A stretch of 64,000 bases of DNA from Bolinopsis microptera. Its lineage: Eukaryota; Ctenophora; Tentaculata; Lobata; Bolinopsidae. The notes below the pieces were generated by a model that had not been told where the DNA came from, searched no databases, and worked only from the letters and a program-made list of their open reading frames with translations. Location: positions 13,598,340 to 13,662,339 of the forward strand of contig NC_087081.1 of NCBI RefSeq assembly GCF_026151205.1, read 5' to 3'. A program made the position numbers and the translations under genes. Below are positions 1 through 64,000 of the stretch, one piece after another; position 1 is the stretch's first letter, and each line of letters opens with the position of its first letter.

Positions 1-1658
1 CCTATCAAAAGTTCTGTTTTGATTAAACATCTCGATCGTGACCAGCTATTTTCTGTAATGTAAAATGCATTGAGAAGTTCCCTGAAAGCTAAACCATGCA
101 TAGTCTTAACTCTTAAGTCTTTCGTAAAAAAATCCCTGAAAAAGGGAATATGAAACCATTGTTCCTTTTCGACTTAATCGATTCGACGTCTCGGTCTTAT
201 GCTGCTCATTGCTTTACTCACGGCACTTTATTTTTAGTTGTATTCTTACTTGTTCCTTCTCGATTTTAATTCGATTCATTCTGTGTGAAATTCGATTATT
301 GTGGCTGCAGTTACAGATCGTTCAAGATTTCCGATGAATAGAATTATTCAGCGTATGAGATCCGGTTTTAATTTCTGTGTGCCTTATCCTTATAATTTTG
401 TTTTCATAAGCTAACCTAATCAAGTCCTCGAAGCCTGTGACCCAAGCTCTGCCTGAAAGTACTTCCGGGCGGGAATGTTTGTTGCTGTGATCATGGATGA
501 GCTCTCTCCCTAGAGGCTCTCTTTGTTTGTTGTTCTTGCCCGCGGGTGCTTGCGTGTCTCGTTCGTAACGCGACACCCTCCTCAGTGGCGTATTTCCTTG
601 ACATGGTAAATGTTTCAAGCGTTGCCTCTTTTCTCATAGCAACCTTTTCCGGCACCAATGTACACTTTACCCCAAATACAACAATTTTAAAAATCTAGTA
701 GGAGACTAGGACTATTCTTCATAAGTAGTTGCATTTTTGCTATCCTTGCAGTCATTCGATGACATTTACTTCTATTCAGTCTTCTGCAGTTGTTGAAAGT
801 TTCCTTTGAACTAAATAATATTCACATTTTTTCCTGCAGGCGTCTATAGCTTGGCTACTGTGTTCTTCTTTTGTTTTCAGTTCTTGTCCATGAATTTGAA
901 TGTATTTGAGAACTGCAAATATAATCAATTGTACTCAAGTATACATTCGAATTTCTATCATTTCAAGTTATCTCTTCACCTCATCACACTTATCGACCAC
1001 ATTATTATCAATACTTAGTGTTGACTCAATGATTTATCTTATTCCATGCGGTTTTTGCGATTACACAATGTTTACATACATTACTCGAATACAAAGTATT
1101 CGGTTTAAAGGTGGCAAAATAAACGATATCGTGCCCCACTGCGTTTGGTGGAGTTGAACGAATCCTAGACTTTTCATTTGGGTGCTAAAAATCCCAACTC
1201 ACTGATACCACATATAGTACATTATTCAATGGTCTCTCGATCCACCGTCCCCTCTCTGTCTCAATTAATTAGCTTTTTGAGCGAGTACTGGTGATCCTCA
1301 ATCTCATTACATACAGTCTCTCAGACCGCGAGTTATTTTATTGGGACCCTTTTAAACTTGTTCTAGATAACAAACTGTGAGCTGCGTGTTTTTTAACGGC
1401 TCCATCATCAGCTTAGTTGTACATACTTTACAATATAGGCACATCACGAATATGAATCAGCATGCAACACGGATTATGCGCTATTTCTTTGAATTTTTCT
1501 TCGTTAACATTGTTTCTAAATACACTGTCATTGTACATGTTATACTTATTCAGTATGTTCGGTAGTAATTTGATTTTAAAAACTCACGTTTACTTAAACT
1601 AACCTGTGAATTATCATAGCAAAGGAAGGATAAAGAACGCTGAACATCAGCTTCAACC
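1..1658. other. Non-coding region upstream of innexin A
   Basis: No gene is supported here. Short open frames exist on both strands, the longest being 98 codons on the minus strand at 322-618, but none shows a recognisable motif, a signal peptide or a convincing splice context. The stretch around 420-620 is more GC-rich than its surroundings and could be a decayed repeat. The region should contain the innexin A promoter, but I cannot point to a defined core promoter element. Confidence 0.5.
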
Positions 1659-4600
1659 ATGCTGATATCGAGCTTAGTTCAGTTCAGCAGGTAAGAAATA
1701 TTTGTCATACCTTATGTTAATCATATGATTGGCACTTGAATTTCATGAATAATCAAAACTTGTTGATATTTTGACAACCAAAGTATGCTAGTAATAACTT
1801 GACAATCTGGAAGTCTATATTAGGTATCTTACTCACCGCACCACTCTATTCCTGTAACCTGATTCATCGAATCAGACAGATCACTCAAAATCACCATCAT
1901 CTCTAGAACAGTCTACCTTGTTATCTCACAAATCACACAAACATTGACCGTTGACGTCCCAGTTACCATAGTAAAGTTATATAATACCCTGACGTGTCAT
2001 CATTAATGTAATAATGTACCGTGTAATCATCGTGTGTTAAACAGAGCCTGGGGTGTCATCGCGCGTCACTCAGGAAGTAGACCACAGTGCTCCTACCTTG
2101 CTGTTTGGTCTTATATCAGGCTATGATATCATTCCACTTCACTTTACAATCTCATTGAGGTTGTTGGAGCTGGGATTATTTTAGCGTATACTGCACCTAG
2201 TTTTAAACTTGGTAACATGCAGGACAAGGTGATAATTTGAAAAGGGATCGAAAGTTGGAGCTCAGTCTTTTATTAGATTTAACACTTAGATCACACCGGT
2301 CACTTCAATCACGCTTAATAATGAGATTTGTAATCTCCCCTGTTTCCATTAAGACGTTGCCTAACAACAAATAACTCTTCTAAGGTGATACCCTTTAGAA
2401 TCCTGTGAATTCTAGACTTGTATTAAAGTCCCGTTAATAATGTACTAACCTGTTATCTCCCTCAGGTTATCTCCTTTTAAGGAGATAACGATAGATGACG
2501 GATGGGATCAGCTCAACAGGAGTTTCATGTTCGTCTTGATGGTGATCTGCGGCACTATCGTCACCGTCCGACAGCACACAGGTACCGGGATATTAGGATA
2601 CCTATTAGTCTAAGTGCTAATTTGGTATATTTGTTGTAGTATTATTAGATCACAGCATTAGTGTATTGAATTGTTTTTATCCTATCGGTTGCCAACACGG
2701 CAGAAAAAAATAAACGTAATGTTTTCATGACTTTGGAGTAGTTTACAAAATGGATGATCTCTGGCTTTATCCCTACTTTAAGAATTTAACTCATCCTTAT
2801 ACCTTAACTCTACCTCATACTGCTTTACTCTTCTTTCTAGGCTTCTTACAGCGTGAAACCTTTAACCTGTGCCTCCTTCAGGAAACATAATCTCCTGTAA
2901 CGGGTTCACCAAGTACGACGGTTCCTTCTCCGAGGATTACTGTTGGACTCAGGGACTCTACACGATTCGCGAGGCCTACCACGTCAGTTCCAAGCACGTG
3001 CCTTATCCCGGTGTCGTCCCCGAGGAAATTCCACTCTGTCTAGGTAAGTTGGATTCGAAAAATCGAATACTCGAGAAGTCACAAATTTAAAATCTTTCAA
3101 TGTATCATCATGCAAGGTGAAACATTGGAACTTGTCTAGTTTCTACATTTGGAATGTTCAGTTTAATCCAATTTTTAGAGCTTGAGAGATATCTGGACAG
3201 GTTTTGTGTGTAGGTTGAAATACTGGCGCATGACTTTATAAAGTCTATGACTACTGATTAGATTGTGATAAATCACAATCTAATCAGTAGTCATAGACTT
3301 AGAATATCTATCATAATTGTAATCAAGTAAGTTCATATTCATGTGGCGACTGATCTGACAGCTTATATCTGAACGAAAGAGGGGTTGAATGTTTTTTTAG
3401 GTTTTTCCGAGGCTAACACAGGTTAAAAAGATTTTACGACGGCTGGAAATTTTTAAATACCCCGGAAATTTAAGGCTTTGATTCACTGCTGTTTAACTGG
3501 AAAACATTTTTTGAACTCGTTACAATCTCCTTTTACAACTCCTCTCAACGGAGAGCAATCTAAAACCGTCCATTGCAAGATCAAGGTACAGAATCACGCC
3601 GATAGTAAGTAACACTAGCAGGTGCCGGCTTTTAAAACTCAAGGTGGCAGGTCCCTTGTACATTAATATGAGGTGACTTTTTTCAACTCCTCAGCTCACA
3701 TTCTTTAGCTGTAGAGCAGTCTACATGTTGCATGAACCAAGTTTAAACGTTGTACACGATAAGAAGGGTTTCTGTAATAGAGAACGCTGTCGCATATGGT
3801 ACGGTTTAACTCTGCTACATTTCACGCTCTGCTTCTAGTTCTGACTTGAAGGCCACGTACAAACTATCTAGTAGGTACCTTACCTTCACGTACTACACAG
3901 CAGGTCAATTTTCGGGGTATTTCTATTTTTTTAGAAAGTGCAACATCAAGAAAAAATATGTTGAGCAATATGAATATTCATTTAGAGGTATGCAGTGAAC
4001 CGCGGTATTTGAAAACATACATGTCAAGTTGGCCTATTATCCGCAGCCTTTGATAGGCTGGTTGCAAAAACTATTTACCGTTTGGAAGAGTATTTATGCT
4101 ATGCGCTGAATATTTTAATACATGTACAGCGATCTATCATAAGAATTGAAATATTTCCGGGGAGTGCGAAATAATGTGGAGTGTACTGTCGGAGGTTTTG
4201 GAGGATTGAATTTTATTTATTCTGCTGAATCGGAGGTTGAGGTAATGTAACATGAACTGTAGTTCAATAATATTCGTTCGTTTTTCTAATTCAGCTATTT
4301 TGAGCCTGGCACTTATGAGAAGTGATATACAGGGTGAGTTAAAAATAGTGTGTGGAAAGTAAATGGCTCTAATTTTTTTGACAAATGAAATTTCCACTTA
4401 ATTTTTGCATATTTAGGTAATGAAAATATATACTTTTTATAATAATACAATTAAAATACTTAATAATTAATAATTTGCTCAACCCATCGTCCTGTATTAG
4501 CTAGGACATATTGATAACGTGTAAGACAATTGTCTATAGCCGACTTGACTGTATTATGGGGGCAGGGGGGTCTTCATGGAAATTTTCTCAAAATCGACTT

Positions 4601-7600
4601 TTTAGTTAGTTGTTTCTGATAGAGGGGAGTAATATTTATCAGATGCTTTTGATGCCGTGGAAAAATATCGTTCCTAGCCGAAATTATTGCCGGTCAAAAG
4701 TCAGCGCGTGTGTGGTAATTGTGTTGCGCGAGCGATTTTTGATCGCGTGCCCTGAAAATCGAGTCTAAAAATCTATTTTCTCCTACATTGTTTGAGCAAT
4801 CACCCTGAAACTTTCAGTATATGTTCTAAGGATCATTTAGAAGAGATGAGCCAGACAGAACTTTGAGATAGGCCTTTAAAAAATTTTTATTCGATTTTGA
4901 AAATCTTGGACCTCGTTTTTTGATGATTTTTTGAGGTCCACGATTTTCAAAATCGAATAAAATTTTTTAAAAGGCCTATCTCAAAATTTTGTCTGGCTCA
5001 TCTCTTTTAAATGATCCCTAGAACATGTCCTGAAAGTTTCAGGGTGATTGCTTAAAAAATGTAGGAGAATATAGATTTTTAGACTCGATTTTCAGGGCAC
5101 ACGATTTGAGAACCCCATTAGGACGAATTTAAGATTTTTTTGGAAAACTGCCAAAAATCAACCAAATTATGAGTTAGAATCAAATGAGAGGCAAGAATGA
5201 AATATGTAAAGTTTATGAACTGATAGCAATTCACCTTTCAAAATTTGCTCCTTCAAAAAAAAATTATCGATTTTTACTTTCCACACACTATTTTCAACTC
5301 ACCCTGTAATAGGAGCTAGATATCAACTAATTAACCAATTACCATAATTAATGTAAGACCTAGTTTTCTCTGTAGATACATTCCACGACTCAGTTGAGGA
5401 ACATAATGCTGATAATAATGGAAGTGAGTCTTGCATGTGTTTGCGGGTGTGAGGGTGTGCACGTGCAAAAGCTCGTGTGCGCGATATAATAGGAAATATC
5501 GGTTGTGTGCGCGATGACATGTGTCTGTGCGCGACTACACGTGTGAGCGAGCAAGTGGGAGTAATCATTTATGGGTTTTTTCCTGGAGATTTCAGTAAAA
5601 GCAACGTTTTTGTGTGAAAGCAAGGCTTCATGAAACAATGGAATGAAACTTCTTTTATCTTTTTAAGTACTTCCCACGTACCTGCTTTATCTTCGTGTTT
5701 CCAACATCATATACAATTTACTTTATGTTTAAATACAATTCGTACATCATAATTCCACTTTGAAGGTGTCTTAGTGATGATATGTTGAGTACCTATTCCC
5801 AATCACGACCATTTCGACTAGGTGAAACGTAGTATTCTGCTTATTCTGCATTCTCGTGGCATTCTCGTGGCTCCTCAGATCTTGACGAAGTTTATTCGTC
5901 AGAGAAAATAATAACGATTATAATAGTAATGTATTTGCATCATGATTCATGAAGCGAGGAATTTTCGAGAACACTTGACCAAATTGGTTCTTAACACGTC
6001 TTTAAAAACTCTTTATACATTTATTCTAGGATACTCTGCCCCTCACCTTTCAAACATATACATTATACATTATACATGTTTACAATTTACACGCGTGTGA
6101 TGTGTTGAATAGTGTAATGATACTCTCACTATACCGCTTACTAAATGTAATGTGATATTTATAATGGTACTCCTGTGTATCCAATCAAACGAGGCAATAA
6201 TATTATGTATCAGTTAGTCTATTTAGGTCTTGATGATGACGAAAATAGCATAAGTAAATCAACAGGACAGGTGCCAAATCATTTTAGTATTGTAAGAGCT
6301 GCTTTTAGTTCAGCATATTATTATGTTATTGAATATATTTAGCATTTTTGACGTTGCGATGTATTTAACACCATTGATTTTGGCACTGTTACGTTGGTTT
6401 ACGATAACAAAATATAACAAGAAATTTATGCAAGTGAGGAGATGTTTAGAACTTTCACTTTCAACTTTCGTCTTTCGTACTCAACAATCAAATTATAGAT
6501 GTACCACTACCATCCTTATTATTTGTAAAATCCAAAACCAAAATTACTCAAACAAATTGTGTTACAATTTCCGGATATTTTCTAAACATTGTACCCTGCA
6601 GGAGAGAACTGTGACCAGCTGGGACCAGGCGCTCAAACAACCCGTGTCTACCACTTGTGGTACCAGTGGATTCCTTTCTACTTCTGGCTCGCTTCCGCCG
6701 CTTTCTTCCTCCCTTATCTCATCTACAAGGTTTTTATACTTTGTTTTATTATTGAACTTTATTTATGAAGTTATTTGCTAATTTCTCTCTTTTAAAATGT
6801 GGCACTTGCCAAAAAGCCTGTCATCTACAAAGTTTACACCTGAGCTGTCTAGAGCGTCTCCTAAACAATATACACGTCGACGAAATAGTTTTCTAACTCT
6901 TATTGTAATAATTTGTGAACTTACAACTGTCATTAGGAGAAGCCTTGGAACTTGTAAAAAACTAGACATAAAAGACAAAACGAAGGTCTAACTCTACGAA
7001 AAGTTAGTGCGGTACACGCTATAATATCTCACCTCACCATATATCTCATCTCACTCTTCAGAGGTACGGGTTCGGTGATATCAAGCCTTTAATCCACATG
7101 TTATACAACCCCCTGGACGGTGACGAAGGTGTCAAGGCTGACTCTGAGAAGGCCTCTATCTGGATATACCACCGTTTCTCTATCTACATGAACGAACACT
7201 CCATGTACGCTAACTTTATGGAAAGACACGGAATCGGCATACTCGTTATTGGTTTGTACTCTTTAATTTATCCTCTTATATCAAACAGGCTTCTTCTCCT
7301 TCTGCATTGTGAATTGTAACATTCCCCAGCTCTCAGTTCTACGTTTTCATTGGTAAGTTCTTCTTACTGCCTCTGTTAACCTAACTCTCTCCCTCTCTCT
7401 CTCCAGGCATCAAAGTGGCTTACCTGATTATCTCTGTCCTGCTTATGGTGATGACCGCTATGATGTTCGAGTTGGGTGATTTTAAACAGTACGGAATTGT
7501 GTGGGCCCAACAATGGCCTAATCCTCCAGCCAACGTTACTGGTATGTTAACTTTTAAATTGGTATATTTATTCAATTCTCCAGTTTTTATCTCAATAAAT

Positions 7601-9154
7601 TAGTCTTTTTTAAAAGTTCAACTTTTACTATTTGTTAAGAACTTGGCCACATGAGGTCGTGTGCAATGATGCTTAGGCTTCAAAGTGCGACTTAACAAAT
7701 ACCGCGCCGTTTAACGAAACCCTATACACACTTTTCAACCGAACTGAATTCTTAACCTTGGCACGATTCCCAATCATAGGACTATAACTTTAAGTAATCA
7801 GTATGAAGTATGGGTAAATAATTTGATCATTATCAAATATACCTTCTCAAATTTCCACAACAAAAATCAACAAACTCGCTAGGCTGCAACTTAACGTTTT
7901 TACAAATAGATCGGTAACCTGAACTGGGTAGATTGTCTTAAACATGATTACGCCTCTTCCACGACCTCTTCCACAACCAGCTTTCAACTAAATAGTTAAT
8001 TATCTTAACCTTCAGGAATCAAGGATCTCCTTTTCCCCAAGATGGTGGCTTGTGAGATTAAGAGATGGGGCCCCACTGGTCTCGAGGACGAGAATGGCAT
8101 GTGTGTCTTGGCTCCCAACGTCATCAACCAGTACATCTTCCTCATCTTATGGTGGTCTCTTGGTGAGTTGGCTTCATTTCTTATCCATCATTAAAACTAA
8201 GATAAGAAGTGCGTACCAAGCCTATCAGAGGAGAAATTTGTACACGTAATAACGCGCGTTGTTTAAAGTTCTAGAATTGGTAGTTCAAGAGTTTTGGATT
8301 CGCGCTGAAATATTCTAGAACGCTTTGGAAGAGTATTTACTCTTAAGAGCTATATGGCTCGCTGCCGTAGTATGAAGTTATTCTCAAATAATAGTCTCAA
8401 ATAGACAAATCTTAGCTGGCTTCTAAGAATGATGTTAGTTTTAACACGACCATACTCCGGCTCAAAATATAATTTTTTCATAAAAGTTAAAAGAAAAAGT
8501 CCTTTACGTTTCGACTCACACTCTTTCCGCTCAGTGTTCACTATCGTCTCTAACGTCTTCAACGTGTTGGCTGGAGTTATCCGAGTTGTCTTCATCTACG
8601 GTTCATACCGTCGTATGTTGGCCAGTGCTTTCCTCAGAGACGATCCTCATGTAAGTCTTATCACATTTAGGATCTATTTATTATTTTATTGAATTAAAGT
8701 AAATTTTAGATTGATTTCGTGCTCCACATGACTAATTGAAAGCCGGGCGGTGCCAGGCAGATCTTGACGGTGCCAGGCATCTTGGAGTCGTGGAGTCTTG
8801 ATGAGCATTTAAAGTATTTCCTAATTTAAGTACTAGAGACGTCATCCCTTCATCAAAATACTCAAGTTTAAAATTAATCTCTAATTTAAATTAACTTTTT
8901 TCTGGCGAAAATTCTAACACCAGAATTTTGTTTCTATCTGAAATTGTCACATGATACTGACCCAACTACCCTTTCTCCAGTATAAGAAGGTATACTACAA
9001 GGTAGGATCCTCCGGTCGGACCATCTTGAACGTCCTGGCTGCCTCCATTTCTCCCACATGCTTCCAGGAGATCATGAACAACGTGTGTCCGCGTCTCATC
9101 CGTGCTCACGTGTCCAAGAAGGGCAGGAACCTAGGCGATGACCCCCTCCTGTAG
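1659..9154 (+). CDS. Innexin A, gap-junction channel subunit (9 exons, 399 aa)
   Basis: Innexins form intercellular gap-junction channels and hemichannels at the plasma membrane. Exons joined by GT-AG introns in consistent phase: 1659-1690, 2466-2581, 2882-3043, 6602-6729, 7062-7251, 7407-7541, 8016-8162, 8535-8650, 8981-9154; total 1200 nt with stop. The four-TM innexin plan is visible: TM1 about residues 29-47 after DDGWDQLNRSF; extracellular loop 1 with two cysteines (SCNGF and DYCWTQG); TM2 with the innexin signature as WYQWIPFYFW (about 120-140); TM3 about 205-225; loop 2 with two cysteines (FPKMVACEIKRWGPTG and MCVLAPN); TM4 about 290-325; then a short tail containing GSSGR. The start ATG lies in a tiny 32-nt exon. 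It was chosen because MLISSLVQFSR followed by the DDGWDQ segment matches the N-terminus of innexin C. Length is typical of the family. The family call is firm; exon 1 is the least certain part. Confidence 0.93.
3241..3300. repeat. Perfect 60-nt palindrome in innexin A intron 3
   Basis: Two 29-nt arms (3241-3269 and 3272-3300) are exact reverse complements separated by only 2 nt. Transcribed, it would fold into a near-ideal hairpin. It lies 198 nt downstream of exon 3. Base identity across the whole arm suggests recent origin or strong constraint. It has no similarity that I can see to the larger fold-back elements of the window. Confidence 0.85.
4330..5306. mobile_element. Mariner-type non-autonomous element with TA flanks
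   Basis: The left end begins CAGGGTGAGTT after a TA (4328-4329), and the right end is AACTCACCCTG before a TA (5307-5308). The terminal inverted repeat extends about 35 bp (through the segment TAGTGTGTGGAAAGTAAA and its complement near 5270-5290). CAGGGTG termini at TA targets are typical of Tc1/mariner-type elements. No transposase frame is present, so this is a MITE-like derivative. A separate fold-back lies inside it at about 4557-5116. Confidence 0.75.
4557..5116. mobile_element. Fold-back (palindromic) element, right arm truncated
   Basis: Arms of roughly 170-180 nt (about 4738-4915 and 4925-5110) are near reverse complements around a centre at about 4920. The outer left part (GGGGGCAGGGGGGTCTTCATGG onward, read from 4557) matches the left end of the complete fold-back at 58877-59457, but the matching outer right part is missing. 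It is therefore a second, incomplete member of the same family, nested within the mariner-type element in innexin A intron 3. Confidence 0.8.
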
Positions 9155-12100
9155 TAAGGACTCTCTCAGGTAGAAATAAGCTCCTTCATCAGGATGCTCA
9201 ATGTGTGACGTCATAATGACGCCATTTATGTATCAGAGGTTTGTTTGGGCTGGCGTGTAGGCAACGTCCGCACCTCGTCGAGTGGGCCGCATTTTACAAA
9301 ACTCAGAATCAGATTTACGTAGCTAAGTCGGGTGGGCCGTAAGTCCACCCGATTCGCCAGAATTAGGAACCGAGAACGGATGTGGGATTGAGGCTACCAG
9401 TCCTGGGGAATTTTTGTGAACAATTTGGATAGGATCAGACCTCTAATTAATGTAGAATCACTGTTTATAGGGGCCTTGGGAGACTAAAACTCATAACTTG
9501 TACTTGTAGACAGAGACTAAATCTTGAAACTTGATCTGGAATCGACAAAACTTACGACTTGAAAATCAAGCAATTATTTTACAATAAAAACTCCTCATTG
9601 CCGTTTTATGACTTGACAGTAATTCAGTACTCTAAATTGGTTGATATTGTTGTTCGTCGGGTGGCTGTGCTCGTTACAGCACGGCCGTGCACACTTCTGA
9701 ACGAATGGCGATATTTACAACCCTGACCAACAATTAATGATATTTTAACTTGGGGACGCGAATAACGTGTAAGTTTTGTATTTTGACTGTGTGAAATCAA
9801 CGTGTCGGGTAATACTGTGGCAACCCTATTTGGTTGGTTAATTAGTTAATCGGTTAATTAATTAATTAATCAATTAGTGAACTGTCCAGTGGTGGACCAG
9901 ACCGAAAGTATAGAAATACAATGATTTTTTAAATCTATGAATTTTTGATCTGTTGATCGGTATCAATATTGACGGATTTTGTGTAGAATTTTTGGCTCAT
10001 CACTCTAAATACTTACCTTGTACTCAAAGCATGGAACAATAATGATCATTTAGAAGTAAATTCGGGCATATTGATAAACCTTAATTGCAAACGTTTTCGA
10101 TCGAAAAATTTTTAACGATATTTTTTACTTATTTTTAGACTACCGATTGTTAGTTGATGAGATTTTTTGCGCCCTTTCTTTCCGTTTTAAAATAAAATCA
10201 GATAGTATGCTATGGAAAATGTAATTGCTGTTATGCGTTGAATAACTTTTAGGGATCTAGTGCTTTTTATTAAGCTGGTGTCCCCAAAAATTGCTTTTCA
10301 AACAAACATGAACAGTTAGTATTTATTTTCCAATATCAATATTGATAACATCTTAACTTACAAAAGTTATTTTAGAAATATGAAGATCAGCCAGTTTTAA
10401 AGATTATCTTGTACCTAATAATATAAGTAAACTCGAAAGAGACGCCAGATTTAATCCGTTATATATTATAATTTCTATTGAATGCCTTGTCCCTTCACTG
10501 TTTCAAATATTTAGATATTTTAATTATCCTGAGAGTTGATAAAAGTTTGAATATTAAAATTTTCCCCGACAACTTTTTGAATGAAAGAACCAACTTTTCA
10601 AATGTTACGAAATATTGTCACTGCTATACCTGTAACGAAGCTGCCGAGCCCTCATAAAAAGTATTCTAAAAGTTTAACAACTCTCTGGAATATCCCGTCT
10701 TAATATCTGGATATTCTGTCCAGACCTGTATCTGATAATTTAGGATTGATATCCCTGATACAATTTACTGCCTGACACTGTTTTTTGTTAACGTGTTTTA
10801 AACAGCTAGGATACTAACCCATATCTTCTGTTCACAGGTCATGTCCTATGTATAGTGTCGCTGAGTTGCGCGCACACGTGAGTAACACTCTGTTTGCGAG
10901 GAGGTTTTCCTCTTCTACAATTTAATTTTCTTATCTAATTACATCCAATTAAGCGTGTAATTTTATAGAATTCTTTTTCTCTGTATTAGGTTTTATTAAA
11001 TTTGTTAAAAGTTTCTTTTTTATCACATTTTAAATGGTTATAATTGTTGTACAATGTACTTGTACTATCATTGTTGGAGATATATTTGAGGTCCAATTAA
11101 ATAACCAATGACCCTGCAATGCCACCGTTCAAATTTAATCACCAAGTTGTGTACCGCACGTTTTTACGAACCTTTTCATCGCTTTTAACGCACATGACCG
11201 CGCCTCAAAGCGATAATCTTGTCAACAATAAGCGCCCGGTCATGGGACTTATTGGTACCGGAATCTAACGCCGATTACACAATACACATTCTTCTTTTTA
11301 CCCACGCGCTCAAAAGTTAATTATCCATAATACTAAATTATGAAATCGCATTGGATACGATAAAGATTTGATTTGCTTTCGTGTCATTTGTTAATAAGAA
11401 TATTGGTATACTCTTACTTGACGCTGATGGGTGTCGCAACAAGGTACAACTGAGCAGCCAGCAGAACTCTCTTCAAGAAATTTATCCACAGCAATACTGC
11501 GACGGAGAAATTTTCCGGTTTTACTAAGTAAAGAACCCCTTGTTATTAAGAGTTTGGAGCTAAGTGGGGCCTATATTTAGTGTTGAATAGTAAACAATAC
11601 TAGAGCTGAGCTGGCACAGAGCCAAACCCTCAGGGTCACCCCACAATACCACATACTAATAGTCATGTATAACAACCTTAAATACATACCATACATACCA
11701 ACTTGAACCATACACTTCTCTCCCATACAAAGTAGAAACTTCACGCTGGCTATATTGTATCATGGGCAAAAATAGAGCCAAGTAAATGTTCATTAGAGAT
11801 ACGTAGTGGCTAGTGACGCAGAAATTGAAGCCTTGCTAGAAGTGTTTCAGAGGAGTTGTACACCTTACACGCTTGAAGCAAATCACAACTAGTCAAGGTC
11901 ATATGATAGATATTATCACTTAGATTCTATCCAGTAATCGCCGCATCAGAACTGCAACTTCTGTTATATATATTATGACATTAATATTGTTCGTCAAATA
12001 GCGGACTGATGACCCGATTGTTCAAATGTAAGATTAACCGCAAGATAGTTTCTCGTTTTAGAGCTCAATAATTATGTAAATACTACACGTTTTTATTCAC

Positions 12101-15100
12101 AGATGACTGCCACTGATTCATCAACTCCGTCAGCCTTATAATTTAGTTTCACTGTCAGAATTAGAAGAATTTTAAGTATTTTGCTGATAAAAAAGTCGAA
12201 AAACGACTTGAATTACCATCTCTCTCCCTCCTGACACCCGATTCGTTTTTCCACAAGTCCAGAACTCCCTCCTACCGGCATCAGGTACTTAGTATCAATA
12301 CCTCCTTATAGAGCCAGCCCCTAACGCTCACAGTACAATTATAATCCATCATCTCCTTTATAAGTGTTTGATAGTTTTGGCCATCGTACAATAACGATCG
12401 TATCATTGGCACTGTGCCAACAAATTATTCCATTGTAGAGTATCATCAGTATCAGCTGGTCATTTTCCCTCCATTAAGTGTGGTCGGTCTAATTCAGCTG
12501 GCACGGATTAAACTACCATCATTTGATAGATCGATCTGGTAATATAGGTGATGTGTCGTAAGATAGAAGAAAAGGGATAGACACAAGACGAAGACTATAC
12601 CTAGAAACCCACGTGTTTATCGTCATTAGAAACGCCCTGCTCATGATGCAATAACAATAATCCTCTCCTCAAGGACTCGACAATTCCATTTTCGTAGTAT
12701 TCTCCATCAAAACACTTCTCAGATAGGGGGTCACTACAAACCCTGAACGGAAGATTATCCCTTAAATGGTATAATCTATTTAAGAGGCCTGGTACTCGCT
12801 CGCTCCCATTTACTACAAGAAATGGCTTGTGATTACAGCAGCTAACAGCAAATCAAGGTGGTATTGTTCCTTCACACTTGTCTTTATATATACAACACAG
12901 CGGGAACACCATCAGAAGTGTCATGTGAGATGTTTAACTTCCCATTATATGATTTATCGAGACTTGAATATGATAATGTTATAACACTAAACCAGGGCTA
13001 GGGGAATCATGCCTAATATGGTATAATCAAGCTCCTTATATGGGATAATAACCCTGGTTACCACGTACACTGAAATCCTAATACAAGTAAAGGGCTGCAT
13101 TTGCACAATCTTTCCTATGACGTTATTGTATCTTCCTGGAAGATTTGCTTTGGTAATCTTGGTGTCGATTAGTCCAATCCTCTCCTCTAACAAGGCCATA
13201 TTTAATCTTAAATGTCTGACATCTTGCCAGAATCACGCAATGCAGGGTATGGCACGAGCTTATTAAATCACCACGCATTATACCGTGAACCGGTGCACGT
13301 TCGTACCTTTGTGTCAAACTACCGCATAATAATCGCAAGCTAACACGTGCTTTCTAATCCAGCTTATAATTGTCTCCGGTTTGGCTTAGACTACAGCTGT
13401 CGGTGGTATTATGATGACCGTGTTGGTGGTTGACAGAGCAGTTGTTGTACCGTTCCTGCGTTCTGCACTTTAAATCGCAACTTTTGCTCTTTTTTTGTAT
13501 GTGGGACCGTTTCAGCTACCTTTGTTGAATGTAGAATACGAGAGCTGAGAGAGCGTATGATTAAAGAGTTGGACTCTATGCAGATAAGCTCTTGCTTCTC
13601 TCCATCTGCTTCCATTCTGGGGTATTCTAGTTAATTCGCTATTGACGTTGCCAACCTCGAGCTTGATCTTGTCATAATACACATTTAACGGCCCGTTCAA
13701 ACCCTCTAATTTCCCCAGAAGGTTGTGTCTGTGACGGACAGATCCCCCTTCTCCAGTTCTTATATCCGAGGACGTAACATCCCGAGGAATGATCTAATAC
13801 CTGAAATTGCTGCTGCGCTGCAATTTGGAAGAGTGGTTTCATTTGGCGAGTACAGATGACAGCATCACTTACTCATTAGCCAGCTACTAGAAGCTTCTTT
13901 GCCAGTGTTATAGGCGTAGATACTGTTGTTGGCCAGCATTGAACTGTTAGTAGATTGTACATAACATTGTATTATTGATTGGCCGTAGAATCGCTTTGAC
14001 CTACAGCACACATACATAGTACATACGATCAGCATTATGTGCTTCATTATATATTATAATGATAATTGTATTTGCAGAGGAAACCAGGCCTGACCGTTTT
14101 GGCATCCGACACTTGGTTCTCTAGAAACCAGGTAGCAGCAACGTCACAAATACAAGAACACAAATCACCGGGTTAGTGTTTCAACCCGCGGAGTTACCGC
14201 TGGTTTAACAACATCTAACGTCATGATGCCCATGATGATTGGTCTTTGTGTGTTAGTCGTGGAGTTAGGAACCTCCTGAACCCTAGCACGGGAATGTTGT
14301 TATAGTAACCAGATCCTCTGTGCCCGGTGAGTTGTTGTTATAGTAAACCGCACATCATAACACGCTATCACCGTGTTTTGGATGGGTTTTCTTGGCGTCT
14401 GATAAGCGGCTGGTGGTTGTCTGTTTTTGTGTTGACTTGTATCCCTGCTTAGCGTTTCAATGACATGTGCAAGTTGCTATGATAAGATGAACTGTATAAA
14501 TAGTCAGCTTAGCTATTCATTAGAGATCGATTTGGTTTCAGATGTTGTTCATTGATTAAGATCTGCGTTTGAAGATGTTGTTCACAAGTTGTTAAACAAT
14601 TTGTAAAGGTTAACATTTTGCGTACCAGTCCTGTTCATTAGTGATCGAGATACTTTCAGATGTTGTTCACACGAGGATAACTTGTTCACCCTCAGACTCA
14701 GCACTCACCCTCAAACTAAGTTGATGTGTAACAACTGATTATTGTCTGTTTCTCTCCCACACCTGACCATCATCATTAGTCATTGAGAGATCTGCTTTCT
14801 GGCGATGTTCATTGTTCATTAACCAATTAAACAGTTCATACTTCATATATCAGTTAACATATGTGATCCCACCCCCACCCTTAGTGGAGGTGTAACAACT
14901 GAGATTTTACTGCCTGTTTCTCCCCAGATGATTATCATGATCAGTGCACAGATCCGCTAATTAAGTTTTTATGTCGTATATGGCTGCTCAACGTGGCGGT
15001 GTTATCTTAGATACGAGTGTTAACTAGGTTTCATGTAGTGTATTTTGGGATGATCTGAGAGAGTTATCTGGGTTGTACCTCAGCGTGTCTAGTCGATGGT

Positions 15101-15590
15101 GTTCTGGTTGGGAAGATAATCCCACGCGTTGCAGTGATACAATCATTGTCTTAGCCACACGGGGATATCACACCAGATGTTTCCTGTTCTTTAGTTTTAC
15201 CTTCCATGAGTCTCCATCTTGTGTGAATCCTTCATAATATCACGTCTGGCAGTCTGGTATTTATTTACCTTATCCTGAGCCACCTCCTTTTGTATCTGTT
15301 GACGCTGTGGTGGGAAGAAAAGTAGCCAAAAATAATCTGGCTTTTCTTTAGAAAACCATTGTAGAATGATTGCTTTAACTACTGAACAATAATCAATTGA
15401 ATCCATTTGTCAGGCGTTGGCATCTCATTCACTCCATTGAAAGCAGATGCAAAATTATTCGATTGTGAAACTTTGCGGCTATTCTTGTCTTATTAAAATT
15501 AGCATTTGGTTCCCCTTCTGTGCTGTTACAAAAGAGTGATAAGTCCATTTTTGATAATAACACGTGGTCCTCCGTATCGTCTTTTGGTAC
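9155..15590. other. Innexin A 3' flank and intergenic DNA
   Basis: No gene is supported over 6.4 kb. A polyadenylation signal AATAAA at 9583-9588 is the best candidate for the end of innexin A. The rest is AT-rich with many stop codons on both strands. Open frames of 60-70 codons on the minus strand between 12987 and 15406 show no domain, no hydrophobic signal and no splice-linked continuation. Confidence 0.5.
9583..9588 (+). terminator. Candidate polyadenylation signal of innexin A
   Basis: Canonical AATAAA, 429 nt after the innexin A stop codon. It is the first clear hexamer I saw downstream. Use is inferred only from position. Confidence 0.4.
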
Positions 15591-18500
15591 GACAACAAGT
15601 GCTGCAATCTCTCTACTTGCCTCCTTTAGTGTCTTGTTCCTACAACAAGTGCTGCAATCTCTCTACTTGCCTCCTTTAGTGTCTTGTTCCTACAACAAGT
15701 GCTGCAATCTCTCTACTTGCCTCCTTTAGTGTCTTGTTCCTACAACAAGTGCTGCAATCTCTCTACTTGCCTCCTTTAGTGTCTTGTTCCTACAACAAGT
15801 GCTGCAATCTCTCTACTTGCCTCCTTTAGTGTCTTGTTCCTACAACAAGTGCTGCAATCTCTCTACTTGCCTCCTTTAGTGTCTTGTTCCTACAACAAGT
15901 GCTGCAATCTCTCTACTTGCCTCCTTTAGTGTCTTGTTCCTACAACAAGTGCTGCAATCTCTCTAGTTGCCTCCTTTAGTGTCTTGTTCCTACAACAAGT
16001 GCTGCAATCTCTCTACTTGCCTCCTTAAGTGTCTTGTTCCTACAACAAGTGCTGCAATCTCTCTACTTGCCTCCTTTGGTGTCTTGTTCCTACAACAAGT
16101 GCTGCAATCTCTCTACTTGCCTCCTTTGGTGTCTTGTTCCTACAACAAGTGCTGCAATCTCTCTACTTGCCTCCTTTAGTGTCTTGTTCCTACAACAAGT
16201 GCTGCAATCTCTCTACTTGCCTCCTTTAGTGTCTTGTTCCTACAACAAGTGCTGCAATCTCTCTAGTTGCCTCCTTTAGTGTCTTGTTCCTACAACAAGT
16301 GCTGCAATCTCTCTACTTGCCTCCTTTAGTGTCTTGTTCCTACAACAAGTGCTGCAATCTCTCTACTTGCCTCCTTTAGTGTCTTGTTCCTACAACAAGT
16401 GTTGCAATCTCTCTACTTGCCTCCTTAAGTGTCTTGTTCCTACAACAAGTGCTGCAATCTCTCTACTTGCCTCCTTTGGTGTCTTGTTCCTACAACAAGT
16501 GCTGCAATCTCTCTACTTGCCTCCTTTGGTGTCTTGTTCCTACAACAAGTGCTGCAATCTCTCTACTTGCCTCCTTTAGTGTCTTGTTCCTACAACAAGT
16601 GCTGCAATCTCTCTACTTGCCTCCTTTAGTGTCTTGTTCCTACAACAAGTGCTGCAATCTCTCTACTTGCCTCCTTTAGTGTCTTGTTCCTACAACAAGT
16701 GCTGCAATCTCTCTACTTGCCTCCTTTGGTGTCTTGTTCCTACAACAAGTGCTGCAATCTCTCTACTTGCCTCCTTTAGTGTCTTGTTCCTACAACAAGT
16801 GCTGCAATCTCTCTACTTGCCTCCTTTAGTGTCTTGTTCCTACAACAAGTGCTGCAATCTCTCTACTTGCCTCCTTTAGTGTCTTGTTCCTACAACAAGT
16901 GCTGCAATCTCTCTACTTGCCTCCTTTAGTGTCTTGTTCCTACAACAAGTGCTGCAATCTCTCTACTTGCCTCCTTTAGTGTCTTGTTCCTACAACAAGT
17001 GCTGCAATCTCTCTACTTGCCTCCTTTAGTGTCTTGTTCCTACAACAAGTGCTGCAATCTCTCTAGTTGCCTCCTTTAGTGTCTTGTTCCTACAACAAGT
17101 GCTGCAATCTCTCTACTTGCCTCCTTTAGTGTCTTGTTCCTACAACAAGTGCTGCAATCTCTCTACTTGCCTCCTTTAGTGTCTTGTTCCTACAACAAGT
17201 GCTGCAATCTCTCTACTTGCCTCCTTTAGTGTCTTGTTCCTACAACAAGTGCTGCAATCTCTCTACTTGCCTCCTTTAGTGTCTTGTTCCTACAACAAGT
17301 GCTGCAATCTCTCTACTTGCCTCCTTTGGTGTCTTGTTCCTACAACAAGTGCTGCAATCTCTCTACTTGCCTCCTTTAGTGTCTTGTTCCTACAACAAGT
17401 GCTGCAATCTCTCTACTTGCCTCCTTTAGTGTCTTGTTCCTACAACAAGTGCTGCAATCTTTCTACTTGCCTCCTTTAGTGTCTTGTTCCTACAACAAGT
17501 GCTGCAATCTCTCTACTTGCCTCCTTTGGTGTCTTGTTCCTACAACAAGTGCTGCAATCTCTCTACTTGCCTCCTTTGGTGTCTTGTTCCTACAACAAGT
17601 GCTGCAATCTCTCTACTTGCCTCCTTTAGTGTCTTGTTCCTACAACAAGTGCTGCAATCTCTCTACTTGCCTCCTTTAGTGTCTTGTTCCTACAACAAGT
17701 GCTGCAATCTCTCTACTTGCCTCCTTTAGTGTCTTGTTCCTACAACAAGTGCTGCAATCTCTCTACTTGCCTCCTTTGGTGTCTTGTTCCTACAACAAGT
17801 GCTGCAATCTCTCTACTTGCCTCCTTTAGTGTCTTGTTCCTACAACAAGTGCTGCAATCTCTCTACTTGCCTCCTTTAGTGTCTTGTTCCTACAACAAGT
17901 GCTGCAATCTCTCTACTTGCCTCCTTTAGTGTCTTGTTCCTACAACAAGTGCTGCAATCTCTCTACTTGCCTCCTTTAGTGTCTTGTTCCTACAACAAGT
18001 GCTGCAATCTCTCTACTTGCCTCCTTTAGTGTCTTGTTCCTACAACAAGTGCTGCAATCTCTCTACTTGCCTCCTTTAGTGTCTTGTTCCTACAACAAGT
18101 GCTGCAATCTCTCTAGTTGCCTCCTTTAGTGTCTTGTTCCTACAACAAGTGCTGCAATCTCTCTACTTGCCTCCTTTAGTGTCTTGTTCCTACAACAAGT
18201 GCTGCAATCTCTCTACTTGCCTCCTTTAGTGTCTTGTTCCTACAACAAGTGCTGCAATCTCTCTACTTGCCTCCTTTAGTGTCTTGTTCCTACAACAAGT
18301 GCTGCAATCTCTCTACTTGCCTCCTTTGGTGTCTTGTTCCTACAACAAGTGTTGCAATCTCTCTACTTGCCTCCTTAAGTGTCTTGTTCCTACAACAAGT
18401 GCTGCAATCTCTCTACTTGCCTCCTTTGGTGTCTTGTTCCTACAACAAGTGCTGCAATCTCTCTACTTGCCTCCTTAAGTGTCTTGTTCCTACAACAAGT

Positions 18501-18940
18501 GCTGCAATCTCTCTACTTGCCTCCTTTGGTGTCTTGTTCCTACAACAAGTGCTGCAATCTCTCTACTTGCCTCCTTTGGTGTCTTGTTCCTACAACAAGT
18601 GCTGCAATCTCTCTACTTGCCTCCTTTAGTGTCTTGTTCCTACAACAAGTGCTGCAATCTCTCTACTTGCCTCCTTTAGTGTCTTGTTCCTACAACAAGT
18701 GCTGCAATCTCTCTACTTGCCTCCTTTAGTGTCTTGTTCCTACAACAAGTGCTGCAATCTCTCTACTTGCCTCCTTTGGTGTCTTGTTCCTACAACAAGT
18801 GCTGCAATCTCTCTACTTGCCTCCTTTAGTGTCTTGTTCCTACAACAAGTGCTGCAATCTCTCTACTTGCCTCCTTTAGTGTCTTGTTCCTACAACAAGT
18901 GCTGCAATCTTTCTACTTGCCTCCTTTAGTGTCTTGTTCC
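15591..18940. repeat. Satellite array, 50-bp unit, 67 copies
   Basis: Sixty-seven exact-length 50-bp units run without a single indel. Units are almost identical; variation is limited to a few recurring point variants (TTTAGT to TTTGGT or TTAAGT, CTACTTGC to CTAGTTGC, GCTGCAA to GTTGCAA, CTCTAC to TTCTAC). The variants are arranged non-randomly with a period of about 20-21 units. Because 50 is not a multiple of 3, the array reads in rotating frames and yields many overlapping open frames, which are artefacts of the repeat and not genes. Confidence 0.98.
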
Positions 18941-19783
18941 TACAACCCATGATATATTCCACTTTCTATAATGATAGTAACGGGATTGACAGACTTACCG
19001 GCAACCACTGACGTACGTTGTGTCAGTGATTTAGTTTTTAGTCTCACGGTCGTCTCAGCAACGCACCAGGAAATAACCCCTATTATATCCTAATTTCACA
19101 TCTATTACTTTGAACGATTGTAAAGCAGTGCTTTGTGACAAGATGAATGGTTAGATTAGTGTCCTAAATATTATCTGTCTAGGACGTTCCTTCTCACCGA
19201 GTTAGCACAAAGCATTGTCTGTTCAACATGTAGCCGAACAATCACCATCATCCTGGTCATGTTCGGACAACTTTGTACTACAAATGATTGCATAATATTA
19301 TCAACCATCTTTAACGACAGCCCGCCTCGTGATATTAATTAATGACATGCTTTGCAATCATTATATGTGTTGCTTCACAATGGGTTGATTATAATGTGGA
19401 ATATGTCTGATCAGTCGGCCATCCTGGCTGCTGATTTTGGTCTTTAGTCTGTTGCAGCAGTCGTCCGCATATTATGTGGTTCGTGTCTTTTTTGTTTGTC
19501 TGTGTTGGAGTTGACTGATTTCGAAATTTGCTTTAGATTAAATCAAATTAAAGTTTAATAACTCTGTAAATCTTAGATGAACAACATGGAAGAAATTGTG
19601 TGTTACCAAGGTTTGATGTGCTAGTTTGAGTTGGAGTTATGGTATCCAACAGCAGTCAATTGTTCTTGCGACGAAGGAACTTAACAACATACCTACTAAT
19701 CTATTAACTTGCCACAAGCCCTTTAGACTTTCTAAGTCGTCCATCCCAAGGAACACCCTATCTTGATCCAATAAGAAGAAAAC
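18941..19783. promoter_or_regulatory. Innexin B upstream region
   Basis: Unique AT-rich DNA between the satellite and the innexin B start codon. It contains no gene. The promoter and 5' UTR of innexin B should lie here, but no TATA box or initiator can be assigned with confidence. Confidence 0.35.
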
Positions 19784-22089
19784 ATGGTGTTGGATCTGAT
19801 ATCGGGAAACTTCAAGAACTTGCTACAGATAAAGTCAGTTAGTATAGATGACCAGTGGGACCAGCTTAACAGGACGTATCTTGTCATGTTCTGCATTTTA
19901 TCCGGCACTATAATGACCTTTAAACAGGTGAGAAAATACTTTATTTTCTAAACGAAGCAATAAAATTCTCATTTGCCAGCAGATTCGCTTCCTTTTTGCC
20001 TGATTATTCCTTTTATAGTCTTCAACCAACCAATCGCCCCTCAGAATTTAGGGTCGATAATACACTGTATAGGGGATTCACGGAGTGGTGAAGGAAGTTT
20101 TGCGGAAGTCCACGACACTTTTGTACAAGATTACTGTGCAGCTCAAGGACTGTACACCGTGAAAGAAGTTTATAAAAAGTCTTGGCCCGATGAAGTGCCT
20201 TATCCAGGTAAGAATCGCTAATAGTTCCACGTTATAAACATCTGTCTAATAGTTCCACGTTATAAACATCTGTCTAATAGTTCCACGTTATAAACATCTG
20301 TCTAATAGTTCCACGTTATAAACATCTGTCTCGCTAATAGCTCCACGTTATAAACATCTGTCTAATAGTTTCACGTTATAAACATCTGTCTCTTTAGTTC
20401 CACGTTATAAACATCTGTCTCGCTAATAGCTCCACGTTATAAACATCTGTCTCTTTAGTTCCACGTTATAAACATCTGTCTCTTTAGTTCCACGTTATAA
20501 ACATCTGTCTCTTTAGTTCCACGTTATAAACATTTGTCTCGACTTTTCTTCGCACGGTTCAACGTACCCTAGTTCACATTCGGACGATCTCTTGAATTGT
20601 TTGCCCTTAGGTGTCCTTCCATTGACTACCTCGATCTGCAAAGGCAGAGTCTTCTGGAATGGATCCAGCATACCATGCCGCGATGAAAAAGATTTAAAGC
20701 CCGTCACGGAGGTGTACCACGTATGGTATATGTTCGTGCCTTTTTACTTTTGTGCCGTTGGAATAGCATTCTACTTCCCCTACACAGTTTTCAGACACCT
20801 CAGTGGCATCTATGACATCAAGCCAATGTTGAACACCCTCACATGTAACATTGAGGTTAGTGTAATCATGTTTACTTCATATTGGTAGACTGGAGAGGCT
20901 GGTCACACAATTTCCCTTTTTAAAATATACCTATTCTTCAAGTAAGACAATATTGTACAAAGTGCAATGTACATTTATCTACATTTTCTGAGTTACTGTA
21001 CAATTACATCTGGAAGTTAGATTAATATTTCGCTTTCAAAATTTAGCCCTACACGGAAGACGATCTCTCTCGGAAAGTAGACAATGTATCCAGATGGTTG
21101 TACATCAAACTAGACCCTTACATGAACAACATGCTCCCATACACCCAGATTATTCACAAACACTCTATATTTTATACCGGTACGTATTTAATTTAAACTG
21201 TAAATACAATATTATTGTACTAAGTAATTGTAAGTGTAAATACGGATCATCTTATCTTTTGGTTTAACCTCACAGAATTATAAAGATCCCCATTTTTCTT
21301 CAGTAATGTTAGTAAAGGTTATGTACTTGACTACCAGCATCTCCGTGTTTTATGCTACCAACAAAATATTCGAGCAAGGAAATTTCGCTATGTATGGCTA
21401 CGATGTCCTTATGAGTATACCACAGGTTAGATCCTTTGTCTTATTTACGTGCATCCTAAATTATCTTCAGGGTAAGGACTACTTATATGATTTAATGGGA
21501 ATAGAATTTCTTCGGAAGAAAGCTCTAGACGTCAAATTAGAATAATTACCACTTACAGAATGTCTCATTCTCATGTAATAAACTAATTTTTTGATAGGGC
21601 GAAGATTACAAAGTGATGGACACAATCTTCCCCAAAATGGTAAACTGCAGGATACAGGTCTGGGGTCCCACAGGGCTCCAGACTGAAGCCCTCCTCTGCG
21701 TTCTCCCCCAAAACATCGGCAACCAGTACTTTTTCCTCATCTTCTGGGCCCTCCTCATCCTCATCATGCTATCCAACCTTGTTTCCGTAATAGTGACCAT
21801 ATTCAGATTTTGCTTCGTAGCAGGAAGCTATAAACGATTTTTAACCGCGAGTCTTCTAGACCACGAGGAACGATATAAGTTGGTATTCACCCACGTGGGG
21901 ACGACCGGCAGGTACATTCTTCAACTTTGTGCAGAAGTCAGCAACCCAAAAATATTTGAGGACCTTCTAGAGATAGTCTGCTCACTACTCATATCAAACT
22001 ATCATAAAAGAAAGAGGAGTCGAGAACACCAAAAAGAAAGAGCCGGCAAGAGTAGGACTCGAAACAATTACGACGACTCAGCTGTTTGA
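19784..22089 (+). CDS. Innexin B, divergent gap-junction subunit (6 exons, 432 aa)
   Basis: Exons in consistent phase: 19784-19927, 20045-20207, 20611-20855, 21047-21179, 21304-21425, 21598-22089 (1299 nt with stop). It begins MVLDLISGNFKN and shares the DDQWDQLNR segment before TM1 with innexin C. Loop 1 has HCIGD and a second cysteine in DYCAAQG, where the aromatic of the usual CW pair is replaced and the spacing between cysteines is longer than in A and C. The TM2 signature is degraded to WYMFVPFYFC. Loop 2 is well conserved (FPKMVNCRIQVWGPTG, LLCVLPQN), followed by TM4 and a GTTGR motif in the tail. The tail ends in a basic stretch (KRKRSREHQKERAGKSRTR). The last exon covers what is split into three exons in A and C, so introns were lost here or gained there. 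It is a clear innexin but probably functionally divergent. Confidence 0.92.
20221..20536. repeat. Minisatellite in innexin B intron 2
   Basis: About eleven imperfect copies of a 28-31 bp unit with the core TTCCACGTTATAAACATCTG, differing mainly in the linker (CTAATAG or TCTTTAG). The array starts 13 nt after the exon 2 donor and fills most of the intron. Confidence 0.93.
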
Positions 22090-22227
22090 TCATGATAATG
22101 GGGATGCGGCTCTAACCGCTGTGACCAGGGTGTCACTGTGGCTTGGGGGCATCCTCAGTCAGGAGCTGTTTCAGTACCTGTTTTTATCGGTTTTAGACTA
22201 GATAATATAGATGTGTTAGTATGTTAG

Positions 22228-22385
22228 ACAGGGTGACCCAAAATTAACTTACTTAGTTTAAAAGTGAAATTTAAAGAAATGTGTTCGTAGTAATTCTATG
22301 TTTACAGTACACTACAATATTCGTGATATTATAGGCTACCAGCTACATGCATGGAACGGTTAAGTTAAGTTTGGGTCAGCCCGTT
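22228..22385. mobile_element. Small MITE-like inverted-repeat element
   Basis: The left end ACAGGGTGACCCAAA with AATTAACTTA is mirrored by TTAAGTTAAGTTTGGGTCAG with CCCGTTG at the right end, giving imperfect terminal repeats of about 25 bp around a core of about 110 bp. It lies about 140 nt after the innexin B stop codon. Target duplication is not clear. Confidence 0.6.
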
Positions 22386-23589
22386 GCATGGTTAAGGGGT
22401 AGTTTTTGATATAATAAGTTTTATCAATTAAGTTTACTTTGACCGAGTATTCAATTCATGATATTTGCTGTTAGCTACTCAGTTGTAATTCTAGCTAGTA
22501 TTTACAATTAAGTTCTAAAAGTTTCAAGAAACATTGCTTTCCTGAAACAATAACTTTGAAATTTTAATATTAGGATTTTTATGCTAGATGAATTATAAAT
22601 TACTTAATGATAGATTTGGTCTGTATTTCATTCATTAATTAAATTTAGGCGATTAATTAAAACTATCGAATCTATTGCTAAAATAATTGATATTCACATA
22701 GTATAATAATATAATATAATAGGTTCTAATTACAATTTAATTTCAAATTATTGTTTCAATTTCTATCATTCTACGTGAGCGTAAAATATCGATGGCTCAA
22801 CTTCGAAATCGTGTTGCGCAGTGCGCATGAATACACCAACGAAATATACACCAACGAAACTTTTGCGAATGCGTAGCTGGTATTGCACGGTCTTTGTGTT
22901 TTTGAAATAACTTATTTTAAATATTAATGCACGAAACCTTTCGCTGCAAGCTCACACGGAATCCGTTATTTTGTGGAGCTTCGGACCACCCTGAGTACTA
23001 GAAGCTACTAGATCCCTACCAACATAATATTCTGTACAATTACATAACGTTAGTAACTTACATTTAACGCGAATAATCTTATTAGTTCATTGTTTCCTTG
23101 GTAACGGAGAGTTTTAATGGATTCATTTGCTCCACAAGTGGGCCCCCACCACGTCCGTGTCCCCATTAAATTGAATTAATATAAGAGATATTAGTTAAAT
23201 TTAGTGAGACACAGAGCTAAGTTTCCGTAATAGTTTCAGTATTTCTTATCAAATACCACCTCTCAGAAGCCTAATAAGTGCACAATGAACTGCAGATGTT
23301 TCATTCATGACTATAAACACTGCAGCGAGTATTATTACACTAACGCTATTTTTATCTGTACCAGAGGTATTTTATAACTTCGCTTTCTCCAACAAAATTA
23401 AAATCACAACAAGTAAAATCTCCCGAAACCGCTGCGTACTTACCAAGTGTTTACGCCACGTTGTTATTGACACTGGAGTAGTCGGGGCCCGCCATTTAGC
23501 AAACGTGATAGTATGTAACACACACATTACACCCCTACACTTGCCACACGGCTACTGACGAACACTTCCCATGCATAGCATCCCTCTCC

Positions 23590-25060
23590 TCCTCTCATTG
23601 GTCACTTCTGCCCACGTGACTCTGACAAGACCTCTTGATTGGCTGACAGATCACACGTGGGCGCTATGCTCTGCTCTGATTGGTTGGATTTCAGGAGAGT
23701 ACTCCTCTAGGAAACACTGTCTAGTCAGTTGAAGGGGGCTCTGGGAACCGTCTCGCGAGGGGGAGGAGGGTGACAAATGTATCAATATACTCTGTACTTT
23801 ACAAAATACAAGAGTGCGCATTATATATAGTGAACACAGCTGTAATGTGCAGTTGTACAAAGCACTTAAATACACACAAAAACTATTCTTGTACTTTACG
23901 TGATGACTTGATAATGTTACATAAAATGCTTGTTAAACGAGCTAGTTTGTAAGTTTTTGCTGTGTTTTAAGTTTTTAACGATGTCGTCAGAATTAAAAGT
24001 TAACTTTTGGGGCTGCCCGAACACTAACACACTTATCTGGCAGTATCTGCCAAACAGAACACTGATACAAGTCTAATAGAATTACCAAGCATTGGAACAG
24101 ATATCCGTATTCAGTACTGTCATGGAATGACGGCTGGTATATTGGGACTAATATCTGGGATGGGTTTGCAGGTTCAGCAATTTTAACTTTTCAGTCCTCA
24201 GTATGGATACTTTACCATTGTAGTAGTACTATTTGTTAAGTCTACAGTATTTGTACCAATTCTATCCCTGCGATAAACGCCCTTAAAAGATCATTCGCAA
24301 CTTCAAATTTTAACTCAATTGGCATCCTTAGTTTAAAATCAACATACCTAAAATATTATCCTGTTAAAACATCCCCTGTTCCCCCTGATCAGGAACGCCA
24401 CACATCAGGAAATAAACCACAACGTTTATTTCCTTCCGGTCTCCCCAGCTCTCTCCCAACGCTCTCCTCCCTGCTTGTTTTTCCAAGGTTACGTCACCAT
24501 CTTACCCCTCCCTCATACTTCTAAACTCAGCTCAATCCATCTCATTTTCCTAATGATCTCTCATAGCGAGCGAGTGAGAGAGAGCGCTTTGTCACGAGGT
24601 AAATCTTTCTGGAACAATCTTTTAGAGAGACTGGTACAGATTTAGAGCAGTATGCTTGATAGGACACATTAAGATTTTTCAGGCTATTGTGCAATAACCT
24701 CCCTCTATCATGATGGACATGTAATGCTCTCTCTCTCTGAGAAGGAGAATATATGCATGCTCATGACACAGACCAGCCCCCCATGTACATATTGAAGGGG
24801 TGTGTGTAATGAGAAGGGGGCCCCTCTAAAATGGTCGATTAGATAACTCCTCTCTCTAACTGTTCGTGAAGCTAAACGATTAAAGGGGCTCCCTACCCGC
24901 TGTCTTCACCTATTGTGTTGCCACTCCCACGTGGGTGTCATCCCTGCTTTCTGATTGGCTACTGAGCGTCACGTGGGCGCTTTCTCGCAACCTGATTGGC
25001 TACTGAGCGTCACGTGGGCGCTTTCTCGCAACCTGATTAGTGGTTGACAGACACGTGGGG
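23590..25060. promoter_or_regulatory. Cluster of E-box (CACGTG) and CCAAT-type motifs
   Basis: CACGTG occurs at 23613, 23654, 24928, 24970, 25011 and 25052, and TGATTGG (inverted CCAAT) near 23636, 23677, 24951 and 24992. A 41-bp unit containing both motifs is tandemly duplicated at 24951-25032, with a third partial copy after it. CACGTG is bound by bHLH factors such as MYC/USF and CCAAT by NF-Y. Whether this is an enhancer, a promoter or only a repeated sequence cannot be decided from sequence. No gene is visible immediately beside it. Confidence 0.45.
24951..25032. repeat. 41-bp tandem duplication carrying TGATTGG and CACGTG
   Basis: Two exact 41-bp copies (24951-24991 and 24992-25032), each with one inverted CCAAT box and one E-box. 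A third copy starts and then diverges. Confidence 0.9.
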
Positions 25061-26964
25061 TTGTCTGTGGCTATTGTGAGTGATACAGATAAGTGTCTCA
25101 TGCTACGTTCTACCCTCCCCTCTCCTTATTGTGCCTCAATAGACACTAAAGACCTGTACATACATAAACACTCACACTCGGAATCTCATTTATAAGATGT
25201 GAGCGTCCAATGGCCACCCGGGGCGGGGGATGTTAGAGGCAAGCCCGGATTTGTCTAATTACCAGAAGTATGGTCGTTTGAAGCCTCTCTCTCTCTCGTG
25301 GCCTAGACGCTTATCTAACCAGTGTACAAGAAGAATGTCACGTGTTACATATTATTCATTAATTGAGATCTCGAGAACAAGCATTCTAAGCAGATCTAGA
25401 TCCTTCTAGGACAATGCCAGAAAGTCTGGACTAGATAGATCTAGCTAGATGGACTAGATTGAGCTAGATAGATGGACTAGAGTTAGAGAGATCTAGGAGC
25501 TACATGTGGAATGTGTGTGTATCTAGATGGTGGTCTAGAATGGTCTACAGCTACGTAAGAGGACGTAAGTCGTTAACAGATGTTCACAAATAACTGTCAT
25601 GCTGACCACTACTAAGGATAGACCAACCCCCACTTACATCCTTCTCTTTGAGGGCCGTATTTGCTCTGTTTTACCCTGGCTCTCTGAACTCCTCCTATTG
25701 AGTATAGTGACCAACGTAGTGACCAATGTAGTGACCATTGTTCTATTGACCACTGATAAGAATACACCACCCCTCTAACCCCCCTCTCCTCTTTGAAAGC
25801 TCTAATTCCTTCAATGTGACCCGGCTCTCTGGCCCCCAGGTTGAGTGTAGAAAGAGGAATCAGGTGACTAGCACCATTACCATTAGTCACCTACACTCGC
25901 ACACATTAGAGAGAGAAAGAGAGAGCGAGAGAGAACCCGGCTGCTAACATCATATAGGTAATGGAGAGCGCTTTACAAATCAGGCTTCTAACTTTAAAGG
26001 TATAATTTGGTGCCCGCCAGTGCTTAAATTAGGGTTTTAAGTACTCTTTGGAGGGAGATACACCAGTTTAAGTTAGCGTACAATTTATTGATGTTACTCT
26101 TTTGGGGTGCAGTAGTTGTTGTATCGCGTTGCTGCTCTTATTTGGTGCAATATTGTAGAATGTAGACCTAATGTTAGACAAAAAATGTTGTGCCTTGTCT
26201 GTGGGCTAAAATCTGGCTTCAACCTGATTTTCTGGGTACGCCCTTAATTTGCTGACTCCACAATTATCTCATTGGTATGATATCTGCCCTGTATACATTC
26301 CGTGTTCCCTCAATGTCGGTGTAGAAGTTTCATGCTCCTTGTCTAGCAGCTCCCTCTTGATTGGCTGGCTGAGATTTCACCGCGTTCTGATTGGCCAGTT
26401 AGGATATTAATGTGTTCTGATTGGCTGCAAGTGTTCTAGCACCTATTTGTTGTAATGAGTAGGGAAACCAGAAGTCTCCTGGTCGCGTTTAGCCTACAGA
26501 CAAACAATTAACACACCGGGGGATACACAGCAAACCTTAGAGTAGCAGGAGGGGGATATTAGACATGCAATCAAGTACGGTGTAACACTGGGCAAGTCTG
26601 GGCAGGTTCAGGTAGTGTACCAGGTTTAGGTTGCAGTTACTGATTATCATTATAGTACATGTACTCTTGTATTGTTGTTAGGTGTTATCATGGGTAGGAT
26701 CTACCAATTAACACCGAATCAACCTTAATCATATACTGGCTTATCTACCCGAATTTCAATTCTCCAGTCCACAAAACCTACTACTCAGGCCACTATCCAG
26801 CCTCTACATGATTGCCGCCAATTGAGCAGATAGCCACGCTGCTGTTGTAGCACACACCCACACTCACACCCACACACATAGCTGACATATTACGTCACAC
26901 TAGCAGTCAAATACTGTGACGGTCTGTCGCCACGCAGTCTGCATAACTCTGTGTAAGTGTGCTG

Positions 26965-27090
26965 TGTGCGGTTCTAGGACTGTACCGCCGTTCTGTACGG
27001 TTCTGAGGCTGAACTGCGTCTTTGTGCGGTTCTGGAGCACTGTAACGCGGTTCTGTGCGGTTCTGGAGCACTGTAGCCCAGTTTGGAGCC
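26965..27090. repeat. Short tandem repeat with GTGCGGTTCTGGAGC core
   Basis: Four to six imperfect copies of a GCGGTTCTG-type core spaced by 15-45 bp. It creates matching open frames on both strands (26907-27092 minus and 26916-27125 plus) that are not genes. Confidence 0.7.
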
Positions 27091-28126
27091 AACAGTTACT
27101 TATTGGACATCATGTGAGCAGATAATAAAACTTGCCATTTCAACTGGTTTACGTGCCAGGGTAGCAATGGCTATCGCAGCAATCGGCATTGGAATAGCTG
27201 CATTGGAAATATTTTGCACTCATGTACATTTGGCAGAACTGCCGTTTTTCTGAGCTCTCCAGAACATTCCACCTCTCACTCTCCACAGCCGCTACTCTGC
27301 AGAATGCTGCAAACAAATACTGCAAGCACAGTTTTACACGGTAGCGTTGATACCAAGTCCAACCAGTTGACACATGGACTATTGTACTTGGTTATGACCG
27401 CGTGGGAACTAACTCTTCCCTCCCGCCCTTTCTACAGCTACCGGAATTATTTAAATAACTTACAAATATTAATTGCATGATAATTGATAATGTAAAGAAG
27501 AGGAGTGTGGTCTTCTCTGATTGGGAAAGTGTGCACTTTTAAGTTTGCACTGTGTATACACTGTGAGAATTCCCGACTTTTCCAGGGTGGGTGGGTAGAT
27601 TTACAGAGTGTGTGCGTCAGATAGTGGAGATGGAGTCTTGGCTCATGACCACGGTAACTTTGAGGAAAATTAAAATGGCAGCTCGTTAGATAATAATTAG
27701 TTTCGGCATGTTTCTAATTGCGGGAATTATCACTAAAATTAGGACTAATTGAGGTAATTGTTTATTATTTACTGCCTCGATCTGCATCACGATGAAAAAA
27801 GTATCATCTGGTTTATTTCCGATATATGTATGATTTCCAGGCTGGCTACATCACATTAGCTTCCATTTCTTCTCTACTGTCACCACTCGACTACAATCTA
27901 CATGCACCCTGTCTGGCAGGAGTATCCTACAAAACACGGGTCCTCCCTTGTCTGATCAGTTGTTAACAGTGATGTTCTAAATATTTGGCACCTTCTGCTT
28001 CTAGTCCGCGCCTTCTACGAGTACCAGGCACCAGCAGTCAGCACTCCTGCAAGTTAAAGGGCGGGTAATTTAACTATGAGTATGTTTTTTAAATACTGAA
28101 GGGGCGTGTAGTGTCTACATTCAAAT

Positions 28127-29182
28127 TAAGGAACTGGTAGAGAATTGTGAGTGTTTTGTTAAGAATGAGTAGGTGGTAGTTAAGGAGCTGGTAGAGAATT
28201 GTGAGTGTTTTGTTAAGAATGAGTAGGTGGTAGTTAAGGAGCTGGTAAAGTTGTGAGTGTTTTGTTAAGAATGAGTAGGTGGTAGTTAAGGAACTGGTAG
28301 AGAATTGTGAGTGTTTTGTTAAGAATGAGTAGGTGGTAGTTAAGGAGCTGGTAGAGAATTGTGAGTGTTTTGTTAAGAATGAGTAGGTGGTAGTTAAGGA
28401 ACTTGTAGAGAATTGTGAGTGTTTTGTTAAGAATGAGTAGGTGGTAGTTAAGGAACTGGTAGAGAATTGTGAGTGTTTTGTTAAGAATGAGTAGGTGGTA
28501 GTTAAGGAGCTGGTAGAGAATTGTGAGTGTTTTGTTAAGAATGAGTAGGTGGTAGTTAAGGAGCTGGTAGAGAATTGTGAGTGTTTTGTTACAATGAGTA
28601 GGTGGTAGTTAAGGAACTGGTAGAGAATTGTGAGTGTTTTGTTAAGAATGAGTAGGTGGTAGTTAAGGAACTTGTAGAGAATTGTTTTGTTAAGAATGAG
28701 TAGGTGGTAGTTAAGGAGCTGGTAGAGAATTGTGAGTGTTTTGTTAAGAATGAGTAGGTGGTAGTTAAGGAACTGGTAGAGAATTGTGAGTGTTTTGTTA
28801 CAATGAGTAGGTGGTAGTTAAGGAACTGGTAGAGAATTGTGAGTGTTTTGTTAAGAATGAGTAGGTGGTAGTTAAGGAGCTGGTAGAGAATTGTGAGTGT
28901 TTTGTTAAGAATGAGTAGGTGGTAGTTAAGGAGCTGGTAGAGAATTGTGAGTGTTTTGTTAAGAATGAGTAGGTGGTAGTTAAGGAGCTGGTAGAGAATT
29001 GTGAGTGTTTTGTTAAGAATGAGTAGGTGGTAGTTAAGGAGCTGGTAGAGAATTGTGAGTGTTTTGTTAAGAATGAGTAGGTGGTAGTTAAGGAGCTGGT
29101 AGAGAATTGTGAGTGTTTTGTTAAGAATGAGTAGGTGGTAGTTAAGGAGCTGGTAGAGAATTGTGAGTGTTTTGTTAAGAAT
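28127..29182. repeat. Minisatellite, 54-bp unit, about 19-20 copies
   Basis: The unit reads GAGTAGGTGGTAGTTAAGGA then GCTGGTAGAGAATTGTGAGT then GTTTTGTTAAGAAT. Some copies carry small deletions (for example near 28245, 28586 and 28680). The 54-bp length keeps one frame open on the minus strand for 204 codons, encoding an 18-residue leucine-rich repeat; I treat this as an artefact. Confidence 0.96.
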
Positions 29183-29339
29183 GTGGCAGTAAAGTGACTT
29201 CACTACCAGTGACCGGCTACTAAGTAGTCTATTAACACGTTTGCAGGGCGGGGAAGTAAAAACACTGGTCTACTCGGAGTGTTGCTATTAGCGGGTTATC
29301 TTAGTGGTGACAGCACTACACAGAGTGGAGTACTCTTCC

Positions 29340-29470
29340 AGCATTCTTCCTGACTACACATAGCCTGACTACACATAACCTGACTACACATAACCTGGCT
29401 ACACATATCCTGACTACACAGTGGGTGACTACACATAACCTGACTACACACCACATTCCTAACCACACAC
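29340..29470. repeat. 15-bp repeat TGACTACACATAACC
   Basis: About eight imperfect copies of TGACTACACATAACC. No gene or known element is associated with it. Confidence 0.8.
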
Positions 29471-31465
29471 GTGCCTGGTAACTAGGTCTGAACATTAACA
29501 CACATCCCGCACCTGTGTTTACCCAGTGTAATCAGCCTATGTTGCAGACTGTACCCCCTGTGTTCTGCACGGTTCTGTACATGTTGTGCAGCACACAGTT
29601 CCTTAGTCTGTAACTGTAGTCTGTGTTACAATAAGGTACATGTGTTACTGTCAGTTGCAGTGCTGGTCAGTACACCATGGTGCCCATGTTGCTAATTGTG
29701 AAGAGGACTTTAAACACCCCCCAACAACTTGTACTCCAGGACCCCTGAACCTGCTCTATTTTTAGAACAACATGGAATCATATCATAGTGTATTTTAGAG
29801 GTCATTTTATAGTTAAGTGTATTTTATAGTACATTGGAAAGTACTGTCTAGTGTCTGTACCGTGCTCAATATCGTATCTGAGCGTTGAGTACCAGCTGAC
29901 TTCACATACTTATCCGCTTAAGGAATGTAACGTGACTCCTCTAGCTCTCTCTACGCACATTATACTGTTGTGATCAGGAATTTAAAAATTCGAACAACCA
30001 GCTCCAGACAGCACTGAGAATACTATAGAAATACTTGCTCCTTCGTAAATTACATACACATTATTTTAACTTTAAAACTAGACATGTTCTTGGACTATCC
30101 TGTTAAGAATACCTTGTGTAATGTGTATTGAAGACTCTGCCCACTTACTGGTTATCAAAAAGAGACTGTTCTTAGTTCCCCTGTTCTAGTTAAAAACAAC
30201 CCATTAAATCATGTTCTTTAATAGAATACAATATTTCGTGCTATATGTTTATTGTGTTGTGATATATATTTCAAATGCTTCCGTATTTTTCGTCCAGAAT
30301 CCTTATTTCCCATGACTTTAACAATAGGACTGTTCATTATGTCAACTTCCATTTGTATTGATTAGTAAATATTGTGCCACGATGTCTCTACTACAATTTA
30401 AACACCTATAAATCATATGTTCGCCAATATATCACCATCTTCAATTTCTTTACAAAGTGCTAATAATGATGATACTGGTTTTACTGAACTGAATGGAAAT
30501 GCTAATAGCACTCAGATTTGAACAACCCTGACCCCTTATAACACAGAACAGAAGATACATCATGTACATACCAATAGATACTCAAAAATGCAAATTCCAG
30601 AAACTTAGCAATACAATTTGTATTCAGAGTCCTAATACTTGGCACATGTTTCTCACAAAGAGACACGATACTCGCCATGTGTTCTACAATAGATAAGCTT
30701 GTAGTCTAAACCCACATCATTTCCACAATTACAGTCTCCCACTGCTTTACGGAGGGCTATTACACCGTGTACAGCTCTATTATCTACCATTCTATAACTA
30801 CTCTTAATCACGTGACACCATACTGCGCTCTTATTGGCTGGTTAGTTCGCTCTCTGCGCTCTTATTGGTTAGTTGGTCTGGTTGCTTGTATGTTATTGGG
30901 CGATTCCCCTTATCGGATAATGATTAGGTAGTGTACGTTAAACAAATGGACTCTACTCTACCTGGATTCTTACTGTTTGGTTGCTTGTTTTGATGATCTT
31001 TATCGGACCTTACTCCGGTCTTTAATTCTTTGCTTCCGCTTTACAGAGACATGTTTGCTATTTTAGTATTTTAGTATTTGAGTTATCATTTTAGTATTTT
31101 AGTTGTCATTTTAGTATTTTAGTTGTCATTTTAGTATTTTAGTATTTGAGTTATCATTTTAATATTTTTGTTATCATCCTGTTCAGACCTTTTTCATTGC
31201 CACATTACATTGCTAGTATTGTTAATTGTATTGTAGGAATTATATAACGAGATATATTGACACCGGGGAGAGCGTACTGTCTGTAACATTTTGAATGAAT
31301 ACAATTATTATTATCCACTAATTATGTATCAATTAATAATTATAAATTAATAACCTTACAACCCATTATAAAACTAACCGCCTCCACCTCTTTAGTAGCA
31401 AGTCAGTGAATCACATAGTAGTAAAGAACTACAGAAAGTAACAGAGTTACACTAGCTGCTGTACG

Positions 31466-34400
31466 ATGGTTATTGACATCCTCTCTGGGTTTAAGGGAAT
31501 TACCCCATTCAAGGGGATCACGTTAGGTGAGTTGTCTTTAATTTAAATAAGTTCTATTCATATTAACTTGTTTTCAGTAAGTATATATATATGAAATAAG
31601 TTATATTTTAAGTATATAAGTATTAGATTATTGTTATTCAATCGCAGTTAAAATTAGTTTTGTCCTGGCCGGGGGGAATGCAACGTCAATTAATGTCAGT
31701 ATTCCATAAAAACCCCAAACTGACATTGACATTAATTGACATTAATTGACATTAATTGACATTAATTGACATTAATTGACATTAATTGACATTAATTGAC
31801 ATTAATATGTCTTGAAATTTGAGATTATCATTATTCGATAAATATAACGGCCAGGTAGCGCAGTTGGTTAGAACGCCAGCTTTGCAATCGTGAGGTTGCG
31901 GGTTCAAATCCCACTGTCTGCCTGGTCGTGGGGTGAGCGTCGTTGACGTTTAGCTAAGGATCCTGAGTGGTCTATGCAGCCCCCCGGTCTACTCAGCCGA
32001 ATACTCGAGAAATCAGGTGTGAGGGTTAAATGAGGAGCTGCACATTGCAGCAAAGTCTCGGGCGAAGAAAGTATGGTACACACTACCTTAACCGTCACTG
32101 GCTAAAAAAACAAATCCTTCGGCTTCCTGTAATTGGCTGGTTGCACTTGTGTAACAATGTGGCTGATGGAATACTCTGAAGTAAAATAAGTGTCTTGATA
32201 AAAAAAAAATTCAAGATATTCACGTCTATGTAAGTTAGACCGGTTCAAAAAAACAAAATGTCCTTGAATAATTATGAGTATGTTCTTATCTGTTGATCCT
32301 TAGGTTCAAAGACCACCAAAAAAAATTTCAGCTTCCAACTCTTCCATCTTCGGTCCCCACCGGCCACGCCCATATTTTATTGGTTTCTTATACAGGTAAA
32401 ATATCTAGAATCGGCTTTTTTAGTATGAAGGAGTAATGTTAGCTGTTTAAGATTCGTTATTCAAATATAAATGTCATGAAGGCATTTCGTTTAATGTGGG
32501 TTTTAAGTTCTGATGATGTTGAGAACCACGCCCTTGGATGGCCACGCCCATTTAAGAAAATTAAATTTCGGGAAACCGTATTATTTTAGTTTTATTGTTT
32601 AATGATCTGAATTTTTTTCACATTTCACATTTCCATATGTGATAGTAGTGAATAAATTGATGATATAAACGTTCTAAAGTGCTAAAAATATGGTAGAACT
32701 ACATAATCTCTGGTCGAAAAATATCGTGTCAATTAATGTCAGTATTCCAAAATTTTGCAAAACTGACATTGACATTAATTGACATTAATTGACATTAATT
32801 GACATTAATTGACATTAATTGACATTAATTGACGTTGCATCACCCCCTCCTGGCCATCTATAATCTATACGCTGTAATTAATTGTTTTGTGTAATTGTAA
32901 GTTGATTATACTCAGTATACTGTAGGCCTTTGTATTAAGGACAATGTTTAAGCTTGTTACCTCTATACTTAGCATTTGATCTGTCTTCAGCAAAATTTTG
33001 ACAAATTACAAATATGTTGAGCTCACTGAAAAATTTTAGAGGCTAATTTCCATAACTAAAAGATATATTTACGGCTACTCTGAGCAAAATATACAATGTG
33101 ACATGTTACTGGATATATATAACTGTTATCAATACGATAAATTTCGCACTATTAGTTGTCAATCTAGGGATAATTTATTGTCTGTGCAGAGCTGAGGGAT
33201 ATCTTCTGTTCAATTGGACTTTTTTTAAAGGACGGAGCAAACTTCTACAAGATGAAATTTTACCTTCCACAGAAAATTTTTTGATTTGCACCCATAATCG
33301 TCCAAAACCAGAAACATTATCTTTAAGAATTGAATTTAAGCTCGAGAGTACATGCTTGAGAATTATAACACTAGCCTGTTGCAGCAGTAGTATTTAATAT
33401 TGCAAATACATGTTATCAAGTACATATGAGGACAGTTGACTATCGGGCTAACTGTATTTAATTTGAGTGCTGAGAAGTTGGAAATCTTACAAGGTCGCTT
33501 GATCGAGTTATATATTCTTTAGTATGGTATCTGGGCTATAGGATGACGCCCCAAGCTACTCGAACTTTAGGATTTTGTAACTCATTCTAAAGAATATTGA
33601 CCAATAGAATTAGTCATGAACGAATAAATTTATGAATTTCAATTAGTACGCTGATTAATCAGCTAATTATCGAGTCAATTATTGAGCTAATTGTTAATTA
33701 TTTTCAGATGACGGGTGGGATCAGATAAACAGGAGTTTCATGTTCGTTCTGTGCGTGCTCATGGGAACGGTTGTAACGGTGCGGCAGTACGCGGGAGGTA
33801 AACAATCTGTCTGTTTGGGTGTTCGTCTGTTCGTTCGTTCGCATATTTATGTCAGTTTTTGTCCACTGGACTGCATGTCATTTTGTTTCCCTTCACAATG
33901 GATGGAACCTGTTAATTACAGTTTCGTTAGAACTTATCAAATTTCGATCATTGAATTTGTTGATAATAAGTTTTCAGGACCAAACGGGAATTGAATTTTT
34001 GCTCTTTTACTAAAAATGTCAGCGGTTGGTTAAAATCACCACTTTATGTGGCTACCATGAAAATTAAAATGAAATGACCAAGTGGTTAGCCAAACACCAA
34101 CCCACCCACCGTCCAGCATTAATAGCGTGCAACGGTTTCGATAAATTCGGAGCGGCGTTCAGCGAGGATTACTGCTGGACACAAGGGCTGTACACGGTAA
34201 AGGAGGCCTATGACCTGTTGTCACTTAACGTACCGTACCCAGGTTTGGAGTGCTATTGTTGTAGCCAGAGGATCCCGGTATGGAATGAGAGGTGTTTTGG
34301 AGGCAAGGGAGGTGGTCTGCGGAGGAACATCGTGTTTTTTATTGCTGCTAGTTGTTTGAGTTATGAGCTGATTTATATTAACGATGTTTCCTCCGAGTAA

Positions 34401-37400
34401 CCGCCCCCAGTGCACTGCCACCCCAGAACTCTCATCTCCCGGGATCCCGCCTTTACTGCTGCTCTTCGCTGACCTTGATCTCTTGCTTGCAGGAATTATT
34501 TCATGTGACGGCTTTACAAAATACTCGGGCTCGTTTAGCGAGGATTACTGCTGGACACAAGGTCTTTACACCATCAAGGAAGCATATGACCTCTTGCTGA
34601 TGAACGTGCCCTATCCAGGTACAGTTCCGGAGATGAATGTCATGTCACGTGATTAACGGTATATCGTCACGTGACAGTGATACTAAATTGTAATTTTTTA
34701 AAACAGATATTTTTGGGTCAGAAATAACGTAATGTGCCGATGCTGAGTATGGGAAACTCATTTACAGGCGGTATTCGGATGCTATACTCAGGTTTTTAGT
34801 CATTGCGTTAATTCTGGCCCAGCATTTAAAAAATGTTGGTGTCTCGATGTGGTAAAAATAAGCTCGTGGGGGCTCAGTCAACAAACCTTTCTTATGGACA
34901 GGGGCTATTTACAACAATCTAAATCATTAAAAGCTTACCAAGTTTACCATGGTATGCTCGAAAATATGTGGTCCACATATTTTGATTTCCAATCATCACA
35001 ATCACTCACCAAATTTCACGTTCTTTAAATCGTCAAGACATTAAGCAGACCCAGAACGGTAAATAGACAGATTAGACACTATACATCTCTCAAGAAAGAC
35101 GGTCCTATTTTGGTACAGTATCTAGACGACGCTAAATATGTCTTATCTTTTACCACAATCAAGGAGTGATTTTCCAACATGAAATTCAACAAAATTAATT
35201 CTTCTAAACTTGCCTGGACATGACGTCTCAAATCGAGAAAACTAGTGTTGAACAATCACTCCTCCTTCATCAATTCAAGTGGGTTTCTCTGCTATTATCG
35301 TTTAAAAGACCGCTGAATTTTATAATAATAGTTAGTATAGCTGGGTACCGCTGGGTTGCGATCATAGTCAAGCTACCTTCCTAATCACGTGATGTGACGT
35401 CACCACTTTTTATGACGTCACACCGTTCATGAAACCATGTTATGGCTATTATTATTTTCTGAGCTAAGTATGCTTAATTGGGGCTATCGAAAATTCGGAA
35501 GTAGCTGCATTAAGTTATTACTTACTCATTTATATCATATCTAATGTTTTTTGGCCCACAAGGCCTAAATTGATATTGTATACATTTCCCAAGAATATAC
35601 ATTTCCCGAGAATATATATTTTGTCCGAGTTTACTTTCTATATTATTTTTTCTGTTTGACTCAATTCCAATTCCCCTCACAGGAGTAATTCCTGAGGACA
35701 TGCCTGCTTGTATTGAACGGGAACTGATTAACGGAGGTCGAGTGGCCTGCCCCGATCCTGAAACTGTAAAACCACCCACCAGGTTTGTTCATTTGTCCGT
35801 CCGATTGTACAGTTAATGTAAGGACTAGACGCTGAGTTTCAGTTATAATATCTGTAGTGTCATAACCGGTTTATATATCAAGTCCTTTTACAGACATTTG
35901 TTGTGACAATCCGTTCGCCTTTACATACTCGAGTGTAACCTTGCTCGATTAGGACGTATAACTGACGCTTCCAGAACTTTAAAACTGTCCTTCGCTCAAT
36001 TTACTGATACTGGACATAGACTAATGACATTCCAAACAGCTCCTCCGGGCCCCCCTGCTCTTATATTACACCCGACCTGACTTGTAAAGTGGGTATCAAG
36101 TAACCTCTCAAATATTTGAACTGTTCATTAATCTTGTCCCTGGAGCAGTGCAATGAGTGTTGCAATATGGTGCTATGAGTCACGTGAAAGTTTATAAGGG
36201 GACTACGAGAGTCCGGTGTTGTGGCTGTAAGACCTTTACTTTCTCTGTTAGACGACCAGGTGGCATGGGTAATCTTTAGAAACTCAATTACTACGTGTAT
36301 CACGTGATGTGACGTCAAACCACGTGCGAACTATTTGATTGGCTTCACCAGCACGTGGTATGACGTTATGACACGTGTGTTCAGTATTATGATTGGTTGC
36401 GCCAGCACGTGGGCTTGTCTCCATTGGTTACACGGCGTGATTCAGTGATCGCGTGATATTAAGAGTCCCATAACAATGGTTATTGTCACGTCAGGAAGCC
36501 CGGATTGGGTTACAAATCTCGTATATCATGGTTCTCCCCGGAATGTATTCCTTATCCTCGTGATGTTTTAACATTTAGGAAGACTAACCAAGTACGATAT
36601 GATATTTGATTGTCGTCATGAAATATAGCAAAAACTGGTAAATATTTGTCCGTCCGGACCGGAGTAAGAAATCTTCTGGAAAATTCTCTGAGTGCTGCCT
36701 TTCACACTTTCGATAAAATGTTTTCAGTTCACCGATCTTTATTTACGGGGCGCTTGTACTCGAAAGTTCTATGACTGTTGCCAAGGTTACGGACGGACAT
36801 TTATCCACATCGGTAACATTTCCAAGATCCACAGAATCTGAAAACATTTTATCCTCAGTTGTGGTGAGGTACTATCAGACACTAAATTATTGGGCACAGG
36901 TGAAATACCACCACCCCAACCAGAGAACAGTTCACCACAGACAGAACACCTCACACAGGGTGGGACATCAGACACTGTTGATAAACCCTATTTGAGGGCA
37001 ACTGACAGTCCAGTGCCATTACATCATACAAACAACACGTCACCACATCAAGCTATAGACGGAACCTTTCAGTCGGACCAAAATATATCCTTGAAAAATG
37101 AAACTTTGTCCACGATGAGAAATCTTGATATTTCTGATACAAAAATTGTGCCTGTGGTGGATCCTGGCTTGAGTCCACGGACACTAACGAGTCCAACCAC
37201 AACTCTCACCGACAAGACTTCCGGACAGGTTTCTAGTGTTAGCCCACCCAACCAAACCACATATCTCCCCAACACCCCACAACAATCCGACCAAACCACT
37301 GAATTCTTGACTAACACCCCAACCACTGAACATTCCAACCAAACCACCACATCTTCAACCACCACACCCCTCACTCCCACAACACAATCCACTGCACAAC

Positions 37401-40400
37401 CTCGAAGTGACATCACCCCCAATGCTAACCGCTCAAACCAGACCACACCGCCACCCTGGGTTTGGGGAGTGTGGGTGTCCTCTACTTCTGAGCCCTGGCC
37501 TAGGGTACAGACTAACTTGACTGACCGACCTGCCAGACTTAGGGACAGCAATGTTCCTTGTATAGATAGGAAAGCTACTACTAGGTTGTTTTTTAAATGG
37601 TTGCATCTTTCAATTATATTTTCTTGTGTCTTGTTTTTGGTTAGTTGAATCAGCCATTATAATTTGTCCATTATTTTATTTGTTCTGTAACATTTCACTT
37701 CTTCAGAGTATACCACTTGTGGTACCAGTGGGTTCCATTCTACTTCTGGCTTGCAGCTGCCGCTTTCTTCTTCCCTTATCTTATCTACAAACATTTCGGT
37801 GTTGGCGACCTCAAACCCCTCATTCAGATGCTCCATAACCCCATCGTCGACGAAGGTAAGAAAAACTAAATCACGTTATACGTTTAAATATACAGTACAT
37901 ACCGGTATAGTTGAAATACATCTCGAGATTTTATAATCTGAAATACGATTTACCTTTCTTGATAATAATCACGTGATCCACCTGATGACGTCACACACTA
38001 GAGGTCTCTATTTTACAATAGTTACACCACATCCTGACAGGTAATACCTAATAACGGGAATTTATCTTTAAGTATTATGCAGTTTGTCTCTAATACAAAA
38101 GGTGGTTATTTCGTCTACTCGTTGTGGGGAAAAAACTGTAAAATTGGTCTAACATGTAAAGTCTCTATTACATGTATTAGTTCTATTAGCCTGTATTAGT
38201 TCTATTAGCCAAATTGTCTTGGAGGAGGGACAGGAGGAAGTCTGGACAAATGGTGTCCAATTATCACCTTGGTAATCTTGTATAATGTTATATTCATTAT
38301 TCAATTAGTAAATAACGCTAAACATGTATAATACGTCTGAGAACCTCTTTTATTTAAAGTTTTATTAAATTTTTCAGACATCAAAGAAATTTTCGTAAGG
38401 AGCCGGGTCCCCCATGAGCGGTATTAAATTATTCGCATAAAATATAATTATACGAAGGACCCTCTGTAGTCTATGTGTCTGAACGAAGAACGTAAATTGG
38501 TTTATAATAACTTAAATATATATTGGTCTATGATAAGTTGAATTGGTTTATAATACGTTTAATTTATTATTTGCTGACTGTGCATGCTACTGATAAAAAC
38601 GTTAATGACTCCTGTCTTGTCTAAAAGCGTGACGTAAGATAAGAGCTAAAGTTGATGAAATATTTGATGACTTAAGAGTTAAGGTTCCATGACTCAACAG
38701 TCAACATGGGGTTCTTAGATGAGCTAATATAAAAGAAAGGGACCTCACAATTTCCTGTTTCATCAGGCGACTGTGTGTAATATAATAACATTATCTAACA
38801 TAACACTGGTCCTGTAGTAACAAGACTAACGAGGGACCCGCTCACTGTCTGTATTAGGTTACACTAGTTTTGTACATCCCAACACATTCTGCTCTTTTGT
38901 TGAAATATCTTTGAGGTGGTGGTACTGTGTATGTACATGTGATATTAAGAGGAGAAAGTAAGAACAAAACAGAAAGTGAGAACAAAACAATCCCGCCAAT
39001 TTTCAAAATATGTGTGTAACATCATGGGGCCGTTACAAGTGGGACTCCCACAAATTGAAATTCGATTTTAGTTGCTTTTATCCCCTTAACATTCCGGACT
39101 TACACTAGGCCCTCTTAAGTCATAGTATGTAGTGTCGTTGGTACAGGAAGCATTTCAAGCAAGTTATGAGTTTTTGATTTAATAAGTGCTGACATCACGC
39201 AACTCAAGTGGGTAGAATCGAGTGAAATCGAGGGAAAATGAGTTAAAAGTAGTAATGTATAATTGGGAAGGTGTTTAAACTAAGATACATAACAGGATAA
39301 TTGCTCTTGGGCTGCATTTAGTGGTCTTCGGGCGATTCCCTGTCGTCAGTTTAAGAAGAACAACCAACGAAATTATATAGGACAACTGGAGATAATTGGT
39401 AGAATAAAAATAAAATAGAATCCCAAAACTTTCCTCTCAAGATGAAGGAATAAATAATAGCTTTATCTGTCCTTATCTAACCTTACCACTCTTCTCAGGT
39501 GACCAGAACGCAATGGCAGAAAAGGCAAGCATGTGGCTGTTCTACAAACTGAACGTCTTCATGAACGAAAACACCATCTTCGCTATCCTGACCGAGAAAC
39601 ACAGGCTATTCTTCATCGTAATGGTCGTCAAATCTCTATACCTGATCATCAGGTCAGTTTGTTGATTAGTTAGTTAATTAATAATTAATTAACTAACTTA
39701 AGTTAATTAGATCATTTTCTTGTTAAAATCTACCATTATCTCTTGTTCACTTACGTCGGCTTTTTTTCATCCAAAATCTAGTTGGTTTAATAGGCTTTAC
39801 TCTAGTAATCACCACGGGTGTTTTCTCTCATGTTTAGCCAGCATTTCTGCGTCATTATCTATTGTCAGATGGTCTAACAGAATGTTGTCACTTTCTAATG
39901 TGCCCAATTATAACATTACTAAACTAATTACGTCTAACGACTCACCCCAACAACACACCCACCCTCACAAGTCAGGTACACTATACTGACACAGCTACAG
40001 ATAAACCATGTTAACGAACACTTCCAGCTAACCGCTTACTCACTTACACCACTATTTCCATTGTTCGGTTTTACGTTGTCCAATTATTGATCAGCCTGTT
40101 TAAATAAAGCCAAACGAGCCGTGTAGCCTTATTGGCTAAGTCATTGGCAGTTATGTGATTATCGTAGGATAATTATCTATCATCGCGTCGTACGAGGTTT
40201 ACCTAACTCTTGACCAAAATTAGGGAACAAACAATATTACGAAGGAGTCCGTCACATTGATGACTAATGATGGATCATATTCTAAATATACACAGGGGTT
40301 TGGTACACTTCTTAATCAACTTGGTGGCCCATCTCGTCTTATTCACTTGGCCACGACCCATCCCACCAACCTGTTGGACGGAAAAACAAATATAATAAAA

Positions 40401-43400
40401 CACACATTTATTGAGCATATTTTAATTTAGTCGGTTGTAATTAATTTTAACGCACATATGTTCGCAGTATCATGGCTCTGTACCTGACGGACGAGATGTT
40501 CCACATTGGCTCCTTTATATCGTATGGAAGTGAGTGGGCCACGTCGCTACCTGTGGGGGACAACGAGACGACCCTTGTTAAAGACAAGCTTTTCCCCAAG
40601 ATGGTGGCTTGTGAGATCAAACGATGGGGTCCTACCGGTGAGTTTCAGAGGATATCCATGAATATTTGTAATCATTTTGGGGAGTGTCATTCCAGCATGT
40701 CGGCGTGGTTTAAGTTTTAATCTAGTGCGGCTATTAGCTGTCGGGAGAAAGGGTAATTGCAGGTTTGCACGTGAGATTACAGTTAACATCTTCTTTCCAC
40801 TCGCCGCACAAGCTTGATTAGCATTTAAAACTAGATATGATAGTGTTATGCCGACGCGCCGAATCAATTAGCTCAATTTTATCCATCGATAATTCTTTTC
40901 AGATATTTGATTTATCGATGGAATAAAAAAGCTTACAATTGGTATTGTAGACAGTCCTGAAATGATAAATTTTGAAATTTTCAAACACGCCGAGCTTAAG
41001 GGGACATACACCAAAAGCTTTTATGCCCTGGCCCTGCTTTTAACGTCATATTAAGAAAGTATACATAAAAACAATAAGATTTGATACATTAAAAATTATT
41101 TTTGAGGACCCGCACTTTCGAAAAAATAAATATTTTCTTTTTCGAAAATTTTGGAAATTTTGAGAAGTCTGTCACTGTAATACCAATATTTCAGTCATTT
41201 TAAACGTTTATTGACTGATTTTTTAACTGAACATTATTTACAATCCGTACAAGAAGCCCTTCAAAGGATTTTATAATTAAAATATAGATGACGAAGTTAC
41301 AGGCCAAACAAGGTCGAGAGAAGCAAAATTGAAATATTTGTAAAAATCAAAGTTGTATATTTTACCATTCACCCAGGTCATAAGATATCGCTTCAAAAAT
41401 TCTTGTGAGTGTAGCTGATGATCATATCCAACTTTTTGGAACAGGATTTCTCTCAATTTTGAGTTTTAAGGTATGAAATGTGGCCTCAAACGACTTAGTA
41501 AAATTCATCGTAAAAAGGGCCAAACATGGCAGATTTAAGGCTTAAAATGCCTATAACTCAAAAAGTATCAGTTTTTTTGAAATAATTTTTACAGAATCGT
41601 AATCAGCTTGAGAAGACGAATCTTTTAGTACCAAATAGGTGATTTTAGAAGACAAATTGTCTTAAATAATTTTCTAGCTCGAACACAAGGGTCCCCCCTT
41701 GTATAAATTTTGTACAAATTGTACACATTTTTTTACAAATTTTGTGTCTTTAACTATTATAAATTTGGTACTAAAAGATTCGTCTTACCAAGCTGATTAC
41801 GATCCTGTAAAAATTATTTCAAAAAAACTGATACTTTTTGAGTTATAGGCATTTTAAGCCTTAAATCTGCCATGTTTGGCCCTTTTTACGATGAATTTTA
41901 CTAAGTCGTTTGAGGCCACATTTCATACCTTAAAACTCAAAATTGAGAGAAATCCTGTTCCAAAAAGTTGGATATGATCATCAGCTACACTCACAAGAAT
42001 TTTTGAAGCGATATCTTATGACCTGGGTGAATGGTAAAATATACAACTTTGATTTTTACAAATATTTCAATTTTGCTTCTCTCGACCTTGTTTGGCCTGT
42101 AACTTCGTCATCTATATTTTAATTATAAAATCCTTAGAGGGGCTTCTTGTACGGATTGTAAATAATGTTCAGTTAAAAAATCAGTCAATAAACGTTTAAA
42201 ATGACTGAAATATCGGTATTACAGTGACAGACTTCTCAAAATTTCCAAAATTTTCGAAAAAGAAAATATTTATTTTTTCGAAAGTGCGGGTCCTCAAAAA
42301 TAATTTTTAATGTATCAAATCTTATTGTTTTTATGTATACTTTCTTAATATGACGTTAACAGCAGGGCCAGGGCATAAAAGCTTTTGGTGTATGTCCCCT
42401 TAAGGCGACGAAGTAACTGTCTAGTTATTATCACCCAATTATACGATTACCAACCAATTACCCAATTAGCGAACCGTGCAGTGTGCACTGACACGACTCT
42501 CAAACCAATGATGTACGTTGTTATTCCGCCTTATCCCCCCTAACACATGTTTTCTTCAGGTCTGGAGGAGGAACAAGGAATGTGTGTGTTGGCCCCCAAT
42601 GTTATCAACCAGTATCTCTTCCTCATCCTCTGGTTAGTAGATCACAAACAAACTTATAAAATGTTTTGAGGCGTCAATTCAAAACTTTCCAGCCGAATGT
42701 GGTAGTACATTCCCAGATAAAGTCCATCCAGCTGCTAAAATAAAACCCCTCTCTCAGGTTCGCCATTATCTTCTGCATCGCTTGTAACTGCCTGTCCGTT
42801 CTCTTCGCCCTCACAAAGTTGATATTTGTCCTGGGATCATACAAGAGACTGCTAGCCAGCGCCTTCCTCAAGGACGAACTCCGTGAGTTGCTTGACGATT
42901 GTTTGTTTATTTTTTGGGGTCTAATGCTTGGTATTTTGAAAAACCTGGTTGAAGGCGAGTGTTGCTTTTTATGAGGAGTGGACGGATTTCTTGATACTTT
43001 TACTGACTTTGACGGACCTTAAGTATTCCAAATTTCAAGCTTAGTTTTAACTTTTCAGACGCCTTCCGTGAGCTTCATAAGCAGATCGGCTCGTCAGGCC
43101 GAATTTACCTTGAGATTATTTGTGATAATGTCAGTCCTGGGCTTTTTGAGATTTTGATCGCATTTATCTTGGAGCAATTTAAGCTTAGAGGCAAAGGAAA
43201 AATATCCCGGCTCTTGAAGGATTATGAAAATGACTTTCGACCGCCTATCATCCAAAATACAGAAAATCAGACATATACAGACCCGTAACAACAGTTGATT
43301 AACTGACCAAATAGTGAGTATTACAAACTTTATACAAACTTAACTTGACAAACTATACACACTATACACTTTACAGTGTATAGTAGTATATACATTACAC

Positions 43401-44883
43401 ACATACGCTATACACACGGACAACCCAGCTATTAGGGAGATCTACATGTGCACCGGAACCTCTGGTCGGTTCATGCTCCACTTCCTTCTGGACCGTATTG
43501 GTCCGGCCCGGTTTCACCTACTCATTGTGTACCTGGTGGAGCGATTTAGGAGGAACCTGGAGCGGGAACTGAGGAGGGGTGGTGGGGAGAGTAGTCGGGG
43601 TCTGTTAAGGGAGAGATAGGTGGTAGGTGTAGGGTGATGAAGATTAATGTGACAAGACGTGACAAGCATACTGTGACAAGTGTACTGTGACAAAACACTG
43701 TGTGTGACAAGTATACTGTGACAAAACACTGTGTGTGACAAGTATACTGTGACAAAACACTGTGTGTGACAAGTATACTGTGACAAAACACTGTGTGTGA
43801 CAAGCATACGCATACTGTGACAAAACACTGTGTGTGACAAGTATACTGTGACAAAACACTGTGTGTGACAAGTATACTGTGACAAAACACTGTGTGTGAC
43901 AAGTATACTGTGACAAAACACTGTGTGTGACAAGTATACTGTGACAAAACACTGTGTGTGACAAGTATACTGTGACAAAACACTGTGTGTGACAAGCATA
44001 CTGTGACAAAACACTGTGTGTGACAAGTATACTGTGACAAAACACTGTGTGTGACAAGCATACTGTGACAAAACACTGTGTGTGACAAGCATACTGTGAC
44101 AAAACACTGTGTGTGACAAGTATACTGTGACAAAACATAATATGTGTGTGACAAGTATACTGTGACAAAACATATGTGTGTGACAAGTATACTGTCACAA
44201 AACACTGTGTGTGACAAGTATACTGTGACAAAACACTGTGTGTGACAAGTATACTGTGACAAAACACTGTGTGTGACAAGTATACTGTGACAAAACATAT
44301 GTGTGACAAGTATACTGTGACAAAACACTGTGTGTGACAAGTATACTGTGACAAAACACTGTGTGTGACAAGTATACTGTGACAAAACACTGTGTGTGAT
44401 AAGAGATGCTGGTCATCTGATGGAACGTGCTGACTTTTAGAGCAGTTAAAATATTTATTTGGAAAATGGGCTTATTTTTAACGAAAGTTGAAGAGTTCGT
44501 ACCTCTAAGTCTAAGTGAAGCACTTATAATTATATGAATCAAGATCCAAGTTGATTTTGGATGTCCTATTAAGCAAGTGCCTCTTTAATTTGAGCTGACG
44601 TTGCAAAAATGCAGAATTATAGCTAGTTCATTGAATTCCTATGTATTTGAAGCTGTCAACTTGATAGTTGAGTTTGTAATTTTCTTAATATTATCAAAAA
44701 CCAACGTTTCCTTCCATTTCAGATTACAAACACATGTTCTTTAACGTTGGTACGAGTGGAAGAGTCCTATTGCAGATTGTAGCTTCCAACGTTTCGCCGC
44801 GTGTCTTCGAGTCCATCATGGCTAACCTTGCCACCAAGTTGATAGCCGAACGTTTGAAGGGGAATGGTAAAGGGAGTGTCTAG
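31466..44883 (+). CDS. Innexin C, gap-junction subunit with alternative exons (about 402-425 aa)
   Basis: Exons: 31466-31526, 33708-33797, 3a 34117-34242 or 3b 34493-34618, 35683-35782, 37707-37855, 39499-39652, 40468-40637, 42560-42632, 42758-42882, then one of three last exons 43059-43288 (10a), 43429-43619 (10b) or 44723-44883 (10c). All junctions are GT-AG and phase-consistent. The protein starts MVIDILSGFKGITPFKGI, then DDGWDQINRSF and TM1; loop 1 has SC/AC and DYCWTQG; TM2 carries WYQWVPFYFW; loop 2 has FPKMVACEIKRWGPTG and MCVLAPN; TM4 and a GSSGR/GTSGR tail follow. Lengths are 425, 412 or 402 aa for 10a, 10b, 10c. TM2 and loop-2 exons are almost identical in nucleotides to innexin A. 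Introns 37856-39498 and 39653-40467 hold nothing recognisable. The innexin call is firm; isoform use is inferred. Confidence 0.92.
31667..32855. mobile_element. TIR element with terminal 10-bp arrays, carrying a SINE
   Basis: The left end (GGCCGGGGGGAATGCAACGT) and the right end (ACGTTGCATCACCCCCTCC then TGGCC) are inverted copies of about 30 bp. Just inside each end is an array of ATTAATTGAC: about seven copies at 31740-31806 and six at 32770-32835, in the same orientation and each preceded by the same GTCAATTAATGTCAGTATTC leader. No transposase frame is present, so this is a non-autonomous element. It lies wholly in innexin C intron 1. Superfamily is not clear; no obvious target duplication. 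Confidence 0.65.
31849..32113 (+). mobile_element. tRNA-derived SINE (tRNA-Ala-like head)
   Basis: The head (31849-31927) has a 7-bp acceptor-like pair GGCCAGG/CCTGGTC, an A box TAGCGCAGTTGGTTA (31856-31870), TGC at the anticodon position (31883-31885) and a B box GGTTCAAATCC (31901-31911). The anticodon stem does not pair well, and the sequence continues for about 185 nt into a non-tRNA body ending in an A-rich tail (CTAAAAAAACAAA). This fits a SINE transcribed by RNA polymerase III, not a working tRNA gene. Confidence 0.78.
34117..34242 (+). CDS. Innexin C alternative exon 3a (extracellular loop 1)
   Basis: 126 nt after a CCAG acceptor and before GTTTGG; enters in phase 1 and leaves in phase 1. 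It encodes 42 residues containing ALIACNGF and SEDYCWTQGLYT. Compared with exon 3b it has the same length, the same phase and 30 of 42 identical residues; both loop-1 cysteines are kept. Differences cluster between the two cysteines (FDKFGAAF against FTKYSGSF), the part expected to face the partner channel. Confidence 0.88.
34493..34618 (+). CDS. Innexin C alternative exon 3b (extracellular loop 1)
   Basis: 126 nt after a TTGCAG acceptor and before GTACAG, 250 nt downstream of 3a. It encodes GIISCDGFTKYSGSF then SEDYCWTQGLYTIKE. It is closer than 3a to the single loop-1 exon of innexin A (ISCNGFTKYDGSF), so 3a may be the changed copy. Because 126 is a multiple of 3, joining both copies would not shift the frame but would duplicate loop 1 and add two cysteines, which makes mutually exclusive use more likely. 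Confidence 0.9.
35383..35420. promoter_or_regulatory. E-box plus two CRE motifs in innexin C intron 3
   Basis: CACGTG at 35386-35391 is followed by the palindromic CRE TGACGTCA at 35395-35402 and again at 35413-35420. The E-box to CRE spacing (9 nt start to start) is repeated exactly at 36301/36310. CREs are bound by CREB/ATF proteins. A regulatory role is inferred. Confidence 0.5.
35894..35934 (+). CDS. Possible upstream exon of the nested mucin-like gene
   Basis: After a TTTACAG acceptor, a 41-nt frame encodes ICCDNPFAFTYSS and stops at a GTAACC donor, ending in phase 0, which is what the next candidate exon (36728) needs. The paired cysteines resemble the YDCC of that exon. It is short and rests only on splice signals and phase, so it may be chance. 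Confidence 0.22.
36181..36430 (+). promoter_or_regulatory. Dense CACGTG/CRE/CCAAT cluster before the nested gene
   Basis: Six CACGTG sites (36181, 36301, 36321, 36352, 36372, 36406), a CRE TGACGTCA at 36310-36317, a half-CRE TGACGTTA near 36361, and three inverted CCAAT boxes (near 36337, 36390 and 36423). The block lies 300 nt upstream of a candidate exon of the mucin-like gene, inside innexin C intron 4. It may be that gene's promoter or an intronic enhancer of innexin C. Confidence 0.5.
36728..37648 (+). CDS. Mucin-like Ser/Thr/Pro-rich protein nested in innexin C intron 4 (5' end unknown)
   Basis: Two exons fit: 36728-36812 (after TTTTCAG, encoding FTDLYLRGACTRKFYDCC then QGYGRTFIHIG) and 36900-37648 (after GGCACAG, 249 codons and stop), joined in phase 1. 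The large exon is rich in Thr, Ser, Pro, Asn and Gln, with several N-glycosylation sequons (NQT, NTS, NSS). It ends in a hydrophobic stretch (LHLSIIFSCVLFLVS) at the very C-terminus, as in a GPI-anchor signal or tail anchor. No ATG opens the large exon, so a signal-peptide exon is expected upstream. The stop codon is only 58 nt before innexin C exon 5, so its 3' UTR must overlap the innexin splice region. The low-complexity composition means a fortuitous open frame cannot be excluded. Confidence 0.45.
37968..37995. promoter_or_regulatory. E-box and CRE pair in innexin C intron 5
   Basis: CACGTG at 37970-37975 and TGACGTCA at 37986-37993, the third such pair in this locus, here with 16-nt start-to-start spacing. 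It lies 115 nt after exon 5. Confidence 0.4.
41000..42399. mobile_element. 1.4-kb TTAA-flanked fold-back element in innexin C intron 7
   Basis: The ends are GGGGACATACACC and its exact complement, flanked by TTAA at 40996-40999 and 42400-42403. Two arms of about 635 nt (41000-41632 and 41762-42399) are nearly perfect reverse complements around a central spacer of about 130 nt. There is no coding capacity. TTAA duplication is typical of piggyBac-type insertion. The near identity of the arms implies recent formation or correction of one arm by the other. It fills most of the intron between exons 7 and 8, so every primary transcript should contain a very long hairpin. Confidence 0.9.
43059..43288 (+). 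CDS. Innexin C alternative last exon 10a
   Basis: Begins after CTTTTCAG with two nucleotides that complete the codon left by exon 9 (phase 1). It encodes 75 residues and a TAA stop: HAFRELHKQIGSSGRIYLEI then a conserved NVSPGLFEIL segment, and a long charged tail ending TYTDP. It is the longest of the three tails. The conserved GSSGR and NVSP positions match innexin A and exons 10b and 10c. Confidence 0.8.
43429..43619 (+). CDS. Innexin C alternative last exon 10b
   Basis: Begins after CAACCCAG in the same phase as 10a and 10c. It encodes 62 residues and a TAG stop, with CTGTSGRFMLHFLLDRIGPA and a basic end (RRNLERELRRGG then LLRER). It has diverged most: NVSP is replaced by IGPA. The frame is open and the acceptor intact. 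The 31-bp minisatellite starts about 40 nt after its stop. Confidence 0.72.
43659..44399. repeat. Minisatellite, 31-bp unit, about 24 copies
   Basis: The unit is ACAAGTATACTGTGACAAAA then CACTGTGTGTG. Copies vary by TAT/CAT and by short internal losses or gains near 43806, 44139 and 44170. It sits between the alternative last exons 10b and 10c. Long minus-strand open frames here (up to 279 codons) are products of the repeat, each unit shifting the frame by one, and are not genes. Confidence 0.95.
44723..44883 (+). CDS. Innexin C alternative last exon 10c
   Basis: Begins after CATTTCAG in the same phase as 10a and 10b; 52 residues and TAG. It encodes HYKHMFFNVGTSGRVLLQ then a conserved NVSPRVFESIM segment and a basic end (AERLKGNGKGSV). 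It is the closest of the three to the single last exon of innexin A (YKKVYYKVGSSGR), so it probably represents the ancestral terminal exon. Confidence 0.86.
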
Positions 44884-46194
44884 TGCTTACACACCCTCGT
44901 GACCATTGCGTGTCGTCACGTGCTACAAACATGTGTTACGCCGCGCGCTCGGTCGCAGCCCCGCGTCAGTCAAGAAGCATACTCCGCCGTTTTCGAGGTA
45001 CTTCTATATATATCAGTCAGAGGCAATAGGCGTGAGGTCTAGGACTGCTTTCTAAATGATGATAAGTATGGTAATCATTGCTATATTTGGATTAAAATAT
45101 TTTCAAAAACATTGGATCGGTTTAAAAGGTTGAGGAATGGGTCCCACAGCTTCACGGCAGCTGTGTTCATTTAACAGGTCACCCTCATTGTGATTTGTGA
45201 GCTGAATGATGGAAGTTCATGTTATTAAACACTCTATCATGTAGACTGATAAACGTAGGATCAGACATTTTCTTAACGAAAACTCTGCATGGACTACAAT
45301 ATAAATTCAGATAGTTCAATTTCCCAAAAAAAGATTTGACTTAATGTGAAACTATAATCACCTACATTGGCTGGTGTAATGGGACTACTACTAATCCGAC
45401 GTTGTCTTGTGAAAAAGCTTTTCTCCGTAAAAAAACAGCAAGAAATCTTAAACCAAACCTTGTCATAGTGTTTTTATCAACTCAAATTCCATCGAATTTT
45501 GACATTTTAATTGTTGTTATGACGAAGATGATCGAATTTTTAGACTTCTAGAGACATATAATTCCTGTTGCTTTTTTTCTGAACATGATGATTTTGGGGA
45601 GAAACTACTTTTACCGGCTTTTTCAGACAATCGCAGTGATTTTTAAACATTATTTTTTGTAGTTATTTTGGACGGTTAAGGTTTGGAAATGTGACGCGAT
45701 CATTGCACGCTTGTCACTCTTTCAGATCTTGCATTATGAATGTCTTATACCACTTATAGATCGATATAAAATATATTAACATGTCAATGTTCAGGGGCAA
45801 ACATCGTAAATTACCCCCCAGAATTAGTGTTTTGTAAATTATCAAAATTTCGGGTCATCTTAAAAGTTAATGTGTTGAGAAGAAATTGATAAGTTTTGTA
45901 GTAAATTATCGTGATTTGTCCCATGTTTTAGTTACTAAAAGGATTCGGTATCCATCACCCTTGGATTTAATATCCGTTGCCCTTAGAACCTTGGCGTCAT
46001 CGTATAATGACGTCATCAGATCGTTTATTTTCTTCGATTAATTGGGTCGTAAACTGACTTTTTATAAATATCTATAAACGTCCGCTACTGGTTTAGCAGA
46101 GACCAAGTATTCTTATTATTTTCATATGCCGTCTTCCCGTGTTACACACTCAGCAGATTGATAGGTTACACGCTATCAGGTTACTCAACTGGTT

Positions 46195-46300
46195 ACTATG
46201 GTACCCAGGTTAATTAACCGGTTACTATGGTACCCAGGTTAATTAACCGGTTACTATGGTACCCAGGTTAATTAACCGGTTACTACGGTACACTGATACT
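46195..46300. repeat. 29-bp tandem repeat GGTTACTATGGTACCCAGGT
   Basis: About four copies of a 29-bp unit containing GGTTACTATGGTACCCAGGT then TAATTAACC, with degenerate copies continuing to about 46375. Confidence 0.85.
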
Positions 46301-47844
46301 TGGTTTTTGACCCAGTTACTACGGTACCCAGTGTGGTTACTGTAGTACCCACGTTAACTTCCCGGTTGCTATGGTACCTGCGCACCAACCTGCTTATCAT
46401 GGCGCTAATGTAATTGACCCTCTTTTACTAGAGGTTATTCACAGGTGTAATCTATGCAATTGCATGATTTTCGGTGTGACATAAAAATAAGTGTCATATA
46501 TTTTTAAACTTTAGGAATTTTGATCGTGTACTATTGGCGTAAATAAACTGGTACAGTCCGGGTTATTTAACAATCAGATTTAATCAATTGTTTATTACGA
46601 AAAAAAACGGTATTTTATTTCTTCAAACTGAAATGTAACAGATTTTTCCCTGCTCCCGCACATGCGAGATTGAAGCAAGAAGTGAATGGGCGCGTAAATG
46701 GTAAGGTTTGGAGGGTATTGCATTGCGCGACAGCGACTTAAGGCCAGGCAGGGGCGGCGCTCAGTTGCTACACGTTGTATACCTCTCTCGTGGCCGGAGG
46801 CTGCCGCGCGCGAAATGAAAGGGGTTGCAACGTGTGTTGTCTTATCAAGGCGCTCAGTCCACCATAGCTTCATTTGATTCATGAACACTTTGCATGTAGC
46901 GCGATGCGTTACCCTGCCGCGCCGAGCTGCGATGGTCAGATTGACATCGTCAATTAATGAACACTGAACTTTGAAGCCTCAGGTACGGGATAACAGCAGA
47001 TAGGTATTATTATATGTATTAATTCAAATGTTAATATAAAAAAAGGTGTACGAAACTCAAAAATCAAATGGTGCAGGTTATATTTTATATCTCCGAGCGT
47101 GCTAAATCACTTAACATGACTTGTAGGTTTATAACTTACCAGGGTCTAGGACTTGACGGATGTTATACTCGTTTAAGTTTCTTCGAAGTAGCGCGCGCCG
47201 CTTTCTTCTCGAAAAGTAGCGCGCGCCGGGCCAGATCATTAACAATGGTCATTCTAGGACGCGCGCCGAGTTGGATTCGTCGACTGTTTTGTAGGTTTAC
47301 AACCTACCAGGACGCGCGCCGAGTTGGACTCGTCGACAATATATGGAACAGATATTTTACGAGTATCACCCGTTAACGACTGTTTGGAACAAATGTTGTA
47401 CGAGTATCACCCGTTAATACATGACAGTCGATTTTCGAAATTTTTCTAAAAGGGCCCCCGACAGTTGTTACTGGGCCGCGCTCAGCCTGTCATTCCGCCA
47501 AATCTTTATGTTAATGAACATAATAGCCTGGGGTCCTCAGGTAAGACAGTTGAAATCAACTTTAATCGATGTATTTTTGGACGCTGATTCCGAATTACCC
47601 TCCATGACATAGTATAAGTGATAAGTTTAATTTAATGCTCCCCTGGCCCTGGCGAGATATTCAATATTTGCAAAAAAACTCAAAACTGTCTCGATCACGT
47701 GATATTAAGGTTGTAGCGCGATGCGTTACTGTGCCGCGCCGCGCACTCAATGAGGCTTCTCACAGCTTCTCTGGCTAGATCGGCGAGATGCGCTACTGTG
47801 CCGCGCCGAGCTGCCATGAATTGACATCGTCAATTAATATTAAG

Positions 47845-48330
47845 GGTGCACGATAAAAAATAAACTTGCTCGGATTTTCAAAATTTTTGTACCATTGTTT
47901 TCTACAGACTGTGAGAATTTTCACAGTACCAAATTTGGCATACCTTTTTGAAATGATCAGTGAGTTTCGCCTAATCGCCTTGGTGCCATATTTTATGGTG
48001 CGCGGCTTTTGGAGCAAAAGTAGGTGTAAAAGTCGCGTAATTTGACGAAATTCGTTGACTTTTGTCGTATTATTCTGTCATATGTCCGGTTCCTTGAATG
48101 AGATCATTCTGAAAATTGGTGAAGACCTTCCAATAGGGATTTCACAACTGTCCGAAAAATTTGGTGGATATCGGAGTTCTAGTTGATATATAATAGTAAT
48201 GAAAATGGGGCAAAATACGCTACTTTTAGCTGTTACATAATTTTTGATGGTTGGATATGCTTTGTGCTTTAAATTTTTCGGACACTTTCCTTGTAAGTCT
48301 ATGAGTAAGCTTACCAATTTTTGTTAAAAT
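47845..48330. repeat. Dispersed repeat, copy 1 (partial copy at 49442-49690)
   Basis: Begins GGGTGCACGATAAAAAATAA and includes CTGTGAGAATTTTCACA and CGGACACTTTCCTTGTAAGT. The second copy (49442-49690) has the same landmarks in the same order but lacks about 240 nt between the CATACCTTTTTG and TTTTAGCTGTAACATAA landmarks. Both lie within the nested repeat zone. Family unknown. Confidence 0.8.
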
Positions 48331-49183
48331 TAGATCAAGGGAAGATTGAGATAACTCGTAAAATATTTGTTTCAATTTTTCAAATATTACCGTCGACGAG
48401 TCCAGAGTCCTATTCGGCGCGCGTGCTGGTAGGTTATAAACATACAAGATCTTCTATAAAATTAAACTAATTCAAAATGTATATTCAGTTAACGCAAATA
48501 GTCATCAATTCCAAACTCAATGATGTGTACTGTATTGTCAAAACAAAACGCGTCTTCATGAAATCTAAAAACTCCATAAAAACTTGTAGGTTTATAATTT
48601 ACCAAAACGCGCCCCGAGTTGGACTCGTCGCGACAAATATTTTACGAGTAGAGTTTAAAGTATCACCCTTAACATTTGATTCACGATGTCAATCCTTCGC
48701 AGCTCGGTGAGGCACGTACAGTGGTGCATTTCGCCGATCTACCGATGCGAGAAGCATTATTTGATGCGCGCGCGACCCAGTAGTGCATCGCGCTACAACC
48801 TTAACATGAAAACTAAAAACACTGAATAACAAAGACGGTGATCAGACAATTAATAAAACAAATGAATCATTTTGAACATCGTTCATTTATATGAGTATAT
48901 GATTATGAATGTAAAATAATTTATGAGGTGACAAATGGTAATTGGTATCAAGTATTGTTTACGATCGTTTTTGGAGGACTTCGCCGCGCCGCGCAAACTA
49001 GCATTCTTTCTTTTACGAGATTGTAGCGAGTTGTAGCGCTATGCACTACTGGGCCGCGCCGCGCATCTTCTCGCAACCACATATGCAGATCGATGCTAGA
49101 TTGTAGATGCGAAGGATTGACATCGTGAATCAAGTAGCGAGATGCGATTCGGAATCAGCGTCCAAAAATACACCGAATTAGGG

Positions 49184-49318
49184 TCGTTCACATATTACGT
49201 AATCAGCCGAGGGGGAGGGGGGTTCTAAATGGTTACGCTAGTGTAATTTTGATACAATTACAATAGCTATGTGTAAAAGTAAAACTGATTGCGTACGCGT
49301 AATATGTGAACGACCCCT
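49184..49318. mobile_element. Small MITE with GGGTCGTTCACATATTACGT termini
   Basis: The left end GGGTCGTTCACATATTACGT AATCAG is mirrored by CTGATTGCGTACGCGTAATA TGTGAACGACCC at the right, about 135 bp in all. TTA precedes the left end and follows the right end (after an extra CC), consistent with a 3-bp TWA target as used by PIF/Harbinger elements. No coding capacity. The superfamily is inferred from target and termini only. Confidence 0.7.
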
Positions 49319-49441
49319 TATTAGATTACTTGGTGGAGATATAACTTGCGCCAACTCAGATAGTATCTGGTATCTAAATCGGCTCATATTGTTACGCTCG
49401 TCTTAAAATTATCACGTGACTTTGGTTTTGTAGTGTGTAGG

Positions 49442-49690
49442 GGGTGCACGATAAAAATAAACTTGCTCGGATTTAAAATTTTTTGTACCACTTGCACTGT
49501 TTTTTAGAGACTGTGAGAATTTTCACAATACCATTACCAAATTTGTCATACCTTTTTGGAAAGATCTTTTAGCTGTAACATAATGTTTGATGGTTGGATA
49601 TGCTTTAAATTTGTCGGACACTTTCCTTGTAAGTCTACGTGCTACGAGTAAGCGTACCAATTTTTGTTGCAATCGGAGGTCGGGAAGATT
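49442..49690. repeat. Dispersed repeat, copy 2 (internally deleted)
   Basis: Same orientation and landmark order as 47845-48330, with an internal deletion. The deletion endpoints could show how the family derives shorter copies. Confidence 0.75.
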
Positions 49691-49812
49691 ACTCAATATC
49701 TATTTGTTTGAAGAAAATTGTGCTGGCCGAAATTAGCGCTAAAAAACCATCCTACAGTCGGCACGCGCGGCTCACTGTCGATGGCGCACTACCTAGGTTT
49801 TGCACTTTGCAG

Positions 49813-50680
49813 TTAGTAGAGGCTCTTACGGGCATTGTCTGCTCGATACATTAGGGACCCCAGATACACCTTACTAGACGTATTTTTGACCGTAGAATCG
49901 ATTGAAAGTGGTTTCAAGATGATTGGACTGATTGTTCTGGGGTAAAATCGCAAAAAACCGATTTTTGGGCCAAAAATAGGCCAAAAAACCATGTTTTTTT
50001 GATATTTTGAGCAAGTTAATTTTGTTGGCATGTCGGCAAAACTTGCATAAAGATAGCTAAAAGACAGCCGCACAAGATTGTATAAAAATAAAACAAATCC
50101 CTCTATTTGTTCTGAGGTAAAAATCCAAAAAAGTGGTAAAAATTTTGACTTTTTTGCTTGAAGTTTGAATAATTTTTTGCAGTTGTATTAAATCAACCCA
50201 AAAATAGTCACATCGTGTTTGCCTAAATTTTTCCTTTCCGAGAAGTACCCACTTCATATACTTTATCGAAGTTTGAATATTGTCACTCCGCAAGCGTTTT
50301 TGCCAAATTTTCGACGCGCACTACGCGCAAAAGCATTTAGTTGTTATCAATTGGCACCCGCGCGTTCATCATAAATTTCAAACAGCTATAACTCAGCGAG
50401 ATTATGTCCGTTCTAGCTCATATTTTCACACTAAATAGAAAATAATGTGATCTTATTGCTGACAAAATATGAATATAATTACTTTATTTGCCTTAGAGTA
50501 ATAGACTGTCAAAGTTTAAAACGCGCATTGGTATAGCACGTGACTAATAAGGCCAAATTTATACTTCTTAACATATTATCGATCCTTAGACATCATACTA
50601 TTGTGTCCAATTAGCGGTTAGGTCTCTAAACTCGTAGCAGAAAACACGTCTTTTTGCCCGTAAGAGCCTCTACTAGTAGA
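49813..50680. mobile_element. Inverted-repeat element of about 870 bp
   Basis: The left end TAGTAGAGGCTCTTACGGGC is mirrored at 50656-50678 by GCCCGTAAGAGCCTCTACTA. The interior is AT-rich with no transposase frame, so it is a non-autonomous element. TIR length is about 20 bp. Confidence 0.72.
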
Positions 50681-51233
50681 ACAAAACGGTTTTTACAGAA
50701 ACCGTACTCGATCCTGACCATAACCCACTTTGCAACTTAACTGAAAAATTTTCTTTTCTTCGATGAGACTCTCAAGTCTCAACCTAAACTTATTGATTAA
50801 AATTGTTTCTGGCCCTCGCGATAATCACAAGATCAGAGACACATAAAATGTCACACAAAAATGAATAGTGAAGACGTTTTAGTTTCAGAAAATTTAAAAA
50901 GGGATTTAGTGGTTCAAGAAGCTGAAAAACAAATATATAATATGATACAGATAACAAACTATTTACAGTAGATGTCAGGCCATAACTTAACATCGAGCCT
51001 TCACCCTTCAACGGTAAAAATATTAATCAGATAATTAACTAATCAGATAATTAACTATTAAGCCGAGTTGTCCTCGTCAATACGACTTACAACTGTCACT
51101 TTCAAAGCGAGTCCAGTTGACTAACTAACACACAAATTAATCTGGAACAGAAAATTCAAAATTGACGTAGGGCATTTTCACCAGCTTAAAACAGGCCTGT
51201 TCGACAAGAATCTGAGTTACAAGCTCTAAAAGC

Positions 51234-54200
51234 TTAAAAGGAGGTCTTGAGGTCGCTGAAGTGATCTTCGGAATTCATGTCACGTGTCATGGCAGTTTTA
51301 TCGTTTACTTTAGCTGTTATAACAACGTGCTGTAGCTGAGGAAAATGGTCTCATCAAAATATGGATAATATAGATGTGGTGAAAATTAATTGTTTTGACA
51401 CGTGATCAAAAGCTGGCACTCAGCCATATATGGGCATTAAATCAGGTTACCAAGCCAGACCCTTTCCCATTTGATTTTTCTCAGTATATAGACTGTTGAA
51501 GAGTTTAATATCACTTCATTGTTAAAAATGATTCACTTTCAGTAAAGCACTGATAAGAGTATCATTAATTATTAAAGAGAATCAAGTAGTATAAAGTAAA
51601 TCATATCTGTATATTCAACTATATTTCAGAGAGTAATCGTCAATTAGTTAGTCACTTAGTTAGTCACTTAATTAGTCACTTAATTAGTCACTTACCACCC
51701 CTATGCGAAGTTCCATCTGGATAAGCTCGTTCTTGACTTTAGTGATAGCTTGTTTAATCTTGACCAGCGGTCCGGAGTCAGTCATAGTTGTTCCTTTTTC
51801 GTCCATCTGAGCTTTTATACCTTCCAACTCTTCAGTGATCTGACAGGAGAAGTGCAGGCTTCAAACACAGTGCGATCCCAAATAGCTGACATGTGACTCA
51901 ACTATCAGTAGCTTTAATGCGATTGGATGAAAACAGAGATGATGTAATTGAAATATCTTAGCTTGTTATCGGACAAAACCGTTACAAATACAAGTGTTTG
52001 ATTTAATTTGTCAACTATATAGCATCCAAGTTAAGTTCCAGGATGATTTGCACGACACCGAGAAAGAATCTTTCTAAAAGAACAGATATTATGGTAAACA
52101 TATTCTAAATTAGATAATGACAACTTTAATAGTTTTATTAACGATTTAAGTAAGTGATATAATCATGATAATAATGAACCTGAGCGAGGGTCCGAGACTG
52201 ATCCGTTACGGTAGATCCGGCACTGCGATATTTCTCTTCTATTTCTGCTAATCTGAAAGATACAAATCGCATCAGTCATCAGTTATTGGGATGTCGGATG
52301 CTCCATTTATTGAATACATCTTGGTTCTTAAATCTTAACACCCTGATTAAAACTGGCCCGGTAAATATTTATCAGGAGCAACCATTTTTTGAATGCACGA
52401 ATGAAAGCCCCCCGTAAGGGGATTATCTCTAATGGACTAATTCATTGTTTACATCATAATCAGTTAAAATAAAAACCCAATGGGCACTCCTGAAAACATA
52501 ACTACAAGAAAAATATATCAAAACTAAATAGAAAAGTGAGGTCAAATGTAATAAATCGTAACAAACTGCATTTAATGGCATTAAACTTTTGAATTTGTAA
52601 TTTAATGGCAAAGCAAATTATAGAAAATGTAATAAAATTCAAGCAAAATTTTTGTTCATGAAACCCACAGAATACAATATCTCAGTAACTTCCTTAACAT
52701 TATCAAGGACTATACTTATAAAATTATTTACCGATCCTTTAGTCGTCTGTACTCGGCTATTGGTCCCTCCATCTGACTGTTTATATACTTCTCCCTGCTT
52801 GTTATCTTTTCTAAAGTCCGTGTTATCTCCTGATGCATCTGGTCCAGATGTGTCTGTAAAAGATAAGGTGTTAAAAGATAATTTGTTAAAAGACCTCACA
52901 ATTCGTTGTATGACGTTCCCGTTCATCACATGGTAATGACTCATCAAAACGATTTTGTTGGTGAACCGGAAAATAACAAATTTAGCACTACTGATGATTT
53001 TTCCACAGAAGAGTCCCAAATCTAAAATAATGAATCTAAAACAATAACAATATAATATGAAAATTATTTTATAAAATTTAATAAAATGAGCGGGTTGAAC
53101 CTTGCTGGCGGTTAGAGATGTGCTCATGTTCTTCCTGTTCTCCAACATCTGATCTAAATGTGTTCTCCAGTCCTGCGAGGCTGAGTCCTAAAGGTTCTAC
53201 TTTAAAACACGGCAATTAATTAATTCATTAATTAACTAATTATCCAAATATCTAACTAACTAATTGTTGTCCAAAATCTGATCTGAATGTGTTCTCCAGT
53301 CCTCCGAGGCTGAGTCCTAAAGGTTTTGCTTGAAAACATGGTAATGAATTAACTTATTAATTAACCAATAAACAGGCCTTATTTCATTAATCTGTTCATT
53401 TCAATCAGATGGAAACTCAATAATACACAAAATTATGAGCCCAAAAACAAAATTAATAGCTTCACTACATAAATCTGAATCTATCAGAAATTGTATATAA
53501 AACAAGAAATCAGTAAACTTCAACAAATCAGGTATCTCATTTCCTTGACACGTTTCTCCTCCAATACCTTAAAATCATCCAAGTAAACGGGCCTGATATT
53601 GCAATAAACCTTCACAGCCCTAACTAATCCCACCACTACATACGAAAACATGACTACAACGAAGAAAGAAACAATTTGTCGTGTAAAGTCGGGACAACAA
53701 GCCACGTTTCCACGGGAGTTCCTGCAACAGCCAGCCGCGCAGCACATGACCGTCACGTTGCCGTGGAGATCCTTACAGCACGTCTCCTCGCGCTGACAGC
53801 ACCTGCCGCCGCAGCAGTCCTCGTCCTCGTTACAGCAGTAAGTTTTCAGGCTCCACGGAATACCCTCTATATCAACAGCAGTCTCGTCAGGTGAACGTCT
53901 CATGGGACGATGGTTGTCGGTCAGGGTGAAGTTTCTCTCTTTTTTGTGGTGAAAGCTGTGTGGGTTGTCGTGAGCTTGTGGCGTTGCCCAGTGAGCACAG
54001 CAAATCAGTTGGTTTGGAGTTTTGGTTTGAGTTTTGTTGTTGAAGGGACATGCTGTATGCACGTCAACTCCTCTCCGTTTTAGATCAATGAAGTCTCGAC
54101 AGAATTCTTGGGATGGTTGGCTAAAGGAGAAGGATGCTAACAAAACCATGATTTGGAAGACGCAAGCCACCCTCCTTGTATTGCTCATGTCTTAAATTAA

Positions 54201-56579
54201 TTAGTGCTGCTAATTACTTGTTTACTCCAGCTTAATGTCGGTAGACATTTTTATTGTTTATTCTTTACAGCACTTTACAGCACAAATAGTTGAGTAAACT
54301 CTTGTAACGCAGGCAAGTTTAAAACAAGGAGAAAAAAGCAATAAAACACCGTATGCGTTTCTTCACAATTGGAAAAACATAAATAAAGCCTTACAAATCG
54401 TTTCCGTTGCATGTTTTTATGCGCTAGAAAGTAAGTCAATGATTTTTGGAGTATTACGGATAAAGTGTTATTTTTACCAATACCTAAAAACAGAGTGGCG
54501 CGTGTTATAATAGACCAGAGGGTCTACAACAATCAATAAATATTATTTTAAGGATACTATGGAATAGCTTTCTCGTGTGATCTGACAGCAGTAGTATTAG
54601 TTAGATTCTTTAAATTTAAATCTTTGAATCTGTGAACCGAAACGGGGAATGCAAATCCATTATAATTGACGACCACTATGGTCCTCCTCATGACGGCCAG
54701 AACCTGGCCGTTCTATTGGGTGATAAAGTGAACACTAATTAGTAATTAAGCTGTTAGGTATTACAGATTCTACAGACCTTATCACTACGGAGGTGCACTT
54801 TAAGGGATGGCATAACTCTCTCCACCTCCATTTTCCACTCTAAGGCGTCTGTACTCGATTCTAACAGGTCCTCCTGCTTCTGGACCTAGCATTTAAATCA
54901 ATTATTCATTGTGACTCAATTGATTCTAGATTGGTCAACATGGGGAAATCTGTAACAGGTAACTGTTTGTAATACTGGTGTGAAATAACGGTGGAAACAG
55001 AAGATAATGATGGTACCTCGATTGCGTCTTGTGATGAAGTATTTACTTCCCCGATATCGAGCATTATTTCATCTTCATAATCCTCATCTATGTTTTCATC
55101 TGGGAATATTTCACTTTTGTGAACAAACTATTAGCAAGCACAGAGCTTGAAGGGTAACTGTAATCGATAATCAGAGTACTCTTGACACTTGGCCCTGCCA
55201 AAAACACGTTTATTTGTGGTATAGCCCCAGTACCTTCTATTTGTTCGTCCATAGGGTCGTCCTCTATCGATTCTTCGTTTGCTTCCTCCTCAGTGTATTC
55301 AGGCCTGACACAATAACAATTTGATTCAATTCTTGTTCACTGAATATTTATCTTGAAAGCAATTTTGGACGATGCAAAAGTATTAGCATCATCGGACATC
55401 GTATCGACTATTGTCATAAGAAACAAGAATGACGATTTTCTTCTTTTTGTTTACGAACTAAACGTGCGCGCAGCAATTTTCTACCATACTAGCTGCTGAC
55501 AAAGTTTATTTTAATCAATAAAATATTTGTCGGTTTTCGCGCGTAATAGCTTTTTAACGTACGATTTACAAACTAAAAGATGGGATTCGTGAGATTGCAC
55601 GGATATGATAAGATAAACAGAAGAAGAATCCGTATATAAGGAATCATATAACAGATGAAATTGAAGTTGGAAGAAGTGGTAATTACCTTTCCCAAGAGAA
55701 CTGCCTCATCTCCAGTGCTTTGCTTGCCAGCTGATTCAAGATGTAGCAAACCTATCAGGGGATATTTTATTTATGAAAATTCATTATTTATAATCATGTG
55801 AATTGAGATTTGAGTAAGTCAATGTGAACCTCACAATAATCAATAAAACAGCCAAAATATCCAAGCTGAATACCTCGTCGCCACACCCGGCTTTTAATCT
55901 AGAGGGAGGAAAGTCGGTGTTTAGGCCCAGCGATTTTACTTCAGACATGATACTTGATACCACTGCATTAGGGTCGTCATCCTGGAAAAGTGGAGAGGTA
56001 ATTCAAATCAGATTGTAATATTTTCCAAATATTTGGGGTGACCATTTTATCGTGTTTTAGCTAATGTAATATGTTACAGATTTGAGATTGAACAGGTTGG
56101 ATCATATCAAATTAATATTACTGATCAAAAAATATTGTAAAAATTGGCACAATCAAAATTTTTCCAATATATTTAGCATATTGTATTGACAGTTCGTGGC
56201 TAGAGTTGAAAGCCAGGTAAACCAAGCTCCTCTTTCAGGAGTTACAAAATATATAGGAGCCATGCCAGTGTCATATTCAAGCTTTAAATTTAGAATCAAA
56301 ACAAGTCCTTCATATTATGGAGCCAGGGTGTGAACTGGCTATATATCGTTAAAGTATTTCCATCCCATTACATAATAATACTTGTATATTATAGTAGTGT
56401 TGAAAGTATATATAAAGTAGTGTTGAAAGTATGAAAATCATATTTTAGCTTATAAATTACTAATACTAACTTCAAGGGGGGCTTCGAATCTTTTACCGTT
56501 TAATTCCAATAACCAAGACAGTAAGTTGCTGAAAACAAAGAACTGTTCTCCAGCACTACCTGGAACAGCAAAGTAGGTC
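51234..56579 (-). CDS. IFT57: Intraflagellar transport protein 57 (first exon not located)
   Basis: IFT57 is a coiled-coil subunit of the IFT-B complex that moves cargo along cilia. Exons in coding order on the minus strand: 56471-56579, 55874-55981, 55687-55751, 55234-55304, 55017-55099, 54778-54885, 53101-53172, 52732-52853, 52180-52252, 51696-51839, 51234-51335 (stop TAA 51234-51236). All junctions are GT-AG and phases agree. Family landmarks in order: YFAVPGSAGEQFFVFSNL; DDDPNAVVSSIMSEV; VCYILNQLASKAL; an acidic linker (EEEANEESIEDDP); ESSTDALEWKMEVERVMPSL; DWRTHLDQM; EITRTLEKITSREKYIN; MDEKGTTMTDSGPLVKIKQA; MTRDM. These match vertebrate IFT57 closely. The N-terminal exon expected upstream of 56579 was not found, so the frame is incomplete at the 5' end. 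No polyadenylation signal was assigned. Confidence 0.93.
53260..53325 (-). pseudogene. Partial duplicate of IFT57 exon 53101-53172
   Basis: A direct copy of the acceptor region and first half of the neighbouring IFT57 exon lies about 130 nt upstream of it in the gene. The intron part (CCTTTAGGACTCAGCCTCG type) and DWRTHSDQILDN are preserved, then the sequence diverges and reaches a TAG stop at 53260-53262. If spliced in, it would end the protein, so it is a decayed duplicate or a poison exon. Confidence 0.8.
53520..54188 (-). CDS. Cysteine-rich single-pass membrane protein nested in IFT57 intron (222 aa)
   Basis: Single exon, start ATG 54186-54188, on the same strand as IFT57 and inside its intron between 53172 and 54778. 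Residues 1-23 form a signal peptide (hydrophobic FQIMVLLASFSFS). The ectodomain has N-glycosylation sequons (NKT, NFT, NVT) and, at residues 118-165, seven adjacent-cysteine pairs (CC at 118, 125, 130, 137, 149, 154, 164). A transmembrane helix follows at about 171-190 (IVSFFVVVMFSYVVVGLV), then a basic and acidic cytoplasmic tail of about 32 residues. The CC spacing recalls granulin or other disulfide-dense modules but does not match the full granulin pattern, so no family is assigned. The lack of introns suggests a retrogene or a young gene. Role unknown; surface receptor or adhesion partner is speculation. Confidence 0.75.
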   Translation of the reverse strand: MSNTRRVACVFQIMVLLASFSFSQPSQEFCRDFIDLKRRGVDVHTACPFNNKTQTKTPNQLICCAHWATPQAHDNPHSFHHKKERNFTLTDNHRPMRRSPDETAVDIEGIPWSLKTYCCNEDEDCCGGRCCQREETCCKDLHGNVTVMCCAAGCCRNSRGNVACCPDFTRQIVSFFVVVMFSYVVVGLVRAVKVYCNIRPVYLDDFKVLEEKRVKEMRYLIC

Positions 56580-57889
56580 CTGAAACAGCCAGCCATCAGA
56601 AGTAAAGGGTTAATTGATGATAATCTAAATATACTTGACTAGAATGGACAATTTCATTTTCATAAGAAATAATCCCCGAAAAAAGTAATAATAAATTGTC
56701 ACAGATGGCCAGTATTCCCCAGTATTATAAAGATAAGCCTGTATTGATAAATTTAAACCCCCTCTAGCTATTATCATTGTAATGATACGAATTATGTGGC
56801 TGATAAAATGAGCCATATTCACAACGAGATTTACCGAATGATAACAAAATGTTAAATGGAAGGACAGAATTATATTATCTATTAATCACTGCTTGATTCA
56901 TCTGACGATGATTTTAGTTCTATCCGTCTCCATTTTTATTCTTGGAGTAACTCCGGTGTAATAGGTTTGCTGGCGGTTTACAATCTTATAAATATTATAT
57001 TTTGATGATAGTTGGTGACGAAGTGAGAGTCCCCAAATATTAATATTAAAAATTATTAATATTACTTATTAAGACGGTGTACACAAACGTTTGTTGATCT
57101 TAAACTTTCTTTTTGGGTTCACTGCAAACATTTCCAATCTTGATACAATGCCAGTGAGGCGGCATTTCTATCAATTTTGTCCATTAACAAAACTGTATAG
57201 ATTGAAAACCACTATTGTTTCTAGTTGCCCTTGTTTGATAATTGCAGATCTGGGGATTCATGAGGAATTGAGGGACAGCAGTCTTGTACATGAATATAAG
57301 AGTTCAAAACTTTAACGTTTCACCCCAGTTAATTGACTACAATCTAACAAATTGCTGAGATACCAGCAGTTGACAACTTTACACTGCCTAGACCACATGA
57401 GATTAAGGGAGAGGGTTTGTTTTTTAATGGATCTTTTGTTATATCCTAGTAGCAGAGTGTAGTTGGGTGTGCACTTCGAAGAACAATAGATTTTCAGGAT
57501 AGACCGTACCCTTTTGAATTCTAATCCTTCAGTTGATATTTCTTCTAATCAACCAGGTTTTAACATTTTTGTTAGGCGTACAAAATTCTTGGTTCTTTGA
57601 TATCGGAGCTGCTCCAATCTCTCATGGTGATTTAAGCTAGATGTTGATTAATGAAGTAATTACTTCGTGACTAATGTATAAATTGGTTTAAAGATTCTGG
57701 CAAAAATGGAGCTCAGCGTATTATATCCGCTTTTAACTCGTAAAAGCTGCAATGCTATAATTAGAAATTAACACATTAAAGTTTAAACACTAAACGCTTC
57801 TTATTAAAGCTATTTTCTAATTTATATTGAGGTTGAGAATTAAGAAAATTCTCGCTCCTAAGAGCAAGGGAAAGTAGTTACATCTAAAA
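56580..57889. other. Region expected to hold IFT57 first exon
   Basis: AT-rich sequence with no convincing exon. I searched the minus strand for an N-terminal IFT57 segment ending with a donor two nucleotides into a codon and did not find one. The plus-strand frame at 57091-57315 has no recognisable motif. The missing exon may be very short or lie beyond the fold-back repeats. Confidence 0.4.
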
Positions 57890-58435
57890 TTTGTACTTTT
57901 TGAGTTATAGGCATTTTAAGCCTTAAATCTGCCATTTTTGGCCCTTTTTTACGATGAATTTTACTAAGTTGTTTGAGGCCAGATTTCATAGCTTAAAACT
58001 CAAATCTGAGAGAAATCCTACACCAAAAATTTTGATATGATCATTAGCTACACTCACAAGACATTTTGAAGCGATATCTGCTGACCCGGGTGATAGGTGA
58101 TTTTTCATTTTTCGACCTTGTTCAGTCTGTAACTTCGTCATTTATTGTTCAATTATATAATCCTTCTAGGGGTTTCTTGTACGAATTGTAAGTAATGTCC
58201 AGTAAAAAAATCAGCCAAAAGACTTTGAAAATGACCAAAATATCGGTATTACAGTGCCAGACTTCTCAAAATTTCCAAAACTTTCGAAAAAGAAAATAAT
58301 TATTTATTCGAAAGTGAGTGCTCTCAAAAATAATTTTTAATCTATAAATCTTATTGTTTTGATGTATACTTTCTTAATATGAAGTTAACTACCGGGTCCC
58401 GGCATAAAAGGTTTTTGTGTCCCCATAAAGCTAGA
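57890..58435. mobile_element. Half-copy of the TTAA fold-back family
   Basis: Matches in order and orientation the right arm of the palindrome at 41000-42399: GAGTTATAGGCATTTTAAGC, ACGATGAATTTTACTAAGT, GAAAATAATTATTTATTCGA, and the end TTTTTGTGTCCCC. Similarity is clearly reduced by substitutions and small deletions, so this is an older, single-arm copy. It shows that the family has more than one member in the window and that the two arms of the intron 7 copy are much younger. Confidence 0.85.
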
Positions 58436-58876
58436 ATGATACTACATACTAAAAAACTGTTGCTCAGCTATATTGAGGAAGGAGTGTTGAGACTCTATTG
58501 ATACTTCATACTTTAGCTAAGAACTTTAGTGGTATAAACCAGCACTATCTGCGATTAATGAAATTTCAGCTATTGGGGATTATATGATGTTCACTGTTCA
58601 TTGTTACAGCCACCGTTCCGATTTAATATTTAGCGACTTCCACCAGTAGCATTATTCCAACATCTTTCCACTCTTTTGCTCTTTTTTATTGATACTATTT
58701 CGTTGAAAATTTCATCAATATTGCTGTTAAATATTATATGTAGTATGCATAACTTATAACCTTTATCTTAATTCCAAACTAATGTTGTTTTAAAAATCTG
58801 CTCCTGAATTCAAGAAAATCTCGACGAGGTTTTGCCAAATGCTTTAATAGTCAGTGACATCTGCAATCGTACTTAA

Positions 58877-59457
58877 GGGGGCCGGGGGGGGGGGGGGGGT
58901 CTTCATCGAAATTATCTCGAAATTGATTTTATAGTTGTTTCTGATAGAGGGGAGTTACGGTATATCTATCCGCTGCTTTTGGTCCAATGGAAATATATTA
59001 TTCTTCTCCTACGTTTTTGAGCAATCACCCTGAAACTTTCAGGATATGTTCTAGGGATCATTTAGAAGAGATATATTGAGCCGAATTTTGAGATAGGCCT
59101 TATTTTAGAACATTTTTTATTCGATTTTGAAAATCTTGGATCTAATTTTTTGACGATTTTTCCAGGTCCAAGATTTTCAAAATCAAATAAAAAAGTTTCT
59201 AAAGCCTATCTCAAAATTCGGCTCATCATATCTCTTCTATAGATTTTTAGACTCGATTTTCAGGGCACACGTTTGAAAATCGCTCGCGCAATACAATTAC
59301 ACATAAACGCTGACCTTTGACCAGCGATAATTTCGGCTAGGAACAATATTTTTTCATGGGACCAAAAGCAGCTGATAGATATTACTCCCCTCTATCAGAA
59401 ACAACTATAAAATCAATTTCAAGAGAATTTCGATGAAGACCCCCCCTCCCGGCCCCC
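58877..59457. mobile_element. Complete TTAA-flanked fold-back element, 581 bp
   Basis: Flanked by TTAA at 58873-58876 and 59458-59461. The ends are GGGGGCCGGGGGG and its complement CCCCCCTCCCGGCCCCC; the left end has a G run of about 16. Arms of about 285 nt pair with each other, meeting near 59150-59165. The sequence is related to the truncated copy at 4557-5116. No coding capacity. Confidence 0.9.
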
Positions 59458-59463
59458 TTAATC

Positions 59464-60807
59464 ATGACTGTACATCACCCAAGTCCCGATTTAATGTTCC
59501 AGTATACTAAATATTCCAGTAAAATAATAAATGATAAATTTAATTCAGGAATGGTCCTCGAGGACGAATCCGAAATAACGCCCTGTCCAAAAACTACAAG
59601 ATGGACCAAACGAGACTACAGTCTCCTTGTATTAGCGATGATGGTCAAGTTTGGGGATGCAGTGGAAATGTATTTGCCTGGAGTGATCACACAAAAAGTA
59701 GCCTGTGAGCTGGATGTCTCATTTTTCCAGGAGGGGACTCTTTCTATCACCTTCTATGTCTTTATGGGTGTAGCTACACTAGCTGCTGTACCGTTGGCGA
59801 ATAAAATTGGAGATAAAACCACTTTGCTCTGTTCACTGTATGGCTCCATATTTTTTACCATATTCTGCGCATTGGTCCCAAATTATTATACTTTTCTACT
59901 TTCTAGAGCTCTCATAGGGCTGGGCTGTGGGTTGAACTTGACAATAATTGGAGTCTTTGGTGCTAAAAATATATCTTCCAAGGAGAATCTACCAACATTT
60001 TCTTTCATCCAAGGTAGCATAGCATTTACTTTCGGATGCGCATGGGCTCCGCTGCTGGGTTGGCTGCTTCTTGATACACTAGGCTGGCGGGTGTTTGTCC
60101 TCTTAACATCCATTCCTTTGTTCATCCCACCAATAATCATGCTACATTTTTTCGACGAAGAAGATGAAACTACTGGAAGTGAATCAACGAGCCTACTCAA
60201 GAATCAAAATGAATCTGTCGAAAACTTTCCTGTGAGAGTTCTAAAGGCGAGCATTTTCGGGGGCTTTAGACACTTCATAGGATATGGAAGTATCATGCTT
60301 CTTCCAATGATCATCAGAAATTACAATTTATCCGATAAATCTGTAGGTGCCGATAAATGTGAGGAAGTTGTACATGGAGATCAATATATGATCCTTGCTG
60401 CGGTAAATGGCCTTGCTAATATCCTGGGACGGCCGATTGGATTTTTTCTTAGACCACACTTCAAGTTTATGCCTCTCCAAACCACATTTATGCTTGGTTT
60501 TGCCATATCTTACGGGATCATCCTAGCAAGACCTGGTTTACTTTTTGAATCTATAATGATGGGAATAGGGAAATTATGCTATTCTATGGGAGGAGCAGAG
60601 CAAAGCATCCTGCATTACGATGTAGACTATTTTGGACTCTCAGGATTGTCTTTGGGTGGTTCCCTGATGTTTTTGGGCTGCACAGTGGGTACTGTAATAA
60701 GTACCACTCTCGCTGTTTTCATTGATCCTTATCATGCTGTTATGGTAGGTTTAATTGTTAGTCTTGCACAGGTCGCTGTCATCTATTCATTCCATGAACG
60801 GAAGTGA
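59464..60807 (+). CDS. MFS transporter, SV2/SVOP-like (447 aa, intronless)
   Basis: A multi-pass membrane transporter of the major facilitator superfamily. About 12 hydrophobic segments are visible. TM1 carries GDAVEMYLPGV (64-74), close to the acidic TM1 motif of the SV2/SVOP and related organic-ion/sugar branch; a degenerate loop 2-3 motif is PLANKIGDKTTLL (110-122); TM4 has SRALIGLGCG (147-156); GWR follows TM6 entry at 207-209; the central loop is acidic (FDEEDETTGSE, about 230-240). Substrate cannot be inferred. The gene has no introns in a window where other genes are split, suggesting retroposition. The first ATG lies 2 nt after a TTAA-flanked fold-back element, so either the transcript starts within that element or a later Met (residue 11 or 30) is the real start; both remain possible because the N-terminal 45 residues are not conserved-looking. 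AATAAA follows at 61168. Confidence 0.88.
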   Translation: MTVHHPSPDLMFQYTKYSSKIINDKFNSGMVLEDESEITPCPKTTRWTKRDYSLLVLAMMVKFGDAVEMYLPGVITQKVACELDVSFFQEGTLSITFYVFMGVATLAAVPLANKIGDKTTLLCSLYGSIFFTIFCALVPNYYTFLLSRALIGLGCGLNLTIIGVFGAKNISSKENLPTFSFIQGSIAFTFGCAWAPLLGWLLLDTLGWRVFVLLTSIPLFIPPIIMLHFFDEEDETTGSESTSLLKNQNESVENFPVRVLKASIFGGFRHFIGYGSIMLLPMIIRNYNLSDKSVGADKCEEVVHGDQYMILAAVNGLANILGRPIGFFLRPHFKFMPLQTTFMLGFAISYGIILARPGLLFESIMMGIGKLCYSMGGAEQSILHYDVDYFGLSGLSLGGSLMFLGCTVGTVISTTLAVFIDPYHAVMVGLIVSLAQVAVIYSFHERK

Positions 60808-62320
60808 TTGAAGGCTTGATAACAGACTTTGAAGGGACTATCTTCAAAACGTGATAACATAACAGTTTTGGTTATTTCAAGAATATTCAGGTAGTATTTG
60901 TCCTCATGTGATTGCATAATCCTTAACATTTGTTATATCCGATTGAATTCTTAAGAAATCTGGTAACACTGTCCTAATTCTGGATAACTTTTTGTCCAAA
61001 CTTGGTAAATGGGTTTTGAACTTTTTCGAGCTTTCTTATAAGGAATTCAGGGGATCATGTGAATTGTGAATCTTGTGATTATGTGGTATTATAATTTATA
61101 GAATTGATTTATTCTGTTTGAGTGGATTTAATATTTCTACGTCATACTCATGAGTATGAATATTCTCAATAAATGTATTTAATTGTAGTTATGAAAATAG
61201 TAGTTGTACGAGGCTAATACAGAAGCCACACAAAGCTAACAGCTTTCCTGAACATAAAATTAGATTGCCGGACTTCAATTTTCCGTGAGGGCAGATACTG
61301 TTTAACTCACCCTTAGCACATTTCTGCATCAGCTGTAACCGTTTATAGTATTACCTTGTCTTTGAGTATTTGCCATACGTTTCAAGGAAAAGAAGAAAAT
61401 CGCGATAATTTAGGAAGAATATTTAATCTATTTTGCTCTGTAGCAAGTTTAACTGGACAAGGACAAAAGGAAATCGCGATTATTTTGACCAGAAATCGCG
61501 GCGCCGCGATTCATGGTCGCGGTCCACGGTTCATGCTACCCTGATCGCATTATGAGCCTAAATGTTTTTGGTTTTCTGGTAATATTTAGGTAGTTAATCC
61601 TGTCTAGATTTGATCATGTGGGGCCTGACTGCTATGATCGCTGCCTATGAATCTGAGAAGAATGTGATACATCCTGGTTCCTTTATAGCGTTTACTATCT
61701 ACTAGCGTGTTATTGCACATTGAGCTGCTGAGTGCTGTTTTGTCTGTTGCCGATCGGGAGAGACTCAAGGATCGAGGGACAATAGTCTTACATGTTCTGG
61801 AATTGCCGTTCACACTTCACACACTACACATTCTCGACAATTTCCAGTCCCATACTATTACTACACGCTACACGTTCTTAAATGTTATCAAGTGTCTAAA
61901 CGCACTCCATGCCATGTGATGATAGGAAGCGGGAGCTCTGCCTTCAGAGGTACATATCGACATGTTTTCAAGGTTTTTCTAGTAACTACTTTTGTTCATG
62001 CTACCCTGATCATTATTAGCCGAAAATGTTTTTTCGATTTTCGGAGTCAATATCTACATTCGGCTTTGGACGTTTTTGGTTCCATATACAGTGGGGAGGG
62101 GGGGGGGGGCCAAAAGTCAGTTTTATAGTTTTATAGTTTTGATACTTTCAACACTACTATATAACAAATAATTTGAGGTCCCAATGTCAAAGCGATAGAA
62201 GAGACTATGACGTGACCGTTTGTATCCTAAGCAACGCATCTACTTCCTGGGCTACAGTATTGACTTCGCCATTTTCTCCTCCCTCACCGCCATTTTCTCC
62301 TCCCTCTTCCTCACATCACT
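60808..62320. other. Non-coding DNA between transporter and AlkB-SGNH gene
   Basis: No gene is supported. It contains the transporter 3' UTR with a polyadenylation signal at 61168-61173, short open frames of 60-80 codons without motifs, and a G run near 62095-62109. Confidence 0.5.
61168..61173 (+). terminator. Polyadenylation signal of the MFS transporter
   Basis: AATAAA 361 nt after the stop codon, in an AT-rich context. It is the first canonical hexamer I saw downstream. Confidence 0.5.
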
Positions 62321-63703
62321 ATGGATCTGAATTCTGTTACCAATGTTTTAAACTCGTTTTCATTAAATGAGCTGAAAGCTCTCAAGGCCAGTGTTGAGAA
62401 TGTCATGAAACTTAAGAGAAATTCTGTTAAATGCGAGGACTTCTTGGAGTTGCATTCAGATTTTGTTCAGAACAAGAGTGTTCAACATGGCACGTTGATG
62501 TCTGAACTTGAAACACTTATGGCCAAGCAAACTGCTGTGAAAACTGCCACAAAGTGGCTCACTTCGACTGGAGAAGAATATGTATGGTCTTCCTCAAATG
62601 GACACACCACGACTAAGGAGCCAATCGATATTTTAAATTATCCTGGGATATCAGAGCTTAGGCATGATATCAACTCCAAGTTTGGCTGCAAGCTAAACTC
62701 ATGCCTAGCAAGCATGTACAAGTCTGGTTCTTGTGCAACTAGGTACCACAACGACGACGAGGTGTCTCTTGACCAGTCGCAAGGTATTTATGTAGTTTCA
62801 TTTGGAGCTGAGAGGACCATCGACATAATTCCAGAAAATGGGGATAAGCGATGTAACAGTAAATGCTATATCACCCCAAAGGACTGTAGTTTGTATATTA
62901 TGAAACCGGGGTGTCAGGAATATTGTCTTCACAAGGTTCGTGCAGAGAGCTCAGTTAAGGGGACTCGGTATAGCTTATCTTTTCGCTGCCAGATACCGAA
63001 GACAGATACAAATGTAGTCAAGGAGCAGATTGCCCGCACTACAATTCCTATGCCGCCCACCACCACCTCAACACCAACCCTTAACTACCGAAATACTCCA
63101 AGAAAACCGAAGAGCAGGAAAACCACTGTCCTGTTTGGTACGTCAATGACAAAATTCGTACGGACAAATAAGTTGGGATTCCGGGGAAGGAAAGTAATCA
63201 ATGTGTCTCAAAGTGGTGCAAAAATTAGAGACATCACTGAAAACATTCATAATTTTCATAAAACTCATGCAGCTGCAGAAGCTGACGATATTGAAAAAAT
63301 TATATTGAGTGTTGGTACAAATGACATTAAACATTCTAAGTATGGGGTTCAGTTCCTTAGGAAGTATCTTACTGAATTAATTGACACCACTAAGCAGTTA
63401 TTTCCCGCTGCAATTATAATTATCCAATGTTGTCTTCCTATTAAATGGTTATATTCCTACATAGCAAAGAATGTTCTAGATTTTAATAATCTACTTAAAG
63501 ACTTATGCCTAAATAATAATTGCGTGTTCTTAGACTGTTTCTCAGTCTTTTTAACTCGAGACTTTAGATCATGTAATGAACTTCTATACCATGATTGGCT
63601 TCATCTCAACATGAGAGGAGTAGGTTTACTGTCCACTTGGCTTAAGTTTGTTGTAAACGAACACAGTTTTGACAGGGTTGTAAATAATCTTCTGGGAATT
63701 TAA
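62321..63703 (+). CDS. AlkB-like 2OG-Fe(II) dioxygenase fused to SGNH hydrolase (460 aa)
   Basis: Intronless. Residues 1-85: helical N-terminus without recognised domain. Residues about 100-225: AlkB-like fold, with the iron ligands H143 and D145 (RYHNDDE), the following IYVVSFGAERTI strand, the distal H204, and R216/R222 in GTRYSLSFR, the 2-oxoglutarate-binding RxxxxxR pattern. Residues 226-265: Pro/Thr-rich linker. Residues about 268-445: SGNH/GDSL hydrolase with block I LFGTS (S275), block III GTND (N334) and block V DWLH (D425, H428). AlkB domains reverse nucleic-acid methylation; SGNH esterase domains occur in the first ORF of several LINE retrotransposon families. The fusion, the lack of introns and an open frame starting 97 nt downstream suggest ORF1 of a non-LTR element, but a host gene is not excluded. 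All catalytic positions are intact. Confidence 0.8.
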   Translation: MDLNSVTNVLNSFSLNELKALKASVENVMKLKRNSVKCEDFLELHSDFVQNKSVQHGTLMSELETLMAKQTAVKTATKWLTSTGEEYVWSSSNGHTTTKEPIDILNYPGISELRHDINSKFGCKLNSCLASMYKSGSCATRYHNDDEVSLDQSQGIYVVSFGAERTIDIIPENGDKRCNSKCYITPKDCSLYIMKPGCQEYCLHKVRAESSVKGTRYSLSFRCQIPKTDTNVVKEQIARTTIPMPPTTTSTPTLNYRNTPRKPKSRKTTVLFGTSMTKFVRTNKLGFRGRKVINVSQSGAKIRDITENIHNFHKTHAAAEADDIEKIILSVGTNDIKHSKYGVQFLRKYLTELIDTTKQLFPAAIIIIQCCLPIKWLYSYIAKNVLDFNNLLKDLCLNNNCVFLDCFSVFLTRDFRSCNELLYHDWLHLNMRGVGLLSTWLKFVVNEHSFDRVVNNLLGI

Positions 63704-63800
63704 ATCTTTGATCTTTTCTTCCATTTAATATTTTGATTAAGACGTTGCGCCTAAAATTAAAACTCAAACAAATCTCTGATTTAATCTTTTTCTCAATTTT

Positions 63801-64000
63801 ATGCCTCCCATTTCAGGTACATTCGGTCACTGTCCATTTTCCAATATGTTAGACAATGAATCGTTTAGACTTAGAATAGGTCTTTTTGCATGCAAAAGGC
63901 CTCGTACACAGTCAAGAAATGCACTTATACATATCAACACGTTTATACCTAACAAAATTTACACATTTAAGTCTCCATACACCCCACACATCAACTACAA
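63801..64000 (+). CDS. Partial open frame at window end (possible ORF2)
   Basis: An ATG at 63801, 97 nt after the AlkB-SGNH stop codon, opens a frame that stays open for the last 66 codons (MPPISGTFGHCPFSNMLDNE and on). No domain can be recognised in this length. The position fits the second ORF of a non-LTR retrotransposon, which would encode endonuclease and reverse transcriptase, but this is a guess from arrangement only. Confidence 0.3.
   Translation, partial: MPPISGTFGHCPFSNMLDNESFRLRIGLFACKRPRTQSRNALIHINTFIPNKIYTFKSPYTPHINY

Follow-up and report, generated by a model that had tools for sequence, protein, structure and literature searches.

Variety among gap junctions is commonly ascribed to gene number, and in the Drosophila innexin gene shaking-B the protein forms that differ over their first third arise by alternative 5' exons and promoters. 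As described in the part of the shaking-B report available to us, the splice forms ShakB(N+16) and ShakB(L) share one sequence from the outer end of TM2 on, diverge ahead of that point and form heterotypic, rectifying channels (PMC5412853). Going by that part of the source, shaking-B is the nearest precedent, by another route, for the gene that we analyzed in the ctenophore Bolinopsis microptera: each is one innexin locus with protein forms that differ, or here would differ, in extracellular loop 1, but whereas the whole first third differs in shaking-B (PMC5412853), here the N-terminus, TM1 and the rest would be invariant, the swap between tandem duplicates being limited to one 42-codon loop-1 exon.

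We read these duplicates, exons 3a and 3b, as an old tandem pair of alternative loop-1 exons that are used singly, with exclusivity aided by a hairpin in the intron between them, and we assign this reading a probability of about 0.72. Sequence comparison supports one innexin gene having two loop-1 exons that are intact, interchangeable and conserved, and a single gene would probably be able to make channels that present either of two outer faces. A second loop-1 exon appears to be peculiar to this gene among those examined, with two copies here vs. no second copy in any of 18 other innexin genes.

The gene is the third in a three-gene innexin cluster and lies on the forward strand of the window (the whole 64,000-nucleotide stretch analyzed). 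Gene modelling and tblastn place the start codon and N-terminus in exon 1 (31466..31526), TM1 in exon 2 (33708..33797, ending in phase 1), the second half of loop 1 in exon 4 (35683..35782), TM2 in exon 5 (37707..37855), the cytoplasmic loop and TM3 in exon 6 (39499..39652), the end of TM3 and first part of loop 2 in exon 7 (40468..40637), the end of loop 2 and start of TM4 in exon 8 (42560..42632), and TM4 in exon 9 (42758..42882). Alternative first exons bearing the N-terminus and TM1 characterize the shaking-B type; here tblastn found a single copy each of exons 1 and 2 in the gene region, although an unrelated-looking first exon would escape such a search. The original prediction called the gene "Innexin C", a label of its own; under the naming scheme of Ortiz et al. 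2023, INXB or INXD is a likelier name than INXC, because gene order makes it an outer member of the cluster and there is one weak IFT57 match. A neighboring gene is FAM166B-like (PF10629).

Joined from exons 1-9 (348 aa), both forms match the Pfam Innexin domain PF00876 at nearly equal scores (150.5 bits with 3b, 149.9 with 3a; cut-off 25), and both carry all four loop cysteines, of which C55 and C70 (loop 1) are present in 30 of 31 rows of database innexins and C275 and C292 (loop 2) are invariant. A predicted model of the 3b ortholog P0001, the 3b form being the only one modelled, adopts an innexin fold (pLDDT 81), with INX-6 5h1q as its best PDB match (E 1.4e-9). By domain, cysteines and predicted fold the product is an innexin, and a putative channel former. 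No ortholog was found among viral contigs.

Exons 3a (34117..34242; loop-1 variant ALIACNGFDKFGAAFSEDYCWTQGLYTVKEAYDLLSLNVPYPG, its first and last codons split) and 3b (34493..34618; GIISCDGFTKYSGSFSEDYCWTQGLYTIKEAYDLLLMNVPYPG) each encode the half of extracellular loop 1 that bears its cysteines. As originally predicted, both are 126 nt long, share their entry and exit phases, have intact splice sites and retain both loop-1 cysteines. The phase is 1 at each end, the acceptors are AG and the donors GT, and either exon joins exon 2 to exon 4 in frame. The predicted identity of 30 of 42 residues is correct apart from how split codons are counted, the values being 30/41 over complete codons and 31/43 with the two split codons included. 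At the DNA level the two agree at 87 of 123 positions over complete codons, and outside the exons identity falls to background. Silent changes dominate, with 22 of 36 base changes at third positions and 14 synonymous vs. 11 non-synonymous changed codons (dN 0.175; dS not estimable by NG86). The swap alters 12 of 43 residues, six between the loop-1 cysteines and six beside them; the predicted concentration between the cysteines thus survives as a tendency, but 6/14 positions there vs. 6/27 outside is not a significant difference (Fisher p = 0.28).

When an exon-3 profile built from database proteins was run against the 2,881 reading frames on the two strands of the window, the 3a frame matched at E 1.7e-25, which excludes a chance origin of its likeness. 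Judged by an alignment of 31 innexins from the database, a set free of window sequences, 3a retains 13/13 positions conserved at 90% or more, 21/21 at 80% and 24/25 at 70%. An eight-codon core, SEDYCWTQ, is identical between 3a and 3b, pointing to either local gene conversion or a constraint at the RNA level. We also considered a recent duplication as the origin of the pair, which is unsupported, since 3a and 3b are no closer to each other than either is to the C10 paralog at 1.43 Mb, which matches the two exons at 86 and 87 of 123 positions. This equality implies that the pair is old, or that 3a derived from a paralog.

The original prediction had suggested looking for competing pairing sequences around the two exons, but across three intron pairs no inter-intron duplex beat its shuffles (100, 54 and 95 of 100 shuffles equalled or bettered the real pairing). 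What the 250-nt intron between 3a and 3b (34243..34492) does contain is a predicted 64-bp hairpin (34270-34447; z about -3.1 to -3.36), moderately unusual in that 4 of 126 window tiles are lower by minimum-energy prediction, together with a branch-like CTGAC whose A, at 34472, is the likely 3b branch point. With the hairpin folded, about 52 nt of free sequence would separate the 3a donor from that branch point, which would hinder 3a-3b joining and make the choice exclusive; as an exclusion device, such a steric block is possible and compatible with the 64-bp stem. No frameshift would serve instead, and all sites are GT-AG. Inclusion of both exons stays in frame (467 aa with exon 10a), so exclusion could not rely on nonsense-mediated decay, and skipping both stays in frame as well (383 aa with exon 10a). 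These in-frame products, along with the lack of competing pairing in the three intron pairs, would suit cassette exons that can be included together or both skipped, so that a loop carries the segment twice, once or not at all. We consider this unlikely, as a doubled or missing cysteine segment would upset the cysteines that, in the available part of the INX-6 structure report, bond loop 1 to loop 2 (PMC5146279), and as the hairpin shortens the intron across which the two exons would have to be joined.

A 3a-type frame is intact in the genomic reading frames of two other database records, P0045 and P0046, and the 3b type is also present in relatives, including both spliced relatives found, P0001 (the 3b-exon 4-10c product of a relative) and P0044. 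No transcript with 3a was found in a database clustered at 90%, where a difference of 3% would be hidden; both the use of 3a and mutual exclusion are thus inferences. The use of 3b by both spliced relatives and the want of a 3a transcript would also be expected if 3a were a dead relic, left over from an old duplication, out of use in splicing and preserved by chance. Its acceptor tract, poor in T (1 in 20 vs. 9), points the same way, although the case for a weak acceptor depends on T content, and pyrimidine content (0.65 vs. 0.70) is ordinary for this gene. Survival by chance is nonetheless quite improbable given P0046, which matches 3a at 35/43 residues of the exon (30/43 for 3b) while its intron flanks match at only 2/16 before and 3/50 after, and given the third-position excess, the residues fixed among 3a-type copies and the intact family positions described above. 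P0045, at 42/43 in exon 3a and 11/14 in the preceding intron stretch, may come from the same species or a very near one.

Three 3a-type copies differ from five 3b-type copies by five fixed residues, and when these eight rows are considered, 100% of 200 bootstrap trees recover the 3a|3b split. The tree has only 43 columns, with support of 75/53, and 20 of 500 label shuffles perform equally well; paralogs fall with 3a on one side (69/81), and they share some of the residues typical of 3a (N at 6, A at 4 and 14). Judged from the third-position excess, the fixed residues, the P0046 flanks and the family positions, with relatives entering as protein frames only and not through between-species dN/dS, both copies are under purifying selection. 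That 3a is instead a regulatory decoy, whose donor is read through into the intron to truncate the protein (stop at 34398-34400), is very improbable: the open frame does extend 51 codons beyond the exon, but this part shows no conservation in P0046 (3/50), unlike the exon itself.

With 3a and 3b as exclusive alternatives, 3b would be the default exon and 3a the regulated one. The changed residues are confined to loop 1, so that the two products would share their membrane and cytoplasmic parts and differ in the outer vestibule only. Six of the swapped residues would fall immediately ahead of the helix that narrows the pore in INX-6 and at its beginning; according to the available part of that report the loop-1 helix also forms a pore constriction (PMC5146279), so the swap may alter permeation no less than docking. 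It likely acts on the constriction, the docking surface or both, and altered partner compatibility, the effect originally predicted, is one option only. The pair would offer a clean natural experiment on innexin loop 1, pore constriction vs. docking, and a candidate means of partitioning electrical coupling among cells.

The last exon likewise occurs in three homologous copies. Candidate alternative last exons 10a (43059..43288; profile E 8.7e-10) and 10b (43429..43619; E 1.2e-5) are both in phase and open, and 10c (44723..44883) is of the type used by P0001 (49/54). Neither AATAAA nor ATTAAA occurs between 43000 and 45090, and so neither lies by 10a or 10b. It is tempting, if speculative, to view the locus as a combinatorial generator in which two exclusive loop-1 exons and three last exons give six gap-junction proteins, with the loop chosen cell by cell. 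The loop-1 exons would then set the outer vestibule and docking face and the last exons the cytoplasmic dome, and loop choice would decide which neighbors couple or what the pore passes.

A further candidate was dropped. A 685-nt Thr/Ser/Asn-rich open stretch (36900-37584), once taken as an alternative exon "4b", fits the exon 4 phases and holds 10 N-glycosylation sequons (mean 4.1 in 2,000 shuffles). It does not match the exon-4 profile (-4 bits), has one cysteine rather than two, would break the frame if joined together with exon 4a, and has no database relatives at E 0.001 among 348 candidates.

Compared with other known systems, the three last exons might give C-terminal variants like those of Aedes aegypti Inx1 and Inx3, for which the available part of the source makes no mention of a loop-1 exon pair (PMC8580445). 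The original prediction knew of no described case of mutually exclusive loop exons; this calls for qualification, since shaking-B splice forms already vary in loop 1, though the available part of that report describes no tandem duplicated loop exon (PMC5412853). In the portions of the reports available to us, exclusive splice variants of the NALCN domain II pore exons exchange a short functional channel segment, as 3a and 3b would, but NALCN is an unrelated channel whose variants are cDNA-proven and alter a pore selectivity segment, whereas 3a and 3b are known from genes and encode an outer loop between cells (PMC3557258). Mnemiopsis Mhc2, again from partial text, offers a predicted mutually exclusive exon pair in a ctenophore gene, there in a myosin motor domain and here in a cell-cell channel (PMC3912159).

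Exons 3a (34117-34242, + strand) and 3b (34493-34618, + strand) of the third innexin gene in the window encode the cysteine-bearing half of extracellular loop 1. The original prediction held that both were intact and of equal length and phase, and this is borne out: each is 126 nt long, is entered and left in phase 1, and is preceded by ag and followed by gt, with the same residue encoded in 30 of 41 complete codons. The two DNA sequences agree at 87 of 123 bases, and the similarity ends at the exon edges. First, second and third codon positions carry 9, 5 and 22 of the 36 mismatches, respectively, leaving 14 codons with silent and 11 with residue-changing substitutions (dN 0.175; dS not estimable by NG86). 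We compared 3a with an alignment of 31 database innexins (window sequences excluded) and found that it retains 13/13 segment positions conserved at 90%, 21/21 at 80%, and 24/25 at 70%. Its frame matches an exon-3 profile from the same 31 innexins with E = 1.7e-25 among 2,881 window frames.

Using a protein query of exon 2, 3a and exon 4, we obtained 9 matches out of 12 candidates, comprising database records of 3a type (P0045, P0046), 3b type (P0044, P0047, P0048), exon 4 (P0049-P0051), and exon 2 of another innexin (P0052). P0045 and P0046 are both genomic frames, on contigs of 519 bp and 1,573 bp respectively. P0045 may come from this species or a very close one; relative to the window's 3a it has 1/43 residues changed in the exon and 3/14 in the intron frame directly upstream. 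P0046 agrees with 3a at 35/43 residues in the exon (vs. 30/43 with 3b), 2/16 upstream, and 3/50 downstream. Conservation of 3a thus starts and stops at the predicted splice sites. Diagnostic positions 1, 4, 6, 14, and 28 read A, A, N, A, V in three 3a-type sequences vs. G, S, D, S, I in five 3b-type sequences; paralogs share some of these letters (A4, N6, and A14). The 3a|3b division was recovered in 100% of 200 bootstrap trees counting only the eight 3a- and 3b-type rows, but with 43 columns its branch support was only 75/53 and 20/500 label shuffles did equally well; three paralogs group on the 3a side (69/81). These sequence comparisons show 3a and 3b to be a real pair of alternative exons for loop 1, and a conserved one.

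Two database records are spliced relatives, and both carry 3b. P0001 (402 aa, 1,342-bp contig, 47 cluster members, 87% identity to the third innexin gene) joins 3b, exon 4, and last exon 10c (40/43, 28/34, and 49/54 identical residues), and the fragment P0044, which judged by its differences is from a further species, reads exons 1-2-3b-4. No spliced product with 3a occurred among the database matches, an absence that says little because the database is clustered at 90%, which would hide a form differing in 12/402 residues.

Inclusion of 3a and 3b together would keep the frame, and all splice sites are GT-AG. Competing pairing sequences around the two exons, suggested as something to look for, did not emerge: pairing among intron 2, the middle intron, and intron 3 was no better than in shuffles. 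The 250-nt middle intron is predicted to fold into a single hairpin (34270-34447, 64 bp) that takes up most of its length, with z-scores of -3.1 (100 shuffles) and -3.36 (40 shuffles) and 4 of 126 equal window tiles lower; a DNA search with 34100-34640, which skips very common words, found no other genomic copy of it. Outside the hairpin there remain 27 nt on the 3a donor side and, on the other, 25 nt up to the A (34472) of CTGAC, which resembles the branch-site consensus. Together these ~52 nt come close to the minimum donor-to-branch distance of animal introns, so the predicted hairpin may sterically block 3a-3b joining. The acceptor tracts differ in T content (1/20 in 3a vs. 9 in 3b) at near-equal pyrimidine content (0.65 vs. 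0.70). We infer a default role for 3b and a regulated one for 3a, as the weaker exon. Exclusive use of the two exons is likely.

The gene model yields a complete innexin from ten exon positions. Against the Pfam Innexin model (cut-off 25), its exon 1-9 translation reaches 150.5 bits with 3b and 149.9 bits with 3a. The frame stays open whichever of 3a/3b, of two candidate exon-4 stretches, and of three candidate last exons is chosen (12 combinations). One of the exon-4 stretches, a Thr/Ser/Asn-rich open frame in intron 4 (36900-37584, +) with 10 N-glycosylation sequons and phases compatible with exon 4, failed the profile and database tests as an alternative exon 4, so six combinations remain. 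The three homologous candidate last exons 10a (43059-43288, +; last-exon profile E = 8.7e-10), 10b (43429-43619, +; E = 1.2e-5), and 10c (44723-44883, +) all follow exon 9 in phase. 10c is used in P0001, the sole spliced relative extending to the last exon. Within 43000-46000 the only AATAAA/ATTAAA signals are ATTAAA at 45091 and 45224; because none lies near 10a or 10b, their use as true last exons is uncertain. Intron 7 also contains an inverted repeat (41399-42000, 256-nt arms, 96% complementary) that looks like a miniature transposable element, and repeat arrays at 28089-29269 and 43514-44584 (-) yield long, probably spurious reading frames.

The window (G000:C10:13598340-13662339 of a 264.65-Mb, 232-contig assembly) holds three + strand innexin genes, matched at 2.5-9.1 kb, 19.8-22.1 kb, and 31.5-44.9 kb. 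These fit the INXB-INXC-INXD cluster described in ctenophores, which lies on chromosome 10 in Hormiphora (Ortiz et al. 2023, PMC9949713). The gene that had been labelled Innexin C is the third, an outer member of the cluster, and is more probably INXB or INXD than INXC. INXB is a little more likely than INXD, because an adjoining weak IFT57-like frame (52639-53187, minus strand, E = 0.0019, under the Pfam cut-off) recalls the intraflagellar-transport gene between INXA and INXB in Mnemiopsis (PMC9949713). Further along are a 456-aa frame matching a major facilitator transporter (59437-60807, +) and a 479-aa frame (62264-63703, +) whose single product combines a GDSL-type esterase domain with a 2OG-Fe(II) oxygenase match that falls below threshold.

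The comparison with other innexin genes covered 18: the window's other two and 16 from 17 genome stretches, of which L053 had no match; two duplicated genes, on C1 and C7, were each represented by a single copy. This count is a lower bound, as the genome search scores best candidates only and further innexins are possible. None of the 18 has a second full loop-1 exon, with the segment in two separate pieces in L041, L044, and L054, and none has more than one last exon, with no last-exon match in L044, L051, and L054 and a match in two pieces in L057. The loop-1 exon of a paralog at C10:1.43 Mb shares 86 and 87 of 123 bases with 3a and 3b, so the two exons differ as much from each other as from this paralog; the pair would therefore be old, or one exon was acquired from a paralog. 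Most residues shared by 3a and 3b use different codons, except for eight consecutive identical codons, SEDYCWTQ (34161-34186, 34537-34562), which local gene conversion or RNA constraint would explain. Elsewhere, three innexin pairs whose scores are equal or almost so, G000:C1:4254005/4378223 (~124 kb apart), C7:6754013/6935049 (~181 kb), and C3:17717744/17785694 (~68 kb), probably arose by local duplication. Those on C1 and C7 look intronless, since a single open frame covers the whole profile. An exon-4-like match downstream of another innexin gene (L041 7805-7876, -; E = 0.003) could be a piece of yet another innexin gene or a chance similarity.

Swapping 3a for 3b changes 12/43 residues (protein positions 51, 52, 54, 56, 59, 61, 62, 63, 64, 78, 86, and 87), six of them between C55 and C70. 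The predicted structure of P0001, a 3b ortholog (pLDDT 81), has a strand at 53-56 and a helix at 63-74, and its best solved match is INX-6 (E = 1.4e-9). In INX-6 the pore is narrowed by a loop-1 helix, and loop 1 holds the loop-2 sheets between two lobes and is bonded to loop 2 through both its cysteines; the two loops come together at the junction (PMC5146279). We read the P0001 helix as corresponding to this pore-narrowing helix. Docking, the effect originally proposed, is still a candidate, but as the substitutions immediately precede the predicted helix or fall at its beginning, an effect on the pore vestibule is at least as likely.

The main text of Ortiz et al. 2023 (PMC9949713) contains no word beginning "splic" or "exon", and ctenophore innexin genes have been described as exon-rich, with as many as 14 (PMC4685580). 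Exclusive exons have been predicted in a ctenophore myosin gene (PMC3912159), and C-terminal splicing is reported for insect innexins (PMC8580445). In literature searched by title and abstract opening, with most subscription journals outside the search, we found no innexin described as having alternative loop exons in tandem; the nearest known case to the loop-1 exon pair of the third innexin gene is shaking-B (PMC5412853).
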